This document shows, piece by piece, positions 1 to 64,000 of a stretch of DNA of 64,000 nucleotides. The notes under the pieces are model-generated. The model saw only the letters and a program-made list of their open reading frames with translations. It was not told the origin of the DNA and did no database searches. Position 1 is the first letter of the stretch, and each line of letters begins with the position of its first letter. The DNA comes from Rhodocollybia butyracea (Eukaryota; Basidiomycota; Agaricomycetes; Agaricales; Omphalotaceae): contig JADNRY010000232.1 in NCBI GenBank assembly GCA_015501585.1, positions 1 through 64,000 of the forward strand. Direction: 5' to 3'. The translations under genes and the position numbers were made by a program.

Positions 1-1
1 T

Positions 2-489
2 TTCCAGACGTTTCCCGAAGCTGCATTGGAGCAGCCTTACTGGGTAAGTGGTGTCTCCAAACTGATGTGCATTGGTTGTTATACAGTGATTAAAAAGGCA
101 TTCCTCGTCATCCTTCGAAGACATATGGTGCACGGCCTTATGTGTTCTTCAATCTGCTTCATTCATTCATTCCTGAAATTTCCGAACAGTATTTATTACA
201 GACTCCTATTACGGTCCAAGGCTGTCACGGCAAGCTATCCTCTCCGTGGGCAGCACCAGATGGTCCAGATCTATCATTCGCTGAACAATACGCCGGGTTT
301 GATTTAAATCTCGAAGTTCGTAAATATGTGGAGAGTTTAATCCGGGACACTCTTCGTCGGTATGCGGGGCGTTGTCGTCTCTCTAACGAAGGTGCGCACC
401 TATCATCTGCCTTAGCATTGATCATAAATCCTGTGTGCCAGCAGGATGTGGAGCCTCGTTTTGCAAAAATCGGTATTGCCGCTGCATAG
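2..489 (+). CDS. 3' end of an unrecognised protein-coding gene
   Basis: The last two exons of a gene that begins outside the window. Exon one (2-43) ends at a GTAAGT donor. The acceptor at 119-120 restores an open frame that runs to TAG at 487-489. The visible C-terminal 120 or so residues include PYVFFNLLHSFIPEI, then a Pro/Gly-rich stretch, then a helical part with VRKYVESLIRDTLRRY, and it ends in IGIAAA. No signal, membrane segment or catalytic motif is visible and I do not recognise the family. An alternative acceptor at 85-86 gives a stop almost at once, so the 77-nt intron is preferred. The coding nature is fairly sure, the function unknown. Confidence 0.5.
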
Positions 490-1338
490 AATAAGCTTTA
501 CACGCGGCATCGATTATTGTTCGTCGTATTATGTCTGCTCACGAACTATCAGGAAGCAACCAAAACTTAAAAGTAAAAAGATACACCGTCTTCCCACAGA
601 AGTTCCCTTCTGATAGCTGATAGCTGTGATTACATGGGAAAGGACGTCCTTCGGTCTGGACTCCGTCCGAGTGTAGTAACTGCTAACATGCTTCCTTGTT
701 TCTTAGTATGTCTTCATCACTCTGCCTCAGCTGTACTATCCAACTATCCATTGCCTAGTCCCGACAACAATTCCCAGTTTTGAATCACTCTCATCGAATA
801 TACTTATCTGATCCTATTAGTACTTAGTATAGGTTTCGCAATATTTTCACAATATTTTCAAAATTATGACATTTCGTGGAGGCAGTTTCCGAACTTGAAA
901 GACTTGAACTTGAAAAAACCCCGAAAAAACCCCAATCTCCATGGACATAAACCATGAGGCGTTTTCCTGGTGCCCCTTATCTGTTCCAGCGTTCGCCGTA
1001 AATTTGGAACAGTTGAAATTGAGTGGACATTAACTCACAGAAGAGCTGCTGAACAACCACGAACGTCGCAAACTTCTTGAAAGCATGATACATCTTAACG
1101 CTTTCCCAGGAAATGAATTTATTTTGCCTATCTTAGTACTCTGTAGGATGCAATTCTAGTGGATAAGGTTCAAACCTGTCGACCCAAGTTTTTAACTTGG
1201 TGAAAAGTATACACTTTATCTGCACTTTATAGCATTAATACACCACGTTCATACAAGATTTAGTTAAATAGTACATCACAGACTTGGTCAATCTGTACAC
1301 AGTACATGTACTTATCTGCTACCAACACGACCACCAGC
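490..1338. other. Intergenic region, no gene seen
   Basis: AT-rich spacer between the unknown gene and the permease. It contains short homopurine and direct repeats (for example the doubled ACTTGAACTTG and CCCCGAAAAAA motifs near 890-930) and probably the permease promoter in its last 200 bases. Nothing more specific is supported. Confidence 0.4.
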
Positions 1339-4107
1339 ATGACAGAAACCAAAACTTCTGAGGATGACAGAGAGCTCATCACCCTGGGCTATGTGCCCTC
1401 GTTCAAGCGTGAATTCTCCAACTTGGCCACGGTATGTCCAAGGTGTGTTGGGAAATCCACATACTCATAGGCGTAGATCAGTTTTGCTTTTAGTGTCATA
1501 GTGTGTCTATCCCTAGCTATCCTTGTACTTCAACTTTCAAGGTCATGACACTCTGAAAGGGTTTGTGCTCGAGTATCGCGATGACCTTCAACACACCACT
1601 TTTGACGGGAGGACCATCTTCTGTGAGTTTCAACTTTCAGCAACCAAGAATTGCAAACTTTCTGATGCCCCCTCGTACTTTCCCCGTAGGTGGTCTGGTG
1701 CTGGATCCTTGGAGCATGTATGTGCTTTACGCTTGGCGCAAGCGTCGCCGAGATCGTAAGCGCTTACCCTACCTCGGGTGGATTGTGGGTTTATCGCTAC
1801 TGGTGTGATATTGTCTTGATGATTTTTTGTTTACTCGATTGACGAAGATACACTGCTTCTGCTCAACTTACCCCTAAAAAATACCGTACACGAGTAAGCA
1901 CTCACATGTGTTCGCTGACCTCGAAATTTTAACCGAAGAACCCAGGTGGGATGGGGTGTAGGGTGGCTAAACATGCTCGGTACATAACTCCGCTATGTGT
2001 TGTCGTAGTGCTTACTTGTTAACTAGGTCAAATTGCCGGAGTTGCGTCATCAGAATTCGGGCTCTCAGAGATGATATGGGCTGCAGTGGTAATAGGCAAA
2101 GTGAGCATTTGTTGACCCAATTTTCGTAACAGACTAAATATTCCTAGGACGGGAACTTTGAAGTAACACAAGTTCGTAAAATCGTGTGGACCGATGTGTC
2201 CAAGCTTATCATCATGTAGGCAAAAACTGTATGGCTGTTTGTTGTCCTTCTCGTAGTGCATGGGACCTTAGTTGGTGTTTTTCTGTCTTTCCAAAACTGT
2301 CTCTGATACCCCAAGCCTAGAATTGCCTGGCAACTCGCTGGCTCGCGCGCTTGTCCTCAGGATATATGTTCGTGAATTTGGGAGCGACTTTCTGTGAGCT
2401 GACCTTATCTGGTCTTATCCTTGATGTTTTCGAACCAGATTTTCGTTATAGTGATCGTCATTGTTCTTCTCGCAATGACACCTCGCTCTGAAATGCATGC
2501 CGCCAACTATGTTTTCGGGGCTCAAGGTTTTGACAATCAAACCGGTGGATGGAATAATGGGCTCGCTTTTGTGTTTGGCTTGTTCAGTGTTCAATGGACG
2601 GTCAGCTGATTGCCAATTTCTGTATCGTGTCAATACAGTAGTAATACTGACATCGTTTAACAGATGACGGTAGGCGCACTTTCCAAAGAACTGCCTATTG
2701 GACTTTAATCGTTTATTATAGGACTACGATGCTACAGCCCATATCTGGCAAGTTTCTCTCCTTCAAAATTTGTCATATTCATGCTTATTTTCTTATAGCG
2801 AAGAGGTGAAGCGCGCCGCATACGCAGGTAGGTGAACTTTTGCCTCTTCCGTGGGGACAATTGAGACTGATGAAGCAACGATAAGCCCCAACTGCTATCT
2901 TCGGTATGCAAAATCTTATTACAACCCATGACCTGCCTTCTGATTTCTGATGTGCCCTAGTGGCCGGTATGAAATATTGTACACCAATTCGTAGTTTGCA
3001 TTCTAATCTTTGACTCGGATACGCTAGTTATCGGTACAGGGTTGATTGGGTGGCTCCTAAACATTGTACTCATATTATGCTCTGGCCCTCTGTGAGCCAT
3101 CTCTTCTTACCGGTCCGGCCCCCCTGACGCCGTAAAATATCTAGAACAGACCTTCCTGGGGCTACTGGCCTGGCTTTCTTACAGGTCTTTCCTCGTTGTC
3201 TGATTAAGCTGTAATCGTTTGACCCTTGATATACAGATTATGTATCTCAGAATGGGAAAAGCAGGCGCACTCATACTATGGGTTAGTCCCGCTTCTACAT
3301 TAGGTCAACGATGTCTTCGTTGATCAGGCCAAAACAGGTCCCCGTTTGTCTTACAGCATTCTTCCTTGTCCAAACCGCTCTCCAGGCTGTCTCGCGCACA
3401 TTCTATGCATTCAGCCGTGACCATGGTAGACTATTTCTGGCTCATCCCACCTCACTCCACCGCTAATGGTTTCCCAAAAGGGTTTCCCGATGGGGGTTAC
3501 TTTGGATACAACTCCAAGCTCACCCAAACACCCCTTCGTGCTATTATTTTGTGTACGGTCCTCAGCATCATCCCTGGTCTTCTTGATTTGGCCAGTCCTA
3601 TTGCGTCCAACGCCATTTTTGCACTCTGTGCTATATCTCTTGACCTGAGCTACATCATTCCCATTTTTCTGCGCCGAGTGTTTCAGAACCATCCCGAGGT
3701 TATGTTCAAACCAGGTCCATTCTACATGGGTGACGGGATCATCGGGCTGGGGGCCAACTGGATTTGTATTTCCTGGACGTTGTTCGTCTGTGTGATTTTA
3801 TCATTCCCTACAATCCTCCCAGTCACGCCACAAACAATGAACTATGCATCGGTAAATGGCCTACATTTTACTGTTTATGATTAGTCTTGATTTATGTTTA
3901 CAGGTAATCACTGTGGGAGTGATGGTGGCTGCCTTGTGAGACTGCTTATCAGGCACTGCCAAATTACTGACACGTCCTCACAGCGCCTGGTATATTATCG
4001 ACGGGCACCGTCATTATCACGGCCCTCAGTCAAATATTAGAAAACTCAAGGAGAAGAGTGAGCTGGAGAAGGAGGATGAGGAGAGAACATCTCAAACGGA
4101 GGTTTAA
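1339..4107 (+). CDS. Amino acid/GABA/choline-type permease, APC superfamily
   Basis: A plasma-membrane transporter of the fungal amino acid/choline transporter group (Uga4/Hnm1/Bat1-like). The substrate cannot be read from sequence. The start MTETKTSEDDRELITLGYVP is typical of the group. Spliced exons give family motifs in order: ISFAFSVI-GLCSS, FNTPLLTGGPSS-VVWCWILG, YPTSGGL-YTASAQL, GWGVGWLNMLGQIAGVASSEFG, TPRSEM, FGAQGFDNQTGGWNNG, VQWTMTDYDATAHI, EEVKRAAYA, ALQAVSRTFYAFSRD, TPLRAI, GLLDLASPIASNAIFA, LDLSYIIPI, HPEVMFKPGPF and AWYIIDGHRHYHGP. About 12 membrane segments are expected. I count 23 exons, including two of 6 nt (2664-2669 and 2961-2966), and one GC-AG intron starting at 2748. The frame stays open through every exon to TAA at 4105-4107, so the gene looks intact. 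Confidence 0.9.
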
Positions 4108-4390
4108 ACTTAGGTTGATGAATGACTTTCGCAGCACATTTTCTGACGATTTTGAATAACTCGCATTGAGCGAGTCGGTCTGAATTACGTATCTTTCCTC
4201 AAGCCACTCTCTATCGCTACGTGATTCCGTTGTGATAAATTACTTCCAAGCAGTTGTCGTTGTGTTCGTCAAGGAGGCGTGAAGGCTTTGCTGCCAAATT
4301 TGTGGGCGCTCAGCAGACGGCTTATAACTTGACACAGGCTCGACCCATATTTGGAGTCGGGGTAGCGGGCATTGCCGCGTGTCGGCGCTG
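4108..4390. other. Permease 3' flank
   Basis: Non-coding sequence after the permease stop codon. No gene or clear terminator motif is visible. It leads into a degenerate dispersed repeat. Confidence 0.4.
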
Positions 4391-4394
4391 CCGG

Positions 4395-5260
4395 TTATTT
4401 AAGTACAATCTTAGATAGGCCCTGGCGATAAATATGTCCAACTCCCAGACTCGGAGACTGCTTCAGGCCTAGGCGATAAATACTAACACTGAGATATGAG
4501 ATCTGAGCGCTGGCTGAGTCTAGGCCGGAGAGAAGTGCTGGAGACCGGACGACATACATTTTTATTGGCCAGCATGTCCTCTCATATGTTCCGTATTCCC
4601 TCAAACCCGGGAACGGGGCTTGGGTAATGATGCTGAAAATCAAGAGTAGCGACATACATCGCTGTTGAACGTTGAACAAGCTAGTCGCGTTGGCACGCAG
4701 CTGCAAATTCTTCGTAGTTGATCAACCGAACTCCTCCAGATAGCAGTACTATCCCGGAAGTAACAGAGTATGTTACTGCTTCTGGCGAAAGAGGAGAACC
4801 CGCAGCATACAGGTGGGATTATATTGTTTCGAGCTGTTCACAAAGTATCGGAACAGAATCAGCAACAAATCTACGAAATAATAAGAAAGGAAATCTAGAG
4901 TTCATTCGATGCATCCTTACCCAAGTCAAATTGGGCCATAATGGCCGGCAGGAACTAGTTTTCGCATCCTTACTCATTGGTCAGGCTAGTTTTCGCGGTT
5001 GTCGCCTCCAACAAAGGTGTGGGAGATTCATTGAACGAGGTTCTGATATCAGTCCGTGGTGAAGACAGAAAGAAGGTTTGGCAACTCGAGAGGACCAGCA
5101 ACAAGTGGAAATTCGGTAATGAGAACCAATGACTTTCCAAGGGTTACAAGTCACCTGCGTTATTGCACACCCGGCGGAGAAGTGCAACTTAGGTTGAATC
5201 GTGGGGGGTTTATATTGGACGAGAGAGTCGATCTGTATCTTCATTTTGCATGGGTCCCGG
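4395..5260. repeat. Degenerate dispersed repeat, copy 1
   Basis: Long imperfect match, in the same orientation, to 30790-31480 and a short match to about 27700-27860. Shared blocks include GAGATCTGAGCGCTGG, CTGGAGACCGGACG, AAGTCAAATTGGGCCATAATG, GATTCATTGAACGAGGTT and CCCGGCGGAGAAGTGC. On the minus strand near 4640 there is a decayed reading frame starting MYVATLDFQHHYPSPVPG; its counterpart in the 30.9-kb copy reads MYAAALDLQHAHALPVN. The unit may therefore be an old gene duplication or a transposable element relic. No terminal repeats were found. Confidence 0.55.
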
Positions 5261-5299
5261 ATATAGTAAAGTAACGCGTGCTTCAAGCTCAATTCAAGC

Positions 5300-6479
5300 T
5301 AGCCGTCTTGCAATTGTAAGTTGGCAAAGAATCTGAAAAGTTGTTCGTGAATAAAATTTGTCCATCGAATTCGCTCTGTGACGAAAACAGGCTTCAATAA
5401 AACTCTAGCCTAGCTAGCAGTCTTTTGCGGAGAATACTCGTTCGCATATAAATTTACGACTGTCCGACGCAATCATACTTAATGCAGTGTATCTGGGCGC
5501 GCGCGTGAGAGGTGTGTTACAAAGTCAGAACAGGTCAGAACAGCAGCACCATTATCTTAGGGATGCAGCACAGCAAGGGCAGAAGTCAAGAGTGTATGTA
5601 TATTGACAGTAGCAAAGCCACTAATTGCAAACAGCGTATTGAGAGTGCAGCGAAACTGTATACAAGCCCAGAAACCATTATCTTTGAAAAGAGTCAATGC
5701 CAGAAATGTTCTGACAAGATTGACCATGAGCTTGTATAACAGAATGAAAAAGAGGATACACACCGAGCAAGGAAGACCGCACTTGGCTGTTCAAACGTTC
5801 AACGTTCAAATTTTAAGACTTCCAGCACTTCCAGCAAGCCACACAGCCCAAATTAGCCATATTTATCCTGATCTTCTACACCACGCTCCATCGGACTGTG
5901 AAGAAAATCGCCAGAAAAGCCTAAGGAACGCGTCGGATATTAGTCCTCTGGAGTCACTACGTTTCATCTCGTCGCTGTCTTGGCGATCATTTCCCAAAAA
6001 ACACCATATCCATATCCATATCCCTGTGCAAATACGCTCTAATGCTCCCCTCTACTAATAGTGTCCGTATTTGATTGACCCGCTAACGGCTGCGAAAAAT
6101 CTGATCGTTGTGGTGGAAGAAAGGCTTTGAACTTTGCTGTAGGGTACTTGACTGTGAAGTCGAAGCAAATGTGACGGTACAATAGAGCGCCGGGTCAAAG
6201 CGCCCGTGCTCTGCAACTGCTGGTGAGTGGCAGTCTTGCTCATATCTTATTCTTCTTTCGAGATCATTGAATAATTCACGGTAGCATCTTGATTCTGACT
6301 GATTCCAACATAAGTCGAATCAGTGAACGAATCTTACGGAACCGCGATATATGTCAACCTTTCCTAGGAATCGATGCGGTCCCGCTAAGGAACGGCTGTT
6401 CCTAGGAATTCGTTGATATTTAATTCATGGTAAAGATTGCTTAAATACCACGGTGTTCATCGTTTATTCCCATCTCATC
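5300..6479. other. Intergenic region, no gene seen
   Basis: No reading frame here has recognisable family motifs or convincing intron structure. The end of the stretch (about 6420-6479) is AT-rich and probably holds the promoter of the next gene. Confidence 0.4.
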
Positions 6480-9411
6480 ATGAACACTGGAGGTAAGTGC
6501 TCTTTTACACATGTAATTATCCCCTAGTAGCTTACTTCCTTTCTTCTAGGCTCTGCATTTAGTCAGACATTCCAACATATCACCGCTATTAAGCTCCATG
6601 AACTTGAGAGACAACGCGAAACGTGCATAAAGTATGCCGAAGATACCTTGACCATGTCTCAAGCTTTAAAAGATCCTGTATCTCGTTTCGATGTCCTTCT
6701 GAAACGTATCAAAAGATGGCCGGGTACTGGTTCTGTGCTTTCACAAGAGCATCTCAAGTACGACACTTGGTTGCAGCAAGCACGACATGACCCCTCGATA
6801 TCCTCCGCCCAGGTTTTGCAGCGTATTTCTAACATGGAGGTGGAATTAAAGCAAGCCATCACTCGTTACGATTATGCCAAGCTGTTTGGTGACCTCCTCA
6901 AAGAATGGTTGGAAAGTGGTGATTCTTCTCTGGCAACCATGGGCACCGAATCTACCTCTGACGAGCCGCCTACACAAGCCAAAACTCATCGCGCAGGTCG
7001 GCTGTTCTCTACTCTTTATTGTCTCTAAATACTGAACCAAATATTTGCAGAACGCAACGAGCAACTAGATCGCGTTCAGGAGCTCATCTTTGAAGCCAAG
7101 CGCGTCGATGTCGCCGCTATCGAAGCCTACCTCAATGACCTATTCTCATCGACCGACGCTGCTGCCGCATTAGATGCTCTTCGATCTAGTATAAAAAAAT
7201 TCAGGCTGCGGTTTAAACCCCACGAAATGAGGCCCTTGGTTAGTTCGTTATTGTCGGAAGACTTGCTTTCGCCAGAAAAGGCTGCGATACTGAAAAGCTT
7301 CCTGGACAACGAGGACTTTTTGACCGAAGTGGGAAGTGTACTGGATATGCAACTGGCAAGGATTAATGAATGGGAGTGGCCCGAGGAAGGTGTGGTTGTT
7401 GAGATGCGGAGGCAACTCTCAGGGAAATACAGGTTCGTTCATATGTGTCCTCCTTGTTCCTCACCCGATAACAATAGCAGGGCGTACATGGACACCGAGA
7501 TCATCCAAGCTCTACTTTTCCAATACATAGGCATGAAATGGAGCATGGCGTTCAAAGGCGCTTTCAAGGAGGTCACGGAGTCCAAGGCCTGGAAGAGTGA
7601 GATACCTCCTCTCACCATGGATCGGCTTGCTCGTCGCCGTTACTTCCGAGTGGACGACTCGGATTCAGCGGATGCTGAAGATCTCCATACGCATGTGGTG
7701 AATAGACGATCTCAAGGGCGTGGGAGGGGTAGAGGACATGGTGGAGTCGTCACCAGAGGGGATGGGCATGCTACTACTCCCGTCGTCACTGCAGCTCCTG
7801 TCCTCGGATCCATTCAGGCCCAACGAAAAATTGTCCAACTGGAACAGTTTTTCTTGACACAGCTTCCGAATACATTCGAGGGCGCGGGGAGTTATGATGA
7901 GCAGCCCGCAGAAAACGAAGTGAAACCAGACCCGGCAGTCAGTCCACAGCAGGTACTGCTGAGGCTGATAAGCACAGAGGCGCATTTGAAGAGGACTTTG
8001 TATGGCAGATGTACGGTTATAAGGGCGGATCTGGAATGGTGAGTCTTTCTTCTTGATCCATCGGCCTAAAAGTTGATAACATTCCATTCATGTAGGTTCG
8101 GCCCATCCATTCCCCATGACTCGATCCTGACAGTGTTGCGTTTCTTCGGTATGCCTGATAAATGGATACAGTGGTTAGAAAAATGGCTTGCTGCCAAGCT
8201 AAGGTTTGATAATTCACCCGAAGTGCGAGTTCGTCAGAGAGGTGTTCCTATCGCTCATGTTCTTTCGGTACGTGTCTCTGCTCTCCATTCTCTATATATG
8301 ATTCATTAACTTATGTTCAGAGCATGTGTGGAGAAGTCCTCCTCTTTGGTATGGACTTTGCCGTCAACCAACGTGCACAGGGTCTATTTCTGCATAGAAT
8401 ATATGAGGATTTTTGGATGGTCTCACACTCTGGCAAGCTCTGCGCGGATGCTTGGCAGAGATGGAAAAGTATGCGTCACTAGTTGGTGTCTCTTTCAACG
8501 CCAAGAAAACCGGCAGTGTTTGTGTTGGTGGAGAGCTTGAGCCGAGTTTACCAAGAGGGGCGGTACATTGGGGATTCTTGGTTTTTGATCAGCGCGGGAG
8601 ATTTGCGATAAATGAGGAGGCGGTCGATTTGCATATTATAGAGTTGAAGAGGCAGCTGGAGAAACCGAAATCTGTCTTTGGATATGTTAATGCTTTGAAC
8701 AAGGTTATTCTCATCGACTTTAATCCAAATCACAGAACTGACTATCATCAATTTTTTTTCTCTCTCTGTCTAGTACATGGAGTTCTTCAGCCGTAACTTT
8801 GGGCAACCGGCTAATTGCTATGGACAAGTTCATGTCGATGAGATCATTCAGACATTCGCGCGGATCCAGCGTGCAGTATTCGAAGATTGCAATGGCTCCA
8901 TTGTCGAAAAGCTTCGTTCCATGATCGAAGCACGTTTTGGCGTCAAGAATATCCCAGCAGGGTGGTTCTTCTTTGAGGTCTCCAAAGGCGGTCTAGGAGT
9001 TTTCAACCCAATAATAAATCCACTCGAGATACGGGAAGCACTCGTATCGTCTCCCAATCATGAATTCCACCTTCATATGAAATTGGACAAGGAAAAATAC
9101 GAAGATGCTAAAACAAAATGGATGAACAGAGCTGGGAGGATTCCACACTAGGTATAAATGAGAAATCGTTCATGCCGTTCGAAGAGTACATTTTGGGTAG
9201 GGAAGATAGGTTGGCGTATTGGGGTTTGGAATGGAAGCGAATGCAGGAAGTAGCAGTTGTATTGGTTGATTCGTACTACGAGGGTATTTGGGCATTCTAT
9301 CGTGAAGAGATCCTGGCATACTTTAATAAAGAGCAGATCGTAGAACCGACCCTTATTCCTGTAGGTATGCTGTCGGCCTTTAGGACAGCAAAGATTGCTT
9401 GGGATTCTTAA
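6480..9411 (+). pseudogene. Reverse-transcriptase-related (rvt-like) cellular gene with lesions
   Basis: Looks like the fungal family of single-copy, non-mobile reverse-transcriptase-related genes. Start ATG at 6480, first intron after MNTGG. The N-terminal half is helical (SAFSQTFQHITAIKLHELER, RNEQLDRVQELIFEAKRVD). The polymerase-like part has a motif A block RADLEWFGPSIPHDSILTVL, then RVRQRGVPIAHVLS, GEVLLFGMDFAVNQR, a motif C block RIYEDFW, GVSFNAKKTGSVCVGG, WGFLVFD, KSVFGYVNALNK-YMEFFSRNFG and GVKNIPAGWFFFEVSKGGLG. Two 1-nt frameshifts break it, near 8453 (CADAW into LAEMEKYASLVG) and near 9116 (EDAKTKW into DEQSWED). The motif C pair that the family normally has as DD reads ED. The frameshifts could be sequencing errors; the substitution is less easily explained so. 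Family assignment is from remembered patterns. Confidence 0.6.
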
Positions 9412-10185
9412 TGAAAATGTTTATGTACAACACAGTAATACTGTACTCCCTCCTCGCCGAGTCGGATTTGTTGGGTGCCCTAGGGTATTTTTTCTGACCA
9501 AAGATCACAACAGAGTGACCACCCAAACACAAGTTGCAGCGGAAACAAGACAAGAGGATTACTCTCACTCTTCCCCTATTCATACAGGGTCAATTGCAAT
9601 TGGACTTCAAGCCATTTCTAATTGAATTTCGACTGGGGGTTGCTTGGTTGGTTTAGTTAGGGGGAGTCGTAGAAACAGAGACACTTAAATGAGACCTTGT
9701 TGTCAATGGGGGGGGTCTTTACGCTTGGCGAACGAGGTGGGGAAACTTAGGTATGAGCAACGATGGAAACGAGAAGCGAGTTCCTCTGAACAATCTAGCG
9801 AATGATCTCGTGTTAATGCTACTTTTATAACAAACAAACAACAAAAATTTGCTTTTGGAGAAAGGAAAGATTGGGTGATGAACCAGTGCACGAAACAAAA
9901 CACAATTATGCCGCTGCATGTCCGAGCCATTGGTCTGGGCAATGTCGTGCAAAGATATGGAAAAATTCGAAGTCTTTGGTATTTCAGTGACTGACACACT
10001 TTTGCCGAAATCTGTCCGCGCGCAGCTTATAATATGGTGGGCCCCGGCTGTTCCTTAAATAAGGACCACCAGGCCGGTTTTTCTTTCCTTTCTTTCCTTT
10101 CCACGGTTTACCGTGTCTGTTTTTGTTTTTGAACCTTCATCATCGCTTGTTAAGTTTTAACCAATTGTTGCAGGAACTACTTTCG
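9412..10185. other. Intergenic region, no gene seen
   Basis: Spacer between the rvt-like gene and the P-loop gene. It has a run of G at about 9711-9716 and a pyrimidine-rich tract of TTTCC repeats at 10080-10101 just before the next gene, a common promoter feature of fungal genes. No coding family is visible. Confidence 0.4.
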
Positions 10186-11353
10186 ATGCCCACCGTCCAA
10201 TCGCTCTGTCCGCCCACCCAACTGCCTCGCGCCGAGAAATATGAGTGGCCAGCTCAATCTCGAAGTCAATGGCGAGAAATCTTACCAGAAAGTGACGAAA
10301 GCCTGAAACAACTCAAACATGTGGCTGGATTGGCGCGTCCCCTCGTATTTCACCCGGGAACTTTGCCAGCGACTTTACAAATTGTGCCACACAAGTCTTT
10401 CCTCGAACACATTCTTCCTGGGCTGCAAGACACCAATGGTGAAATTGTAGTCTTGCCTGAGTACCCTGCAGTCGTCAAACGTATCGCGGAGATTTATCAA
10501 AAGAAGCCTGACAAAGGAGTACTCATTATGGGCCAGCCAGGCGTCGGTAGGTGTTGATATCTATACCTTTAAGGGTTATTTGAATGATTCTATTTTCGCA
10601 GGGAAGAGCGTGTTCTTGACTTACCTACTTCTCGTACTCTTGAGCCTTACACACGAGGAAGATCCCTATACCGGCCTGCGTGCTGCTCCCACCTTTGATC
10701 ACACCATTGGCGATGGCATGGTCCTCTTTTTTGATTGTAAAGTCTACAAACCTCGCTCGGCTTTCGACATCAAAAGCCTTCCCGGACAAAAGAAGAATAT
10801 TTCCAATTGGTTCAAACCTCCCGTATGGGTCCTAGTAGATTTGGAAGGGTTCACGGAAGAGCCTCGGGGGTTGTAACGATCGGAGAGCACCTTTATCATC
10901 CAGTCGGCGTCCCCTAACCTAGACTGGTGGGATAATTCGAGTCACGCACAAATTGGACTTCCACTTTGGAGCCGTGAGCTACTTCTCCAGGGGTAAGTTA
11001 TTGCTTACTGGTATCTCGCATTGTATGCTAAACCAGCCGATCCTTTTCCTTCTCAGTTGGAAATTCCAGCACAACAACAGCTTGAGGATCGTATTCTCTG
11101 TTGGGCCGGAAGAAAACTCAGGACCTCAGGCTCTGCTGGGAACCTTGTAGACGAGCACATGGAAGTCCTGAATAAAAGCCTTGCTCAACTGACGGCGGAC
11201 GTTGACCTAGTCACTAAGGCAACGGAGCTCCTTATAGATGAAGCTATATCGCGCTATGGTAATGCCACGCGGGATACTATGGGTCGCCAAGAAGTGCAAC
11301 TTTTTGATAAATCGCTTATAACTTTGCGGCGACTCAATATCTCAAAATTCTGA
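10186..11353 (+). pseudogene. P-loop NTPase of a Crinkler/RHS-like fungal family, interrupted
   Basis: Start MPTVQSLCPPTQLPRAEKY. A Walker A motif is assembled across an intron as GQPGVG-KS (donor after 10550, acceptor before GGAAGAGCG near 10603), followed by VFLTYLLLVLLS. FFDCKVYKPRSAF and PPVWVLVDLEGF may hold the next strand and Walker B-like acidic residues. The frame then meets TAA at 10874-10876, while the same frame downstream reads STFIIQSASPNLDWWD, as expected for the continuing protein. A further exon (from about 11056) gives a helical C-terminal part ending at 11353. The family resembles fungal proteins with high-copy, rapidly evolving P-loop cores, but naming it Crinkler-like is tentative. 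The TAA suggests a pseudogene. Confidence 0.45.
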
Positions 11354-11942
11354 ATAGATAGATCGATTTGTAGTAGATAAAAACTCTTACCTTGAATTTC
11401 CTGTATTTTTAAAGCTTCTATTGCCTGCGTCGGGCAATGTCCGAGCAAAAGTTAAGAAGTGCAACTGGGCGCTTAGCAGCTAAAACTCTTGCCGGTTTTC
11501 GCAGGCTCTCACTCGTTATTTTGCTTCTTGTTTCACGAATACTGTACGGATTCTCGTAGGAATTAAAACTTGGCCTGTTATTGGAATAGTAAATAACCCT
11601 CTGAAGTCATCTCAGCGGTCTCAATAGATATTCTATATGTTCCTGGCGATTGATGTAAAGATCATACTCACGATTCTGAACATTCTGTTCAGTATTCGAG
11701 CCCTGTTCGCAAAAGAATCAATCTGAGTAGATAAAATCATTATAAAGTATCTAAATATTGTTACAAAAAATCCTCAAATTTGTAGAGTGACGGGAACCAA
11801 TGTTTTTAAGCAAGTTGCACTTCCTGACGGTGAGCACTTCTTGACGGACCATAGTATCTACGTTTACCTCCGATCACCTGAACAGCTCAAAAGCGTAGAT
11901 GATGATGTCTACATGCCATGGAGAATGGCAATCACACCAAAT
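11354..11942. other. Spacer with a coding-like remnant next to the large element
   Basis: Mostly unassigned sequence. From about 11787 to 11966 one forward frame is open, with FKQVALPDGEHFLTDHSIYV and VDDDVYMPWRM, ending VQKNQLE-stop inside the inverted repeat arm. The mirror copy at 22830 (minus strand) ends VQKNRLE-stop. It may be the tail of a host gene or part of the element's own terminal repeat. Confidence 0.3.
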
Positions 11943-12396
11943 GTACAAAAAAATCAGCTCGAGTGAAAAAAATACCCATCTAACACTTTTCGGGCAAAAA
12001 ATCACTTGTTATTGATTTGTTGAGCGAGAGTTCGTCATTCAGTGCGTTTTTCGCAATTTCAGTGTAACTGAACGAACATATTTCAGTGAAAGTTCACTGA
12101 ACTATTAAGGTTCACTTGTATTTTCACTAACAAGTGATGTTTTTGCTGAAATGTGGTCAATCACTTCAACCATTCACCTGTAAAGCCCCAGTATTGGGTT
12201 ATGTAAAAGCGGATGTCCGGTTTTAGGATCCGCTTGTAGATAAGTGGCCAAGGTTATATTCGCACATATGCCTAAATACTGCACCTCTTAGGGTACTTTG
12301 GGGTAGAATCAGTACCCAGGCCTTCGGGACCTCCTCGGGATCATGTAAAACTGCCGGACATTGCGGCGCACAACGCTCCGGAGTTCGGAATATAAT
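11943..12396. repeat. Left inverted-repeat arm of the KDZ element, with an insertion
   Basis: Matches the reverse complement of 22567-22824 over about 250 nt at roughly 85-90 percent by eye. The match is interrupted at 11967-12167 by about 200 nt absent from the right arm. The outer part (11943-11966) has GTACAAAAAAATC followed by GCTCGAGTGA. The inner part starts at the CCATTCACCTG near 12170 and ends at about 12396. Confidence 0.75.
11987..12156. mobile_element. Small MITE-like insertion in the left arm
   Basis: About 170 nt with inverted ends: GCAAAAAATCACTTGTTA at the left, and the inverse of GCAAAAACATCACTTGTTA at the right (12129-12150). It sits inside the 200-nt stretch missing from the right arm. 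Internal palindromes such as TTCAGTG/CACTGAA are present. It encodes nothing. The exact borders and target duplication are unclear. Confidence 0.45.
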
Positions 12397-12581
12397 TTTT
12401 ATATACTGCGCTACTCATTTTTGTAAGTATAGAGTGTACAGCGTACAAGATATTGATTACACTAACGACATGGTATGATAATGAGAACAGCTAGTAAAGA
12501 CAGCGTACAGACAAGCGAGAGTAAAACATTGACAAGCAACGAAAGGACGGCAAGAAACAGCAAGAAAAACTGAGCGGTGAC

Positions 12582-14751
12582 CTACTCGCTCACCTCCTCC
12601 TCCTCCTCCCCATTGCTATTGCCATCGTCCTCCTCTTCATCGGTATCGACCACAAACTTGGATGACTTTCTTCTAGCTCCGCCAGACTTCTTTGATGCCC
12701 TCACAGAACCACCCTTCGAAGACCCCTTCTTCACCAGGGTCTTGGCCGATGCTTTTGACGATGTTTTCATTTCAGAAGATTTCTTCGCCTTTGAGTTCTT
12801 CGTTCGAGCGCGGACCTCCTCGTTGCCGTTATCGCGTTTGCGCTTCCTATGAGATCCACCAGCGTCGCTGTGCTTTGCCTTCGCGGTTGGGTTAAGTGCA
12901 TCTTCTTCCTCCAGAGCTTGAACGAATGCCTTGTGGTCCAAGGATGACATGCGCTCCCAACGAATGGCACCTGCCTTCCAGCCTTCGTATACAACCCTGA
13001 CATTAGCTGCAGAAAGTTTCTGCGGGCTAGCCGTCACAACTCCCTCAGGCCATCCGACGATATTCACCTTGTAAGGCACAATGATGGTTTTTTCGTATGC
13101 GGCGTAGCTCATTAAGACATTATTGAGACCGGTGATTTCACCTATATCTGAAAATAAGTATAAAAAAAACGAAATAAAAATGAGCCACGGCTTACGCAAA
13201 CGAGAGGTGATAAGATCAGCGAGTTCTTTGTCTGTTTCATTTCGGGTGAGCTTTCGATTACCTCCTACATGATAAGCAAATAAGCGGCAGATCCAGAACA
13301 TACTCAATAGAAAACTTACGCTTTTCCAACTCACATACGTGGTTCTCCCACATGATAGCCATGTCCTGGGCACCAATGTTGAAGTTTTTTTCGAAGAAAC
13401 TCGTTGCCGGGGCCTGTACCATAGTAGCAGGAGTGTACGGTATAGTCCCATGAGCCACGAGCCACGAACCCAAGGGTTTGAGAGCGCGTTGCTTCAAACA
13501 TGAAATCTGCCTGGAGGTAAATGAGCTACTGACAATGGAAGAATGAGAAATAAGAGATAAAATGCTCACCTCCTGTTGCAGCAGATTTATTTTTCCTGCT
13601 ACAAACTTCGCCGCAGAAGCTTTGCTCACCCGGATAGCCTTGAGTGTTTCTTCACTCTTCTCAGAGTCATACTGTTGTCGATATTCCTCCATGAGGTCAG
13701 GATTGTTGAGAGCGTCCATGAGTTCGTCATCAGCCTTGAGCGCAGTGTGGAGATCCCGTAGATGAATCTTGTCACCGACAGCAACACCTGCAAAAAATTA
13801 GCGTAGAAGCCCATCAGTAATGGGATAGTATATGTCACATCACAAGCCTACCGTCATTGAGCTGTTGAGTTTTAAAGTAGAGGAGAACGTTATAGTTACT
13901 TGCTCTTTTTTGAGGCTTGATTGAGGGAAGGTGTCGAGCGAGCTCCTTGACACGATGAACACCGACGTTGTTGTCATCAGCAACCTTCTTGTACAATTTG
14001 TCAATCTCATCCAGCATATTGTCAATATCGCTGGTAAGTTGGGAAGCCCTATCGTTCGCAGCTTGTCGCATCAGCTTCCGCTCTTCAGGGCCCATCTCCG
14101 ATCTCTTCTTCTTCTTAGTTGGCACAGTGTTTGAAGAGGAGGCGGCAGTGCGATGTCCAGAATCCTGATCTCCAACACGATGTCCAGAGTCTCTGTCTGT
14201 GGCGCGACCTCTGGAATCTTCAACGTGACTTTCAGAACCATCGACGCGACTTCCGGAACCCTCAACGCAGCTTCCAGAGCCTGGAAGAGCACTGCCAATG
14301 CCAGAGGTCCTGCCCAGTGTGTTTTCACCACTATCAGGGTGTGAGCCGCCGTAAAAACCAGATCCATCCTCGCTGGAATGATTAGAGGCTGGAGTAGCAT
14401 TGGATCTAGGCTGAGCTTGGCTGCCACCAGACAGTGCTGACATGAGAGAGCTTTGTGTGGGTGCATAGTTGGGCCGAGGAGCTGGAGTTGGAGGATATGA
14501 ACCTAGGGGAGGAAACGCATTAGATCAAAGTAACAAACCAGTTGAACGATTGTATGAAAAATCAAGAAAATGAAGGATACAAGGGTCAAACCATGAGATC
14601 TATCCATGATGAGTAAAATAAAACAAATCAAAAGCTTACTGGCCAATTCAGCGGTTTTCATCGAAACCTCAGGTAAAGTCGCGTTTTTGGAGAGTGCCGC
14701 CGCGTCCACAACATTGGCAACCTGGGGTGTTTGCCACTGGAGCCCCGTCAT
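12582..14751 (-). CDS. Agaricomycete-expanded basic nuclear-type protein, KDZ passenger
   Basis: Function unknown. Six exons by eye: 14751-14640, 14502-13852, 13787-13570, 13510-13320, 13264-13196 and 13147-12582, all in frame. It starts MTGLQWQTPQVANVVD. A Ser/Gly/Pro-rich N-terminal third with short degenerate repeats (LPGSGS, VEGSGS, VDGSES) is followed by a KKKKR cluster and a helical region. Next come blocks HLRDLHTALKADDELMDAL, EYRQQYDSEKSEETLKAIRV, LKPLGSWLVAHGTIPYTP and IVPYKVNIVGWPEGV. The tail is Lys/Ser-rich and ends in an acidic run (EEEEEVSE). I have seen the same order, with the VGWPEGV block, in many mushroom proteins of unknown role, often near transposons. It looks intact. 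The basic tail suggests the nucleus and possibly nucleic-acid binding (inference). Confidence 0.7.
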
Positions 14752-14986
14752 CGATGTAAAGACCAAGTAAACAAAGAGCAACCTTGAAAAAATATTGGGC
14801 AGCAGAACCAACTTGAATTTTTGACGAAGTCTAGCACCTGTGGCGGAGCCCGTGATCACTAGGTTTTTAGTCAAATTATCGGCCAATACGTACTCAGTGC
14901 TTCTCTCTTTCCAACTACCACCATCTCCTCGTCGTCGTCCATTGTGAAGCCCAAGTTTCGAACAACCGTGAAAGTAATAAGCAAAG
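14752..14986. promoter_or_regulatory. Shared promoter region of two divergent passenger genes
   Basis: The 235 nt between the start codons of the minus-strand gene (14751) and the plus-strand gene (14987). Both genes must be started from here or from overlapping sequence, so they may be co-expressed. No clear TATA box was picked out. Confidence 0.4.
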
Positions 14987-16182
14987 ATGACTGGTAAGCA
15001 TTTCATCATATGTCTGACATGTGAAATCTGACATATGATCATGATATTTCAATAGAAAAAAATCTCCCACCTAGCCAGCGCCTTTCCGCTGACGCCCAGG
15101 CAAAACGCTCAACTTCAGCTATCAATGCGCAAGATACGCCGTTCAATCAAGTTGCTGAGCAACATGCAGCTCGGAAGTACGCACTTCAAGACGTCGCCAA
15201 GCAAGCCTTTGGTAAGAATTTTTTATTTTTTATTTGCCTTTTGATTTTCATTTTTTTCCCCTGTAGCATTGCACAATGTGGAAGTTGCCCGCGCAAAGGC
15301 TCAAACTGACCTTGCGGTTGCGGAGCGTGGCATCACTGATGCTCTGGCAAAAGCAAACAAAAGTTTTTGTGAGTTTCTGCAGCTACGCCATCCATTTAGT
15401 ACTGATATTCTGTTTCCAGCCTCACTTCAAGCCAGCTTCACGCCTCCAAGCACGCCAGCGTGCCAAAGCGAGATTGTGACGCTCTCTATGCCTTCCAGCT
15501 TCACGGCTCTGAGCACGCCAACATGTCGAAGCGAGGCTGTACTCTCCACGCCCTCTTGTTTTCCATCCCCGCGCAAGCCGCTTTTCAGCCCGGCAACCCG
15601 CATTGAGCTTGCACCTGCTCCCCCGACTGCCTGGTACATTGTCTACCATGGTGTTGGCGGGGCCCAGGGTCTCTTTGATTGTTGGGATGGAGGAAACGAT
15701 GCTGTCGGCGCTCGGGATATTGCAGACCATTGGTATGCTCATCGTTCGGTGAAAAAGTTTGATGACTTCTGTACTGCCAAAATGTACTACAACGAGGTTC
15801 GCAATACAGGTATTCTTAACCTTCTGAAACCAGTTCCTTGCCAAGATGAGATCTTCATTGTCATTTGAGGTGTCAACCCTGGAATCTATAAGAAAAGGTA
15901 GGCTTTTTTCTGCTATTCATCTCTTTGCTAAGCTTATGCTGATGTTACAGGTACGAGCTTTTGAACAAAGGCCTTGGCTGGCGTGGCGGCTATGTCATCG
16001 GCGCTACCAGAGGTCACAACGCAGCCATCCACGAGTTCGGACTCCATGTCACCGAGGTTGAGAGGCTTGATGCGCAAGGCCCCCGCTCTGATTTTGACTA
16101 CGGCCTCCTTGACGATGACGAGGTCAAGGAAGAGGATAATGTCAAGTTGGAAGATACAGACGCTGGCCATTTCGCTGCGTAA
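14987..16182 (+). pseudogene. Protein with two RNase H1-N/viroplasmin-like modules, one TGA inside
   Basis: Five exons by eye: 14987-14993, 15056-15211, 15267-15368, 15420-15897 and 15951-16182. The N-terminal part (after MTEKNLPPSQRLS) is an Ala-rich helix. A Ser/Thr/Pro linker follows with three repeats of the form SFTxxSTPxCxSE. Then come two copies of a module like the N-terminal domain of RNase H1: WYIVYHGVGGAQGLFDCWDG with MYYNEV, and FIVI-x-GVNPGIYKKR joined to YELLNKGLGWRGGYVIG. The x position is TGA (15866-15868), while the frame remains open and meaningful on both sides. In RNase H1 such a module binds RNA-DNA hybrids; no catalytic RNase H core is seen. The TGA could derive from CGA by C-to-T change, which is inference. 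Confidence 0.55.
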
Positions 16183-16440
16183 CAGCTATCATGTAGTCAT
16201 TGTTGTAGTATCACGCTAATCTGCTGTTTTATCTTGCTATCAATGTAACATTTGTTGAAATCAACGTGCTCAAGTACTGAAATCCTTAATAAAAAAGTAG
16301 TGAATGGCTTGATAATTGTACTAAGCTAAGTAAGAAACTGAATGAAATGGCATATGATATTAAGGCCCACAAAACTGCAACACTATGTAACTAACCTGCA
16401 GAAGTGATATTCATTGCTCACTGGCTGTTATTCTCACTGA
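16183..16440. other. Convergent 3' spacer inside the element
   Basis: The 258 nt between two convergent passenger genes. AT-rich, with an AATAAA-like AATAAAAAAG at about 16289 that may serve as a polyadenylation signal for the plus-strand gene. Confidence 0.35.
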
Positions 16441-17058
16441 CTATTCCCCTTCTCGAGGCCCAGTGTGATGCTTAGACCTCCGAGAACGATATGTCCCATA
16501 TGCCCAATCAGCACCACCGTTCTTCTCAATATGCGCCCTGTAAGTACATCCAAAAGCATGAGTATGGGTAAGTAAGAAAAAGAGGAGAGCCAATGACACA
16601 CTTCCAACACTTGTCTTCTGCTTTGGAAAGAATATGGTCTTGATTTCTGTTAGGTAGGTAAAGTTTGAATATATTGAAATTCCACGCCAGCCGCTCACTT
16701 GAGATAATGCTTTTTATCAATGTTCTTGCGGTGTTCCTTCCTTTGAGCATGCTCAGCATTATCTAGACCAGCCCGTAATCTAAAAATTCTAAATGTTGAG
16801 CTGAGATTGAGAGGTACACGAGAACCTTACTTTGCCATTCGTGCCTTTGCAGCTTTGTTGATTTCATCTTTGTTTCTGCAAGCAAAAGGAACAATAGAAG
16901 CTAATGAGCAAAAGCTCAAGCTAATAGATGTGAGATTTGACTTACTTGAGGCGGTATCTCTTGGAGGCCCATCGAGCATTATCTTTTCGGATTTGCTCTT
17001 TGGCAGCTTCATCTCGCTTAGATTTTCGAATAGAAGACAGAGTACACTCCCTGACCAT
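16441..17058 (-). CDS. Small Lys/Arg-rich helical protein, KDZ passenger
   Basis: Function unknown. Start MVRECTLSSIRKSKRDEAAK at 17058. Short exons joined by standard introns give KEQIRKDNARWASKRYRLK, NKDEINKAAKARMAK and LRAGLDNAEHAQRKEHRKNI, and a last exon AHIEKNGGADWAYGTYRSRR ending at TAG (16441-16443). The protein is about 100 residues, very rich in Lys, Arg, Ala and Glu, and predicted as one or more charged helices. Similar charged helical proteins occur in many mushroom genomes without assigned role. The exon between HYLK and AHIEK is uncertain. It is probably transcribed as part of the element, but it could be a remnant. Confidence 0.45.
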
Positions 17059-17462
17059 TGCTGAGAGAGTTCTACAGCAGTTTATAACAGTAATTTGAAA
17101 GAGATGTTATAGTGGTAGGAGAAAGACAAGGAAAGTAAGTAAGCGTGCAATGCATACATCAAAGCTATTCTGCTTTGATCGTTAATCATTTCCTAAATAA
17201 ATAAAAACATTTAATATTCAGAGCTACAGCAAACAAGAGTATGGAATAAATACACCGAAAGCAGGCCTAGACCTATGTCTACAACATACAATAATCTTAG
17301 GGCATTTGAAAATTCTACTAGCTCAAAAATACACCAGATACGGCAAAAACGGTGTTTTACGTGTTCGTAATGTTTTTGTACCAGAGGTATAACACGTTCA
17401 AAAACATTAAGTATAGCAGAAAACCGACATCTATAGTACTGTACGACATACACGATCTATTA
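17059..17462. other. Spacer inside the element, no gene seen
   Basis: About 400 nt of AT-rich sequence between the small basic protein gene and the stop codon of the dioxygenase. It contains AATAAATAAA at about 17194 and a short inverted AACACGTTCA/ACGTGTTCG motif. No open frame with family signal. Confidence 0.4.
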
Positions 17463-19255
17463 TCAACCCTCCTGGAGGAGCTCTAGGCCTGTCTCCCAAA
17501 GCTTTTCCCGATATTCCTTCCATAACCGTAGCTGCCTGGGAGAAGCACGCTCCTTGAACTCCTTATCAGACATATATCCGTTATGAAACCAGCGAGCAAT
17601 ACCCGCGGGTGTGAAAAAAGCAATTGATGACCGAGTCTCCTCGGGTGCAATGGGAACATTACCATGGGTGACGCATGCAGAGGGAACATAGATGGTTGCC
17701 CCAGCTGGGAAGGGTACAACGACGCCAAGAGACCAAGCAATGAACTGACCGCCTCAAGTGTGATCAAACTTCCCACTTGCGTGAACTGCGCACATAGCAA
17801 AAAAAATGTTAAAAAAGTCTTCATGCAGTTGGGCCCAAGCCAAGTGCAAGTTAAGATGGCAAGCGGTATAGCAACAGCCCTCAAATATTCGCCGAATATC
17901 TGGGCTATCCATGAGCACCTTCTCTTGGAGGTTGGTGAGGAACAGGTGTAGCTTGGGGAAGTAGACCTGCAGGCCAGCTAATTGAACGTCAGCCAGGGAA
18001 ACAAAACAATGTGTGGCAACCTACAGTCAACGAGTTGAGCAATGCACTGAATAGCCTTATCCCGTAAGACTTTCTCGACAAGAGGAGCGTTGTGAGGTGA
18101 GTTGGCGTAGTTTCCAGGACAAGTTCGGCCACCTCCAAACCCAAAGCCTGCAGGCAATGATACGTAGCGACCGCGGCGGTGGATCCAATGAGCCAGGTCA
18201 ACAACAGCGCTCTCATACAGCCATTCGAGCGCCATGCTCACCGCAGCTTCAGTAGCGGGCCAGGTTTCTCCCTTGGGAGGAGGTAGATAGGCCATAAAGC
18301 GATGCCCGCTGGCTGTTTGAACGACATGGCCAACCCTGTGAAGCTGCATGAGGTAATATGCCAAAACATGAAGATGAAGAGCTCACCTGACATCCCATTC
18401 AACATAGCGGAGGCCAGATGCCTCAAAAACCTCCCTGACCGAAACTATTCTAGGCGTGAACGTCACCTGCTTTCCACTCCAGCCAGAGCCGAGGCACAAG
18501 TTAGCCAAATCCACAGTAACGGCGCCAGTCTCCTTTACCCGATGCCTGACGACGGCTTTCAAAACACTGCCGGAGGCCTTCTGAGCAGAAGTGCGAGCTA
18601 TCCTCCGCTTGGCACGATACTGAGCCTTCTGGCGGGCTTTCCCCTCCCCAGCCTGACTAGCAGAAGCCGGAGGTTCAGCCAACCAAACTTTCTTATGGGG
18701 TCTAGCACTGATGTTGGCAAGTAGTGTTGAGATGGGGACAGGGTCGGCGATGGAAGAGGGCCTAGGCAAGAGAAGAGACGACAGAGGAAGAGAGGCAAGC
18801 TTCTGGGGGCATAACCGGCTTCGGGATGAAACAACTTCATTGTGGTCATCACCCAACTCAAAAGCGGCCTCCTGCCTTGCCAGTGCTTCAGCCAGCAGGC
18901 CTTGAGGGTTGAAGTTAGCAAGCAAGATGTCAGAGCCTCGGCTTGACTTGCTGAATTCACGACCACTTCGAAGTGTGCGGAACCCGTCTAGAAATACAAG
19001 TTAGCGGTGCGTTGGAATAAGTCAGGCTAGAGCTATCCAAACGCCCCGCATCTAGAGGCCCACCCTCTGCGTTCACACTTCCCCATAGCACGGGGTGGTG
19101 GAACTCGCCAACAGCTGTTAGACACGCGAAGCGCGCTGCTCAGGGGGAAGGCTGAGTGGCAACAGGCAGGGAAAGGTGTGAAAAAAGAGAGAGAAAGACT
19201 TACATCCAGCCGAGAGGTTTTGCTCAAGTTCATTGGACACAACCTTGCGCTTCAT
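17463..19255 (-). pseudogene. Tet/JBP-like 2-oxoglutarate/Fe(II) dioxygenase with one in-frame TGA
   Basis: Related to fungal Tet/JBP enzymes that oxidise 5-methylcytosine in DNA. Four exons: 19255-19204, 18987-18387, 18335-18025 and 17977-17463, all in frame. Start MKRKVVSNELEQNLSAG. The N-terminal half is a Lys/Arg-rich linker. Core signatures follow: RVGHVVQTASGHRFMAYLP, HRRGRYVSLPAGFGFGGGRT, CPGNYANSP, the iron-binding LHED (HxD), GATIYVPSACVTHGN with the distal His, and PEETRSSIAFFT with the 2-oxoglutarate-binding Arg. Every expected catalytic residue is present. The frame is broken only by TGA at 17754-17756, inside FDHT-x-GGQF, where relatives have Arg; a CGA-to-TGA change would explain it. 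No intron can remove it without losing conserved residues. Confidence 0.75.
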
Positions 19256-19400
19256 GCTGTCCTGAACATCAAGAAGAACAGAGGGCACTTATACGCCTTG
19301 TGCTTTTTCTATATGTCGGGCACATGACCGATTATGGTCATGTGGTTTAACTGTCTCGCAAAATCGCCAACTCCAGGAACTCCTCCAACGCGCTGATACT
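19256..19400. promoter_or_regulatory. Bidirectional promoter of dioxygenase and transposase
   Basis: Only 145 nt separate the two divergent start codons (19255 and 19401). The two enzymes are therefore probably expressed together. It contains CCGATTATGGTCATGTG and short palindromes (ACATGACC/GGTCATGT), possible binding sites. This is inferred from layout alone. Confidence 0.5.
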
Positions 19401-22400
19401 ATGTCCAATACACGCCGAGTCAATGCCGCTGTGAGGGTAAGAAAGAACCGTAACCTTCGAGGGCTGGCTCATGGACTTCGAGGCGACGCCGATACTCAAC
19501 ATAAATCCCCTACAAGACGAGGTGCAACTCAATCTTTACGTCTCTCGCAGGTCAATAGAGAGCGCAAAAAGGGTGCTGCAGCCGATGCTCGACGATTGAT
19601 CCTGCAGACGCCTGACATTTTTGAACAGCAAGACTACCATCTTCCTGTCGATGAACATCATGACTACAATATGCAAAACTACCAGGACGGGCCCGACCTT
19701 GCAGAATGGGATGATGATCCGGACTGGGTGGCACTGGGGGATAATGGGGAGCCTGAAGATGACGTTACAAAAGCTATGAAGGAGATGCGGCACTCCTACC
19801 GCGATTTTCGTACCAGGCGAGACCGTACCCAGACATCGAATGAGCACTGGGCTCCTCAGCTGGATGGAATGGTTCATGCCTATATGGATTTCTGCCTTAG
19901 GGAGAAGTCTGGAGGCCAAGAGGAAGAAGAAGCAGGGGCAGCTAGTATAATGATAGAAGTGATAGACATATTTGGTATGGCCCATCTCCGTCACAATGAA
20001 CGGGTTTACTGATTTGAATCTTGAAGGTACTGAATTCAAACATATTCCCTCTTCTCATGACAAGTGGCAGTCCGAATCCTTAGTGAGGTCAGGGATCATC
20101 CCCACAGCTCCTCTTGTCCACAACAAAGGCGTTACCATTCGAACGGTCAACCTATATCATAAGCTCTTTGTTCGGTGCCCAAGACTAGGGGTTCAATCCT
20201 TTGCCAAGTCGCTGTGCGACCTTGAGGAAATGGCTTTCAGGCCTTACCTTTCTACAGAGCTCTACACTGCTTTCGACGTCTATCTCTCCATTCTCCGGGA
20301 GGTACGAAAGCGTACAAAGTTATCGCTTGGGCGTTCAGGACGGGAATGGCGGCTGCTGAACGCATGCCCATCATGCCAATACCGACTAAAAGAGGACAAT
20401 AAGCAGGATGTCCGGATGTTGATGGCAATGGATGGGAACGACTCCCTGAAACGCGTTGAGCACAAAGAGGATGTTCTCCAGGAGCGGGAAGATGCAGGAG
20501 AAGATTTGCCAGAGGCATCGAAGGAACGCATTGACCGTCGAACTGCGGGGGAGGAATTCTTTGTCTCGCGTGCGGAGACATCCAAGTGGGATGAAGGAAA
20601 TTGGGGTTCACTTCAGCTACCCCAGGGAGATGATGTCTCGCCCACAGATACCTTTTGGGGAGACAGCGGTTGTGAAGAGAAATGGCAGAACATGGATGAG
20701 AAGAAGACTGCCAAGGAGAGCTCAAAGTTTTTTGAGAACGGATGGTTTGTGCTTCTCTGTTGCCACATGGTGATGATGCTGGCTTGTGATATGGTGAAGA
20801 GTGGTGAGCTGTATGTTATATCTTCTAATTCTTTGGCTGTCTGAAGCTCACAATTCTACAGATACCAATATCCGCTGGTGCTGCTAGCTATCTACCTGTC
20901 CGCTGAGAAGGAGGAGCGTGAAAGAAATTGGGAAGGGCCACCTGAAGGAAAACTCGGAAATGCTTACGATATACACTGCAGTTCTCGAAGCATCTTCGGC
21001 GCAGCCCTCTCAAGGCGCTGGCTGAATGGTCAAGGTACCTCCCCGTGATAGGAACGATGCATGGATATGCCCACAAACGCCAATGTCAGCTCCTCTTTCT
21101 TATGCTCTACATCTTAGGCGTCGGGATCGAAGATGGAGAAGTATGCGAGAGATACTTTAGTATCTCGAATGGTCTTGCTGCCATCACTCGCCACCAATCC
21201 GCTTTTCATCGACGGCAAGCCATCTCCGAGTTTGTATATTACCAGGACCTTCAGACGTACTCAAACATCAGCAAATTTATCTATGGGAACTATAAACAGG
21301 CCCTCTCTATTACTCGTCGAACTAATGCTCTTCGACACAGCATGCTTAAGGCTGGAATCACCTCGCCCAAGGTATTCTTTGAATGGCTGGCAGAGGAGGG
21401 AGAGTATTTACAAAGCCTCTCTCGTACACCTCCGAAAGAGACCCTGGAGTGCGAATATTACCTGAAGTTGGAAGCTCTCCAGGCTTGCCAGGATCATCTT
21501 CACAAGGCTCAAAAGGCTTGGCTATCTTTTGCCCCAGGCATCCGCGATCAGACCAATACGTTGGAAACAAAACGCCGAAACAAAGAAGAGAACAAACGGA
21601 AGCTTCTGGCAGATGTGCATTGTTTGGAAGAGGTGCTGGAGGTCCGGGAGCGCTGGCTGGAAGGCTCAGAAAAATGGGAGGAAGCAAAGAAGGCAGCGAA
21701 GGAGACTACCTACAGGAAAGCACTGGATAAACTGGAGGGGCTGCTTGTCGCTCGAGTGTTTGAGATGAGCCGCTTAAATGTTGCAGGAACTGGTGAGTGT
21801 TTAAGGCTAGTAAGCTTCATATACTAACAGGTGAGCTTTTACTAGGCTATAAACTTCGAAAACATATTGCAAACGCTATGAAGATTTGTTCAAAATCAAT
21901 CTCTGCCGCTATCATTGCCTACAATGACGCCGCTACCAGCCTCACCCCGCCACGACCAACGCTGAAATGCGAGGAAGCGCTTGAGTTCATTTATCTATCG
22001 GAGTTTGACATCCTGCGGAACGCAAGAGAAGACGTGCGAGAGAGGCCGTGGGCTACCCCTGGAAACCGACTTATCATGACTGAGTTCTTCAAACTCATCC
22101 GTGCAGAGGAGGAGATAGGACGGCTGCACCTGGAAATTCAGCGGCTGATCACACACATGTTCGATGAGGAGGAGTTGATACTGGATAAGGCGGAAGCGGT
22201 TGAACTGGAGGACCCAGGGCTAGCACTGCAGCTCAGGTCCTATTGGAATGAACGAGGGAAGTTCAATGAGCTTCATCGCAGACATCTCTTTGCCATCAAG
22301 AAATTACCAGGATTTCAGCCTGAAAATTTACAATACTTCCGCCGAGGGACACATGTTAGCCAGGAAGATGCCTCGATGAGCTCAGAAAGGTCTGATCGTA

Positions 22401-22519
22401 CCGCAGGCGTTGAAGCAGAGCCTGACGAGCCATGGGCTGAGGATGAGGACGGAGGTGAGGACGATGATGAGATACTGGGGCTAGTGGACACAGTTATGAA
22501 TCTTACAGTTGACGACTAG
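19401..22519 (+). pseudogene. KDZ (Kyakuja-Dileera-Zisupton) transposase with one frameshift
   Basis: Transposase of the KDZ class, expected to have an RNase H-like DDE core acting at the inverted repeats. Exons: 19401-19974, 20027-20810, 20862-21792 and 21846-22519. Family signatures: IEVIDIF early, FRPYLSTELYTAFDVYL, ACPSCQYRL (a Cys pair), LMAMDGNDSLKR, EEFFVSR, ENGWFVLLCCHMVMMLACDMVKSGE, YPLVLLAIYLSAEK, AYDI, RRSPLKALAE, GTMHGYAHKRQCQL, GAxxEDGEVCERYFS-type GVGIEDGEVCERYFS and TRHQSAFHRRQAI. A Glu/Asp-rich tail follows. A 1-nt deletion at about 20979 (TAC GAT ATA CAC TGC then AG TTC) shifts the frame between AYDI and QFSKHLRRSPL. The rest is clean, so the copy is either recently dead or mis-sequenced. 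Confidence 0.85.
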
Positions 22520-22566
22520 ATTCATGTATTATATGTACTTCATTTAGCCTACGTTAATATGAGAGC

Positions 22567-22824
22567 ATAATCCCGAACTCCCGAGCGCTATGCGCCGCAA
22601 TGTCCGGCAGTTTCACATGATCTGAGGAATTTTGAAGGCACCAAAGGCCTGGGTACTAATTCTACCCTAAAGTACCCTTAGAGGTATGGTATTTAGGCAT
22701 ATGTGTGAAAATAACCTTGGCCACTTATCTACAAGTGGATCCTAAAACCGGACATCCGCTTCTACATAACCCAATACTGGGGCTTTACAGGTGCAACCAT
22801 TCACTCGAGCCGATTTTTTTGTAC
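22567..22824. repeat. Right inverted-repeat arm of the KDZ element
   Basis: Reverse complement of the left arm (see 11943-12396). It starts 48 nt after the transposase stop codon. It has no insertion and so preserves the uninterrupted arm, including ACTCGAGCCGATTTTTTTGT at its outer end. Confidence 0.75.
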
Positions 22825-23012
22825 TTTTTTGATGTGAATACAGTTCATCAATACCTGGCATGGAACTAGACAAGCTTTGATGGAGAATAAGATTGGCAGG
22901 GGGTCGTCGCATTGTGTCTGCACGCTCATATCGCACAAGCTCGACAATTGGAACCTCACATTCAGGGGAAAATGGAAGACAAGAATGCCCTGAACGATGA
23001 GCAGAGAGGACA

Positions 23013-23164
23013 TGTAACGCCTACGGCACGTTCATTGCCGTTAGCACCGATATTACATAATTAGTCTACTCTTATCCTCGTACCACATACTCGTTTCGGT
23101 CTATTTCTCTAATAGAATGAGATCTTGCTCATGGTCTGAGGCATTAAGAGTCAGGGCTCATACA
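23013..23164 (+). repeat. 5' LTR of the miniature retroelement
   Basis: 152 nt, TG...CA termini; same length as the 3' copy, with 6 transition differences. Confidence 0.8.
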
Positions 23165-23207
23165 CTTTTTTGAGCAACCTTGTCCTGAATAGGACTATTA
23201 CAGCAAT

Positions 23208-24242
23208 ATGACCACACAACAGCACAACTCAAGCCATGACTCTGTCATGGCTCTGGCTTACTCTTTTCTTTCTCAAATCCTTTCCATGTTCCCTCATGAT
23301 CCTCTCTCACACATCTCTGGGATCCTGGACTTCTCCTCCCAGGGAATTCAACAGCTGCTAGTCAACTTTAAGCAGCTCTGGGAACAACATGGTCTTTCAG
23401 TGGCTGGTAGGGATTTGGCAGAGGCAGTGGTGCAGGATTCAACATTAAGATGTTGCTGGGCAGTGAAGGAAGAAGGTTTCCAGGCAGAGGTCTGTTTTCA
23501 GATGATAGAGTCTATTAAGAGACTGGGAGAAGAGTTTGGGATGGAACTGTCCAAATCTCAAACACCACCTCCTGCTCCAAGTTCTCCATCACCTTTGACC
23601 GCTCCTACTGCCTCATCACCGACTCCCACGCTCGCTTCGAACGCATTGAACACATTGAAATCATCTCCACATGCTCTGACATTGGTTTCACCCTCCAAAC
23701 CCACTTCCCCTTCATTTCAACTCCAACCAACCTCAGAGTTTGCACGGGAGGTGGCTGAACTGCGGAAAGCAGGCCGGAAACTCGAAGTATTCATGGATGA
23801 ACATGTCATGGGGCTCGAACACACAGCTGGCACACCGCCAGCTCGTGTTCATCTCTCAAACACTCCAACCGAGTGTACGCCTGTGCCTTATATTGCCCCT
23901 GTGACTGCTGTTCCACCAACAGGCCTTCGTAAATGTGTCAAACACAATGTGTATGGTGCATTTGGTTCACTCTTGCTTTGTTCAAGTCGTTGCCCATCCC
24001 AATCTGGTACACTCATGCCATCACCCTCACCCACTGAAACTCCCCATCACCATATTTGTGCTCCCAATCAATGCTCCCATTCATGGCACTGGAGATCTAC
24101 TGTCTCCAATGTGCCACCACCATCTCAATCTGGACTTAGTGTCAGCATCCAGAGAATCCGGCGATTTTCACAGGACACTTTCTCTTCTTCTGCACTTATG
24201 GAAATTGCCAGCATACTACATTGTACGTTACCTATTAGATGA
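23208..24242 (+). CDS. Gag-like protein of the miniature LTR element
   Basis: A 344-residue open frame filling most of the space between the two LTRs. The N-terminal part is helical (MALAYSFLSQILSMF, GILDFSSQGIQQLLVNFKQL, CFQMIESIKRLGEEFGMEL). A Pro/Ser/Thr-rich linker follows, then a short helix (FAREVAELRKAGRKLEVFMD) and a Pro/Ser/His/Cys-rich end without a clear zinc knuckle. The layout suits a capsid-type protein, but I see no diagnostic motif, so Gag is inferred from position. The last 100 or so residues overlap another open frame from 23935, so a frameshift or splice in that part is possible. Confidence 0.45.
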   Translation: MTTQQHNSSHDSVMALAYSFLSQILSMFPHDPLSHISGILDFSSQGIQQLLVNFKQLWEQHGLSVAGRDLAEAVVQDSTLRCCWAVKEEGFQAEVCFQMIESIKRLGEEFGMELSKSQTPPPAPSSPSPLTAPTASSPTPTLASNALNTLKSSPHALTLVSPSKPTSPSFQLQPTSEFAREVAELRKAGRKLEVFMDEHVMGLEHTAGTPPARVHLSNTPTECTPVPYIAPVTAVPPTGLRKCVKHNVYGAFGSLLLCSSRCPSQSGTLMPSPSPTETPHHHICAPNQCSHSWHWRSTVSNVPPPSQSGLSVSIQRIRRFSQDTFSSSALMEIASILHCTLPIR

Positions 24243-24338
24243 CTGTATGTTTCTCTTTGTTATGTTTTCCCTTTTCCATCTTTCTCTTTTGTTTTTTTTT
24301 GGGTAAGATGGACCTGTGGGGTCAATCTAGGGGACATG

Positions 24339-24490
24339 TGTAACGCCTACGGCACATTCATTGCCGTTAGCGCCAATATTACATAATTAGTCTACTCTTA
24401 TCCTTGTACCACATACTCGTTTCGGTCTATTTCTCTAATAGAACGAGATCTTGCTCATGGTTTGAGGCATTAAGAGTCAGGGCTCATACA
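24339..24490 (+). repeat. 3' LTR of the miniature retroelement
   Basis: 152 nt, followed directly by the target duplication GGACA. Confidence 0.8.
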
Positions 24491-24499
24491 GGACAACTC

Positions 24500-25310
24500 T
24501 TTAACCTCTTTGGACTGAACCCACTTTCGTAGCCATCATCTACAAGCCGTATGTGCATAATATCCTCGCAAAATGTGAAAAGGATTTGCCTCAAATGCAA
24601 CCGATGAGGATGATTACCCCGCAACAATATCAATATTCCAAATCCTTTGGGACCACTGATTCCTCATTCTCGAAGTATGAAGAGTTTCCTAGGATGGAGA
24701 AGGATTTGTTAGAATATTGTTTGCTTCCTAGCACTGCCCAGCTTGAATTCAACCACTACTTATATCCTCAAAAAATCAAACGATGAATTCTTCGACTGCT
24801 TCTTTCTTTGGGACCTAGGCAAATATATTGTCGCAGTCTTTATCCATATTTCTATTGCCACATGTTATGGTCGTATGAGGACCACGCACTGAGGTGCCAC
24901 TGGTCGCATTGAAACGGTGAAAGATCGTGCTGAGGCCATGTTTGGAAAACGCGTCGAGGTTATGTACCTCTGTGTTGCGCCGGATGTTCTTCCTGATGCC
25001 AGGTCTCAGGAATGGATGATAGATAATGAATATTTTGCCCCTCCGGTTGCTGATAGAGTAGATGGAAGGGTGTTTTATCTAGGTATTCCACTCCCACCCT
25101 GCGATGCTGAAGTTGCTACTGCTCGACTGGTCTTTTCTCTCCGTGCCAAAGTACCGGACATCCTGATCAAGGAAGATGTAGTGACACGGGGAAAGCATAG
25201 GATGAGGGGAACTAATGGATGGTGTGGCTGTTGACAAGGCAGCTGACACAGCTGGAGCCCCGAGGAATGGAAGGGCTTTTCATCATTGCCCCTACCTTCA
25301 TTCATGGACT
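24500..25310 (+). pseudogene. Remnant of an unrecognised gene
   Basis: Two open stretches on the plus strand read like one protein. The first (to 24786) has AIIYKPYVHNILAKCEKDLP, FGTTDSSFSKYEEFPRMEKD and AQLEFNHYLYPQ. The second (24917-25234) has RIETVKDRAEAMFGKRVEVM, LCVAPDVLPDARSQEWM and VFYLGIPLPP. Between them a stop and a frame change occur, and after 25234 the frame is broken although PEEWKG continues it. Its 3' part is repeated at 28430-28600 (PEEWEGF there). I do not recognise the family. It lies directly beside the miniature LTR element and may have been damaged by rearrangement. Confidence 0.35.
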
Positions 25311-25599
25311 TCACACACTAAGATGATTTCTCGGAAAACAGTTCAAGCCTCTATAACTTTGAAAAATGTATTTTTTTGCTACGTATACACAAATGCTAAC
25401 TTTTCTTGATGCAATATTCGAATTTGAAGACGCTTAATCCACACTGAATATAAGCTCTATTATGGCAAAAGCTCCGGCTCTGGGTGTACGTTCTATTACA
25501 AGCGTTGCTATGAGTAGAAGCTAATTAGAATGCTGAGTAATAGTACTTGTGGCGAAGAGGGCAATAAAATCACTATTGTCTGCTGCTATTACTAAGTTA

Positions 25600-26124
25600 T
25601 CAGCCTTGAATCGCGGTGGGAGTTTGAATGTTCTGCGGACCCTCTACAAGAACTGCAGGCTTATTATTGAGTGACACAACCAGTCCATCGGCTACATACA
25701 CCCCGGCGGCCTGGGCTGAGCGGATTTCGTCGTGAAACGATTTGTCCTGAACCCGAAATGTTCTCAGACGCAAGTTCTCTCGCCCTTGGTAAGAGCCCTG
25801 CACGGCGTACTCTCGATATATTTCCTTGCCAGCGATCACATTCAAGGGAGCTAGAGAACCAAAGAAAAGATTAGAATAGGATCTAACTTGAGATTCGCTT
25901 GGGATGCTGACAAAGTAGTGGAAGGGGTTGAAAGGGTTTGTTCTTGCTCTTTCTGGCTCGTCCTGGTGTTCTAGCATGGATTTCAGATGACTAGAGGACA
26001 TATTAGCATCTATAAGTATCTGCGCTCGAGTAATAGTTCCAGCTTACACCATATGGGCAGCGAGCCCATTTATCACAAGAGAAGAAACGACAATAAGAGA
26101 AAGCCAGTGCCAGAGGTTGAGCAT
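25600..26124 (-). CDS. Small secreted protein, single-module member of a local family
   Basis: No known function. Exon one (26124 down to about 26048) encodes a signal peptide, MLNLWHWLSLIVVSSLVING-LAA. A GTGTAAG intron with GCTAAT branch point follows, and exon two reads to 25600. The mature module holds FHYFVSIPSESQVRSYSNLF, FGSLAPLNVIAGKEI, REYAVQGSYQGRENLRLRTF and AQAAGVYVADGLVVSL. The same order recurs twice in the gene at 28920-29847, and the 5' intron is nearly identical in both. There are no cysteines in the mature part, unlike many secreted effectors. Secretion is a prediction from the N-terminus. Confidence 0.6.
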
Positions 26125-27690
26125 ATTTGTATGAAGAAGGAGAATGGACCACCAGGGTTCAATATAAATTTCTGACCAGCAGAAAGAGTCTGAATCGAGC
26201 AAAACAACATTGGGGTAGCGTTGGGGCTTTATAACATGGACTCGAGTTGCACTATTCGCAGCCACAGGTTTTGAGGCTATGCGCGCTTATCATGATTCCA
26301 TCGATCAATGATCGATGATCGCGACTTCGCCTTCAACCTCTCCTCTACGGATCTGCCACAGCCTCCTGCGGTTCTCTCCTTCCTATCTTTACATATTGAT
26401 AATGCACTCGTCCACCTCTGTCTGCGCGTCTACACATCACTAAGTACTGTACCTACTGTGAGATAGAATGGACGAAACAGTGCCTTCTCAAAACCTGATG
26501 CAGATGTTAACGTTTTGATAGATCTGTGACGCGACCCCTTGAATCCATGGGCACGGTTTCCTCTGGTTTCCGCCGGTTTCTGTCGCTCTTCTGAATCAGT
26601 ACTTACAATTATTGATAACGGATACAGTAACCTATAGCTGAGTCGAAATCGGGTGTGACCTATGAGGTCTGTTTTCACCAAATATTTCGGCATTTTGTAG
26701 ATGTATTCAGCTTTTGATCAGAAACATCAATGGTTTCGGGTTCAGCTTGGGTCGGTGGATTTCGGCTTCAACCGGACGCAGTTCAGCTTCGACTTCATGA
26801 TTCCTACTATTTTCTAACAAATTCAGCTTTTCTAAATTCTGCAAGCATTGAACTCTACAGAGACCCGGTCACCCCTGGTATAGTATCTAATAGGCTATGA
26901 TGTAATTAGCGAGCGATTTCCCCCAATAGAGTGACAATTCCCCCCACCTTAAAGAGACTCGGACTATTTCCCTAGCTCCAATTTGCCACATGCCTCATAC
27001 TCAAGCATTTTAAATCTCTGCTCTAACAGCTTCAGACTCTATAAACTTCCTTCCTTCCCCCAGCGCTACACCAATTGTTTATGTAAAAGGACCCGGAAAT
27101 TCTTTCCATTTAGTACATACACGATGGAGGATACAGGCGCTCAGGCTGTCTAGGTACTTGGTATCTACCATTAAGGGAAAATATAAATAAAAGTAATATG
27201 TGATGCCTAAAATAGCTCCCAGTTCAACTCAGCACCGTGCGTGGTACGGCGCATACAAACTGAACCAATGCAGGCTGGACTTATTGAATGAGATTCCAAC
27301 TGCTGAACTGGAAGCACCATGAGGGAAATTGTAGGGAAAACGGGGGAATATCAACCCACATGAGAGAAAAATGCAAACCAATAGTCCAAGCTCAAGCTGA
27401 TGTTCCCAAGATTGAGGCAGTCCCATTCCATTCAAAGGCAAGACTTGTTCAAACAGATCCTACTCCATTGTTTATGATACTTTATTAGTTGAATAGCATC
27501 CAACGTAGGGTTGACATATCAAAGTAGGACCTAATCACAAGTGGAAGTAGCATTGTCTCAAAGCCGAAACTATCACACCGCAAGCTGAACACTGGAGTTG
27601 GTAAAAAGGCTGAACCTGAGAGTCGAACATGTGATTTGAAGCTGAAGTCGAAACCTTAAGTTGAATGTGGAGCCGAACCTGAAATATTTG
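26125..27690. other. Intergenic region, no gene seen
   Basis: About 1.6 kb without a supported gene. It contains ATCGATCAATGATCGATGATCG at 26302-26323 and scattered TTCAGCTTCGACTTC-like words near 26780, with their approximate inverse (GAAGCTGAAGTCGAAA) near 27640, suggesting an old repeat. Confidence 0.35.
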
Positions 27691-27870
27691 GCGAAAAGAG
27701 ACCTCAAAGTGACCGGATAATCACATTCAAGTGTGCTAAGTAAGTCAAGCTCAAGTGGACTCGATAGGCACCCGATATTATTGTGCGTTTTATTGCCCAG
27801 AACGTGCTTTGCTGAGTGTTTCATGTATTCCGTATTCCCTCAGACATGAACAGCATATGGTGGTAGTGGT
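27690..27870. repeat. Degenerate dispersed repeat, fragment
   Basis: On the minus strand it reads LREYGIHETLSKARSGQ; the 30.9-kb copy has WEYGIYERLSNGQ at the same place. GTCCACTTGAGCTTGAC is also shared. A short third member of the repeat seen at 4395-5260 and 30790-31480. Confidence 0.4.
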
Positions 27871-28129
27871 GTAAGACACCAGCAGACATATGTTGTTCCG
27901 TTTCTTGAATCTTTAATCGCAACTTATCTACGCTTACGTTGATTGCTACATTATTCTAAGGGAGCAAGGCGTACGGGCGGGGCCCAGAAGGACCCAATGT
28001 CTGTACCTGGGCCTACAAAAGATGATATGCATGGAAAATCTATACACAGTCAGGACAAATGAAGATGGGTTCGGAGAAGGCATAAATCTCGTGACGGCGT
28101 ATGAAGTTCCTTTAGGCTCCTTCACGAAC

Positions 28130-28880
28130 TGCACAAGGTTGTATCTTGGAGAACAGTTCAAGCCTTTATGCGGTATACAGTGAATACACAAATGCCAAAC
28201 TTTTCCCATTCGATATTCAAATTTGACGCATACATTCAAGTTCTACGGAAGGGTTTTTCTTATTGGAAAAGCTCTGGCTTTGAGTGTCCTTCTGACAAGT
28301 TTTCTTCCACATGTTGCGCTATGAATGAGCAACATAATTAGGACATAGACTTGAGGCGACCGCAGACGAGGTCAATGAAGTCACTAACGCGGATCGGTTA
28401 ATCTCGATGCGGGGTCTTGGGCTGTGCTTTCTTGGGCCAGGTTTTAACCCTCCAAACCCTCCCTTGCGGCTCTGGCCGAAAAGGACGAGGAGAACCAATG
28501 GAGGGCGTGGTTGCTGACACGGTTGGACTCCTGAGGAATGGGAGGGCTTTACCGTCATTACCTCTACCTTCATTTACGGAATCGCGTGTAAAGATGGTTT
28601 CTCAGAAAACAGTTCAAGCCTCTACATATGATATTGAAAAATGTATCTTTGCTACGTATACACAGATGCCCAATCGATGCGATATTTGAGTTCGAATCTG
28701 AAGGATACGCTTACTTCACTCTAAAGAGACGTCCAAGCTCTACGAAGGGGGTTATGGGAAAAGCTCCGGTTCTGGTGTACAGTTTATTCCAACGTCATGA
28801 ATGAGTAAACTAATTAGAATGCTTGCTACTAGTACTTGCGACGACTCGGACAATGTGACGAAGAGGTCAATGAACGCGAA
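28130..28880. repeat. Duplicated 3' flanks of the secreted-protein genes
   Basis: Two tandem blocks (about 28130-28370 and 28480-28880) resemble 25230-25590, the region downstream of the first secreted-protein gene. Shared words include GAACAGTTCAAGCCT, TACGTATACACA, AAAAGCTC and CTAATTAGAATGCT. They show that gene and flank were duplicated together and that one further unit lost its gene. Confidence 0.55.
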
Positions 28881-28919
28881 CCAACGTGTCTGAAGTTGCT
28901 AGTACATATCAACATTGAA

Positions 28920-29847
28920 TCATATTGTTTTGTGATCATGGTTTAGAGTAACAAGAACTCCAGGCCTACCGAGTGACGCAACCAGCCCAGAGGCTATAAA
29001 CTGCCTGGCTCTAGTGGCTGAGTCGATCTCTTTGTGAAATGTTTCGTCCTCATGCGGAAATACTTTCAGAACCAAGTCCTTCGGGTTCTTTTTCCCTTTG
29101 TACTCCCCCATGGAATACTCTTCCACGGAATACTCCTGATACTCGCCAATTTTTCTTATTTCCCCGCCAACGACCACATTCAAATGAGCTAGAGCACCGA
29201 AGAAAAGATTAGAAAAGGATCTGACATGAGATTCGCCTGGGATACTGACGAAGTTGTGGAAGGCCATGTGAGGATTTAAGCTCTTCTTTGGCAGACGATG
29301 GTGTTTTCTATATCGACATCATTATTAGTATCAACATCGGACCACAAGCGTGCTGGAAGTTTTGCACTCACAGTATCCACGGCCGTTGAAAGAGAATTAC
29401 AGGTCCTGTTTTGAATGGTGGATACGTCCCAGAGGCTACATACAGCTTTTCTTGTCGGAATGTTCTTCTTTGTTCATCAAACAATTTCTCCTCCTTCACC
29501 TTGAATACTCTCATGACCAAGTTAGGATCATGTTTCCCTTTGTACTCATTCACGGAAAAGTCGTGGTATTTGCCCAGGTCGTACTCTCCTATGATGGGGC
29601 CAACCTTCACATCCAAAGCAGCTAGAGCACCAAAGGTGAAAATATGATCCAACTTGAAGTTCACTTGGATACTAACGAAGGTCAGGTACTGATAACTCGG
29701 CATGATTTTTGGGCGACTAGAGGACATATTAGCATCCATATCTGCACCCGAGTAATGATTCAAACTTACACCAGGCGTTGGTGCGGCAGACCCATTCAGC
29801 GCAAGGGAAAAGATGACAAGAAGAGAAAGCCAGTGGAAGCTGAGCAT
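28920..29847 (-). CDS. Small secreted protein with two tandem modules
   Basis: Start MLSFHWLSLLVIFSLALNGS at 29847, a clear signal peptide, followed by a 5' intron that matches the one in the gene at 25600-26124. Module one holds YQYLTFVSIQVNFKLDHIF, FGALAALDVKVGPIIGEYD, NEYKGKHDPNLVMRVF and EKLYVASG. An intron (GTGAGTGCAA donor near 29371, branch point ACTAAT, acceptor near 29312) joins PWI-L to KHHRLPKKSLNPHMAF. Module two then holds FHNFVSIPGESHVRSFSNLF, FGALAHLNVVVGGEI, GEYKGKKNPKDLVLKVF and ARQFIASGLVASLG, to the stop at 28920. Read without the second intron it would look like two separate genes. Function unknown. Confidence 0.55.
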
Positions 29848-29970
29848 ATTTGTATCACTGAGAAGGAAAATGGACCACCAGGGTTCAATATTAATTTCTG
29901 ACCAGCAGAGAGCGGGGATCGAACAAAAACAAAGAGGCTTGGGACCTTATATAATGCATTGCTTTCCTTA

Positions 29971-30468
29971 TTAGGGCTGCTCAATTCTCACATCATTTCG
30001 TTTTGCTGCATCACATCGTTTCGGAAATTAGTTGCCGATGATCGGCCGTGTATCAAAGCTTGAAATCAATCATTATTTTTGCTCTGTTTTTTGCTTTTAA
30101 TGCTCGAATCCTGAACAATAAGGCACTTGGTGTCTGCTACAGTGTATGATTAATAAAGTATTAACTTGCTACCACTCAAAAGTGGCCCAGGACTTGCTCA
30201 GGACCCCATTGTAAATCATCCAAATCTACCCCTTTTGTTCTGAGCCTTCAGAGTGGCTAATTCTTCCTCCAAAGCCAAAGAAACAAATAGAAAGAGTCAA
30301 GCTACATCTGTAAGCCCTTTTTAGAGCTCTAAAGTTCTCTGAAGTAGTCATTAAGAAAGAAAACAAGTTTATTTCGACTATCCGATCCACCGGACTGGCA
30401 TCAGACGCCACGAAACAAAACGATGTGATGCAGCAAAACGAAATGATGTGAGAATTGAGCAGCCCTAA
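29971..30468. mobile_element. MITE with 48-bp perfect inverted ends
   Basis: A 498-bp AT-rich segment beginning TTAGGGCTGCTCAATTCTCA and ending with its exact inverse. The first 48 bases of each end are identical; after that the copies drift by a small indel. TA precedes the left end (29969-29970) and follows the right end (30469-30470), a plausible TA target duplication as made by Tc1/mariner-like elements. It has no coding capacity. It lies about 120 bp upstream of the start codon of the secreted-protein gene at 28920-29847. Confidence 0.8.
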
Positions 30469-30789
30469 TAATTGGGACTACTGGCAGTTTCGCGGTTTCC
30501 CAGCGGTTTCCTGTCTTCCTTCCTATTTTCGCATGTACATGGCTTGGTCACCAAGCTAATATTAATATGCACATATAGACTACGTATTTAGAATATATAC
30601 ACTCATATACACGTCACTAAATACTTTCTGTGAGATACATAGAAGGGATGAAACAGAACATCGCTTGATCTGTGACGGCCGCCTTGACCCCCTGGGCGCG
30701 GTTTTACTTACTTCGTCTCATAAGTATAATCAATGATAACGATCAACATGAGATAAAACCTGACGATAATTGATATGTACTGAGTTACA

Positions 30790-31480
30790 TGTGCACTTAT
30801 TGAGATCTGAGCGCTGGCCAAGTCGAAATCTAATTGGTTTCACCTGAGTGTGGGTGGATAGCACAGGTGTGCTCATGTCAAGCTCAAGTGGATATCGGGA
30901 GGAGGCTGGAGACCGGACGGCATATTGGCCATTGCTGAGCCTCTCATATATTCCATATTCCCACCGGTTTACTGGTAATGCGTGAGCATGCTGAAGATCC
31001 AGAGCAGCAGCATACATTGCTGTAACAGAGAATGTTACTACTTCTGAGGAAAGAGGAGAATCCGCAGCGGATAGGGAGGATTGTAGTGTTTCGAACCGTT
31101 CACAGAGTATCGGAATCGACAACAAATCTACGAAATGATAAGAACGAAAGCTAGAGGTTTCGATGCATCCTTACCTCAAGTCAAATTGGGCCATAATGCC
31201 AGGCGGGAACTGGTTTTCGCGGACGTTGTGCTCCAACAAAGATGTGGCAGATTCATTGAACGAGGTTATGATCTCAGTTTGCTGAACCCATGCATATGCG
31301 AGTCCTGGCACCACCAACAACGGAAGGAAATTCGGTAACGAGAATCCAAGGATTATTAAATCACCGTAACCAAGCCCTTAGGAGGTTGACGTTCCTCTAG
31401 CAAGGTTTCTTGTTTAAACAACGTCAACCCCCTAGAGGGGACTGATTTAGGCCTAACCCGGCGGAGAAGTGCCTGGGAAG
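30790..31480. repeat. Degenerate dispersed repeat, copy 2
   Basis: Matches 4395-5260 (see there). On the minus strand about 31030 an open frame reads MYAAALDLQHAHALPVNRWE and continues with YGIYERLSNGQYAVRSP; in copy 1 the same frame is broken by TGA. A 19-bp imperfect inverted repeat around GGTTGACGTT/AACGTCAACC (31376-31438) lies inside this copy and is not present in the other. Confidence 0.55.
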
Positions 31481-31613
31481 TGTCCGTTGACGAATGAAGT
31501 GCATAGCAAAGAACTTACAACAGCGTTTTTCAGTGAAGCCTTCGTCGGACCGACCGCCCCGCTTTAGCTGAGCGCTTAAATCAAATTTTTCATAACCGCG
31601 TTCATGCTCTATA

Positions 31614-34600
31614 ATGTCAGATAATGAAGATTCTATGGATGTTGATAGTGCACCTGTGGCGAAGCGGTTCAAAGTGCGTTCGGATGTTTTATTTTTCTGA
31701 CAAGATTGTTTGTTAACAGCCGTACAGTATAAATCTTACAATGCAGAACTAAAAGATGTTCATTTGCCCTCTGCTTTGAGTGGACATTCAAAACCCGATG
31801 AAGATCTCGAGTCTGCATGAAATCGCCCCTCGTTACGCACATCCTAATATCTCTTCTGTTAGGACACACAATCCCATTTCTACGAGGCCTTGTTACATTG
31901 GCAACAGCTAAACTTGTCTCCCAACTTCATCAAATTTTCACAAAAATCAGCGCCGCTGTCTTCGAGTCTACCGCTTTTGTTACACAACTGGCACGAAGTT
32001 CTGGACTTATGGTTTGAAGCCAGGCTACTTCGGACGATGAGGGCTTGAAAGTTTTACTCGAGTGCGTTAGCAGCTTGAACTGTACTTGATAATCAATTCA
32101 ACTTTTGGTTTAGTTTACTGCAAAAGATTGCCCAGGATTTACGAGCCACACTCGCTCCAATCTACCCAAAATTACTTGATCGGCTATTCCAGCTCGCTGT
32201 ACGGTCCATTTCCGCAGAAGCACTATCTGTTCTCTTATCCACATTGTCTGCCGTCTTCAAATTTCTCCTGGTCCCTTCCACAGATCCGACTTTACTGGAA
32301 CAAACATGGATCGTAGTTCGAAAAATACTACCAGGGTGTCTTCCCGAGATACAGAGAGCGCTTGCGGAGGTATGGGGATCAGTTTTGCGAAAGTTAAAGG
32401 CTGCACTTCGTCCGCGCGCTGTAGTACTTATAGTTGAAGGTCTCGAGGGTATCGATGATGCTGCTGCTTGGTGTTTCGTCTCGGCTTGCAAGGTAAGTCC
32501 CTTGATTTTCCTACTCTTGACGCCAAACCTGACTATCTGAATTCTAGTCGGTATCTCAAACCCTGCATACCGTAACGCCGACACTGTTCTCTCCTCTCGT
32601 TGAATATCATCTGTCTTGTATCAACAGCGATGCGTCGTATATGCTTATTCGACGCGTTTCTCACCGCCTTTATTCACCATGTCAAAGGCCCAGATCAGTT
32701 TTCACCAGTGGCTGACATCCTTGTCAAGGAATACGCAAAAATAACTTCTGTCGGCGCCGACACAGAAGAGGCTCACGAAGAGAAGCTTCGGCGAATACTT
32801 GAAGTCTGTGCTGTCCCTGCTTCAGTTCGCAGTGGTACCAGGCTGGCGTCTGCGAACCTTACAAAGTTATGCACCTCAACGATGAGTATACCAGGTCCTT
32901 TCCAGCATCATTACGCCCGGCGATGCTCAAATTCACATCAGCACTCTTTACGGCGGGGACATGTCGCTGTGGATGACATCTGGACGAAATCTTCTTACGC
33001 GGTTATGGAACGATGGCTCTCAGATGGATGTCAAGTTCTCCATCGAGTTGCATGGTGTCTTGGCGGAGATGAAGTGGAGCGGATGGAAATCGCTGGCTCT
33101 TCCTGGTCTACTTAAACGTACAGGCAAGCTACTGGAAGTGGAACCGAAGGAAACACTTAGACTCTTGGCTTCACTTTCTCGGAGTGGGAAGCTGGGCGAT
33201 GTAGATTTAGTATGCAAGAAAAAGATCACGGATCGAGTCTCTACAAGGTTGAACGAGATGGTTCAAACTGATGTACTCAGTTTCAATGAAGAAGATGTAC
33301 GCATGTATTTCTTGCCTCTCTTGTGGTCTAGCTCATCGTATCATGCAGGGCGCTGAACTCGACTCCATCCTCGCGTTTTCAAGTCTCTTCTCACCAGAAA
33401 TCTCGTGCTCCATTGTCGCGCTTGCTGACAAGCACATCGCGTCTACACCACCGACTTTTGGAGAAGATGTCGACTCATTCCCTCACTCCGCGTGGATTAT
33501 AAAGACGACCCTATGTTGTTTGGCCTCTAGGCCTGTGGTCGAGTGGGCTAAAAATGTGGATGTAGTTCAATGGGCACGGACAATTGTCGAGCGGTGGTCT
33601 TGGTCTAAACACGCTCTTGAGGGGTTGGTGGAGTTGATTACTGTCCTGTACGATTCGTTTGCCTTTCCTTTTACCAGAATGATTCCTGACTATGTATATC
33701 TTTAGTGATTCTTTCGCAGCCACTCTTTCCTTTGAGGAAATGTACGGTCTCTTGAAGGGCTCGCTCCTTTCGCATTCGCATTCACTCCGTCTCAATGTAC
33801 TAAAACTCCTTTCATCGCCATTTGTCGACACTCCCTCGGATACCCGGGAGGTGCTTGAGCGGTGCTACAAGGGAACAAGTCCCATAGACGTTCAAGGTGT
33901 TAGAGAAGTGTGGTCAAGATCGGTCGCGTGGTACAGGTGCTCAAACAAGATGATAAACTTGGTGAAGATCTATGTGCGCGCTGGTTAACAGGTAATGGAC
34001 TCCTGAAATCTCTTACTGTTTGCGCGTGCTTATGTTGCTACAGCCCAACTAAAGGTCAACTTGCGTCCGATGTGGGCGCCCACGGCGACAGCTCTGCTTG
34101 AACTCTCGATGCGGTTTGGTGATACCGTCTGGGGAACGTTGTTCGGAGAGCTCAAGGCTCTGTCGCTCGAGGAAGCTTCATCTTCTCACCCGCGAAAGAA
34201 GATGAGCAAGGACGGAAACTCAGATAACAGTCAGTCAAGTAGCTCGGATGATCCCTGGGAAGAAGAACGGTCGTGGCGAGATCCGAGTGCTCACAAATTG
34301 AGAGAGATAGTTCTGATATGGCTGGATAAACGGACACATTGGAAGAAGCTCTTAGAAGTGAGTGTAATTTCAACCTCGAGATTACAGGTACTAATCTTCC
34401 TGTTAGGGCTCTGGCAGTAAAGACCGCTTAGACAGCCGATCGTATGAAAATCAGCTACTGCATTCATTAGGGGAATGTCACTCGTTGGCCGAAAAACACA
34501 ACCGAGAACTGATCACTTTCTTCCTTGAAATTGCTGGGCCGTTAACGAACCCAAACTTCAACGCATCAGGCTTAGTGCTTGGCTTTCCTTTTCTCCAAAT

Positions 34601-37600
34601 TCTCAAATCCCAAAGCCCTTCATGCAACCGAATCGTTATCTTCGCTCTACACCACCCTTCTCTCTCATCCTGATCGTACACTCCAGTCCTTGGCGTTGTC
34701 CTGTGTCTTCACCTACAAGCAACGGTCGTTATCTCTGTACGAGAACAAGCTTCGCGCTCTACTGGATGAACACGCGGTGGCGGGACGAGCTAGCTTCCCT
34801 TGATATTTCGAACATTGAGCCTCAGGCTCGCCCTGAAGTCATTGGGGTGCTTGTACGGTTATTATATGGGTTGATGCTGGAAAAGAAAGGTCGCTCAAGA
34901 GGAGCAGACCGCCGCTCAGCTGTATTATCATCTCTCGCGGGATGCACCGACGATGAACTTTCTTTGCTCGTCGATTTGATGTTGCGGCCGCTCATGGCAG
35001 GGCAAGACATGAAGGCAGGTAGTGTTATCATTCAGCGGACATCGAGTGAAGCTTCGGATCGACAACTTATTGGTTTCCTCACGATGCTGGGAGGTGTACT
35101 CAAAAATCTCGGCCCGAGAGTCGTTCGCTATTGGGATGCACTCTTGGGAGCCACGATGGATATCATCGCAAAGGCGCAAGGGAGGATCGATGGGGACGAG
35201 AGTGAGGCTGACATCGGAGACGACGACGACGACGAAACCGCCCTTCCGAGTACCAAACTTGTACGCTCGATTCGGCAGCTGGGCCTCAAACGTCTTGCTG
35301 ATTTTTGTCGATGTCGTGCAGAGTTTGATTTTTCACCCTATATGAAAGCTGCCTTCACCGCATTCATCTCCCTCGGATACCTCTACTCGACAAGGAGAAT
35401 ACCCAAGCGCCATCCGCTCTGCTTGAGCTCTTCTATGTTTGGACACAGCACAGTGACCAGGTACATTTTTTGGTCGACTACGACCGCCAGCTAATACCCA
35501 AAGTATTCAGTTGTCTGACTGCCGTCAATGTCAAACCCGCTGTAATATCGCGCGTCTTTGACATCGTGGACCATCTCATTGCGATTTCGGCAGAGAGCGA
35601 TGAAGTCTCAGAAACTATTATGCAGCCAAATGTATCCATCCTTCTCTCCAGTCTCTCTGTGCTCGTTGAACGCACGAAAGGTACCTCATCTATCTCTACA
35701 CCTTTAGGTCAACGGCAAATAGGGATTCTTTCTCAAATTGCCCAGTATTCAACGAACGCAGAGGAGGCTTCCACTCTTCTCGGGCTGTTTTCTCCGCTTC
35801 TTCGTAAACCCCCGAAGATAGTGCCCGAGAAAATCAAGAGTGATTTGCTCAAGATTGTTGGGCATCAGATGCACCTCATGCCTGATCTACGCGATGTAAC
35901 TTCTGAGGTCTATCAGCAATTGTATCAGCTATTGTCCATGCTTTTTCAATCTCTTCGTTCGCGTGCAGCTCGGTTGAGTCTCGTTGGTGCCTTCCGTGAC
36001 CTTGCCAATATCCAGGTCTCTTTACAGGACTTGGCGTCTCTGATGGAATCCTTGAACGCCTATTCAGCCAAAAGAATCAATGAGCCCGACTTTGAGCGTC
36101 GCTTGACAGCGTTTGCTCAATTAAACGATACGCTTTATGGGACATTATCGGTTTCTGATTGGCTGCCGATCCTGTACAACATGCTCGGTTTCATCCAGGA
36201 TCCCGAAGAGCTGGCTATTCGCAACAACGCATCTTACTCTATGCGCCATTTTATTGATCTCGTTGCATCTCAAACTTCGGCTGAGCACGAGAAAACTTTC
36301 TCCCGGATGCTTTTCCCTGGTCTCAAGAATGGTCTGAAGTCAAGGAACGAGATGGTGCGCACGGAGATCCTTGGAGTGATCGCATATGCTGTCGCAAAGT
36401 GCCAGAACATCAGCTCGCTACAAGACATGACAGCCCTCTTGGCCGGTGGGGACGAAGAGGCGAATTTCTTCAACAATATCCATCATGTCCAGTTGCACCG
36501 TCGTTCTAGGGCACTCCGTCGACTCGCTGATCAATGTGACGAACAACCGCTGCGAAATTCCACTCTCACCGAGATTCTCATTCCCCTCATTTCCAACTAC
36601 ATCGTCGAAACATCCTCATTGGACCATCATCTCGTTAACGATTCCATAACTGCGACGGGGCGGCTTGCGAAACATCTATCATGGAAGTCGTATTATTCTC
36701 TGGTACAGAAGTATCTCCGTTTATCCAAGGCGAAGGACGAGAGGGAGCGTGTCTATGTGAGAACCATTGTTGCTATCCTTGAGAATTTCCCTTTCGTTAT
36801 GGAAGACGAGGTTCAGGAAAGCGATGTTATTCTGAATGAGGTTGAAGATATAGATGTGGATCACAACATTGACGATGTTGAGAATGGTGGCGTTGGGGCT
36901 AAACCCCTACAAACTGCTAATAGTCGAATAGCCGATGCAGTAAACCTTCATCTCCTCCCGACCCTTTTGACCTATCTCGAGTCTCGAGATGCCACAACAG
37001 AGGATACGACACGAATCCCCATCGCTGTGGGCGTGGTCAAAGTCGCTCGCAACCTACCTTTCGCATCGGCCCAATTACAGATCACTCGGCTACTGACAAC
37101 CACCAGTCAAATTTTGCGCAGTAAGTCTCAAGAGACCAGAGATTTGACTCGCGATACCCTATGCCGCATCGCGGTTGTTCTAGGCCCAGACTACTTGTCA
37201 CTGATCATACGGGAATTGAGAGCAGCATTGTTACGTGGTCCTCACCTCCACGTCTTAGCAGCCACTGTGCACCATATCATTGTTCATGTAACGAAGCCGG
37301 AGTATGTGGAGAATCTGGGTGCTCTCGATGACTGTGTGCCCGATATCGCCCATGTCTCTTCGGAGGTGATCTTTGGTGAATCTGGAAAGGATGTTCAAGC
37401 GGATGGCTTCAAGACAAAGTTGCGAGAAGTTAAATCATCCTCTTCGAAAGGGCTGGACGCCCTTCATATCACTGCCAAGCATGTCACGCCTTCCAAAATC
37501 AATGCTCTTCTTTTACCCTTGCGAGCTATCATGCAGGAAACGGAATCAGTAAAAGTCATGAAATCGGTGGATGATGTACTGAAACAGATTTCGGGCGGGC

Positions 37601-39993
37601 TTAACTCCAACCAGCATCTCCTCCCGACAGATTTACTCTCCTTGTGCCATACGCTCATCACTCAGAACTCCCGTTTCCTACAGCAAAGTGCCACTCGTCG
37701 GAAGCATCTTGTTAAGGGTGATGCTATTGTTCAAACCAAGCGCCAAATCGCTGTTCACGATGACCATTTCGCTAATAATTCATTCCGGTAAGTTTTATCC
37801 ATAGTATTCTCAGTTGAAATTGATTATCTTCGACAGGTTTGTGGTCTTTGGACTGGACTTGCTCAGTACTGCTCTCCGTCGCAACCGATTCAATTTTCAA
37901 GATTCTGCGGTTGTCTCTCGTCTGGAATCCATGATTGTGGCGGTTGGAAACACACTCTACTCCACCAGTTCTCCAGTTCTCATTTCTGGCTTAAAGACGG
38001 TGTCAGGCCTTATCAAATGTCCTTTAAAGTCTTTGGAACGCTCTCTTCCTGTGTTCATAAGACAGACACTGGACATTCTGAAACAAATCGGCAATACGGA
38101 GTCGGAAGTTGCGCAGACAGCTTTAAAGACTCTCTCTTCCATCTTCCGTGACGGGCCAGCTGTCAGTGTAAAGGAGAAAGATCTTTCCTTTCTGTTGGAA
38201 ATCGTCACTCCAGATATTGAGGAACCTTCCCGTCAAAGCGCGGTATTTGCGGTACTTCGTGCCATTGTGGCAAGGAAATTCGTCGTTCCTGAGATATACG
38301 ACATTATGGACCAAGTTTCCGAAATTATGGTCACGAACCAATCAGCACAGGTACAAGAACTGTGCAGAGGCGTTCTGCTACAATTTCTACTCGACTATCC
38401 TCAGGGGAAAGGTCGACTTCGAAACCAAATGACATTCCTAACCAAAAATCTGTCGTACGAGTACGAGAGTGGAAGGAAGAGTGTTATGGAACTTCTTGAC
38501 GCCGTCATCTCTAAATTCCAGGTTGGCTTTGTTCAAGAGTATGCCGACTTGCTGTCTGTCGCTCTCGTCATGGTCATCGCCAATGATGATTCGTCCAAGT
38601 GCAGAGAAATGGCCGCACAGCTTGTGAAAAACCTCATCGGGCGGCTTAACGAACAAAAAAGGTCGGAAATCATGTCCCATCTCCACACATGGTCTTTGCA
38701 GCACGCTCAACCAACTCTGGTTCGTGTATCGGCGCAAGTTTATGGCTTATCGATCGATGCACTACAGAGTGAAGTAGCCCCGTTTATTTCCACTATTTTG
38801 CAAGATCTTCGAAGTCTATTAGAACACAGCGCGCAGCAACTTCAGACCACGGACTCTATGGACGTTGACCTGGGATGGCAGCTTCCATACCATTGTCTGA
38901 TAACTGTGGCGAAGCTAGCAAAAGTTTTCCCCGAGCTTATAACCCAGGAAGTTATAGATTGGGCTCTTATCGTGAAACATCTGTTATTCCCTCACGCATG
39001 GGTGCGCATGGCATCTTCACGTTTGCTGGGAACTTTGTTCGGCTCCGCCGTGATACAAATACCGCCCCCATCCAGCAAGGATGCTTCCTTCTCCCCCTTG
39101 TCGGCTTCTGGTATGAGAGAGTGTGCTGCGAAGCTTTGCCAACAACTCAGAAGCGAGCACTTGGACGATTCTCTGAGTCTACAAACGGTCAAGAATCTCT
39201 TCTTCATTGGTAAATGCTACGCATCCATGCCATTCCCCGCGGACAGTGACGAAGATGTCGTTGAGGACGATGATCTTCGCGGAGCACTCGATGGCGACGA
39301 TACTGCTCAGCAGAAACACCCTTTGCCGTGGATGTTCTCCAAGTTGTCATATCAAATCAGGTCCGCTCTCATCGCGAAGAGGAATCATCCTCACGGTCGA
39401 GTATGTCTTCTTCCTGATCACCCACATTGTGTACTAACAACCAACATTTTGTTAGCCTAATTGGAACTATCAGCCCTTTGCTGTGCTCCGTTGGTTTGCC
39501 GCCATGACTTCGTTTTTGGATGCCTCCACTTTAGAGCGGTTCCTCGTTCATATCCTTTCACCTATCTATCGAATTATCGAGGATGATACCATCCACGACA
39601 CCAAAATGAGTACGTCTTATCTACTGTCTTGAGCCCGGGAATTTTCCTCAACTCACAATTCTAGCCGAACTCAAGGATACCGCAGTAGAGCTGCGCGATC
39701 TTTTGCAGTCAAAAGTGGGAACAACTAAATTTTCTGCAGTCTACAACCAGATTCGTCAAGGCGTCGTCGCTGTTCAGCGTGAACGTAAAGAAGCGCGTGT
39801 TCTGCAAATAGCTACGAACCCTCAAGCCGCGGCTAGTAGGAAAGCGCACAAAAACACGGTTAAAAAAGAAAGCAGGAAACGGAAGAATCAAACATTTGTG
39901 TACGTGTTTAGCTGCTCATCCGATCCTTCTTGACTTATCTGTGCTGGTTACAGCGATGGGAAAGGAAAATTGAAGAGGAGGCGCGAAGAATAA
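31614..39993 (+). CDS. UTP20: UTP20, small-subunit processome HEAT-repeat protein
   Basis: Nucleolar component of the U3 snoRNP/SSU processome needed for 18S rRNA maturation. The protein would be about 2,500 residues of helical HEAT-like repeats, in line with the family. It starts MSDNEDSMDVDSAPVAKRFK, then SYNAELKDVHLPSAL, SHFYEALLHWQQLNLSPNF, SIRQLGLKRLADFCRCRAEF and SLRSRAARLSLVGAF, and has a C-terminal domain with NYQPFAVLRWFAAMTSFLD, KVGTTKFSAVYNQIRQGVVA and the Lys/Arg-rich tail KGKLKRRREE. The part from 35470 on has a 773-residue and a 548-residue uninterrupted exon. The 5' part needs about eight 1-2-nt frame changes (near 32021, 32658, 32871, 32957, 33907, 34577, 34774 and 35371), several in homopolymers. 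For an essential gene this points to sequence errors rather than death. Confidence 0.85.
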
Positions 39994-40671
39994 TTTCTCC
40001 TCGGTTCCTTACTGATATTCTGTTTATATCCGAGTCAATCGCTATTCTAGTAGTATGGATAATGCTTATTCAAAGTACACAGTCAAACTATAACGATGGC
40101 CAGCCCGAGCTAGAGCATGCTAAAAGCAGAAACCGAAGTTGATTCGTGCCCGTGGATACACGTCCCTCTCGACAACGAGTTCGGCAAGCAACGGACCCCA
40201 GTAGACTCACAACAACTACGTGACATCCGTGTCGAAGCGGCCCCCGTCTTCCTCCTACTCGATACTTGGAAGTTGGGGCGCTCAAACGAATCAAACTGGT
40301 AAGGCTTTTTAGCAGCCTCTTTCTTTGCTGAGCTCGCCAGGTTTTACAACATTTTACATTTCAATTTGGTCACAGAAAACTCGCCGCCCACGCTGCCCTA
40401 CGCTGCCCCACGCCGCCCCCTCGGAACTATACTTTCCGACCATCTTAATAAATAAATAATCCAGGGGACCCTGGGTCCTGCGAGGTCCTGCGTTGACCCA
40501 GAGTGTTGTTCGGCCCTGTTTCGCCACGCTATGTATGTCCTTGTACGTTCCGTACCGGTTTGCGCCGTTTTGGCCAATGGTATATAAAAGAGGGAACGAG
40601 GTGAGAGTGGAGGCCAACTGCTGGCTCAGTTCACCCATCCCCCAAAGGCTCTTCATATTTTTTTTTTTCCA
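39994..40671. promoter_or_regulatory. Spacer with a strong TATA/CCAAT promoter
   Basis: After UTP20 no gene is seen. GGCCAATGG at 40572-40580 and TATATAAAAG at 40581-40590 lie 80-100 nt before the next start codon, followed by a CT-rich stretch and a T run (40658-40668). This is a textbook promoter for the plus-strand secreted-protein gene. Confidence 0.6.
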
Positions 40672-41766
40672 ATGCTCATCACACCACAGGTCCGTTGCTT
40701 TGGGCTCGTCTTTATCAGCATGCTCGTCTCCACTGTGCATGCAATGCCCACTCCTGCTCCTCCCACTCCTCACATTGTGGCTGATCACACCGTGGCCGAT
40801 GCCCCTGATCCTCCCCGTGACCGCCGTAAATCAGAGGTGAAATTAACTTGGTAATTTTTGGTCTCGTTTATTCACGACTGCTACTAGTGGCTCTGGAAAT
40901 TCCGAGTTATAGTGCTTAATCCTGATACGGACGTGGGAGTGTCTACAGACGTGAAAGCATCTACAGACGTGGAAGCATCTACAGATGTGGAAGCACCTTC
41001 TCTTATCCAACGTTTGAAACCCTTCCCTACTCTTAGCATTCAAGACAGAGCTTCGCTTACCTCGAGCATTAAGGACGCATCGGAATTAGATATCCCGGAA
41101 AAGAGTATTCGTTACTTGAACAAAGAGATCGGCTTCCGTGACCCTGGCACGACCGATAACATACATATCTTTCTGCTTGAGGCAAAAGATGGCGGTATTT
41201 GCGAGGACTTGCCATGTTTTGGGTACCGTGGAACTGTCAGGGGTCGGAAGCATACTGTGTGTGCGATTTATCAGTTAAAACAGGGAGTAACGGAGGTCAA
41301 GAAGCTCAAGAAGCTCAAGGAGCCCTCTAAGTCAAAGGGCAGCGAAAAGTCCCCGAAATCCTTGAAAGGTATGGCCGAACATGAGAGGAGAGTTGAGGCT
41401 CTGCTACAGGACTTGTTGGACGATCCGAAGGATGCTTGGTGGGTGGATGTGAAGGAAGCGATTGAACCGCTGCATGACGCGTTGCACGCAAAAGAAAAGA
41501 GAAAAAGGGAAGGCGATCGCCAGAGAGCAAAGAAGGCTGCGGCAGAGAAGGCTCTGGAGGATGCAGGTCCTGCGACACAGCCACCACCGAAGCGTCGGAA
41601 GGGTCGGCAGGCTCACGACGCGCCAGCAGAAGGTTCTGCGACACAGCCACCATCGTCAGCAGCTCAGTCTGCAGTACAGCCAGCACAACTACCGGGTCAT
41701 CCATATGATTTGGCCTTTATCGTACATGGACCAGTACCAGGAGCGAAATTGCATGGTCCACAGTAA
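40672..41766 (+). CDS. Putative secreted protein with STDVEA repeats and basic C-terminal half
   Basis: Not a family I recognise. It starts MLITPQVRCFGLVFISMLVS-TVHA, a likely signal peptide, followed by a Pro-rich stretch. An intron (donor after DPPRDR, about 40827; acceptor at 40911-40912) leads to an exon with an 18-nt tandem repeat giving STDVKA-STDVEA-STDVEA. The central part (LKPFPTLSIQDRASLTSSIK, NIHIFLLEAKDGG, ICEDLPCFGYRGTVRGRKHT) may be a small folded domain. The C-terminal half is Lys/Glu/Ala-rich with KRKREGDRQRAKKAAA and PKRRKGRQ, which look like nuclear signals, interspersed with ATQPP repeats. A signal peptide followed by nuclear-type signals is what one expects of a host-targeted effector, but this is speculation. 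A decayed relative may lie at 42130-42410. Confidence 0.5.
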
Positions 41767-43115
41767 TACCCGCGTAGTGTACCGGAAACAACTGTAAAAG
41801 CGTTTATCCCAACTTCTAGTGTTCTCATATATTCGATCTATACAGTACTTGGCGCGCTTTCTCAAAATTCTCATTTCTCAAGTACAAGTTTGACGCAATT
41901 CATCGTCGAATATTAGTATTACAGGTGGTTATATGCCTGGTTATCGCCTTTGCTGCCTCCGAACACCACTTTCTACACAACCCAAAAATCATTGATTTTT
42001 CCGGCCAGACTCTCCGATTGACTCTGACTATCTACCGGTACCACCGCCGTTCACTCGATTGCAGGTTTGAGGTGTTAGAGAGTGGTATCTGGGCCACGAT
42101 GTTTGGCACAACGTCTCGTCTGTGAGAGACTCTGGAGTACTGCCTTTTTAGGTTCTCGTACACTGCTCGTTATCCTTGCTATTATCCCAGGTATGTAGTA
42201 CTTGTTTTTATAGCATACTGGCTGATAATGTTACATACGCATATTGTCTTCACAGATGTTCCCGGTCAAGGGGATACCGTAGATTCATTGCGCGGCTCCC
42301 AAGACCATGGTCGCCGAAATTCAGAGCTCAAGTTCGAATTCCATAAATCGCATGCCATATGCCAAGGGCTTGCTAGGGCTTGCTCCGCCGGATGTATCTC
42401 TAGATAAGTCCCACCACGGCAAGGAGGAAAAGCCTGAATATGGTTTCTCGGATGAGGGCAAATCTTTTCTGTTATCTGCCATGTGATCTATTTACAACCA
42501 AAACCTCCTCAGAAATTCGAATGGGTTTTCGGAAGAACAACAAAGCGCATGACAATCTACCTCCAAACCTCCCACACAACTGTCGCTGTTTGCGTAAATC
42601 GGCCGAAGCAATTCTACATGAAGAATATCAAATGTCTTGTATCCCTTCATTAAAGTTCATTTACAGATTCGTCAAAGACGGGGGGAATCGTGTGCAAAAC
42701 TTAGTACAGATGCATGTTCATCACTCCTCAGATATTCAGAATCCTTGCATACATGAAACAGCTATAAATTCCAATAGCGCATCTGCCATAAGCTCGATGA
42801 TTGCTACGCGGTTGAACGCACTGTATTCTACGCTAATTATACGACGTTAAAAAAAAAACCAAACTACAATCCAAGGCTTTGTATATGTTGGGGATATCTA
42901 AGTAATGATGGGAGGGGGGGGGGGGGGGGGGAATCTAGAAAAACAGTGCAATGATAGCGAATGGCGGAAGGATGAACTTCCAATGCGAGGTAATGCAATA
43001 TTGTGATACAGTTGATGTGGTAGATGAGTGACAAAAAAATGGACGCGCCTCAAGCGCAACTCTCGTTGCTTTCCCCGCTCACCAACAGCGGGCTTTTCTA
43101 AGCAAGCAGAAACCC
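41767..43115. other. Spacer with a possible decayed relative of the upstream gene
   Basis: At 42130-42410 short frames read FLGSRTLLVILAIIP and DHGRRNSELKFEFH, reminiscent of the signal peptide and RDRRKSEVK of the upstream secreted protein; weak evidence of a duplicated remnant. A run of 18 G lies at 42914-42931. The last part is the 3' region of the SAM synthetase gene. Confidence 0.35.
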
Positions 43116-44563
43116 TTACAGCTTAAGGGCCTTGACTTTCTCCCAGGTATAGTCGGGGTTACCTGAGATGAGCGTTAGTGGAAGACAGCTATTATCACAA
43201 ACATTGAACATACCGAAGTGGCCGTAGCAAGCGGTCCTCTTGTAGTGAGGGCGCTGGAGATCAAGTTCGCGAACCATCACACCAGGTCGGAGGTCCCAGT
43301 TCTTGTGGATGATCTCAACGAGCTCCTCGTCGCTCTTCTTTCCGGTTCCATAGGTGTCAACATAGATAGAGAGGGGCTCAGCAACACCGATGGCGTAGGA
43401 AACCTGGACAAGCGCACGGCGAGCAAGCTTGTGGGCAACGAGGGACTTGGCTGGGGCGACTTTGAGTGAGAGATGAATGATCATAAGGGGATATTGACTC
43501 ACCGATCCAACGAGCGGTGTAAGCAGCAGATCGGTCGACCTTGGACCAATCCTTGCCAGAGAAGGCTCCTCCTCCGTGAGCACCCCATCCACCGTACGAG
43601 TCGACGATGATCTTACGGCCAGTCAAGCCGGCATCACCTTGAGGTCCACCAATCACGAAACGACCGGTAGGGTTGAGCTATCACGGAATCAATCTATCAG
43701 CACAAAATTTTTTTCTACAAAAAAGATAAAACGTACATGGTATACAGTCCGCTCATCAAGGAGGTGGGCAGGGATGGTAGCCTTGACGATCTTCTGGAGA
43801 ATCTCTTTTCGGAGGTCTTCGAGGGAGATGTCCTCGGTGTGCTGGGTAGAGATGACAACGGTGTCTACACGAACGGGGATGGTAGCGCCGCCATCCTTCT
43901 TGTACTCGATTGTGACTTGGGTCTTGGTGTCGGGAAGAACCCAGGGAAGAAGACCAGAACGACGGGCGTCAGCTAGGGCACGGTTGAGCTTGTGGGAAAG
44001 CACGACAGTCAGAGGCATCAGCTCCTCAGTCTCGTCGGTAGCGTAACCGAACATGATTCCCTGGTCACCAGCACCGTGGCTCTCAAGCGAGCCGTGGTCG
44101 AGACCCTGGGCGATATCGGGAGATTGCTGCTCGATCGCTACAAGAATGTTGCAGGTCTTGTAGTCGAAACCTTTTGCAGAATCGTCGTAGCCGATATCCT
44201 TGATGGTGTCACGGATGATCTTCTGGTAGTCGAGTTTTGCCTTGGTGGTGATTTCTCCAAAGACCATGATCATTCCAGTCTTGGAGGCGGTTTCGCAACC
44301 AACTTTGGACCATGGGTCCTGCTCAAGGCAAGCATCAAGCTATTTCCAAAAGGTTATTTTCACTGAAAACTAAAACCTAACATTAGACTTACGATGGCAT
44401 CGGATACCTGGTCACAAATCTTGTCTGAGAGTAAAAGATGAGCACGAATGAACCCAAGCTTAAATTTTTCATACGTACCAGGGTGACCTTCACCAACGGA
44501 TTCAGAGGTGAACAAGAAGTGTCCAGGAGTAAGCGCATTGTGAGCACGACCGTTGACAGACAT
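43116..44563 (-). CDS. S-adenosylmethionine synthetase
   Basis: Makes S-adenosylmethionine from methionine and ATP in the cytosol, the methyl donor of the cell. Start [20 protein letters not shown]. Exons give ESVGEGHPG (ATP-binding His), [70 protein letters not shown], the Gly-rich [54 protein letters not shown], and the C-terminal [21 protein letters not shown]. Length (about 395 residues) and all signature motifs match the family, and no lesion is visible. Five or so introns of about 50 nt. Its promoter must lie in the 212 nt between it and the upstream myotubularin stop codon. Confidence 0.95.
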
Positions 44564-44775
44564 TATGGAGATGGAGGGGAAAAAAGGGACAGATCAAGGA
44601 GAAAGGAAAGACGAAAGACGGGTAAAGAAAGAGGGAAGATGGGAAGATTAACCTTTTTATAACAACGATCAATATGGCGTGATTTGCCAATTCACACGTT
44701 CGATACCCCAAGCAAATGCGTTTTACGTATATACGTGTCTACACTGAGTACTATATACGAGAAAAGTCTTCCATA

Positions 44776-47695
44776 TCATGACAAGCCAACACCGAGAGGA
44801 TCGCTCGAGTTCGAAGCTGAATCCTGAGGTGGAGGCGAACCGACATCAACCTTTAAAGATCCAGACGAATCGGAGCGCGAGGTTACACTCGCGGGAGCCC
44901 GGAAAGTGGGATGAGAGATAGTAGGATCATTCGGAAGAGGGCTGAGAACTTTGGCCTCTTCTTCTTCCTCATTCGAAGATGGCTCGAGATTTCCCCAGGG
45001 ATTATCATACGGCGAAAACGCGGATAATGCCGCTGATCTGCTGGAACTGACAGTCGTCCAAGGGTTCGGATTCCTCGCCGGAGGGAGGGCAAAAGAGGAG
45101 GAAGGTGCTGATATTGTATGAGATTCTTCTCCCCAGTTCGATAGTTTCGTCCTCGCACTCATCTCCTCAGTCCTATCTGCGGGAGGGGAAGCAGGACCGG
45201 TTCGAGTATTAAAGTCTTTGGCTACCCCGTCGTAGGCTCCCTGAACCGCTGAAAACGCAGCAGAGGCATTGGAAGATAGTTTACCCCAAACTGATTTAAC
45301 ACCACCACCGGCGAAAAAGTCCTGTGCTTTCGCAAGAGGTCGGGCAGATGGATAATCCGAGCTAGGTGAAGACGTGGGTCTCATTGAAAAATTCGATGAG
45401 CTCGATGGGAAGGGTCTAAAGCTCTCTACACGGGAGGGAGAAGGTGTTGAATCGAGGTTAAGATTCGCAAGCTCGGACGTAGATGCATCACTAGGATCCA
45501 GTAATAGATTGGGTACGGAATGCGAAACGGTCTGGGATGCGTATGGGGTTTTGAGAGGAGAAGGAGGCAAGGGAACGTTGGAGGGTGTGGCGACGCGATT
45601 GACTGGGTCATCTTCGGCACCGTCCACTAGAACAACTTCTGGGCGTGCAACGACAGATGCAAGACGGCCGTTCATTTCTTCATCCGTACGCCCATACAGT
45701 TCATGCCAAAAACGAACATCTTTCGGATTCGGAAACAGCACTCCCATGTCCGCACCAGGGATACGACTAGCTGGGTCATCCAGTGAAGAGTCGTAAGTTG
45801 AGTTTATATTCTGCTCCATTTCTGCAGGCGAGTTGAAAAAATCCCATACGCTGATCGTTCGTTCACAAGGAGGCGGTCCATTACCGTCTCCAATCCTTCG
45901 CTCTCTCTCGTTATTGAACAAGAACGTGCCAAACTGGCACGAGTAGAGGTGGTAGTATAGCTGGTGCAAGAATCGTTCGTTGAACTCGAAACGCTCTGGC
46001 AACTGTCTTTGTATCTGTCGAACACTTTCAAGGAATTGGTGAAAAACCGGTGATACTTCCTTGACGTGGTTCTGGCTGGCAAAACGGTTTTGCACCGAGG
46101 CTAGGAAAGCTTGAGCGGCATCTGCACCACCTCCACTACCGCTCGTCTCCGTGTTGGAAATAAAAAACTTCTCGGATGACAAGTGGCCGCTTCGATCCAT
46201 AAACTTATGACCATAGGATAGCCATTCCTTCTCGATTAGAATCTCGAACCCTTTTATCGTGCGATAGAAGGGGTCAAGACAGAGTTGTGATAGCGCGGAT
46301 AATTGAGATGTACGGTCCCAACCGTCAGAGCAATGAATAAGGACATGCGAAGAGTTGACATGCACATTACGCGTGATGAGGACAGTTCCTTCCAAAATGG
46401 CGGAAATGTGCCGAAGCCACCCTGAACGACGGAGGGCTCCCCTGTCAAGGACGGAGACTCCGGAAACTTGTCCAGAAAGGTCGTTGTTAATGCTAGCAAG
46501 AAGGGCGTCGGCCTCTCGTAGAGCATCGACGAGCTTTCCAAGCGACTCCCGCATGGCGTGAATGTGATCAATACCTAGGTAGATCTTCTTTGCGTCTTTG
46601 TAGTTATCCATATTTTCTGTCCCTGCTCCTTTGGCAGTGTTAGCGACCGCATTTGCGGTTGGTCGTGCATCTATGATAAGATTCGTAGTGGTAGCGCCAT
46701 AGACAACGGCATTGGCATTGGAAGCTCTAGATTCCGGCGAAAAATGTGTTTGGAACACCGTCTCGATGAGCTTCTCGTCCTGGATGGACCTGTTTTGCGT
46801 GATTCCAACCATAGGTTGGCTGGACCTCGTAATGCTTGCCTGTGGTGTATGTTAAATGTGAGTAGTAGAGGGGAAGAAACGGGGTATACATAATTGGACC
46901 AATGTAGATAACTCAAGACTGGTATTCGACACTTGCTGCGGTATTTGGCCGCGTACTGCAGTGTGGTATCACTGATCTTGGTCGGTACAAGCAGCTTAGC
47001 AGGGTATGTGGGGGCGAGCTAAAGGCCCTGAGAGCCATCGGTAAGTGCATCGATAACCATCCAGCAGACTACCCACAGAGTAATCCTTGTTGATGTCTGT
47101 AAAGCGCCATGCCTTTGTACGTGTACCGACGCCCATCCGACCAAATTCCTCTCTTGGTGAATATATTGACCAGCCAGATTGAGTTGGAAGCGGCGGGTTT
47201 GGAGTGTAGAAAAAGGCGTATAGCTGGAAAACGGAAGCTATAAAGTTCATAATTGAGCAGGATTACTATAAGCAAATACTGACACGTACGAGCAACGGTG
47301 AGTTCTTTTACACTATCAAACACATCTACGGCATCTGATTCTGCTGAAAATTCCAACGAAAAGGTTTCAAATGTCCGACAGTGGAAAGTTACAGGGCATT
47401 GGCCTTGAAGTGTTTGTGGTAATCGTGTTACAAGAGAAATCAGGGGATACGGAACCTGTCATCTAACGAGTTGATTTTCAGATTAACGCAAGATTTTTGG
47501 AATGCGCACCCATAATTCCTTCTCTGCTCCTCCTTCGTATCGAAAAATGAGATGATGAGCTGTTAGATGAATGGTCCCAGTAACGTTGCACCGTTTCTCG
47601 TGCATAGAACATGTTCAACCTGTTTCCAAGTTCAGATACACAAGCGGTGAGGGTTTAACTGATGAACTGGCCTTGGAGACCCTAATTGCGTCCAT
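44776..47695 (-). CDS. Myotubularin-family phosphoinositide 3-phosphatase
   Basis: Removes the 3-phosphate of PI3P/PI(3,5)P2 on endosomal membranes, like yeast Ymr1. Start MDAIRVSK at 47695. N-terminal PH-GRAM part: VEHVLCTRNGATLLG, AHHLIFR, ELW-VPYPLISLVTRLPQTLQ and FHCRTFETFSLEFS. Phosphatase domain: QLYAFFYTPNPPLP, GWSIYSPREEFGRMG, TKAWRFTDINKDYS, SSQPMVGITQNRSIQDE and the active-site loop HCSDGWDRT (Cys nucleophile and Arg), followed by FEILIEKEWLSYGHKF and RFEFNERFLHQLYYHLYSCQFG. The C-terminal 300 or so residues are Ser/Pro-rich and disordered. The first intron appears to use a GC donor. A 1-nt deletion near 47575 (GGACC for GGAACC) interrupts the PH-GRAM exon and may be a sequence error. 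Confidence 0.9.
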
Positions 47696-48215
47696 ATTTC
47701 TGGTTGCGAGGTAAGTAATCGTCGACAAAGTTCAATTAGACGCTCAGGCGCTGAGTCTGAGAATAATCGATAATCTCCGACAACCAGAGCAGGAAAATCT
47801 ATTCATGAAGGCATTTGGGCAGAGTTGCTGAGCTGAACCCAGTCGACCGTCAAAAAAACGAGCTGGTGAAGCAGCTACTAGGGCTATGTGTACGAGGATT
47901 GATTTACCGTACGGTGGTCAAATCGAGTTTGACCATTTACAGCTTTGATTCGATAATTGGTACGAGCATCCTTTCCATTTCTCTCAAATATAGAACACAA
48001 CGCCTCAAATTGAAACAGCACATCGCAACATCATATGTCCAATCATTAATTGTCGGAAGGTAGAGGGTACACGGTACACAGTACGACGATGTAACAATTA
48101 ATAAACTAACCAGAGTACTAACCTCATGAGCTAAACTAAGGTCCACTTGCTCTACCGAAGCAAAAAAGAAAAAAGGAGTCCGTAACTGCGGCTAGTTCAT
48201 CCCTACTGAAGCATT
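47696..48215. other. Intergenic region, no gene seen
   Basis: Spacer between two minus-strand genes; it must hold the myotubularin promoter and the cupredoxin 3' end. No other feature is supported. Confidence 0.4.
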
Positions 48216-49219
48216 TTACAGAGCCAATCCAGCAACGAGACCGAGAACAGCGAGCACGCTGAATGAGCTTCCGGCCATCAGTTGCATGGCACCGCTAGGG
48301 GATGAGGTCTGGCTAGAGGGAGCTCCAGTTGTAGATCCAGTAGAACTTGCGCTACCAGCGGTGGCCGCGGAGAGAGCTGTCTCTGAAGCACTGCCGGAAA
48401 CAGAAAGAGCAGTTTCGGTCGCGCCAGCTGAGCCAGAGAGAATGGAGCCTGATGGGTTCGAGGGTCCAGTTCCGTTAGTTGCTATGGCAGCCGCCTGGAA
48501 GGTTGAGAAGTTCTTTGCTGCTGTGGGGTTAATCGCAAAGACCTAACTAGCAGTCAATATCATTGGTAACAAGTCTAATGAGAATACTGACCATTCCACT
48601 TTGACAGTGAGTGCTGGTAGCTGTAACCTGAGAGCAGAAGAACCACAAAGGAGCTGCGAATTGGAATAAATTTCTGGGTGGTGGGCAGTCAAAAAAAAAA
48701 AATCTCACCTGAAACATCCTCGACTAGGTGGAAAAACAGAGATATTTAGCAAATGAGGTCTCCCTAAGCACGATTGACTATACCTGTTATGGTCCTAGAA
48801 GGTGCTAGCGTGAGCTCAATCACTAAAGCACCCAAGACAAGATACGCACCATGTGGGGAATGTAGAAGCAGTAGGATCCGATACATTCTGGAAACCCGAG
48901 CTGACACCGGCGGCAGTGCAAGGGGCAGTAAAGGTAGATTGGACGACAGACTGTAAATATCGAATCAGCAAAAGAAGGAAACCTCGACCTCATGAACTAA
49001 CGTGGTTCTTGGACACACTAGAATAACTTTATTAGCCACTGATCTTCGTTTATATCATGGAACTTACAATTGGAAGTTGACTGTGTCGTTAGGCTGAACA
49101 CCAGTTATGTTGTTGGGGTTGAACGCGAGCTCGTTGTTGGCTCCAACCTGTACGTTGAAGACGGCAGCCTTGACAGAGGCAGCAGCAGAGACGATGGCAG
49201 CGGCAGTGGAGAAACGCAT
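48216..49219 (-). CDS. GPI-anchored cupredoxin-like cell-surface protein
   Basis: Extracellular serine-rich protein with a plastocyanin-type copper fold. Start MRFSTAAAIVSAAASVKA at 49219, a signal peptide. Cupredoxin blocks spliced from short exons: VFNVQVGANNELAFNPNNIT, GVQPNDTVNFQF, VSKNHSVVQSTFTAPC, GVSSGFQNV, APLWFFCSQ and STHCQSGMVFAINP. The four expected type 1 copper ligands are all there (His of KNH, Cys of FFC, His of THC, Met of SGM). A Ser/Gly/Thr/Ala-rich stretch follows (ETALSVSGSASETALSA), ending in a hydrophobic tail (FSVLAVLGLVAGLAL) that signals GPI attachment. The role of these proteins in fungi is not settled. Next to it lies a copper-dependent amine oxidase. Confidence 0.85.
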
Positions 49220-50682
49220 TTTTGCAAGGTAGTGGTAGTGAAGTGGAGGGAGTTTGGTATTTAGCGTTAAAGAAGGACCAGGAGCCTATGAAAGAATGCA
49301 TGAATGAGTATAGAGTGAAATTCTTCCGCCAAAGACGACGTACACTGCTCGGAAAGACAACTAGGAGGACTGGAAAATGAGGGGACGAACGAAAGAACCT
49401 GGGGAGAAAAAATGTCTACCTTGATCTTTTATATCAGCTACTTTCATCAGTTAATGTTGAAGTAGCCATGACAACTTTTGAGTATCCGGTAGACTGGACT
49501 CAATTCCATTGGCTCTTAGGCTAGATTCATGCCCTGATGATTGTTCGCAAATTGTTCGCGTAGAGTTCGTATGCCAGTATTCATCAGATTATGGGATCTC
49601 GACGTGGTCTTCAACACCGCCCGTTCCTGTGTTCCAAGCGGTGTAGGGCTGAAAATTATTATTGACCGTAGTATTTACACCATTTCCGAAGAAATTAGAT
49701 GGTGAAGCGGGAGTCAAATGGGAGGGGGAAAACAGGGGGAAACTGTCCCCACTCAACGGGGCTGCAACCATCAATGATGAACGAATATCTGGCGACAGAA
49801 CCTGGCATTGTGTACGACAGCTCGGAGGAGTCGTCAAGTTACCGAGCCGGCGCTAAACTTCAAAGCTTCGTTAATCATTTACCACAACCAGTCGCCACAA
49901 CGGTACACAATGTTCTCATTAACGGAAGTTCTTGTACTAAATTTAGTACTCAAGCTCAAGCGCCAAATGTGTCCAACAAATCATCCTGTGCAATACCGAT
50001 ATCTCCCATCTTGTTTCGATAAACTGCCAACTAAAATCATTGATCCATCCTCATCATCGCTGTCCACCTCTGTCCACCCACACACCCTAGGACATGATCA
50101 TCTGTGCTCTCTCCAACTTGACTATTTCTGATCAAGTCGTACGAGTACTTGGGCGCGCCCTTCAACAAATTCGAGGAAACCTAACGCCACCTTCAAATCT
50201 GGCATGGAGGAGCTTTTCTGGTGAAATCTGTTTGTTTCAAGGAATGGCTGTTTCACCCTGGAGCTGGACCTGAGCTTTACGTGTACACGCAGCGAACTGC
50301 CGATCGTTGATCCAGCGACTGATTCCCGTACGCAAGGAGGAGCTCAACACGTAGAAGAGTAGAGCACTAGCACTGCAAGATAGAGACCAAAGTTTGCCGA
50401 CACAGTGCCTAGGCCTCAACGATCTGAGTCGGCTTGAATGTTGGTGATAACGATGAAAGAGTTGCCAGAGGAACAGCGCTTTATGCAGTGTAGTAGGCTG
50501 TAGTAAGCTAATTATGAAGGGGCTACCGGCTATCTCTTGGATAGCAGTTTTTGTATTGGTACTAGTAGAACTCCTTATCGGAGAACGGCTCGGCTCACGG
50601 GTTCTCGCTCCAAAGTTGACTCGATGAGGGCCAGGTGACTTTTGAACACAATTCGGGAATCCGAACCTGCCTTGAGGCAGCC
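49220..50682. other. Promoter region and long spacer, no certain gene
   Basis: TTTTATATCAG at 49429-49439 is a TATA-like box for the cupredoxin gene. Between 49590 and 49870 the minus strand has an open frame ending NFQPYTAWNTGTGG-VEDHVEIP that might be the end of a gene, but no upstream exons could be joined. Nothing else is supported. Confidence 0.35.
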
Positions 50683-53600
50683 ATGTCGTCGTACGAACCA
50701 CTCCCAACGAACGACGACGTTAAGAGCTATGTGCTCAATGAACGCTCAAATTATGAGATTCAACCCGTAGGCGTTTTAGACTTGGCCTACTTACCCTTTT
50801 CGCGACTATCACGCTTTTCGTTTTCTTCCTGGCATCAGGCCCGGATGAAGCGATACCAAACGACAATCATAATGAACAAGTTCATTTAGCAAAATGTGCT
50901 CGCCCCCTTCCTTTCTCCGCCAATCCTCCCGCGGCCGTAAACCTTTGGGCATCCCTTTCGGTTCCGGAAATTTCAGCAATTCAAAGCTGGCTGGAGGCTC
51001 CAGAAAGAGATCTCAATCTCACCCGAGCATCTAATGCAGCTCTTTCGGATAATATCATCGCTCACATTGAAACCTATTATCCTCCTAAGGCAGAAGCTCT
51101 AGCGTATCTCGATGGGGCTTCCGCGCCGGATAAATTTGCTCGTGTCACGATTCAGCACGGAGGGCAGGAAACTCCTGTTATCCGCAACTATCTTGTTGGA
51201 CCACTTCCGGTTAGCGATCAAACTACTATCGAGCGTTTGACTGGAATCTATCATGAAAGTGATATCCCATTCAATGCGCGATTGTTCGATTACTTTGTAG
51301 AGGTTCGAAGTCTTTCCAAGATAGTTACTCCTGAACTCTCGGATGCTTTGGAAGTAAGTCTTTCTTTATACGCGTGATAGCAAAATACTGGACTCGAATG
51401 GCCTTTTTCAGGATCTATTCGGAGCTACGATGCGAGGCTATGAGGTCTGTGCTGAGATACGTAAAGTTACGAAAATAATCTCATCCCTTGTTTGTATATT
51501 CAGAATGATACGCTGATTGTGTCCGCTAGTGGACCATTCAGCTTCGACGGAACAACGAGAAAGACCTGGCTATCATTCCGACGGAATGTCGCCGGCGCAT
51601 GGCTTCATCCAATAAACTTTTGGCAGTATGTCGATTTTTCGGGAACGGATCTTTCGTTATGGAAAACTTCCAAAGTGAAATATTCTAGCACAAGCGGTGG
51701 CGAGGTTCTATCACTAACATCTCTTATAGGTGGTGTACAATCACCAAATTTTTGCATCAAATGCAGAATTTCTTGAATCGTACCGCAATGGCACTCTTGT
51801 TCGTTCTCCCAAACAACCCGACACGCAGGATTACTCTTGGACATCCCGCAAGCGTGTCGGTGAACCCCGGGATCTTGACCACCTTCCTGGGCCTCGGTCC
51901 GTCTCGTTTGCTGGGTTGAGATTCAGAGTTGATCGCGCGCGCCAATACGTATCCTGGATGGGCTGGAGTATGTATCTGGGATTTGATAGGGACATGGGAT
52001 TGAGCCTCTGGGATATCAATATGAAAGGAGAACGAATTATATACCAGGCGCGTATGAGTTTGCTTCGACTTTTAACCTTCCTGATACCCCTTCTATGTAG
52101 CTTGCACCTCAGGAAGCCATGGCTCAATATGGTACGGAATTTTGATATCTATTCATTTACCTTAACCCATCAATCGTAAATCTAGCTGGGAATGATCCTA
52201 TGCAGCAGAGCTCTGCATGGCAGGACCGTCACTTTGGTATGGGCTTGGCCGTACGGAACATGCTTCCCGGATATGACTGTCCTCACGAGGCAGTATACCT
52301 TCCTGCTACGACATTCTCTCCTCTTGGGACCGTCGTTGTCGACAGGGCTGTCTGTATCTTCGAGCAAGACAGTGGGAGACCTGTATCACGACACACTGGC
52401 TATATGGAAGGCGAGTTTGGTGCAGTCAAAGGATATGTATTGACCGTGAGGAGTATTTCTGTGGTTGGAAAGTGAGTCGAGTCTCTCTTCAGACGATGCT
52501 AGAGTTGATTGGTTCTTGGTGCAGTTACGACTATGGTGCGTTGACAACCTGCATACTTCACAGATTTTGACACGTCTACAATGATCCGTACGATCCAGTG
52601 GTAAGTATTCGTTTAATTTTAGTTGCTCAGGCTGTGACTGAAAAAGTCCAGTTCGACTACATGTTCCATATCGACGGCACCATAGAAGTACGTGTCTCAG
52701 CTTCTGGCTATCTCCAAGGCGGTTACTGGGAGCCACTATTACAAGAGGGATATGGCGGGAAGATTCGAGACGCATCTAGTGAGTGGGTCTGGAGAAATCA
52801 CAACAAAATGTCGCTTAACATATCCAGTGGGGAACTTACACGATCATGTAATAAACTACAAGTATGTACCGGTTGCTCTCCTTCACGCACTTCTAACCCC
52901 ATCCGCAGAGTCGATCTAGACATAGCCGGTCTAGAAAACAGTCTACTGCAGACCTCAACCATTCAAGAAACTGTCACCGAGCCCTGGTTCGATGATGATG
53001 ATGAATGGGGCAACACGGTTATCCAACAGAAAATCATCAAGCGTATCATCGACACGGAGGATGAAGCACTATTGAATTACCCTACGAATTTCCAAGGCCA
53101 TTACTCTATTGTGAATCAAAACAGGACTAACGCGTGGGGTGTACCCCGAGGATATGCAATTCATGGCGGATATTCTCCCATTCATAACGTGAGCAGTGCT
53201 TCTCAATCATATCTCATTGATTACAGTAAAACGATAGACTGTGGTTGGCTCTCGCCGCCTTCTCAATAACGCAAACTGGGCAAGGTATAATTTGGCCGTC
53301 TCTCTTCGCAAGGAGAGTGAGCCTTCCTCGAGCTCAATGTGGAATATGAATCTCCCTGGAAAACCTACCGTCGACTTTCACAAGTTTTTTAACGGGGAAA
53401 ACATTACACAGGATGATCTCGTCGTGTGGATCAATGTCGGAACTCATCATCTGGTTTGTTGTTCTTGTTTAAAGCAGGACTTTCGGAATGTTTACTGTAC
53501 TTTCAGCCTCAGGCAGAGGATTCGCCCAATACCAAAACCACAGTGGCGATGTCTAGGTGCGCTGTCCTCCTGTAGCATGGGCCCCTAGATTCTAACTGTA

Positions 53601-53883
53601 CCCTAGCTTCCTCCTGACACCTCTCAACTATTTCGACTCCGATATTTCCTTGGACTCAGTCAACGCTATCTTACTGCATCCGCCATCTAAGCCTGGAGAA
53701 AACTGGGGTTTCGATGATTACGGTGTCAACCAAGGTCATACTTGTCTTCCGGAGACACCGCCTCCGTTCGAGTATCTTGATCCGAAGGTGTATGGTGCTG
53801 ACGGTCAACTAAAAGAAGCGGGAGGGGTCGAAGAAATGAGGAAGGTGGCGGAATCGTATCATCGGATAAAGTTTGAACTGTGA
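50683..53883 (+). CDS. Copper amine oxidase, membrane-anchored type
   Basis: Oxidises primary amines to aldehydes with release of H2O2 and ammonia, using copper and topaquinone. It starts MSSYEPLPTNDDVKSYVLNE, then a basic RRRF and one hydrophobic helix (LGLLTLFATITLFVFFLAS), predicting a type II membrane protein with the enzyme outside. Domain blocks: VNLWASLSVPEISAIQSWLE, RVTIQHGGQETPVIRNYLVG, WQYVDFSGTDLSLWK, LPGPRSVSFAGLRFRVD, WDINMKGERIIYQ, LAPQEAMAQYAGNDPMQQSS, the cofactor site VGNYDY (topaquinone Tyr), the HxH copper pair in NLHDHVINYKVDLDIAG, and THHLPQAEDSPNT with the third copper His. Many short introns. A missing C near 50768 (CAACCCGTAGG) breaks the frame before the membrane helix, and is most simply a sequencing error. 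Confidence 0.9.
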
Positions 53884-54518
53884 CTCTGCTCATGCTCAAG
53901 TTTTTGAGTGACAGCATAACAAAGATGCCGTTTCAAGACCCAAACGTACCAATGAGTGGCAACGATCTTTTTTACCGTGCTTTTGTCACGACCCGAACGC
54001 TTTGTCTCTGAGATAAAAAAAGAAAGTTCAGTACAATGATACCACATCGATCCTACAGACAATTTTTAAGCCGGAAGACCCTTGTGTAATGCTCATGCTT
54101 GTTTTCGAATTATCTTCAGCTCCAAATGTAGGTTCATCACTGCAGGGTGACTGGCAAAATGGTGCCTGAATGGCTTGATCTAAGGGACAGATTAGCAGCC
54201 TTGCAGTAGCCTTGCTCGGAGTTCCCCCTCCCCTCCCCTCCCCCAAGTCCATAGTTGATTGGTAAAGTAAGATCTCATCAAATGGAAGAAGAAAAACATT
54301 ATATGTGCAAGAGTACATGGGAGTATACTAAGGTATACTATCGAAACTGTCGGTCGAGGAGTAAACTCGATCCAGTCCCTGCTGCCTAGTTGTGAGTTGA
54401 TATCACTTCCTCGGCTTCGCTGACATCTTCAATGATAGAGCTTCATCAAAGTGCAGAAAAGTATTGGCTTGAGTCTAGTAGTCAAGGGGGCATACTACAG
54501 TGGCCGCTAAAAGTTAAA
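53884..54518. other. Amine oxidase 3' flank
   Basis: No gene. Contains a C-rich tract CCCTCCCCTCCCCTCCCCC (54226-54244), able in principle to form a G-quadruplex on the minus strand. Confidence 0.4.
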
Positions 54519-56319
54519 ACTGATGTCACCCCCCAAATCGGGAAGGCAGCTCCGCAAGCCGAGTGTTAGCAAAGGTACTGGGTTTCGTACTTTTATTGTA
54601 CTTTTATCAATATAATCAAGTTACTTTATTTTCACATACTTGACAGGTACTTGACAGGTACTTGATGCCATACTTCGGCAGAGTACTTGAGTACTGGATG
54701 TACTAATAGCATGTTATACCTCTCCTTTTGCACACCTCGGACTGTGTTTATATAAGCTCACCACCACTGATGTCGAGCTTCATGCATGTCTATGCACGAA
54801 ACTTGTCATATTATCTAAGTATCTCTGCAGTATATAGCTACATAAATTGAAGTCTCACACTGAACACCATACATATGAGCTCATTTCAATATAAGTAGAA
54901 TTTGGTTTTGATATACAATTCTGAAGGTAGATATAGAAAAAAAAAAAAACTCTGCCTCTGCCTTGACCTCTACCTCTTCTTCCTTTATTTGTTAGCTAGG
55001 ACCATGAATTCCCTCACCAAAATGGTATGGCCAGTATGCCATGTTAGAAGCAACAAAGTAAGTAAACGCCATAGCCGGGATAAAAGCATTGATTTGGGAT
55101 TCTAAGAAGGGCTTGTGGTGCAAACAAAGACCTGGGAGGTGGAAACGGGGCGGTACCACCTGCAGCCAGAAAGTCGGCACCGTTGGGGTTGAGTTGAGCT
55201 CAGCCAACATCTGTTCAACTATCATTGGGCGCCTTTTCCTTGAGAAGAGGCTCTTCAGCCAATTCAGCAAGTTGGAAGTCGCGAAAACGGCTACTAGGAA
55301 CGGTAGTATTGCTAGCTGCGTAGTGGCGGAGGTGGATGTCAATGGTCAAGATCAAAATCGGCTGTGTCCCAACTGGCTAGTCGATTGTGCGCAGAAGTAG
55401 ACGCCAAGAGCCAACTTGAAGATCATGGATATCAGCATGATGTCTGCATCAATAATAAGATATGACTTGATTCTATCACATTCTGAGTGTACGTCGTCAT
55501 TTTTGCGTCTAATTATGTACATACAGCTTGTAGAAAGTAAGTTACATAGCACTAATGAGCTACTTGAGGGTACAAAGTATGTGTGATAGTGGTAAGGACG
55601 GAACGGGAAACTGGGTGGAGCAGTGTGCTGGGAGCACTGTTGTTCTGAGCACCTGATCTGGGAAGCGAGCATCATGCTCTGACTTTTTTTCAACATTTTT
55701 TCGGTCCATAGATTTGCTATCTGGGCTGTGCACGTTTGCAATGGCCCCATAAGTGTACTTGACCAGTACTTGGCGGGTACTTGGCCGCATCAATAAATTC
55801 AAACTCCGCTACTTGGGAACTTCTTGACATGTAATGCTGACATGTTATTTTGTTACCCTCGATGCTCTACATAATCAATTAGGGTGCTTGAAGGTTACTA
55901 CGATTAGGCCAGGCTTGCTCAAGCTTAAGAATTGCAAAATTATAGGAAATACATCACAATCATCAATATAAGTACCTAAGTAGCCAAGTACCATCAAAGT
56001 ACACTAAGTTACTTTGTCGTACTTGTACGTGACAAAGTAACTTAAGTACCTTAAGTACCTTTAAAGTACCTTTTGTAAGGACAAGTACGAAGATTTAAAG
56101 TCCGACAAGTACCTTTGTCACCCACCCCGCAAGCCTGTTCAACTCTGTTCGAGCTCATCAAACCGACGTTGAAACAGTAGCAGCATTGTATATACATGGA
56201 TTTTTTTACTTTAAACTATGTAGCTGACCATAATACATCCTAAAACATTGTATCGACGCAGTAAAATGAAGTTTCGTCTACTCCGGAGCTACTTTCCCGA
56301 TTTGGGGGGTGACATCAGT
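54519..56319. mobile_element. Inverted-repeat element with GTACTT subterminal repeats
   Basis: A 1.8-kb segment whose ends are 36-bp inverted copies (ACTGATGTCACCCCCCAAAT... at 54519-54554, its inverse at 56284-56319) with two mismatches. Inside each end are many copies of GTACTT/AAGTAC (54590-54710 and 55750-56120), typical of transposase-binding subterminal repeats. The minus strand between 54992 and 55430 holds frames with hydrophobic segments (LAILPFLVAVFATSNLL and FIPAMAFTYFVASNMAYWP) that may be a captured host fragment; no transposase was recognised, so it is probably non-autonomous. No target duplication could be fixed. Confidence 0.65.
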
Positions 56320-56835
56320 ACTGTTGGTCACGGTGCCAGATTGTCGTGCTCCTCTGTGTTCACTAAGCACTTTCCAAATTCTTCTCTCTGGTCTTCATGT
56401 CTAGATCTCCTCTAGCTCATAAGTACTATGGAGGCAATTGCTCAATGTGTTTGTGGCATCAAATACTTATAATAATTATGTAGTGCTTCAGTATGATCAA
56501 AAATACTTATCGCACTGGAATCAGGACTCATGATGCCATTTGTAACACCTTGCAAAGCATCCGAAGCATCTCCAAAGCAATGAACACCAATCGGAGTGGC
56601 ACAGAAATACATACAATGCCGTTTAAAGTCTAGGTAGCGCCGTTTCTAGGGTCTTTTACGACTGGCACCTCTTCTTTTTGATGGGATCTTACTCTACCAA
56701 TCGACTTGTCCCTCGTTCCCCTTCACTTTCCGGTACTAAGTAACTACCATGCTGCATGCCACATCATACGGATGGTCAGTATTAGATCGGTGCTGCGATA
56801 CTTAAGGGACAGGCGGAGAGTTTTGCAACCTAAGT
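56320..56835. other. Spacer and likely promoter
   Basis: No gene seen; upstream region of the membrane-protein gene. Confidence 0.35.
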
Positions 56836-58306
56836 ATGTTTCTTATTACCGCTATTTTCATCGGTTGCTTCCTGGAGGTTCTGGTTTATGGTGAGTTTTT
56901 TCTTGATATATGTACATTTTGCGACTCTCATATCTTGCCTTGAGTATCTAGGTGCTTATGTAGCAACTTTTATCAGACATGTCCAAATTCTAGTGTCACG
57001 CCGGAGAAAGCTGCCCCCAAGAACATTCATATATCTTTCAACAGCAAGTGTTCTGCTTTTTGTGCTTGCGACTGTAGTATGCAATTTGGACAATCCAAGG
57101 AATAAAAGCTAATGGAATATTTGTGCAGTCTGTTGTAACTGTTCTTATCTTCACCACGAATATCTTTAAAACCCCAACTGAGCCTATTGATTTCTCGGGG
57201 TATGGTAGAAAGTACAACATCGTCAGTGGATGTAATTTGTTCTCTCTGATGGTTGCAGATGCATTTTTGGTCCGCTGGATAGTTCCTCGTGTACAGTGTT
57301 GCATACTTACATACTCAATCCGATGTAGCTCTATCGCTCGTATATCCTCTACAACTCTCGTCTTCGTGCTGTTGCCCTTCCTTTATTGGTGTTCATGGTC
57401 GAATGCGGTACGTCTGTTTGAACTGTGTTCCACTCTGTGCTGAAATTTATTGGAAGGCACCATAATATGGGCTACAATCGCCCTCTCTCAGGAAAATGAC
57501 GGGGACTCAGACCCCTGGACTGATCGTCCGCAAAAATTGACTCTTGCTGAAACCATCTTTGGCTTCATTTCAGTTACCGTGAATGTGATGTGTACCAGTA
57601 ATGACATCTCCCTACTCCTTTGAGGAACATGATGACTTATTAGGAGGGTCAAAAGGTCTTATTATTGCCTGTATGTGGCGCTCCCACCGTCGACTGTTGG
57701 CCACAGGTATAGCACCCAATCTGCAGCCTAGCGCCTATGCTCAAGTCGGCGCTATCATTATTAATTCTGGTATGTGCCAGAACACTCTGGCTCTCGTCCC
57801 TTGATTGAAATAACACTTATTAGCTGCAATCAATCTTGTTTGGTTGTTCAGTGTCTTTGCGACCTCGAGTATCTCATCACTTGTGTATGAGGTGTTTACT
57901 GCTCCGGTTAGTCTCAAGGTTGAATTAGTAAGCTATTACAGCTTTGTGAGGTACTGACTACCATCCTAGTTGGCTTGTGTCACCGTAGGTTGAGTTATAT
58001 GCCGTGTTAGTAGATGCTAATCTGCTCATTAGGCCTTGATAGTAAGACATTCAATTGAGTTAACAAGTTCACAATAAGGTTCTGACCTCAGCTCAGTTTT
58101 CCACAATCATTGTCAGCGCTTCAAGACCACCTTCGTCAGAGTTATCCATCCTCGTTTCCACTGTACCAATACCAGACTTTCCTGAAGATTTTGTGCCATC
58201 CAATGCTACAACGAAATTATCAGCGGACAATAGGTTGGAGGCTAGTTTCCAGCTGGTGGAATCATCAAGTTCCCTGGACCCTGGACAAATAATGGAGCAC
58301 TTATAG
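56836..58306 (+). CDS. Basidiomycete seven-helix-type membrane protein of unknown function
   Basis: Looks like the large mushroom family of short 7-helix proteins without known ligand. ATG at 56836 opens MFLITAIFIGCFLEVLVY, the typical first helix, joined by an intron to GAYVATFIRHVQILVSRRRK and FIYLSTASVLLFVLATV. Later exons give SLMVADAFL-LYRSYILYNS, RLRAVALPLLVFMVEC, LTLAETIFGFISVTVNVMCT, GLIIACMWRSHRRLLATG, AYAQVGAIIINS-AAINLVWL and FATSSISSLVYEVF. A soluble Ser/Pro-rich tail (SELSILVSTVPIPDFPEDFV) ends at TAG 58304-58306. About eight introns; the model needs no frame repair, though the last small exons (near 57970-58090) are uncertain. Confidence 0.6.
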
Positions 58307-59530
58307 TTGATAGATGTAATAGATAGAGTTGGAGCCACGAAGAGTCCTGAAGCATGATTGTTCAAGATCATCCACAGTAGTACTTGTTTGTTATTGCAGT
58401 GAGTGGCAGCCTGAGTCTGAGGCGATGTCGAACAGCTATTTGCCAGGTATCCTGTCTATTTGCATCTGTGTGAGTAGCCCAAGAGTAGCCTTAGTGTTAT
58501 CATGTAACATTTTAGTGGTGATCTCCGATCCATAATGTTGAAGGAGAAACCTCGGGCCAAGGAGTCCCGCCCCCCGCCTTGAAGCGGATGGAACGCGGTT
58601 TACCCCACTGGCAGCGAGTATCTTTATTTAACCTTACTTTTTCGTTTATCCGAGTACCTAAGTCCTACTTATATACTGGACATCTTGTCCTTATGAGTCC
58701 TTATGACCCTCAGTCGCTTGTATTCATACACTTCTGAGGGTAAGTTGTCTTCATCTATTAATCTGTGAAACCTATACTTACGCTCATGCATGTAGCTATT
58801 ACTTATACTCAATTATACTGTTTCACAGGTGTTTACTTATTCAATACGAGTCGTTTGTATCCGTACACTTCTGAGGCTATTACTTATTGGGTGAGCAAAG
58901 CAAAACCCTTTGTTAGGCGTGCCCACTGCCGTTGTGAACGAGCACAGCCACAACGAACGGAGGTCAAAATGCTTTGACCGGCCAAAGCGAGCGGAGCGCC
59001 CGAGCTGCCTGGGCCCTGACCCCATCGCTCACCCACCCTGTATCGACTGAGCTTGATGTGAGTTTGACTTACCTTAACATTATCGATAAAAATTTTTCAA
59101 GCTGTGGATTGGGCTTGAAAATAAAACCAATCTTGAAACTATCAGCGCAAGTATCAGCGATCAGAGCTAAAGCTTGGCCACAACCGCCTATGCCATCCGT
59201 CCGGCAGTGTGCTAATGGGCCTAGTTCACTATTCCGCATTCAAGTTGTAGATTGGTAGCCGACACTACTCAACTTCGGTATTTCAGCTTTTCCGAGTAGG
59301 CAAGGTGTCCAGGCTTCCCTGCCCGGTCATTCAAATCTTGTTCTTCAGTTTCTCGTGCCACTTCGACACAACTCCGACATTGGCAAAAGGTCAGTCGGCT
59401 AGTGGAAGCCATTAGGCTTGTCTCCCAAAGGCAGACTCCAAAACCTCGTGAGTGACACTACGAGTCGAAGTATGCCAGTCAGAACTGTATTACAGTGCCC
59501 AACAGCCTCGGCTCCTCTTAAGGGCGATAA
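58307..59530. other. Intergenic region, no gene seen
   Basis: About 1.2 kb. CACTTCTGAGG with flanking TCGTTTGTATCCGTACA/TCGCTTGTATTCATACA occurs twice (58713-58740 and 58849-58875), an imperfect direct repeat. No gene supported. Confidence 0.35.
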
Positions 59531-59549
59531 GGTTTAGGACAAGTGTATT

Positions 59550-59731
59550 CTGGCACGAAGAGAGAACCGATAGGTAAATAGAATAGAATACAGTGTCCTT
59601 GTAACTCACCTGGCACGAAGAGAGAACCGATAGGGGCTCTTCTTCGGGTCAGGATGATTAATGAAGTAATAATGTCCGATTAGGAAAGTAAAAGGATGCT
59701 TTGGCCTAAGGCGTCTGATCAACCTCTAACA
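59550..59731 (-). repeat. Probable 3' LTR of the copia element
   Basis: On the minus strand the G-rich tract AAGGGGGGG (59732-59740) is followed at 59731 by TGTTAGAGG, the arrangement of polypurine tract plus LTR start. The far border of the LTR was not found, so the start given is a guess. It holds two copies of CTGGCACGAAGAGAGAACCG-ATAGG (59552-59576 and 59609-59633). Confidence 0.45.
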
Positions 59732-61558
59732 CCCCCCCTTGAGTAGCATCTAGGCTAAGCAATTTAACCCATTGGTTGTGCATTGTCCTGTGGAGGGGTT
59801 TCGTGAAAATGTCGGCAACATTTTCCTTGTTTGATACATTGACGACGTCGACGAGGCGTTTGACTATACAGTCGCGGATAAAGTGTTCACGAATGGATAT
59901 GTGTTTCATCTTGCTGTGAGCATGGAGGTCGTGTGTACACGCAACCGTTCCTTGGTTATCGCAAAATAAGGAAGTGGGGGCTTGTTGAGGGAAGCCGAGT
60001 TCTGCGAAGAAGTTTCTGAACCAAAGGATGTCTTTGGCGCAGTGAGTCGTAGCAAGATATTCTGCCTCACATGAGGATAGAGCAACGACAGACTGTTGTT
60101 TGGAACTCCATGATAGTGGGGAGCCGTTCATGAGGATAATGAACCCAGAGACTGATTTTCTGTCGTCGCCCATTCCCCAGTCAGAGTCAGATAGGGCACG
60201 GAATAGAGGGTAACGTAGTTTGTTTCTTCTGAGCCACAGAGAGTAGAAGATAGTTCCTTTGAGGTAGCGAAGCAGGTGTTTTGCTGCAACAATGTGGACA
60301 GGCCCATAGTTGGACATAAACCTTGCCAACTCTCGTACTGTATATGCGATATCGGGCCTGGAACAAGTACAGAGATACATGGCTTTACCAACAACCGCGG
60401 TATAGGGGAAAGCCCTGACTTTCGCTCTGTTATCTGGCGTGAGTTCTTCGGTCGAAGGAAAGAGACGAACACCAGGGTCCATGGGAGTCGAGACTGGTTT
60501 AGAGTTCTCGAACCCAAACTCACGAAGGATGGATTCCGTATATGCGAGCTGGTCTAGTCTAATGGTTCTGTTGCTTCTGTCACAGGTGATTCCGCAACCA
60601 AGGTGGAAAGTGGGTTCACCGTTGTCAGTGATGTCAAAGAGGGAGCTGAGCTGTTGTATGACTTTGTCAGATTCGGATGCAGGTTTGGAACCGATAAGCA
60701 TGTTGTCGACACTAGTTGTAATAATGGATCTATTGTCACCTTCGTAACGAACATAGACACTCCAGTCCGACTCCGTCCTTTTGAACCCGATGGATTCAAG
60801 CTTGGCGTTGAGCTCAAGATACCATTGCCTTCCCGATTGCTTCAGGCCATATGTCCTTTTCACAACCGCCAGAAACCAGAACCAGTATTTGTCGGCTTCT
60901 TCATGTAAATTTCTTCGTCGAGTGGACCATTGAGGTATGCGGTTTTGACGTTGATTTGGCGAAGCTCCATATCATGTTCCGCTACAATTGTGAGGACAGT
61001 CCGTATAGATTCCCATCTGGCTACAGGCGCAAAGGTGTAATTATAGTCCTGACCTGGAATCTGGGTGAAGCCCTTTGCTACGAGTCGAGCTTTGAATCTG
61101 GAGATCAATCCATCACGGTCCCTCTTTATGCGGAGCACCCATTTACACCCAACCGGTTTGCGGTTCGGAGGCACATCATCGACTTCCTCGTAGACTCCTT
61201 TTGCCTTCAATGATTCAAGTTCTTCGTATATGGCAGCAAGCCAGTACGACCAGTAGATTGACGATTTGGCGTGTTGGATGGAAAGGGGGTCTTTTTCAGA
61301 CGAATCATTGATGGGGTCATGGAGGGCTGCACCTGCAAAGGTTTCTACATCGACAAAGGCTTGAGCTAGTGGTTGGAGGTCGCTTGTATTACACTCTACT
61401 TCGATTTCTCGGCTGTCTGGAGAGTTAAGTAAATTCAGGAGAACTGTATTTTGCCCCCCCTTTTCCGGACGAGTGGTGATGAAGTTTGCGCGGTAGTGGG
61501 CGGGTAATTGCCTCGCTTGCTCGGAGCGTTTTGGACAAGGGTTGTCCGTGTCAAGCAT
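59706..61558 (-). pseudogene. Copia reverse transcriptase/RNase H region, disrupted
   Basis: First part (61558-60860): the copia RT start, KAKGVYEEVDDVPPNRKPVG, CKWVLRIKRDRDG, FKARLVAKGFTQIPGQDY, FAPVARWESIRTVL and TAYLNGPLDEEIYM. A 1-nt frameshift at GSGFWRL/KRTYGLKQ separates it from the second part (60863-59706): YGLKQSGRQWYLELN, then SVDNMLIGS where the catalytic box normally reads YVDD, so one catalytic Asp is Asn and the Tyr is Ser. It continues with STPMDPGVRL, YLCTCSRPDIAYTVRELARF, KHLLRYLKGT, SDSDWGMGDDRKSVSGFII, SSKQQSVVALSSCEAEYLAT, FCDNQGTVACTHD and KENVADIFTKPL (RNase H). Inactive by both frameshift and active-site change. Confidence 0.85.
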
Positions 61559-61699
61559 ATGGTAGTCGCCATCAGCGTCTTTTTCCTCGATGCATTGCTC
61601 TTCTCTAGAACTTTCAGTCTGAGAAGAACGTCTGCAGAGTAGGGTTAGTTAGGGTTTTAGAGAGTGCGTCAAAGCGTACTCTTTAAGCTCAATGCGTTC

Positions 61700-62870
61700 T
61701 CAATCTGTAAGACTTTCAATAGTCTCAGAAGAAGGGCTGCAGAGTAAAATGAGATAGGGTTTTAGGAAGGGACGAAGTAATGTACCCTTGCTCATCTTCA
61801 CGGAAGTCGGTCTCTGAAGGTGCCATTTCTTCGGAGAGAGAACTAACAGGAAGCAAAATTTTAGGGTTTTGTTAAAGGAAGGTAGCGAGACGATGTACGT
61901 ACTCATCATGACCTTCAAGTAGGGTTTCTCGTTCTTCCAGCAAACGAATATCATTGTTGAAGGAAGGTATAGATTGTAAATGGAGATCGGCCCAGAGGAT
62001 CTCTGATAGTGGAGGGGACGGCAGTTGTGACGGGAATCCATGGAATTCAATGTCTCGACAAGCTCTGATAGTTCTAGATTCGGGAAACCAAATTAGGTAC
62101 CCTTTTGAATCTGGCAAGTATCCAACGAATCTCCCTTGTTCACCTCGCGGAACAGTTTTGTTCAAATAATCTGAGGTTGTTTTCCGGGAGGTAACGAGAG
62201 CGCCAAAAGGGCGGAGGTGAGAGAGGTCTGGTTTCTTTCGAAACCAGCCATAGAACGGAGTAAGTTTGTCGGATAGGGAAGCATGTGGAACTCTGTTTTT
62301 GATATGTGCGCCGGTTTGCGTGCTCAGCGGCCAGAACCATGCTGAAAGACCACAGTCTACTAACATTGCTCGGGACATTCTCTCCAGAATCTGGTTAACT
62401 CTTTTGGCGACTCCGTTTTGCTGAGAGGCATCAGGGACGGTTTTTTTCGTAGGTTATACCTTCTTTTGCGCAGTATTCTCGAAAAGCACCTTCGGTGAGT
62501 TCACCGGCGTTGTCGACGCGTAGAAAGATGATTTGGTAGCCTAGTTGTTTTTCTGCCACAGTGCGGAATTGGATAAAGCATTTAAGTGCATCGGATCTCG
62601 ATTTTAGAAAGAAAACAATAATAAAACGTGAGTAGTCATCAACGAAGGTGATAAAGTATCTGAAGTTGCCGTATCCGAGAGGGAGGGGACCACAGATATC
62701 AGAATGGACACGGAATAATGGACGTGTTGCACGGTTGGTTGATACATGGGGAAATTTGAGTCGTTTGATGTTGGCAAGGGCACAAATTTGACAGTTGACG
62801 ACTCACACGCTGTCAATATTTGACGGGAGTCCAGTCGTGGAGTCCCGTAGCCCTTTAACGTCTATATGGC
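61700..62870 (-). pseudogene. Copia integrase remnant
   Basis: Fragments in several frames: CQICALANIKRL, FRVHSDICGPLPLGYGNFRY, FITFVDDYSRFIIVFFLKSR, LRVDNAGELTEGAFREYCAK, and downstream AHIKNRVPHASLSDKLTPFY, LRPFGALV and RFVGYLPDSKGYLIWFPESR. These are the integrase core and the region after it. Stops and frame changes (for example near 62430-62440) break it. Confidence 0.75.
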
Positions 62871-62873
62871 CCA

Positions 62874-63858
62874 TTAGACAGTGGTAAAACCCAGGCGTCT
62901 ATTCGCCTCAGTTTCTCCATCAGGACCAAACATTGCCGTGATTGAAGGCACCATTGATGCAATCAGTGTTGATTGCGGAGATGTTGGAGGCGGAATGGGG
63001 ATAACGTTCATCTGGTACAGATCTCGTACAATGTCTCCGCTAGCAAAGGGCTCGTTATTTGAAGTTAGGTAAGTGATAATACCTTTGCCAGTCGAGGTTT
63101 TTACACCCTTTCTGTCTAGTCTAGAGCCCAATATGAGATTGCATCGCGCTGTAGGAATATGAAGAACGTTGGAGATTGAGAAAGGTCTGATGTTTTGGTT
63201 ATGTTCCGCATTGAGGACAATTTTCCCTTTTCCTACTGCTGCAGCAGACAGTGGAGCCGAACCCAAAGACGTCAAGGGGCGATTCAAAAGGAGTATAATC
63301 ATGAAAGAGATTTCTGTCATGGAATATATGGCGGGATGCACCAGTGTCGTGGTTGATGCTGGCATCTTTCATGGTGTCTCCACTGAGTGCAATCATGTTA
63401 ATGACTATTTCTTCGTTGATATTTACATCGTCGTCGTCGTCTGTGAATGCTGGAACTTCCACCATGTATAAAAGGGGATTCAAGACCTGATTGACTTCTC
63501 TTTTGCCATTGTTCGAGGTTTGAGCTGTCCCAGCGAAACAGCTTCCTGGTTCATCTGTTTGGACTTCTTTAAGCTGTTTCCGACGGCAAGAAAGGCGTTC
63601 CTTGAGTGAAAGGTGGACATCCTTTTTTCCAGAGTAGCGAGGTGGGTATTTCCCTTGCATTCCCCCTTTAAACGCAAAGCATTCTGTAGAAGTATGACCG
63701 ACGGGGGTTTCACAATAGGGATTGTCACAGAACAAGTGACTACAAAAGTTTCTAGACTGGTTAGGACTGTATGGAACCGAGCGACAATCTGCACGGTTTT
63801 GCTTGCGATTCGTCGTTGAGGGACCAGCGCTAATGCGCTGTTGAAGAGGTACTGTCAA
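62874..63858 (-). pseudogene. Copia gag zinc knuckle and protease region
   Basis: The frame from 63858 shows a CCHC-like zinc knuckle (CDNPYCETPVGHTSTECF), then the protease active-site block NHDTGASRHI, where DTGAS is the usual D-S/T-G triad. After a frameshift near 63240 it continues as SAAAVGKGKIVLNAEH and ISNVLHIPTARCNLILGSRL, the second half of the protease. Further upstream gag sequence continues to the window end. Confidence 0.7.
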
Positions 63859-64000
63859 GTATGCATTGGGAACGGCATCTGTTACTGCTTTGGACCTTTT
63901 GCGGTTGACAATAGCATTGACTTAAACAATGGAAGGTGCGATTCCTCTATTAACTTCTTCTTCTTTGAGCTCCTGAATAACAAAAGCTGAAGAAATTGGA

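Follow-up and report, generated by a model that had tools for sequence, protein, structure and literature searches.

A KDZ transposon of Rhodocollybia butyracea with a putative TET/JBP-like dioxygenase and further cargo genes

A 64,000-nucleotide stretch of the genome of the mushroom Rhodocollybia butyracea (contig JADNRY010000232.1, positions 1 to 64,000; referred to below as the window) contains a KDZ transposon of 10,619 bp, located at positions 12175-22793 and ending in CACCTG..CAGGTG. Sequence comparisons with one nearly identical and one diverged copy, and with other families that have terminal inverted repeats (TIRs) and the same gene order, support the view that this transposon carries a TET/JBP-like dioxygenase together with further cargo. 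It is likely to have moved as one unit of five genes, four of which recur in an unchanged order at 14 genomic locations. We consider it fairly probable that this likely five-gene unit brings its own TET, predicted to oxidise the 5-methylcytosine (5mC) of the element and thereby to relieve it of silencing. The KDZ transposase would act at the TIRs, in a cut-and-paste type of movement; the TET would oxidise 5mC on the DNA of the element, such that promoters and ends stay free of this base; and three other proteins (RNase H1-N-like, VGWP-type and small basic) may be nucleic acid-binding partners bringing the TET or the transposase to the element. Self-demethylation, with a putative anti-silencing role, is plausible. 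TET-carrying KDZ transposons have already been published for Agaricomycetes, with escape from methylation silencing as the proposed benefit (Kojima, 2025; PMC12730594).

Borders of the element and the repeat that it interrupts

The left TIR (217 nt, 12175-12391, forward strand) starts with CACCTGTAAAGCCCC and the right TIR (224 nt, 22570-22793, reverse strand) finishes with GGGGCTTTACAGGTG; the two pair over 158 nt at 92% and 53 nt at 91%. They are flanked by an 8-bp target site duplication, CAACCATT, present at 12167-12174 and again at 22794-22801, a size that fits the 7-8 bp of the KDZ superfamily (7 bp for Kyakuja, 8 bp for Dileera and Zisupton; PMC12730594). Perfect 8-bp duplications were also found around four further elements, with seven matching positions out of eight for the element on C25 and no duplication for that on C620. 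Within the window copy, as within its sister copy, the two arms are about 12% divergent from each other, and this divergence cannot, therefore, be used as a clock for the insertion.

The preliminary description of this DNA had proposed a single element extending from 11943 to 22824, with arms of about 250 nt. Inverted repeats do bound the five genes, but the borders lie further inwards, and the outer bases belong to another repeat. The outer bases are, admittedly, also inverted with respect to each other, but they recur elsewhere without any KDZ element, including as an uninterrupted repeat, and the sister copy, which lies in other flanks, stops at CACCTG/CAGGTG. The single-element reading is thus almost certainly wrong, and was rejected because neither the sister copy nor the empty sites fit it. 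A nucleotide search with positions 22567-22824, as suggested in the preliminary description, gave the same picture: three arm pairs were matched, by query bases up to 227, whereas query bases 228-258 hit five other places on their own.

The outer bases form a different repeat, of about 275 bp, palindromic and MITE-like, which is found without interruption at two further loci; the KDZ element is, therefore, nested inside it. This repeat served as the insertion target; its left part lies at 11932-12174 and its right part, delimited by flank alignment, at 22802-22837. Once joined, the flanks of the element align at 97%, across the junction, to two uninterrupted loci (L007 on C885 and L008 on C864), which represent the empty site and give a duplication of 8 bp. 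The left part of the repeat has 14 matching rows genome-wide, its own included. Flank alignments also place an uninterrupted copy of the repeat hit by the sister element (on C1094) in the window itself, at 23013-23164; the target sequence of the sister element corresponds to 23121-23128, GATCTTGC, the stretch of exactly 8 bp that the alignments of the two C1094 flanks have in common.

The transposase, the dioxygenase and their companions

The spliced transposase gene (19401-22519, forward strand) matches PF18758 above the cut-off on two exons (6.9e-18 and 2.4e-24), in agreement with its earlier assignment to KDZ. No CxC domain was matched by Pfam at E values up to 1 in four open frames of the transposase. 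The gene is one base shorter than that of the sister copy, at 20980, resulting in a frameshift.

The TET/JBP-like 2OG-Fe(II) dioxygenase gene (17463-19000, reverse strand) has at least three exons and was recognised from its catalytic codons and from the fold of a relative, P0017. The HxD...H...R codons are present in the window, HxD reading HED, and H339, D341, H392, R403 and R416 are invariant in alignment A2 (three rows, all HxD), the 2OG-binding arginine being one of two. The claim that all the catalytic residues are present is wrong for this copy: the codons are there, and the predicted fold of the relative is TET-like, but the gene is not intact, an in-frame TGA at 17754-17756 separating HxD, with its His codon at 17823-17825, from the distal histidine (codon 17664-17666). 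Assignment to TET from the sequence alone was dropped: Pfam and PDB sequence searches with P0001 and A2 found no TET, and it was the predicted fold of the relative that settled the matter. PF12851 gave four sub-threshold matches in a genome profile search, none of them in the window; the Pfam Tet_JBP family misses most of the relatives. A structure search with the predicted fold of P0017 returned NgTET1, CcTet, CMD1 and TET2 at the top; two of five TET models were confident, with pLDDT values below 50 around HxD (128-134) and the distal histidine (178-182). These results support TET identity, as judged from a model of the relative, and the enzyme is predicted to oxidise 5-methylcytosine. Alignment A4 consists of ten of the 16 TET matches plus P0001, with P0019 and P0024 (poor C-termini) and P0028, P0029, P0031 and P0032 (short) left out.

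The HxE that characterizes PE-type TETs (Kojima, 2025) is absent, both from the window (HED) and from the three rows of A2 (HxD). AG-type TETs have Asp at the position of residue 337 of CcTet and Gly or Ser at 331 (Kojima, 2025; PMC12730594). CcTet of Coprinopsis cinerea (7vpn, 8jkk, 7w5p), with an identity of 12-13% over the aligned part, has Gly331 and Asp337, whereas the A2 sequences have Asn and Cys, respectively, 5 and 11 residues after the HxD histidine, positions equated by counting offsets only.

The RNase H1-N-like gene (14987-16182, forward strand) has five exons, with introns placed by GT-AG and homology, a model built on the sister copy and an NCBI model (P0002); the window copy has an in-frame TGA at 15866-15868. 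It had been described as encoding a double module. The first module was recovered by Pfam in relatives, with PF01693 matching all ten rows of alignment A5 (the C905 clade plus Lentinula) at E values up to 1 (P0003 scoring 29 bits against a cut-off of 21) and three of the six rows of A1 at E values up to 10, but the protein of the window lineage itself matched no Pfam family. It is tied to A5 by a profile comparison (E 5.7e-06). The second module is unproven: it aligns in register with the first, at a weak E value of 0.15. The fold model is of low confidence (mean pLDDT 42.9) and gave no structural match under E 0.001, 3bsu appearing only at E 4.4. A homologue search with the single sequence of the window lineage retrieved only the window's own protein, and an alignment-based search retrieved 15 proteins, including Lentinula ones; ten make up A5, the others being P0002 (the window's own), the same-family fragments P0006 and P0009, P0015 (short) and P0016 (partial). 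Genome-wide, PF01693 gave two matches, on C324 and C517, neither of them with a KDZ or TET match, and introns and divergence are the likely reasons for this scarcity. A role for these modules at R-loops is an extrapolation.

The VGWP-type basic protein is encoded by a spliced gene with at least five exons (12582-14942, reverse strand), modelled from the sister copy and relatives, with a start codon predicted at 14942 by visual inspection; it is one base longer than the sister gene, at 13385. A Pup-like match in this protein (2.8e-4, 0.0017) was set aside as below cut-off. The small Lys/Arg-rich protein is encoded by a spliced gene (16441-17058, reverse strand) with limits mapped from the sister copy. 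Both had been proposed as cargo, and both genes do lie between the inverted repeats. Relatives of the VGWP protein occur at other loci, and a protein of the same kind as the small one is encoded at the identical place and on the identical strand in the C620 family.

The window copy thus has in-frame TGA codons in the TET and RNase H1-N-like genes and one-base length changes in the transposase and VGWP genes. It is predicted to be inert, because its transposase is frameshifted and its TET interrupted, and from its sequence would move only with the help of a working relative.

Copies, gene order and CpG decay

The sister copy is 98.5% identical to the window copy and lies at another site, with its own duplication; an older copy is 71-74% identical. 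Both have arms and genes in common with the window copy. Arms lacking the genes were not encountered, the genes being enclosed in all three arm pairs found, nor, within the search, was fixed synteny without arms, the two near-identical copies occupying different target sites. The order VGWP (-), RNase H1-N (+), TET (-), KDZ (+) was found at 14 loci, some of them in divergent families whose long repeats and 8-bp duplications are their own, and lies inside the TIRs (217-362 nt among the elements studied here) wherever these were resolved. Four of the five genes make up this order.

One alternative is that transposition, rather than transcription, is what the TET and the companion proteins promote: the TET would clear modified cytosine from the TIRs, allowing the transposase to bind and cut, whereas the RNase H1-N-like protein and the basic ones would be end-binding or hybrid-handling subunits of the transposition complex. 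The fixed order of four genes inside resolved TIRs is consistent with such a role, as is the constraint on TET exon 3, which is about that of the transposase. However, a TET match was found within 15 kb at 31 of the 88 KDZ loci and at none of the other 57, and KDZ1 of Cryptococcus neoformans is described, in the portion of the article covered here, as having a transposase, with no TET named (PMC12810828). KDZ elements can, therefore, generally move without such proteins, and we regard a dedicated role in transposition as unlikely, if worth keeping in mind.

It is more doubtful still that the companions are mere hitch-hikers picked up by the element, or work for the host, and play no part in the life of the element. 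The genes of the window copy are broken, 100 of the 131 merged TET-like loci have no KDZ match within 15 kb (31 have one), and a hand count found no RNase H1-N-like match in 15 of the 31 KDZ-TET pairs (16 have one, and divergent genes may be missed). The limited KDZ-TET linkage and the pairs lacking an RNase H1-N-like match also weigh against the main reading. Two TET loci inspected in sequence, on C478 and C358, had no RNase H1-N-like, VGWP or KDZ match. Chance cargo would, however, not be expected to keep a fixed order and orientation across families with TETs only about 26-48% identical, or to show the low dN/dS found (well under 1 for four genes in one family comparison, indicating purifying selection; the values are rough, with dS near saturation and some wide bootstrap ranges, such as 0.00-0.53 for exon 5 of the RNase H1-N-like gene). 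The RNase H1-N-like gene also tracks the TET, at 13 of its 14 loci.

Of the 139 differences between the window and sister copies, 110 are C/T at CpG, as in the decay of methylated DNA. This pattern suggests exposure of the family to a CpG-directed process from which its copies have not escaped. The TET gene contains an in-frame TGA in all three copies of the family, which has, therefore, failed to stay free of CpG decay; undisrupted TET genes do occur among the relatives. The C/T ratio at CpG was 25.9 and 12.8 in the two TET-carrying pairs, high values that are the opposite of the low ratio that protection would give; it ranged from 0 to 13.3 in six small control pairs, one of which was at 13.3.

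Relation to known elements and possible roles of the cargo

Like this element, the TET-carrying Kyakuja and Zisupton elements of mushrooms have a KDZ-type transposase and a TET/JBP gene between their ends (PMC12730594). Kyakuja elements share the CA..TG ends and Zisupton elements the 8-bp duplications, and the combination of 8-bp duplications with TIRs is a Zisupton trait; two Kyakuja families from Laccaria, by contrast, have 7-bp duplications and no TIRs, traits that do not fit the 8 bp and long TIRs found here (PMC12730594). KDZ1 resembles the present element in its basidiomycete host, its size (about 11 kb), its 241-bp TIRs, 8-bp duplications and KDZ transposase, but neither a TET nor companions are named in the text covered, and a CxC1 domain is described for its transposase (PMC12810828). 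Pfam reported no such domain for the transposase exons of the window. In the TET-carrying IS3EU elements of rusts, the TET also travels with another gene in conserved order, but the transposase superfamily is different, the duplications are of 6 bp and the companion is an alpha-kinase (PMC12730594). The RNase H1-N-like, VGWP-type and small basic companions are not mentioned in the portions of Kojima (2025) considered here, in which 'RNase H' has no occurrence (PMC12730594). The suggestion that the gene set is undescribed as a unit is, to that extent, upheld, TET-carrying KDZ transposons themselves being known.

The TET product (5hmC, 5caC or another modified base) might itself be the functional mark, with no step to demethylation. 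This option is discussed by Kojima (2025), and oxidised methylcytosine lies over Coprinopsis and Laccaria transposons in data from others presented in that article (PMC12730594), but no modifying enzyme besides the TET was recognised among the five genes, their exons and two spliced proteins having been compared with Pfam, and such a role has a low probability in our view, similar to that of hitch-hiking cargo. A more specific version of self-demethylation is also improbable, if slightly less so: RNA:DNA hybrids arising from transcription of the element at two head-to-head promoters would be read by the RNase H1-N-like protein, which, with the VGWP and basic proteins, would deliver the TET there and to the ends, in an RNA-guided-like manner, such that silencing marks would be wiped from the element and not from the genome.

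Mushroom TETs have been speculated to work without a specific target (Kojima, 2025; PMC12730594). The companion set described here, one member of which is related to a hybrid-binding domain, provides named candidates for a TET targeting step, testable in a fungus, and the CpG decay of these elements suggests that a CpG-directed mutating process operates in an Agaricomycete.

Borders, landing sites and copies of the element

The element occupies window positions 12175–22793, on contig C531 of the Rhodocollybia butyracea assembly; it runs CACCTGTAAAGC...GCTTTACAGGTG over 10,619 bp and is flanked at both ends by CAACCATT. The inverted repeats placed around five genes in the preliminary description are borne out in the sequence, whereas its outer borders, 11943–22824, had to be moved inwards. 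A whole-assembly search with 22567–22824, as proposed for finding further arms, recovered both window arms, a pair on C1094 and a pair on C25. Bases 228–258 of this query matched five further places without the rest of it, and because these bases alone match elsewhere, the borders of the element were set at 12175 and 22793. The outer inverted bases of the arms as first drawn are part of a separate palindromic, MITE-like repeat of about 275 bp (11932–12174 with 22802–22837), the landing site, the left part of which gave 14 matching rows genome-wide, its own included (13 places). Empty sites are provided by two uninterrupted loci of this repeat, on C885 and C864: the window flanks, joined after removal of the element and one copy of the 8-bp duplication, gave a single 97% alignment to them across the junction. 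To the left of the element, an open frame (10063–10557, +) contains a GQPGVG stretch resembling a P-loop.

The sister copy (C1094:105178–115802) matches the whole window element at 98.5% and is flanked on both sides by GCAAGATC. Its flanks match window 23013–23128 and 23121–23164, an overlap of 8 bases, and the window therefore carries an unoccupied copy of its target; the overlap (23121–23128) reads GATCTTGC, the reverse complement of the C1094 element duplication. This landing site is another short repeat, with two nearby copies in the window (23010–23164 and 24339–24491). The copy on C25 (85929–109001) is older (70.8–74.4% at the DNA level in the four longest blocks), with AGGTTTCC/AGGTTTCT just outside its ends. 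It is 23 kb long because an insertion of about 12.4 kb (C25:92968–105634; L013, L014) is nested between the genes for the TET/JBP-like dioxygenase (TET) and the transposase; this insertion is bounded by two 1.8-kb direct repeats (99.9% identity) that resemble LTRs, and has the appearance of a young LTR retrotransposon.

TET loci on C650 and C620 (361 nt), C902 (362 nt) and C905 (314 nt) also lie between long inverted repeats that have CACCT ends, and the C650, C902 and C905 elements have perfect 8-bp duplications. The C620 element (149–11253) is about 97% similar to that on C650 (324446–335512) and has the same right flank but a different left flank; this may reflect separate haplotypes, or a join made in assembly close to where the C620 contig ends. 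Long inverted repeats are present at the C58 TET locus, one 81-nt inverted pair and two shorter ones on C434, and pairs of about 50 nt on C478; none were found at the C456 and C358 TET loci.

Gene order and linkage in the genome

Gene models were based on GT-AG sites and homology, without transcripts. From left to right, the element carries genes for a VGWP basic protein (−), an RNase H1-N-like protein (RNH, +), a small Lys/Arg-rich protein (−), TET (−) and the KDZ transposase (+). The predicted starts of VGWP (14942) and RNH (14987) lie head to head, 44 nt apart, and TET and the transposase are also head to head. A weak Pup-like Pfam match within the VGWP gene (13835–14524, −; 2.8e-4, below cut-off) is probably compositional.

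The order VGWP(−) RNH(+) TET(−) KDZ(+) is recognisable at 14 loci: C531 (the window locus), C1094, C25, C620, C650 (twice, at about 55 and 330 kb), C902, C905, C58 (with a weak VGWP match, 1.1e-4), C74, C837, C676, C1090 and C716. These are loci rather than independent events, because several fall into groups of close copies, each group from a single family (C905, C74 and C837; C620, C650 near 330 kb and C902; C531 and C1094). Of the five genes, four recur in this order, and the fifth, the small basic gene, was seen in the window family and in the C620 family (in the latter, 5 rows on 4 contigs); the same gap on C905 has no open frame of at least 110 aa, although shorter exons could exist. A 90% copy of the C620-family small basic gene lies at C527:2485–2829; this contig was matched by KDZ and not by TET. 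Incomplete sets were found on C1115 and C434 (no VGWP match), C523 (no KDZ), C456 (contig ends), C307 (RNH and TET only), and C1300 and C520 (VGWP and TET only). VGWP occurs without TET on C462, C637 and C9, a weak RNH match without TET on C842, and the C478 and C358 TET loci have no VGWP, RNH or KDZ match.

Linkage was counted over the whole genome after matches within 2 kb of each other had been merged; for RNH and VGWP the numbers of loci are lower bounds, because two queries were used for each. TET lies within 6 kb of RNH at 13 of 14 loci, every time downstream and in opposite orientation (expected by chance at about 0.017 per locus), and within 15 kb of VGWP at 18 of 21, upstream and on the same strand in 17. 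For KDZ, TET lies within 15 kb of 31 of 88 loci; in 29 cases the two are on opposite strands, 19 of these head to head. Of the 131 merged TET-like loci, 31 have KDZ in that range. The other 100, which lack a KDZ match over this distance, could be further carriers, genes standing alone or cases at a contig end. By hand count over the match lists, an RNH match is present in 16 of the 31 KDZ-TET pairs and absent in 15 (C158, C703, C1267, C762, C972, C938, C1160, C583, C442, C1027, C506, C1268, C335, C1061 and C672). The TETs of these 15 are the more distant ones; a divergent RNH may have been missed, or the companions may be confined to one branch. RNH, where found, tracks TET, and a recognised RNH is not always beside TET.

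Identity of the TET and RNH proteins

Pfam PF12851 had no match in the window and matched four places in the genome, all below cut-off, three of which overlap matches of P0001 (the TET exon of the sister copy); a relative, P0022, reached 3e-4, also below cut-off, and sequence searches against the PDB returned nothing related. P0017, an annotated 248-aa protein on C902 with 46% identity to P0001, was modelled with a mean pLDDT of 74.6 (2/5 models confident), falling under 50 in stretches 128–134 and 178–182, which hold the HxD and distal His. The best Foldseek matches of this model were NgTET1 (9.5e-07), CcTet (3.4e-06) and CMD1 (2.7e-04), and the order by Z was NgTET1 (14.9), CcTet (14.3), TET2 (11.3) and then HIF prolyl hydroxylase (11.0). 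All three rows of the TET alignment share H, D, H and two Arg.

The spliced RNH of the sister copy has 324 aa, and a search with an alignment returned 15 relatives, which, one unnamed sequence apart, come from Rhodocollybia and Lentinula. PF01693, the RNase H1 N-terminal domain, is matched by all ten aligned relatives (2.9e-10 at best); in P0003 the match is limited to module 1. The window-lineage protein had no match in its own Pfam search; in profile comparison it matched these relatives at E 5.7e-06 (both modules) and the C620 protein at E 1.3e-11. The RNase H1-N assignment of the preliminary description is supported for module 1 through these relatives; since modules 1 and 2 match each other only at E 0.15, the double module is a good guess rather than a result. 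The RNH structure model was too poor for use.

Selection, CpG decay and the proposed anti-silencing role

dN/dS was estimated for the window or C1094 copy against C25, with stop codons skipped and dS near saturation. Values were 0.06 (bootstrap 0.04–0.12), 0.21 and 0.22–0.34 for TET exon 3, exon 2 and parts of exon 1, 0.18, 0.10 and 0.07 for the transposase, 0.18 and 0.27 (the latter 0.00–0.53) for RNH, with 0.11 for its module part, and 0.36 and 0.34 for VGWP. Because these values are low, all four genes likely stayed functional in the ancestors of the three copies. The window copy has a TGA codon in RNH (15866–15868) and another in TET (17754–17756), and its transposase and VGWP genes have a one-base length difference from the sister copy (20980; 13385); the TETs of C1094 and C25 contain TGA too. 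Apart from C/T at CpG, the window and C1094 copies differ at 27 of 10,612 columns, and are therefore young and already decayed.

These two copies have 139 differing sites, including 129 transitions, 110 of them at CpG, with the TpG/CpA state in the window at 79 and in C1094 at 31. Changes affect 110/990 CpG versus 18/4194 other cytosines (ratio 25.9), and are most frequent at TCG (50/277 versus 60/713 other CpG, P 4e-5). The C620–C650 pair gave 186/1095 CpG versus 57/4292 (ratio 12.8; TCG 80/296), and in each pair the odds of change at TCG are about 2.4-fold those at other CpG. The CpG excess in the element is clear, but it may not exceed that in TET-free repeats, for which the controls are small: an unrelated inverted repeat of 1.15 kb on C902 gave 6/47 CpG (ratio 3.9), three palindromic-repeat pairs 0–2 of about 20 CpG (0 to 6.8), and the other short repeat, in two pairs, ratios of 4.4 and 13.3. 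In the host genome, four contigs have matches to the cytosine methyltransferase family. The TCG bias resembles the pattern reported for rusts, although hypermutation is said to be undetected among Agaricomycotina (PMC12730594).

The element is a KDZ transposon that carries TET, has long TIRs and 8-bp duplications, and includes companion genes whose order is conserved across a set of families; KDZ1 of Cryptococcus is described with similar dimensions (a length of about 11 kb, TIRs of 241 bp and duplications of 8 bp; PMC12810828). TET-carrying KDZ transposons have already been published: Kojima (2025; PMC12730594) describes TET+ Kyakuja and Zisupton in Agaricomycetes and proposes an escape from silencing for TET+ transposons; for other transposons it names companions, an alpha-kinase with IS3EU and a third protein with PHISTA. 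'RNase H' is absent from the main text of that paper, although companions could be in its supplementary tables, and no literature report was found for an RNase H1 N-terminal domain with a fungal transposon or viroplasmin with KDZ. In our reading, the decay suggests that the element has been exposed to CpG methylation or its oxidised products and that the window and C1094 copies no longer escape, which is background for the anti-silencing idea rather than proof of it. We infer the use of TET and the role of the companions; in the boldest reading, hybrid binding of the RNH type would target TET to the element.
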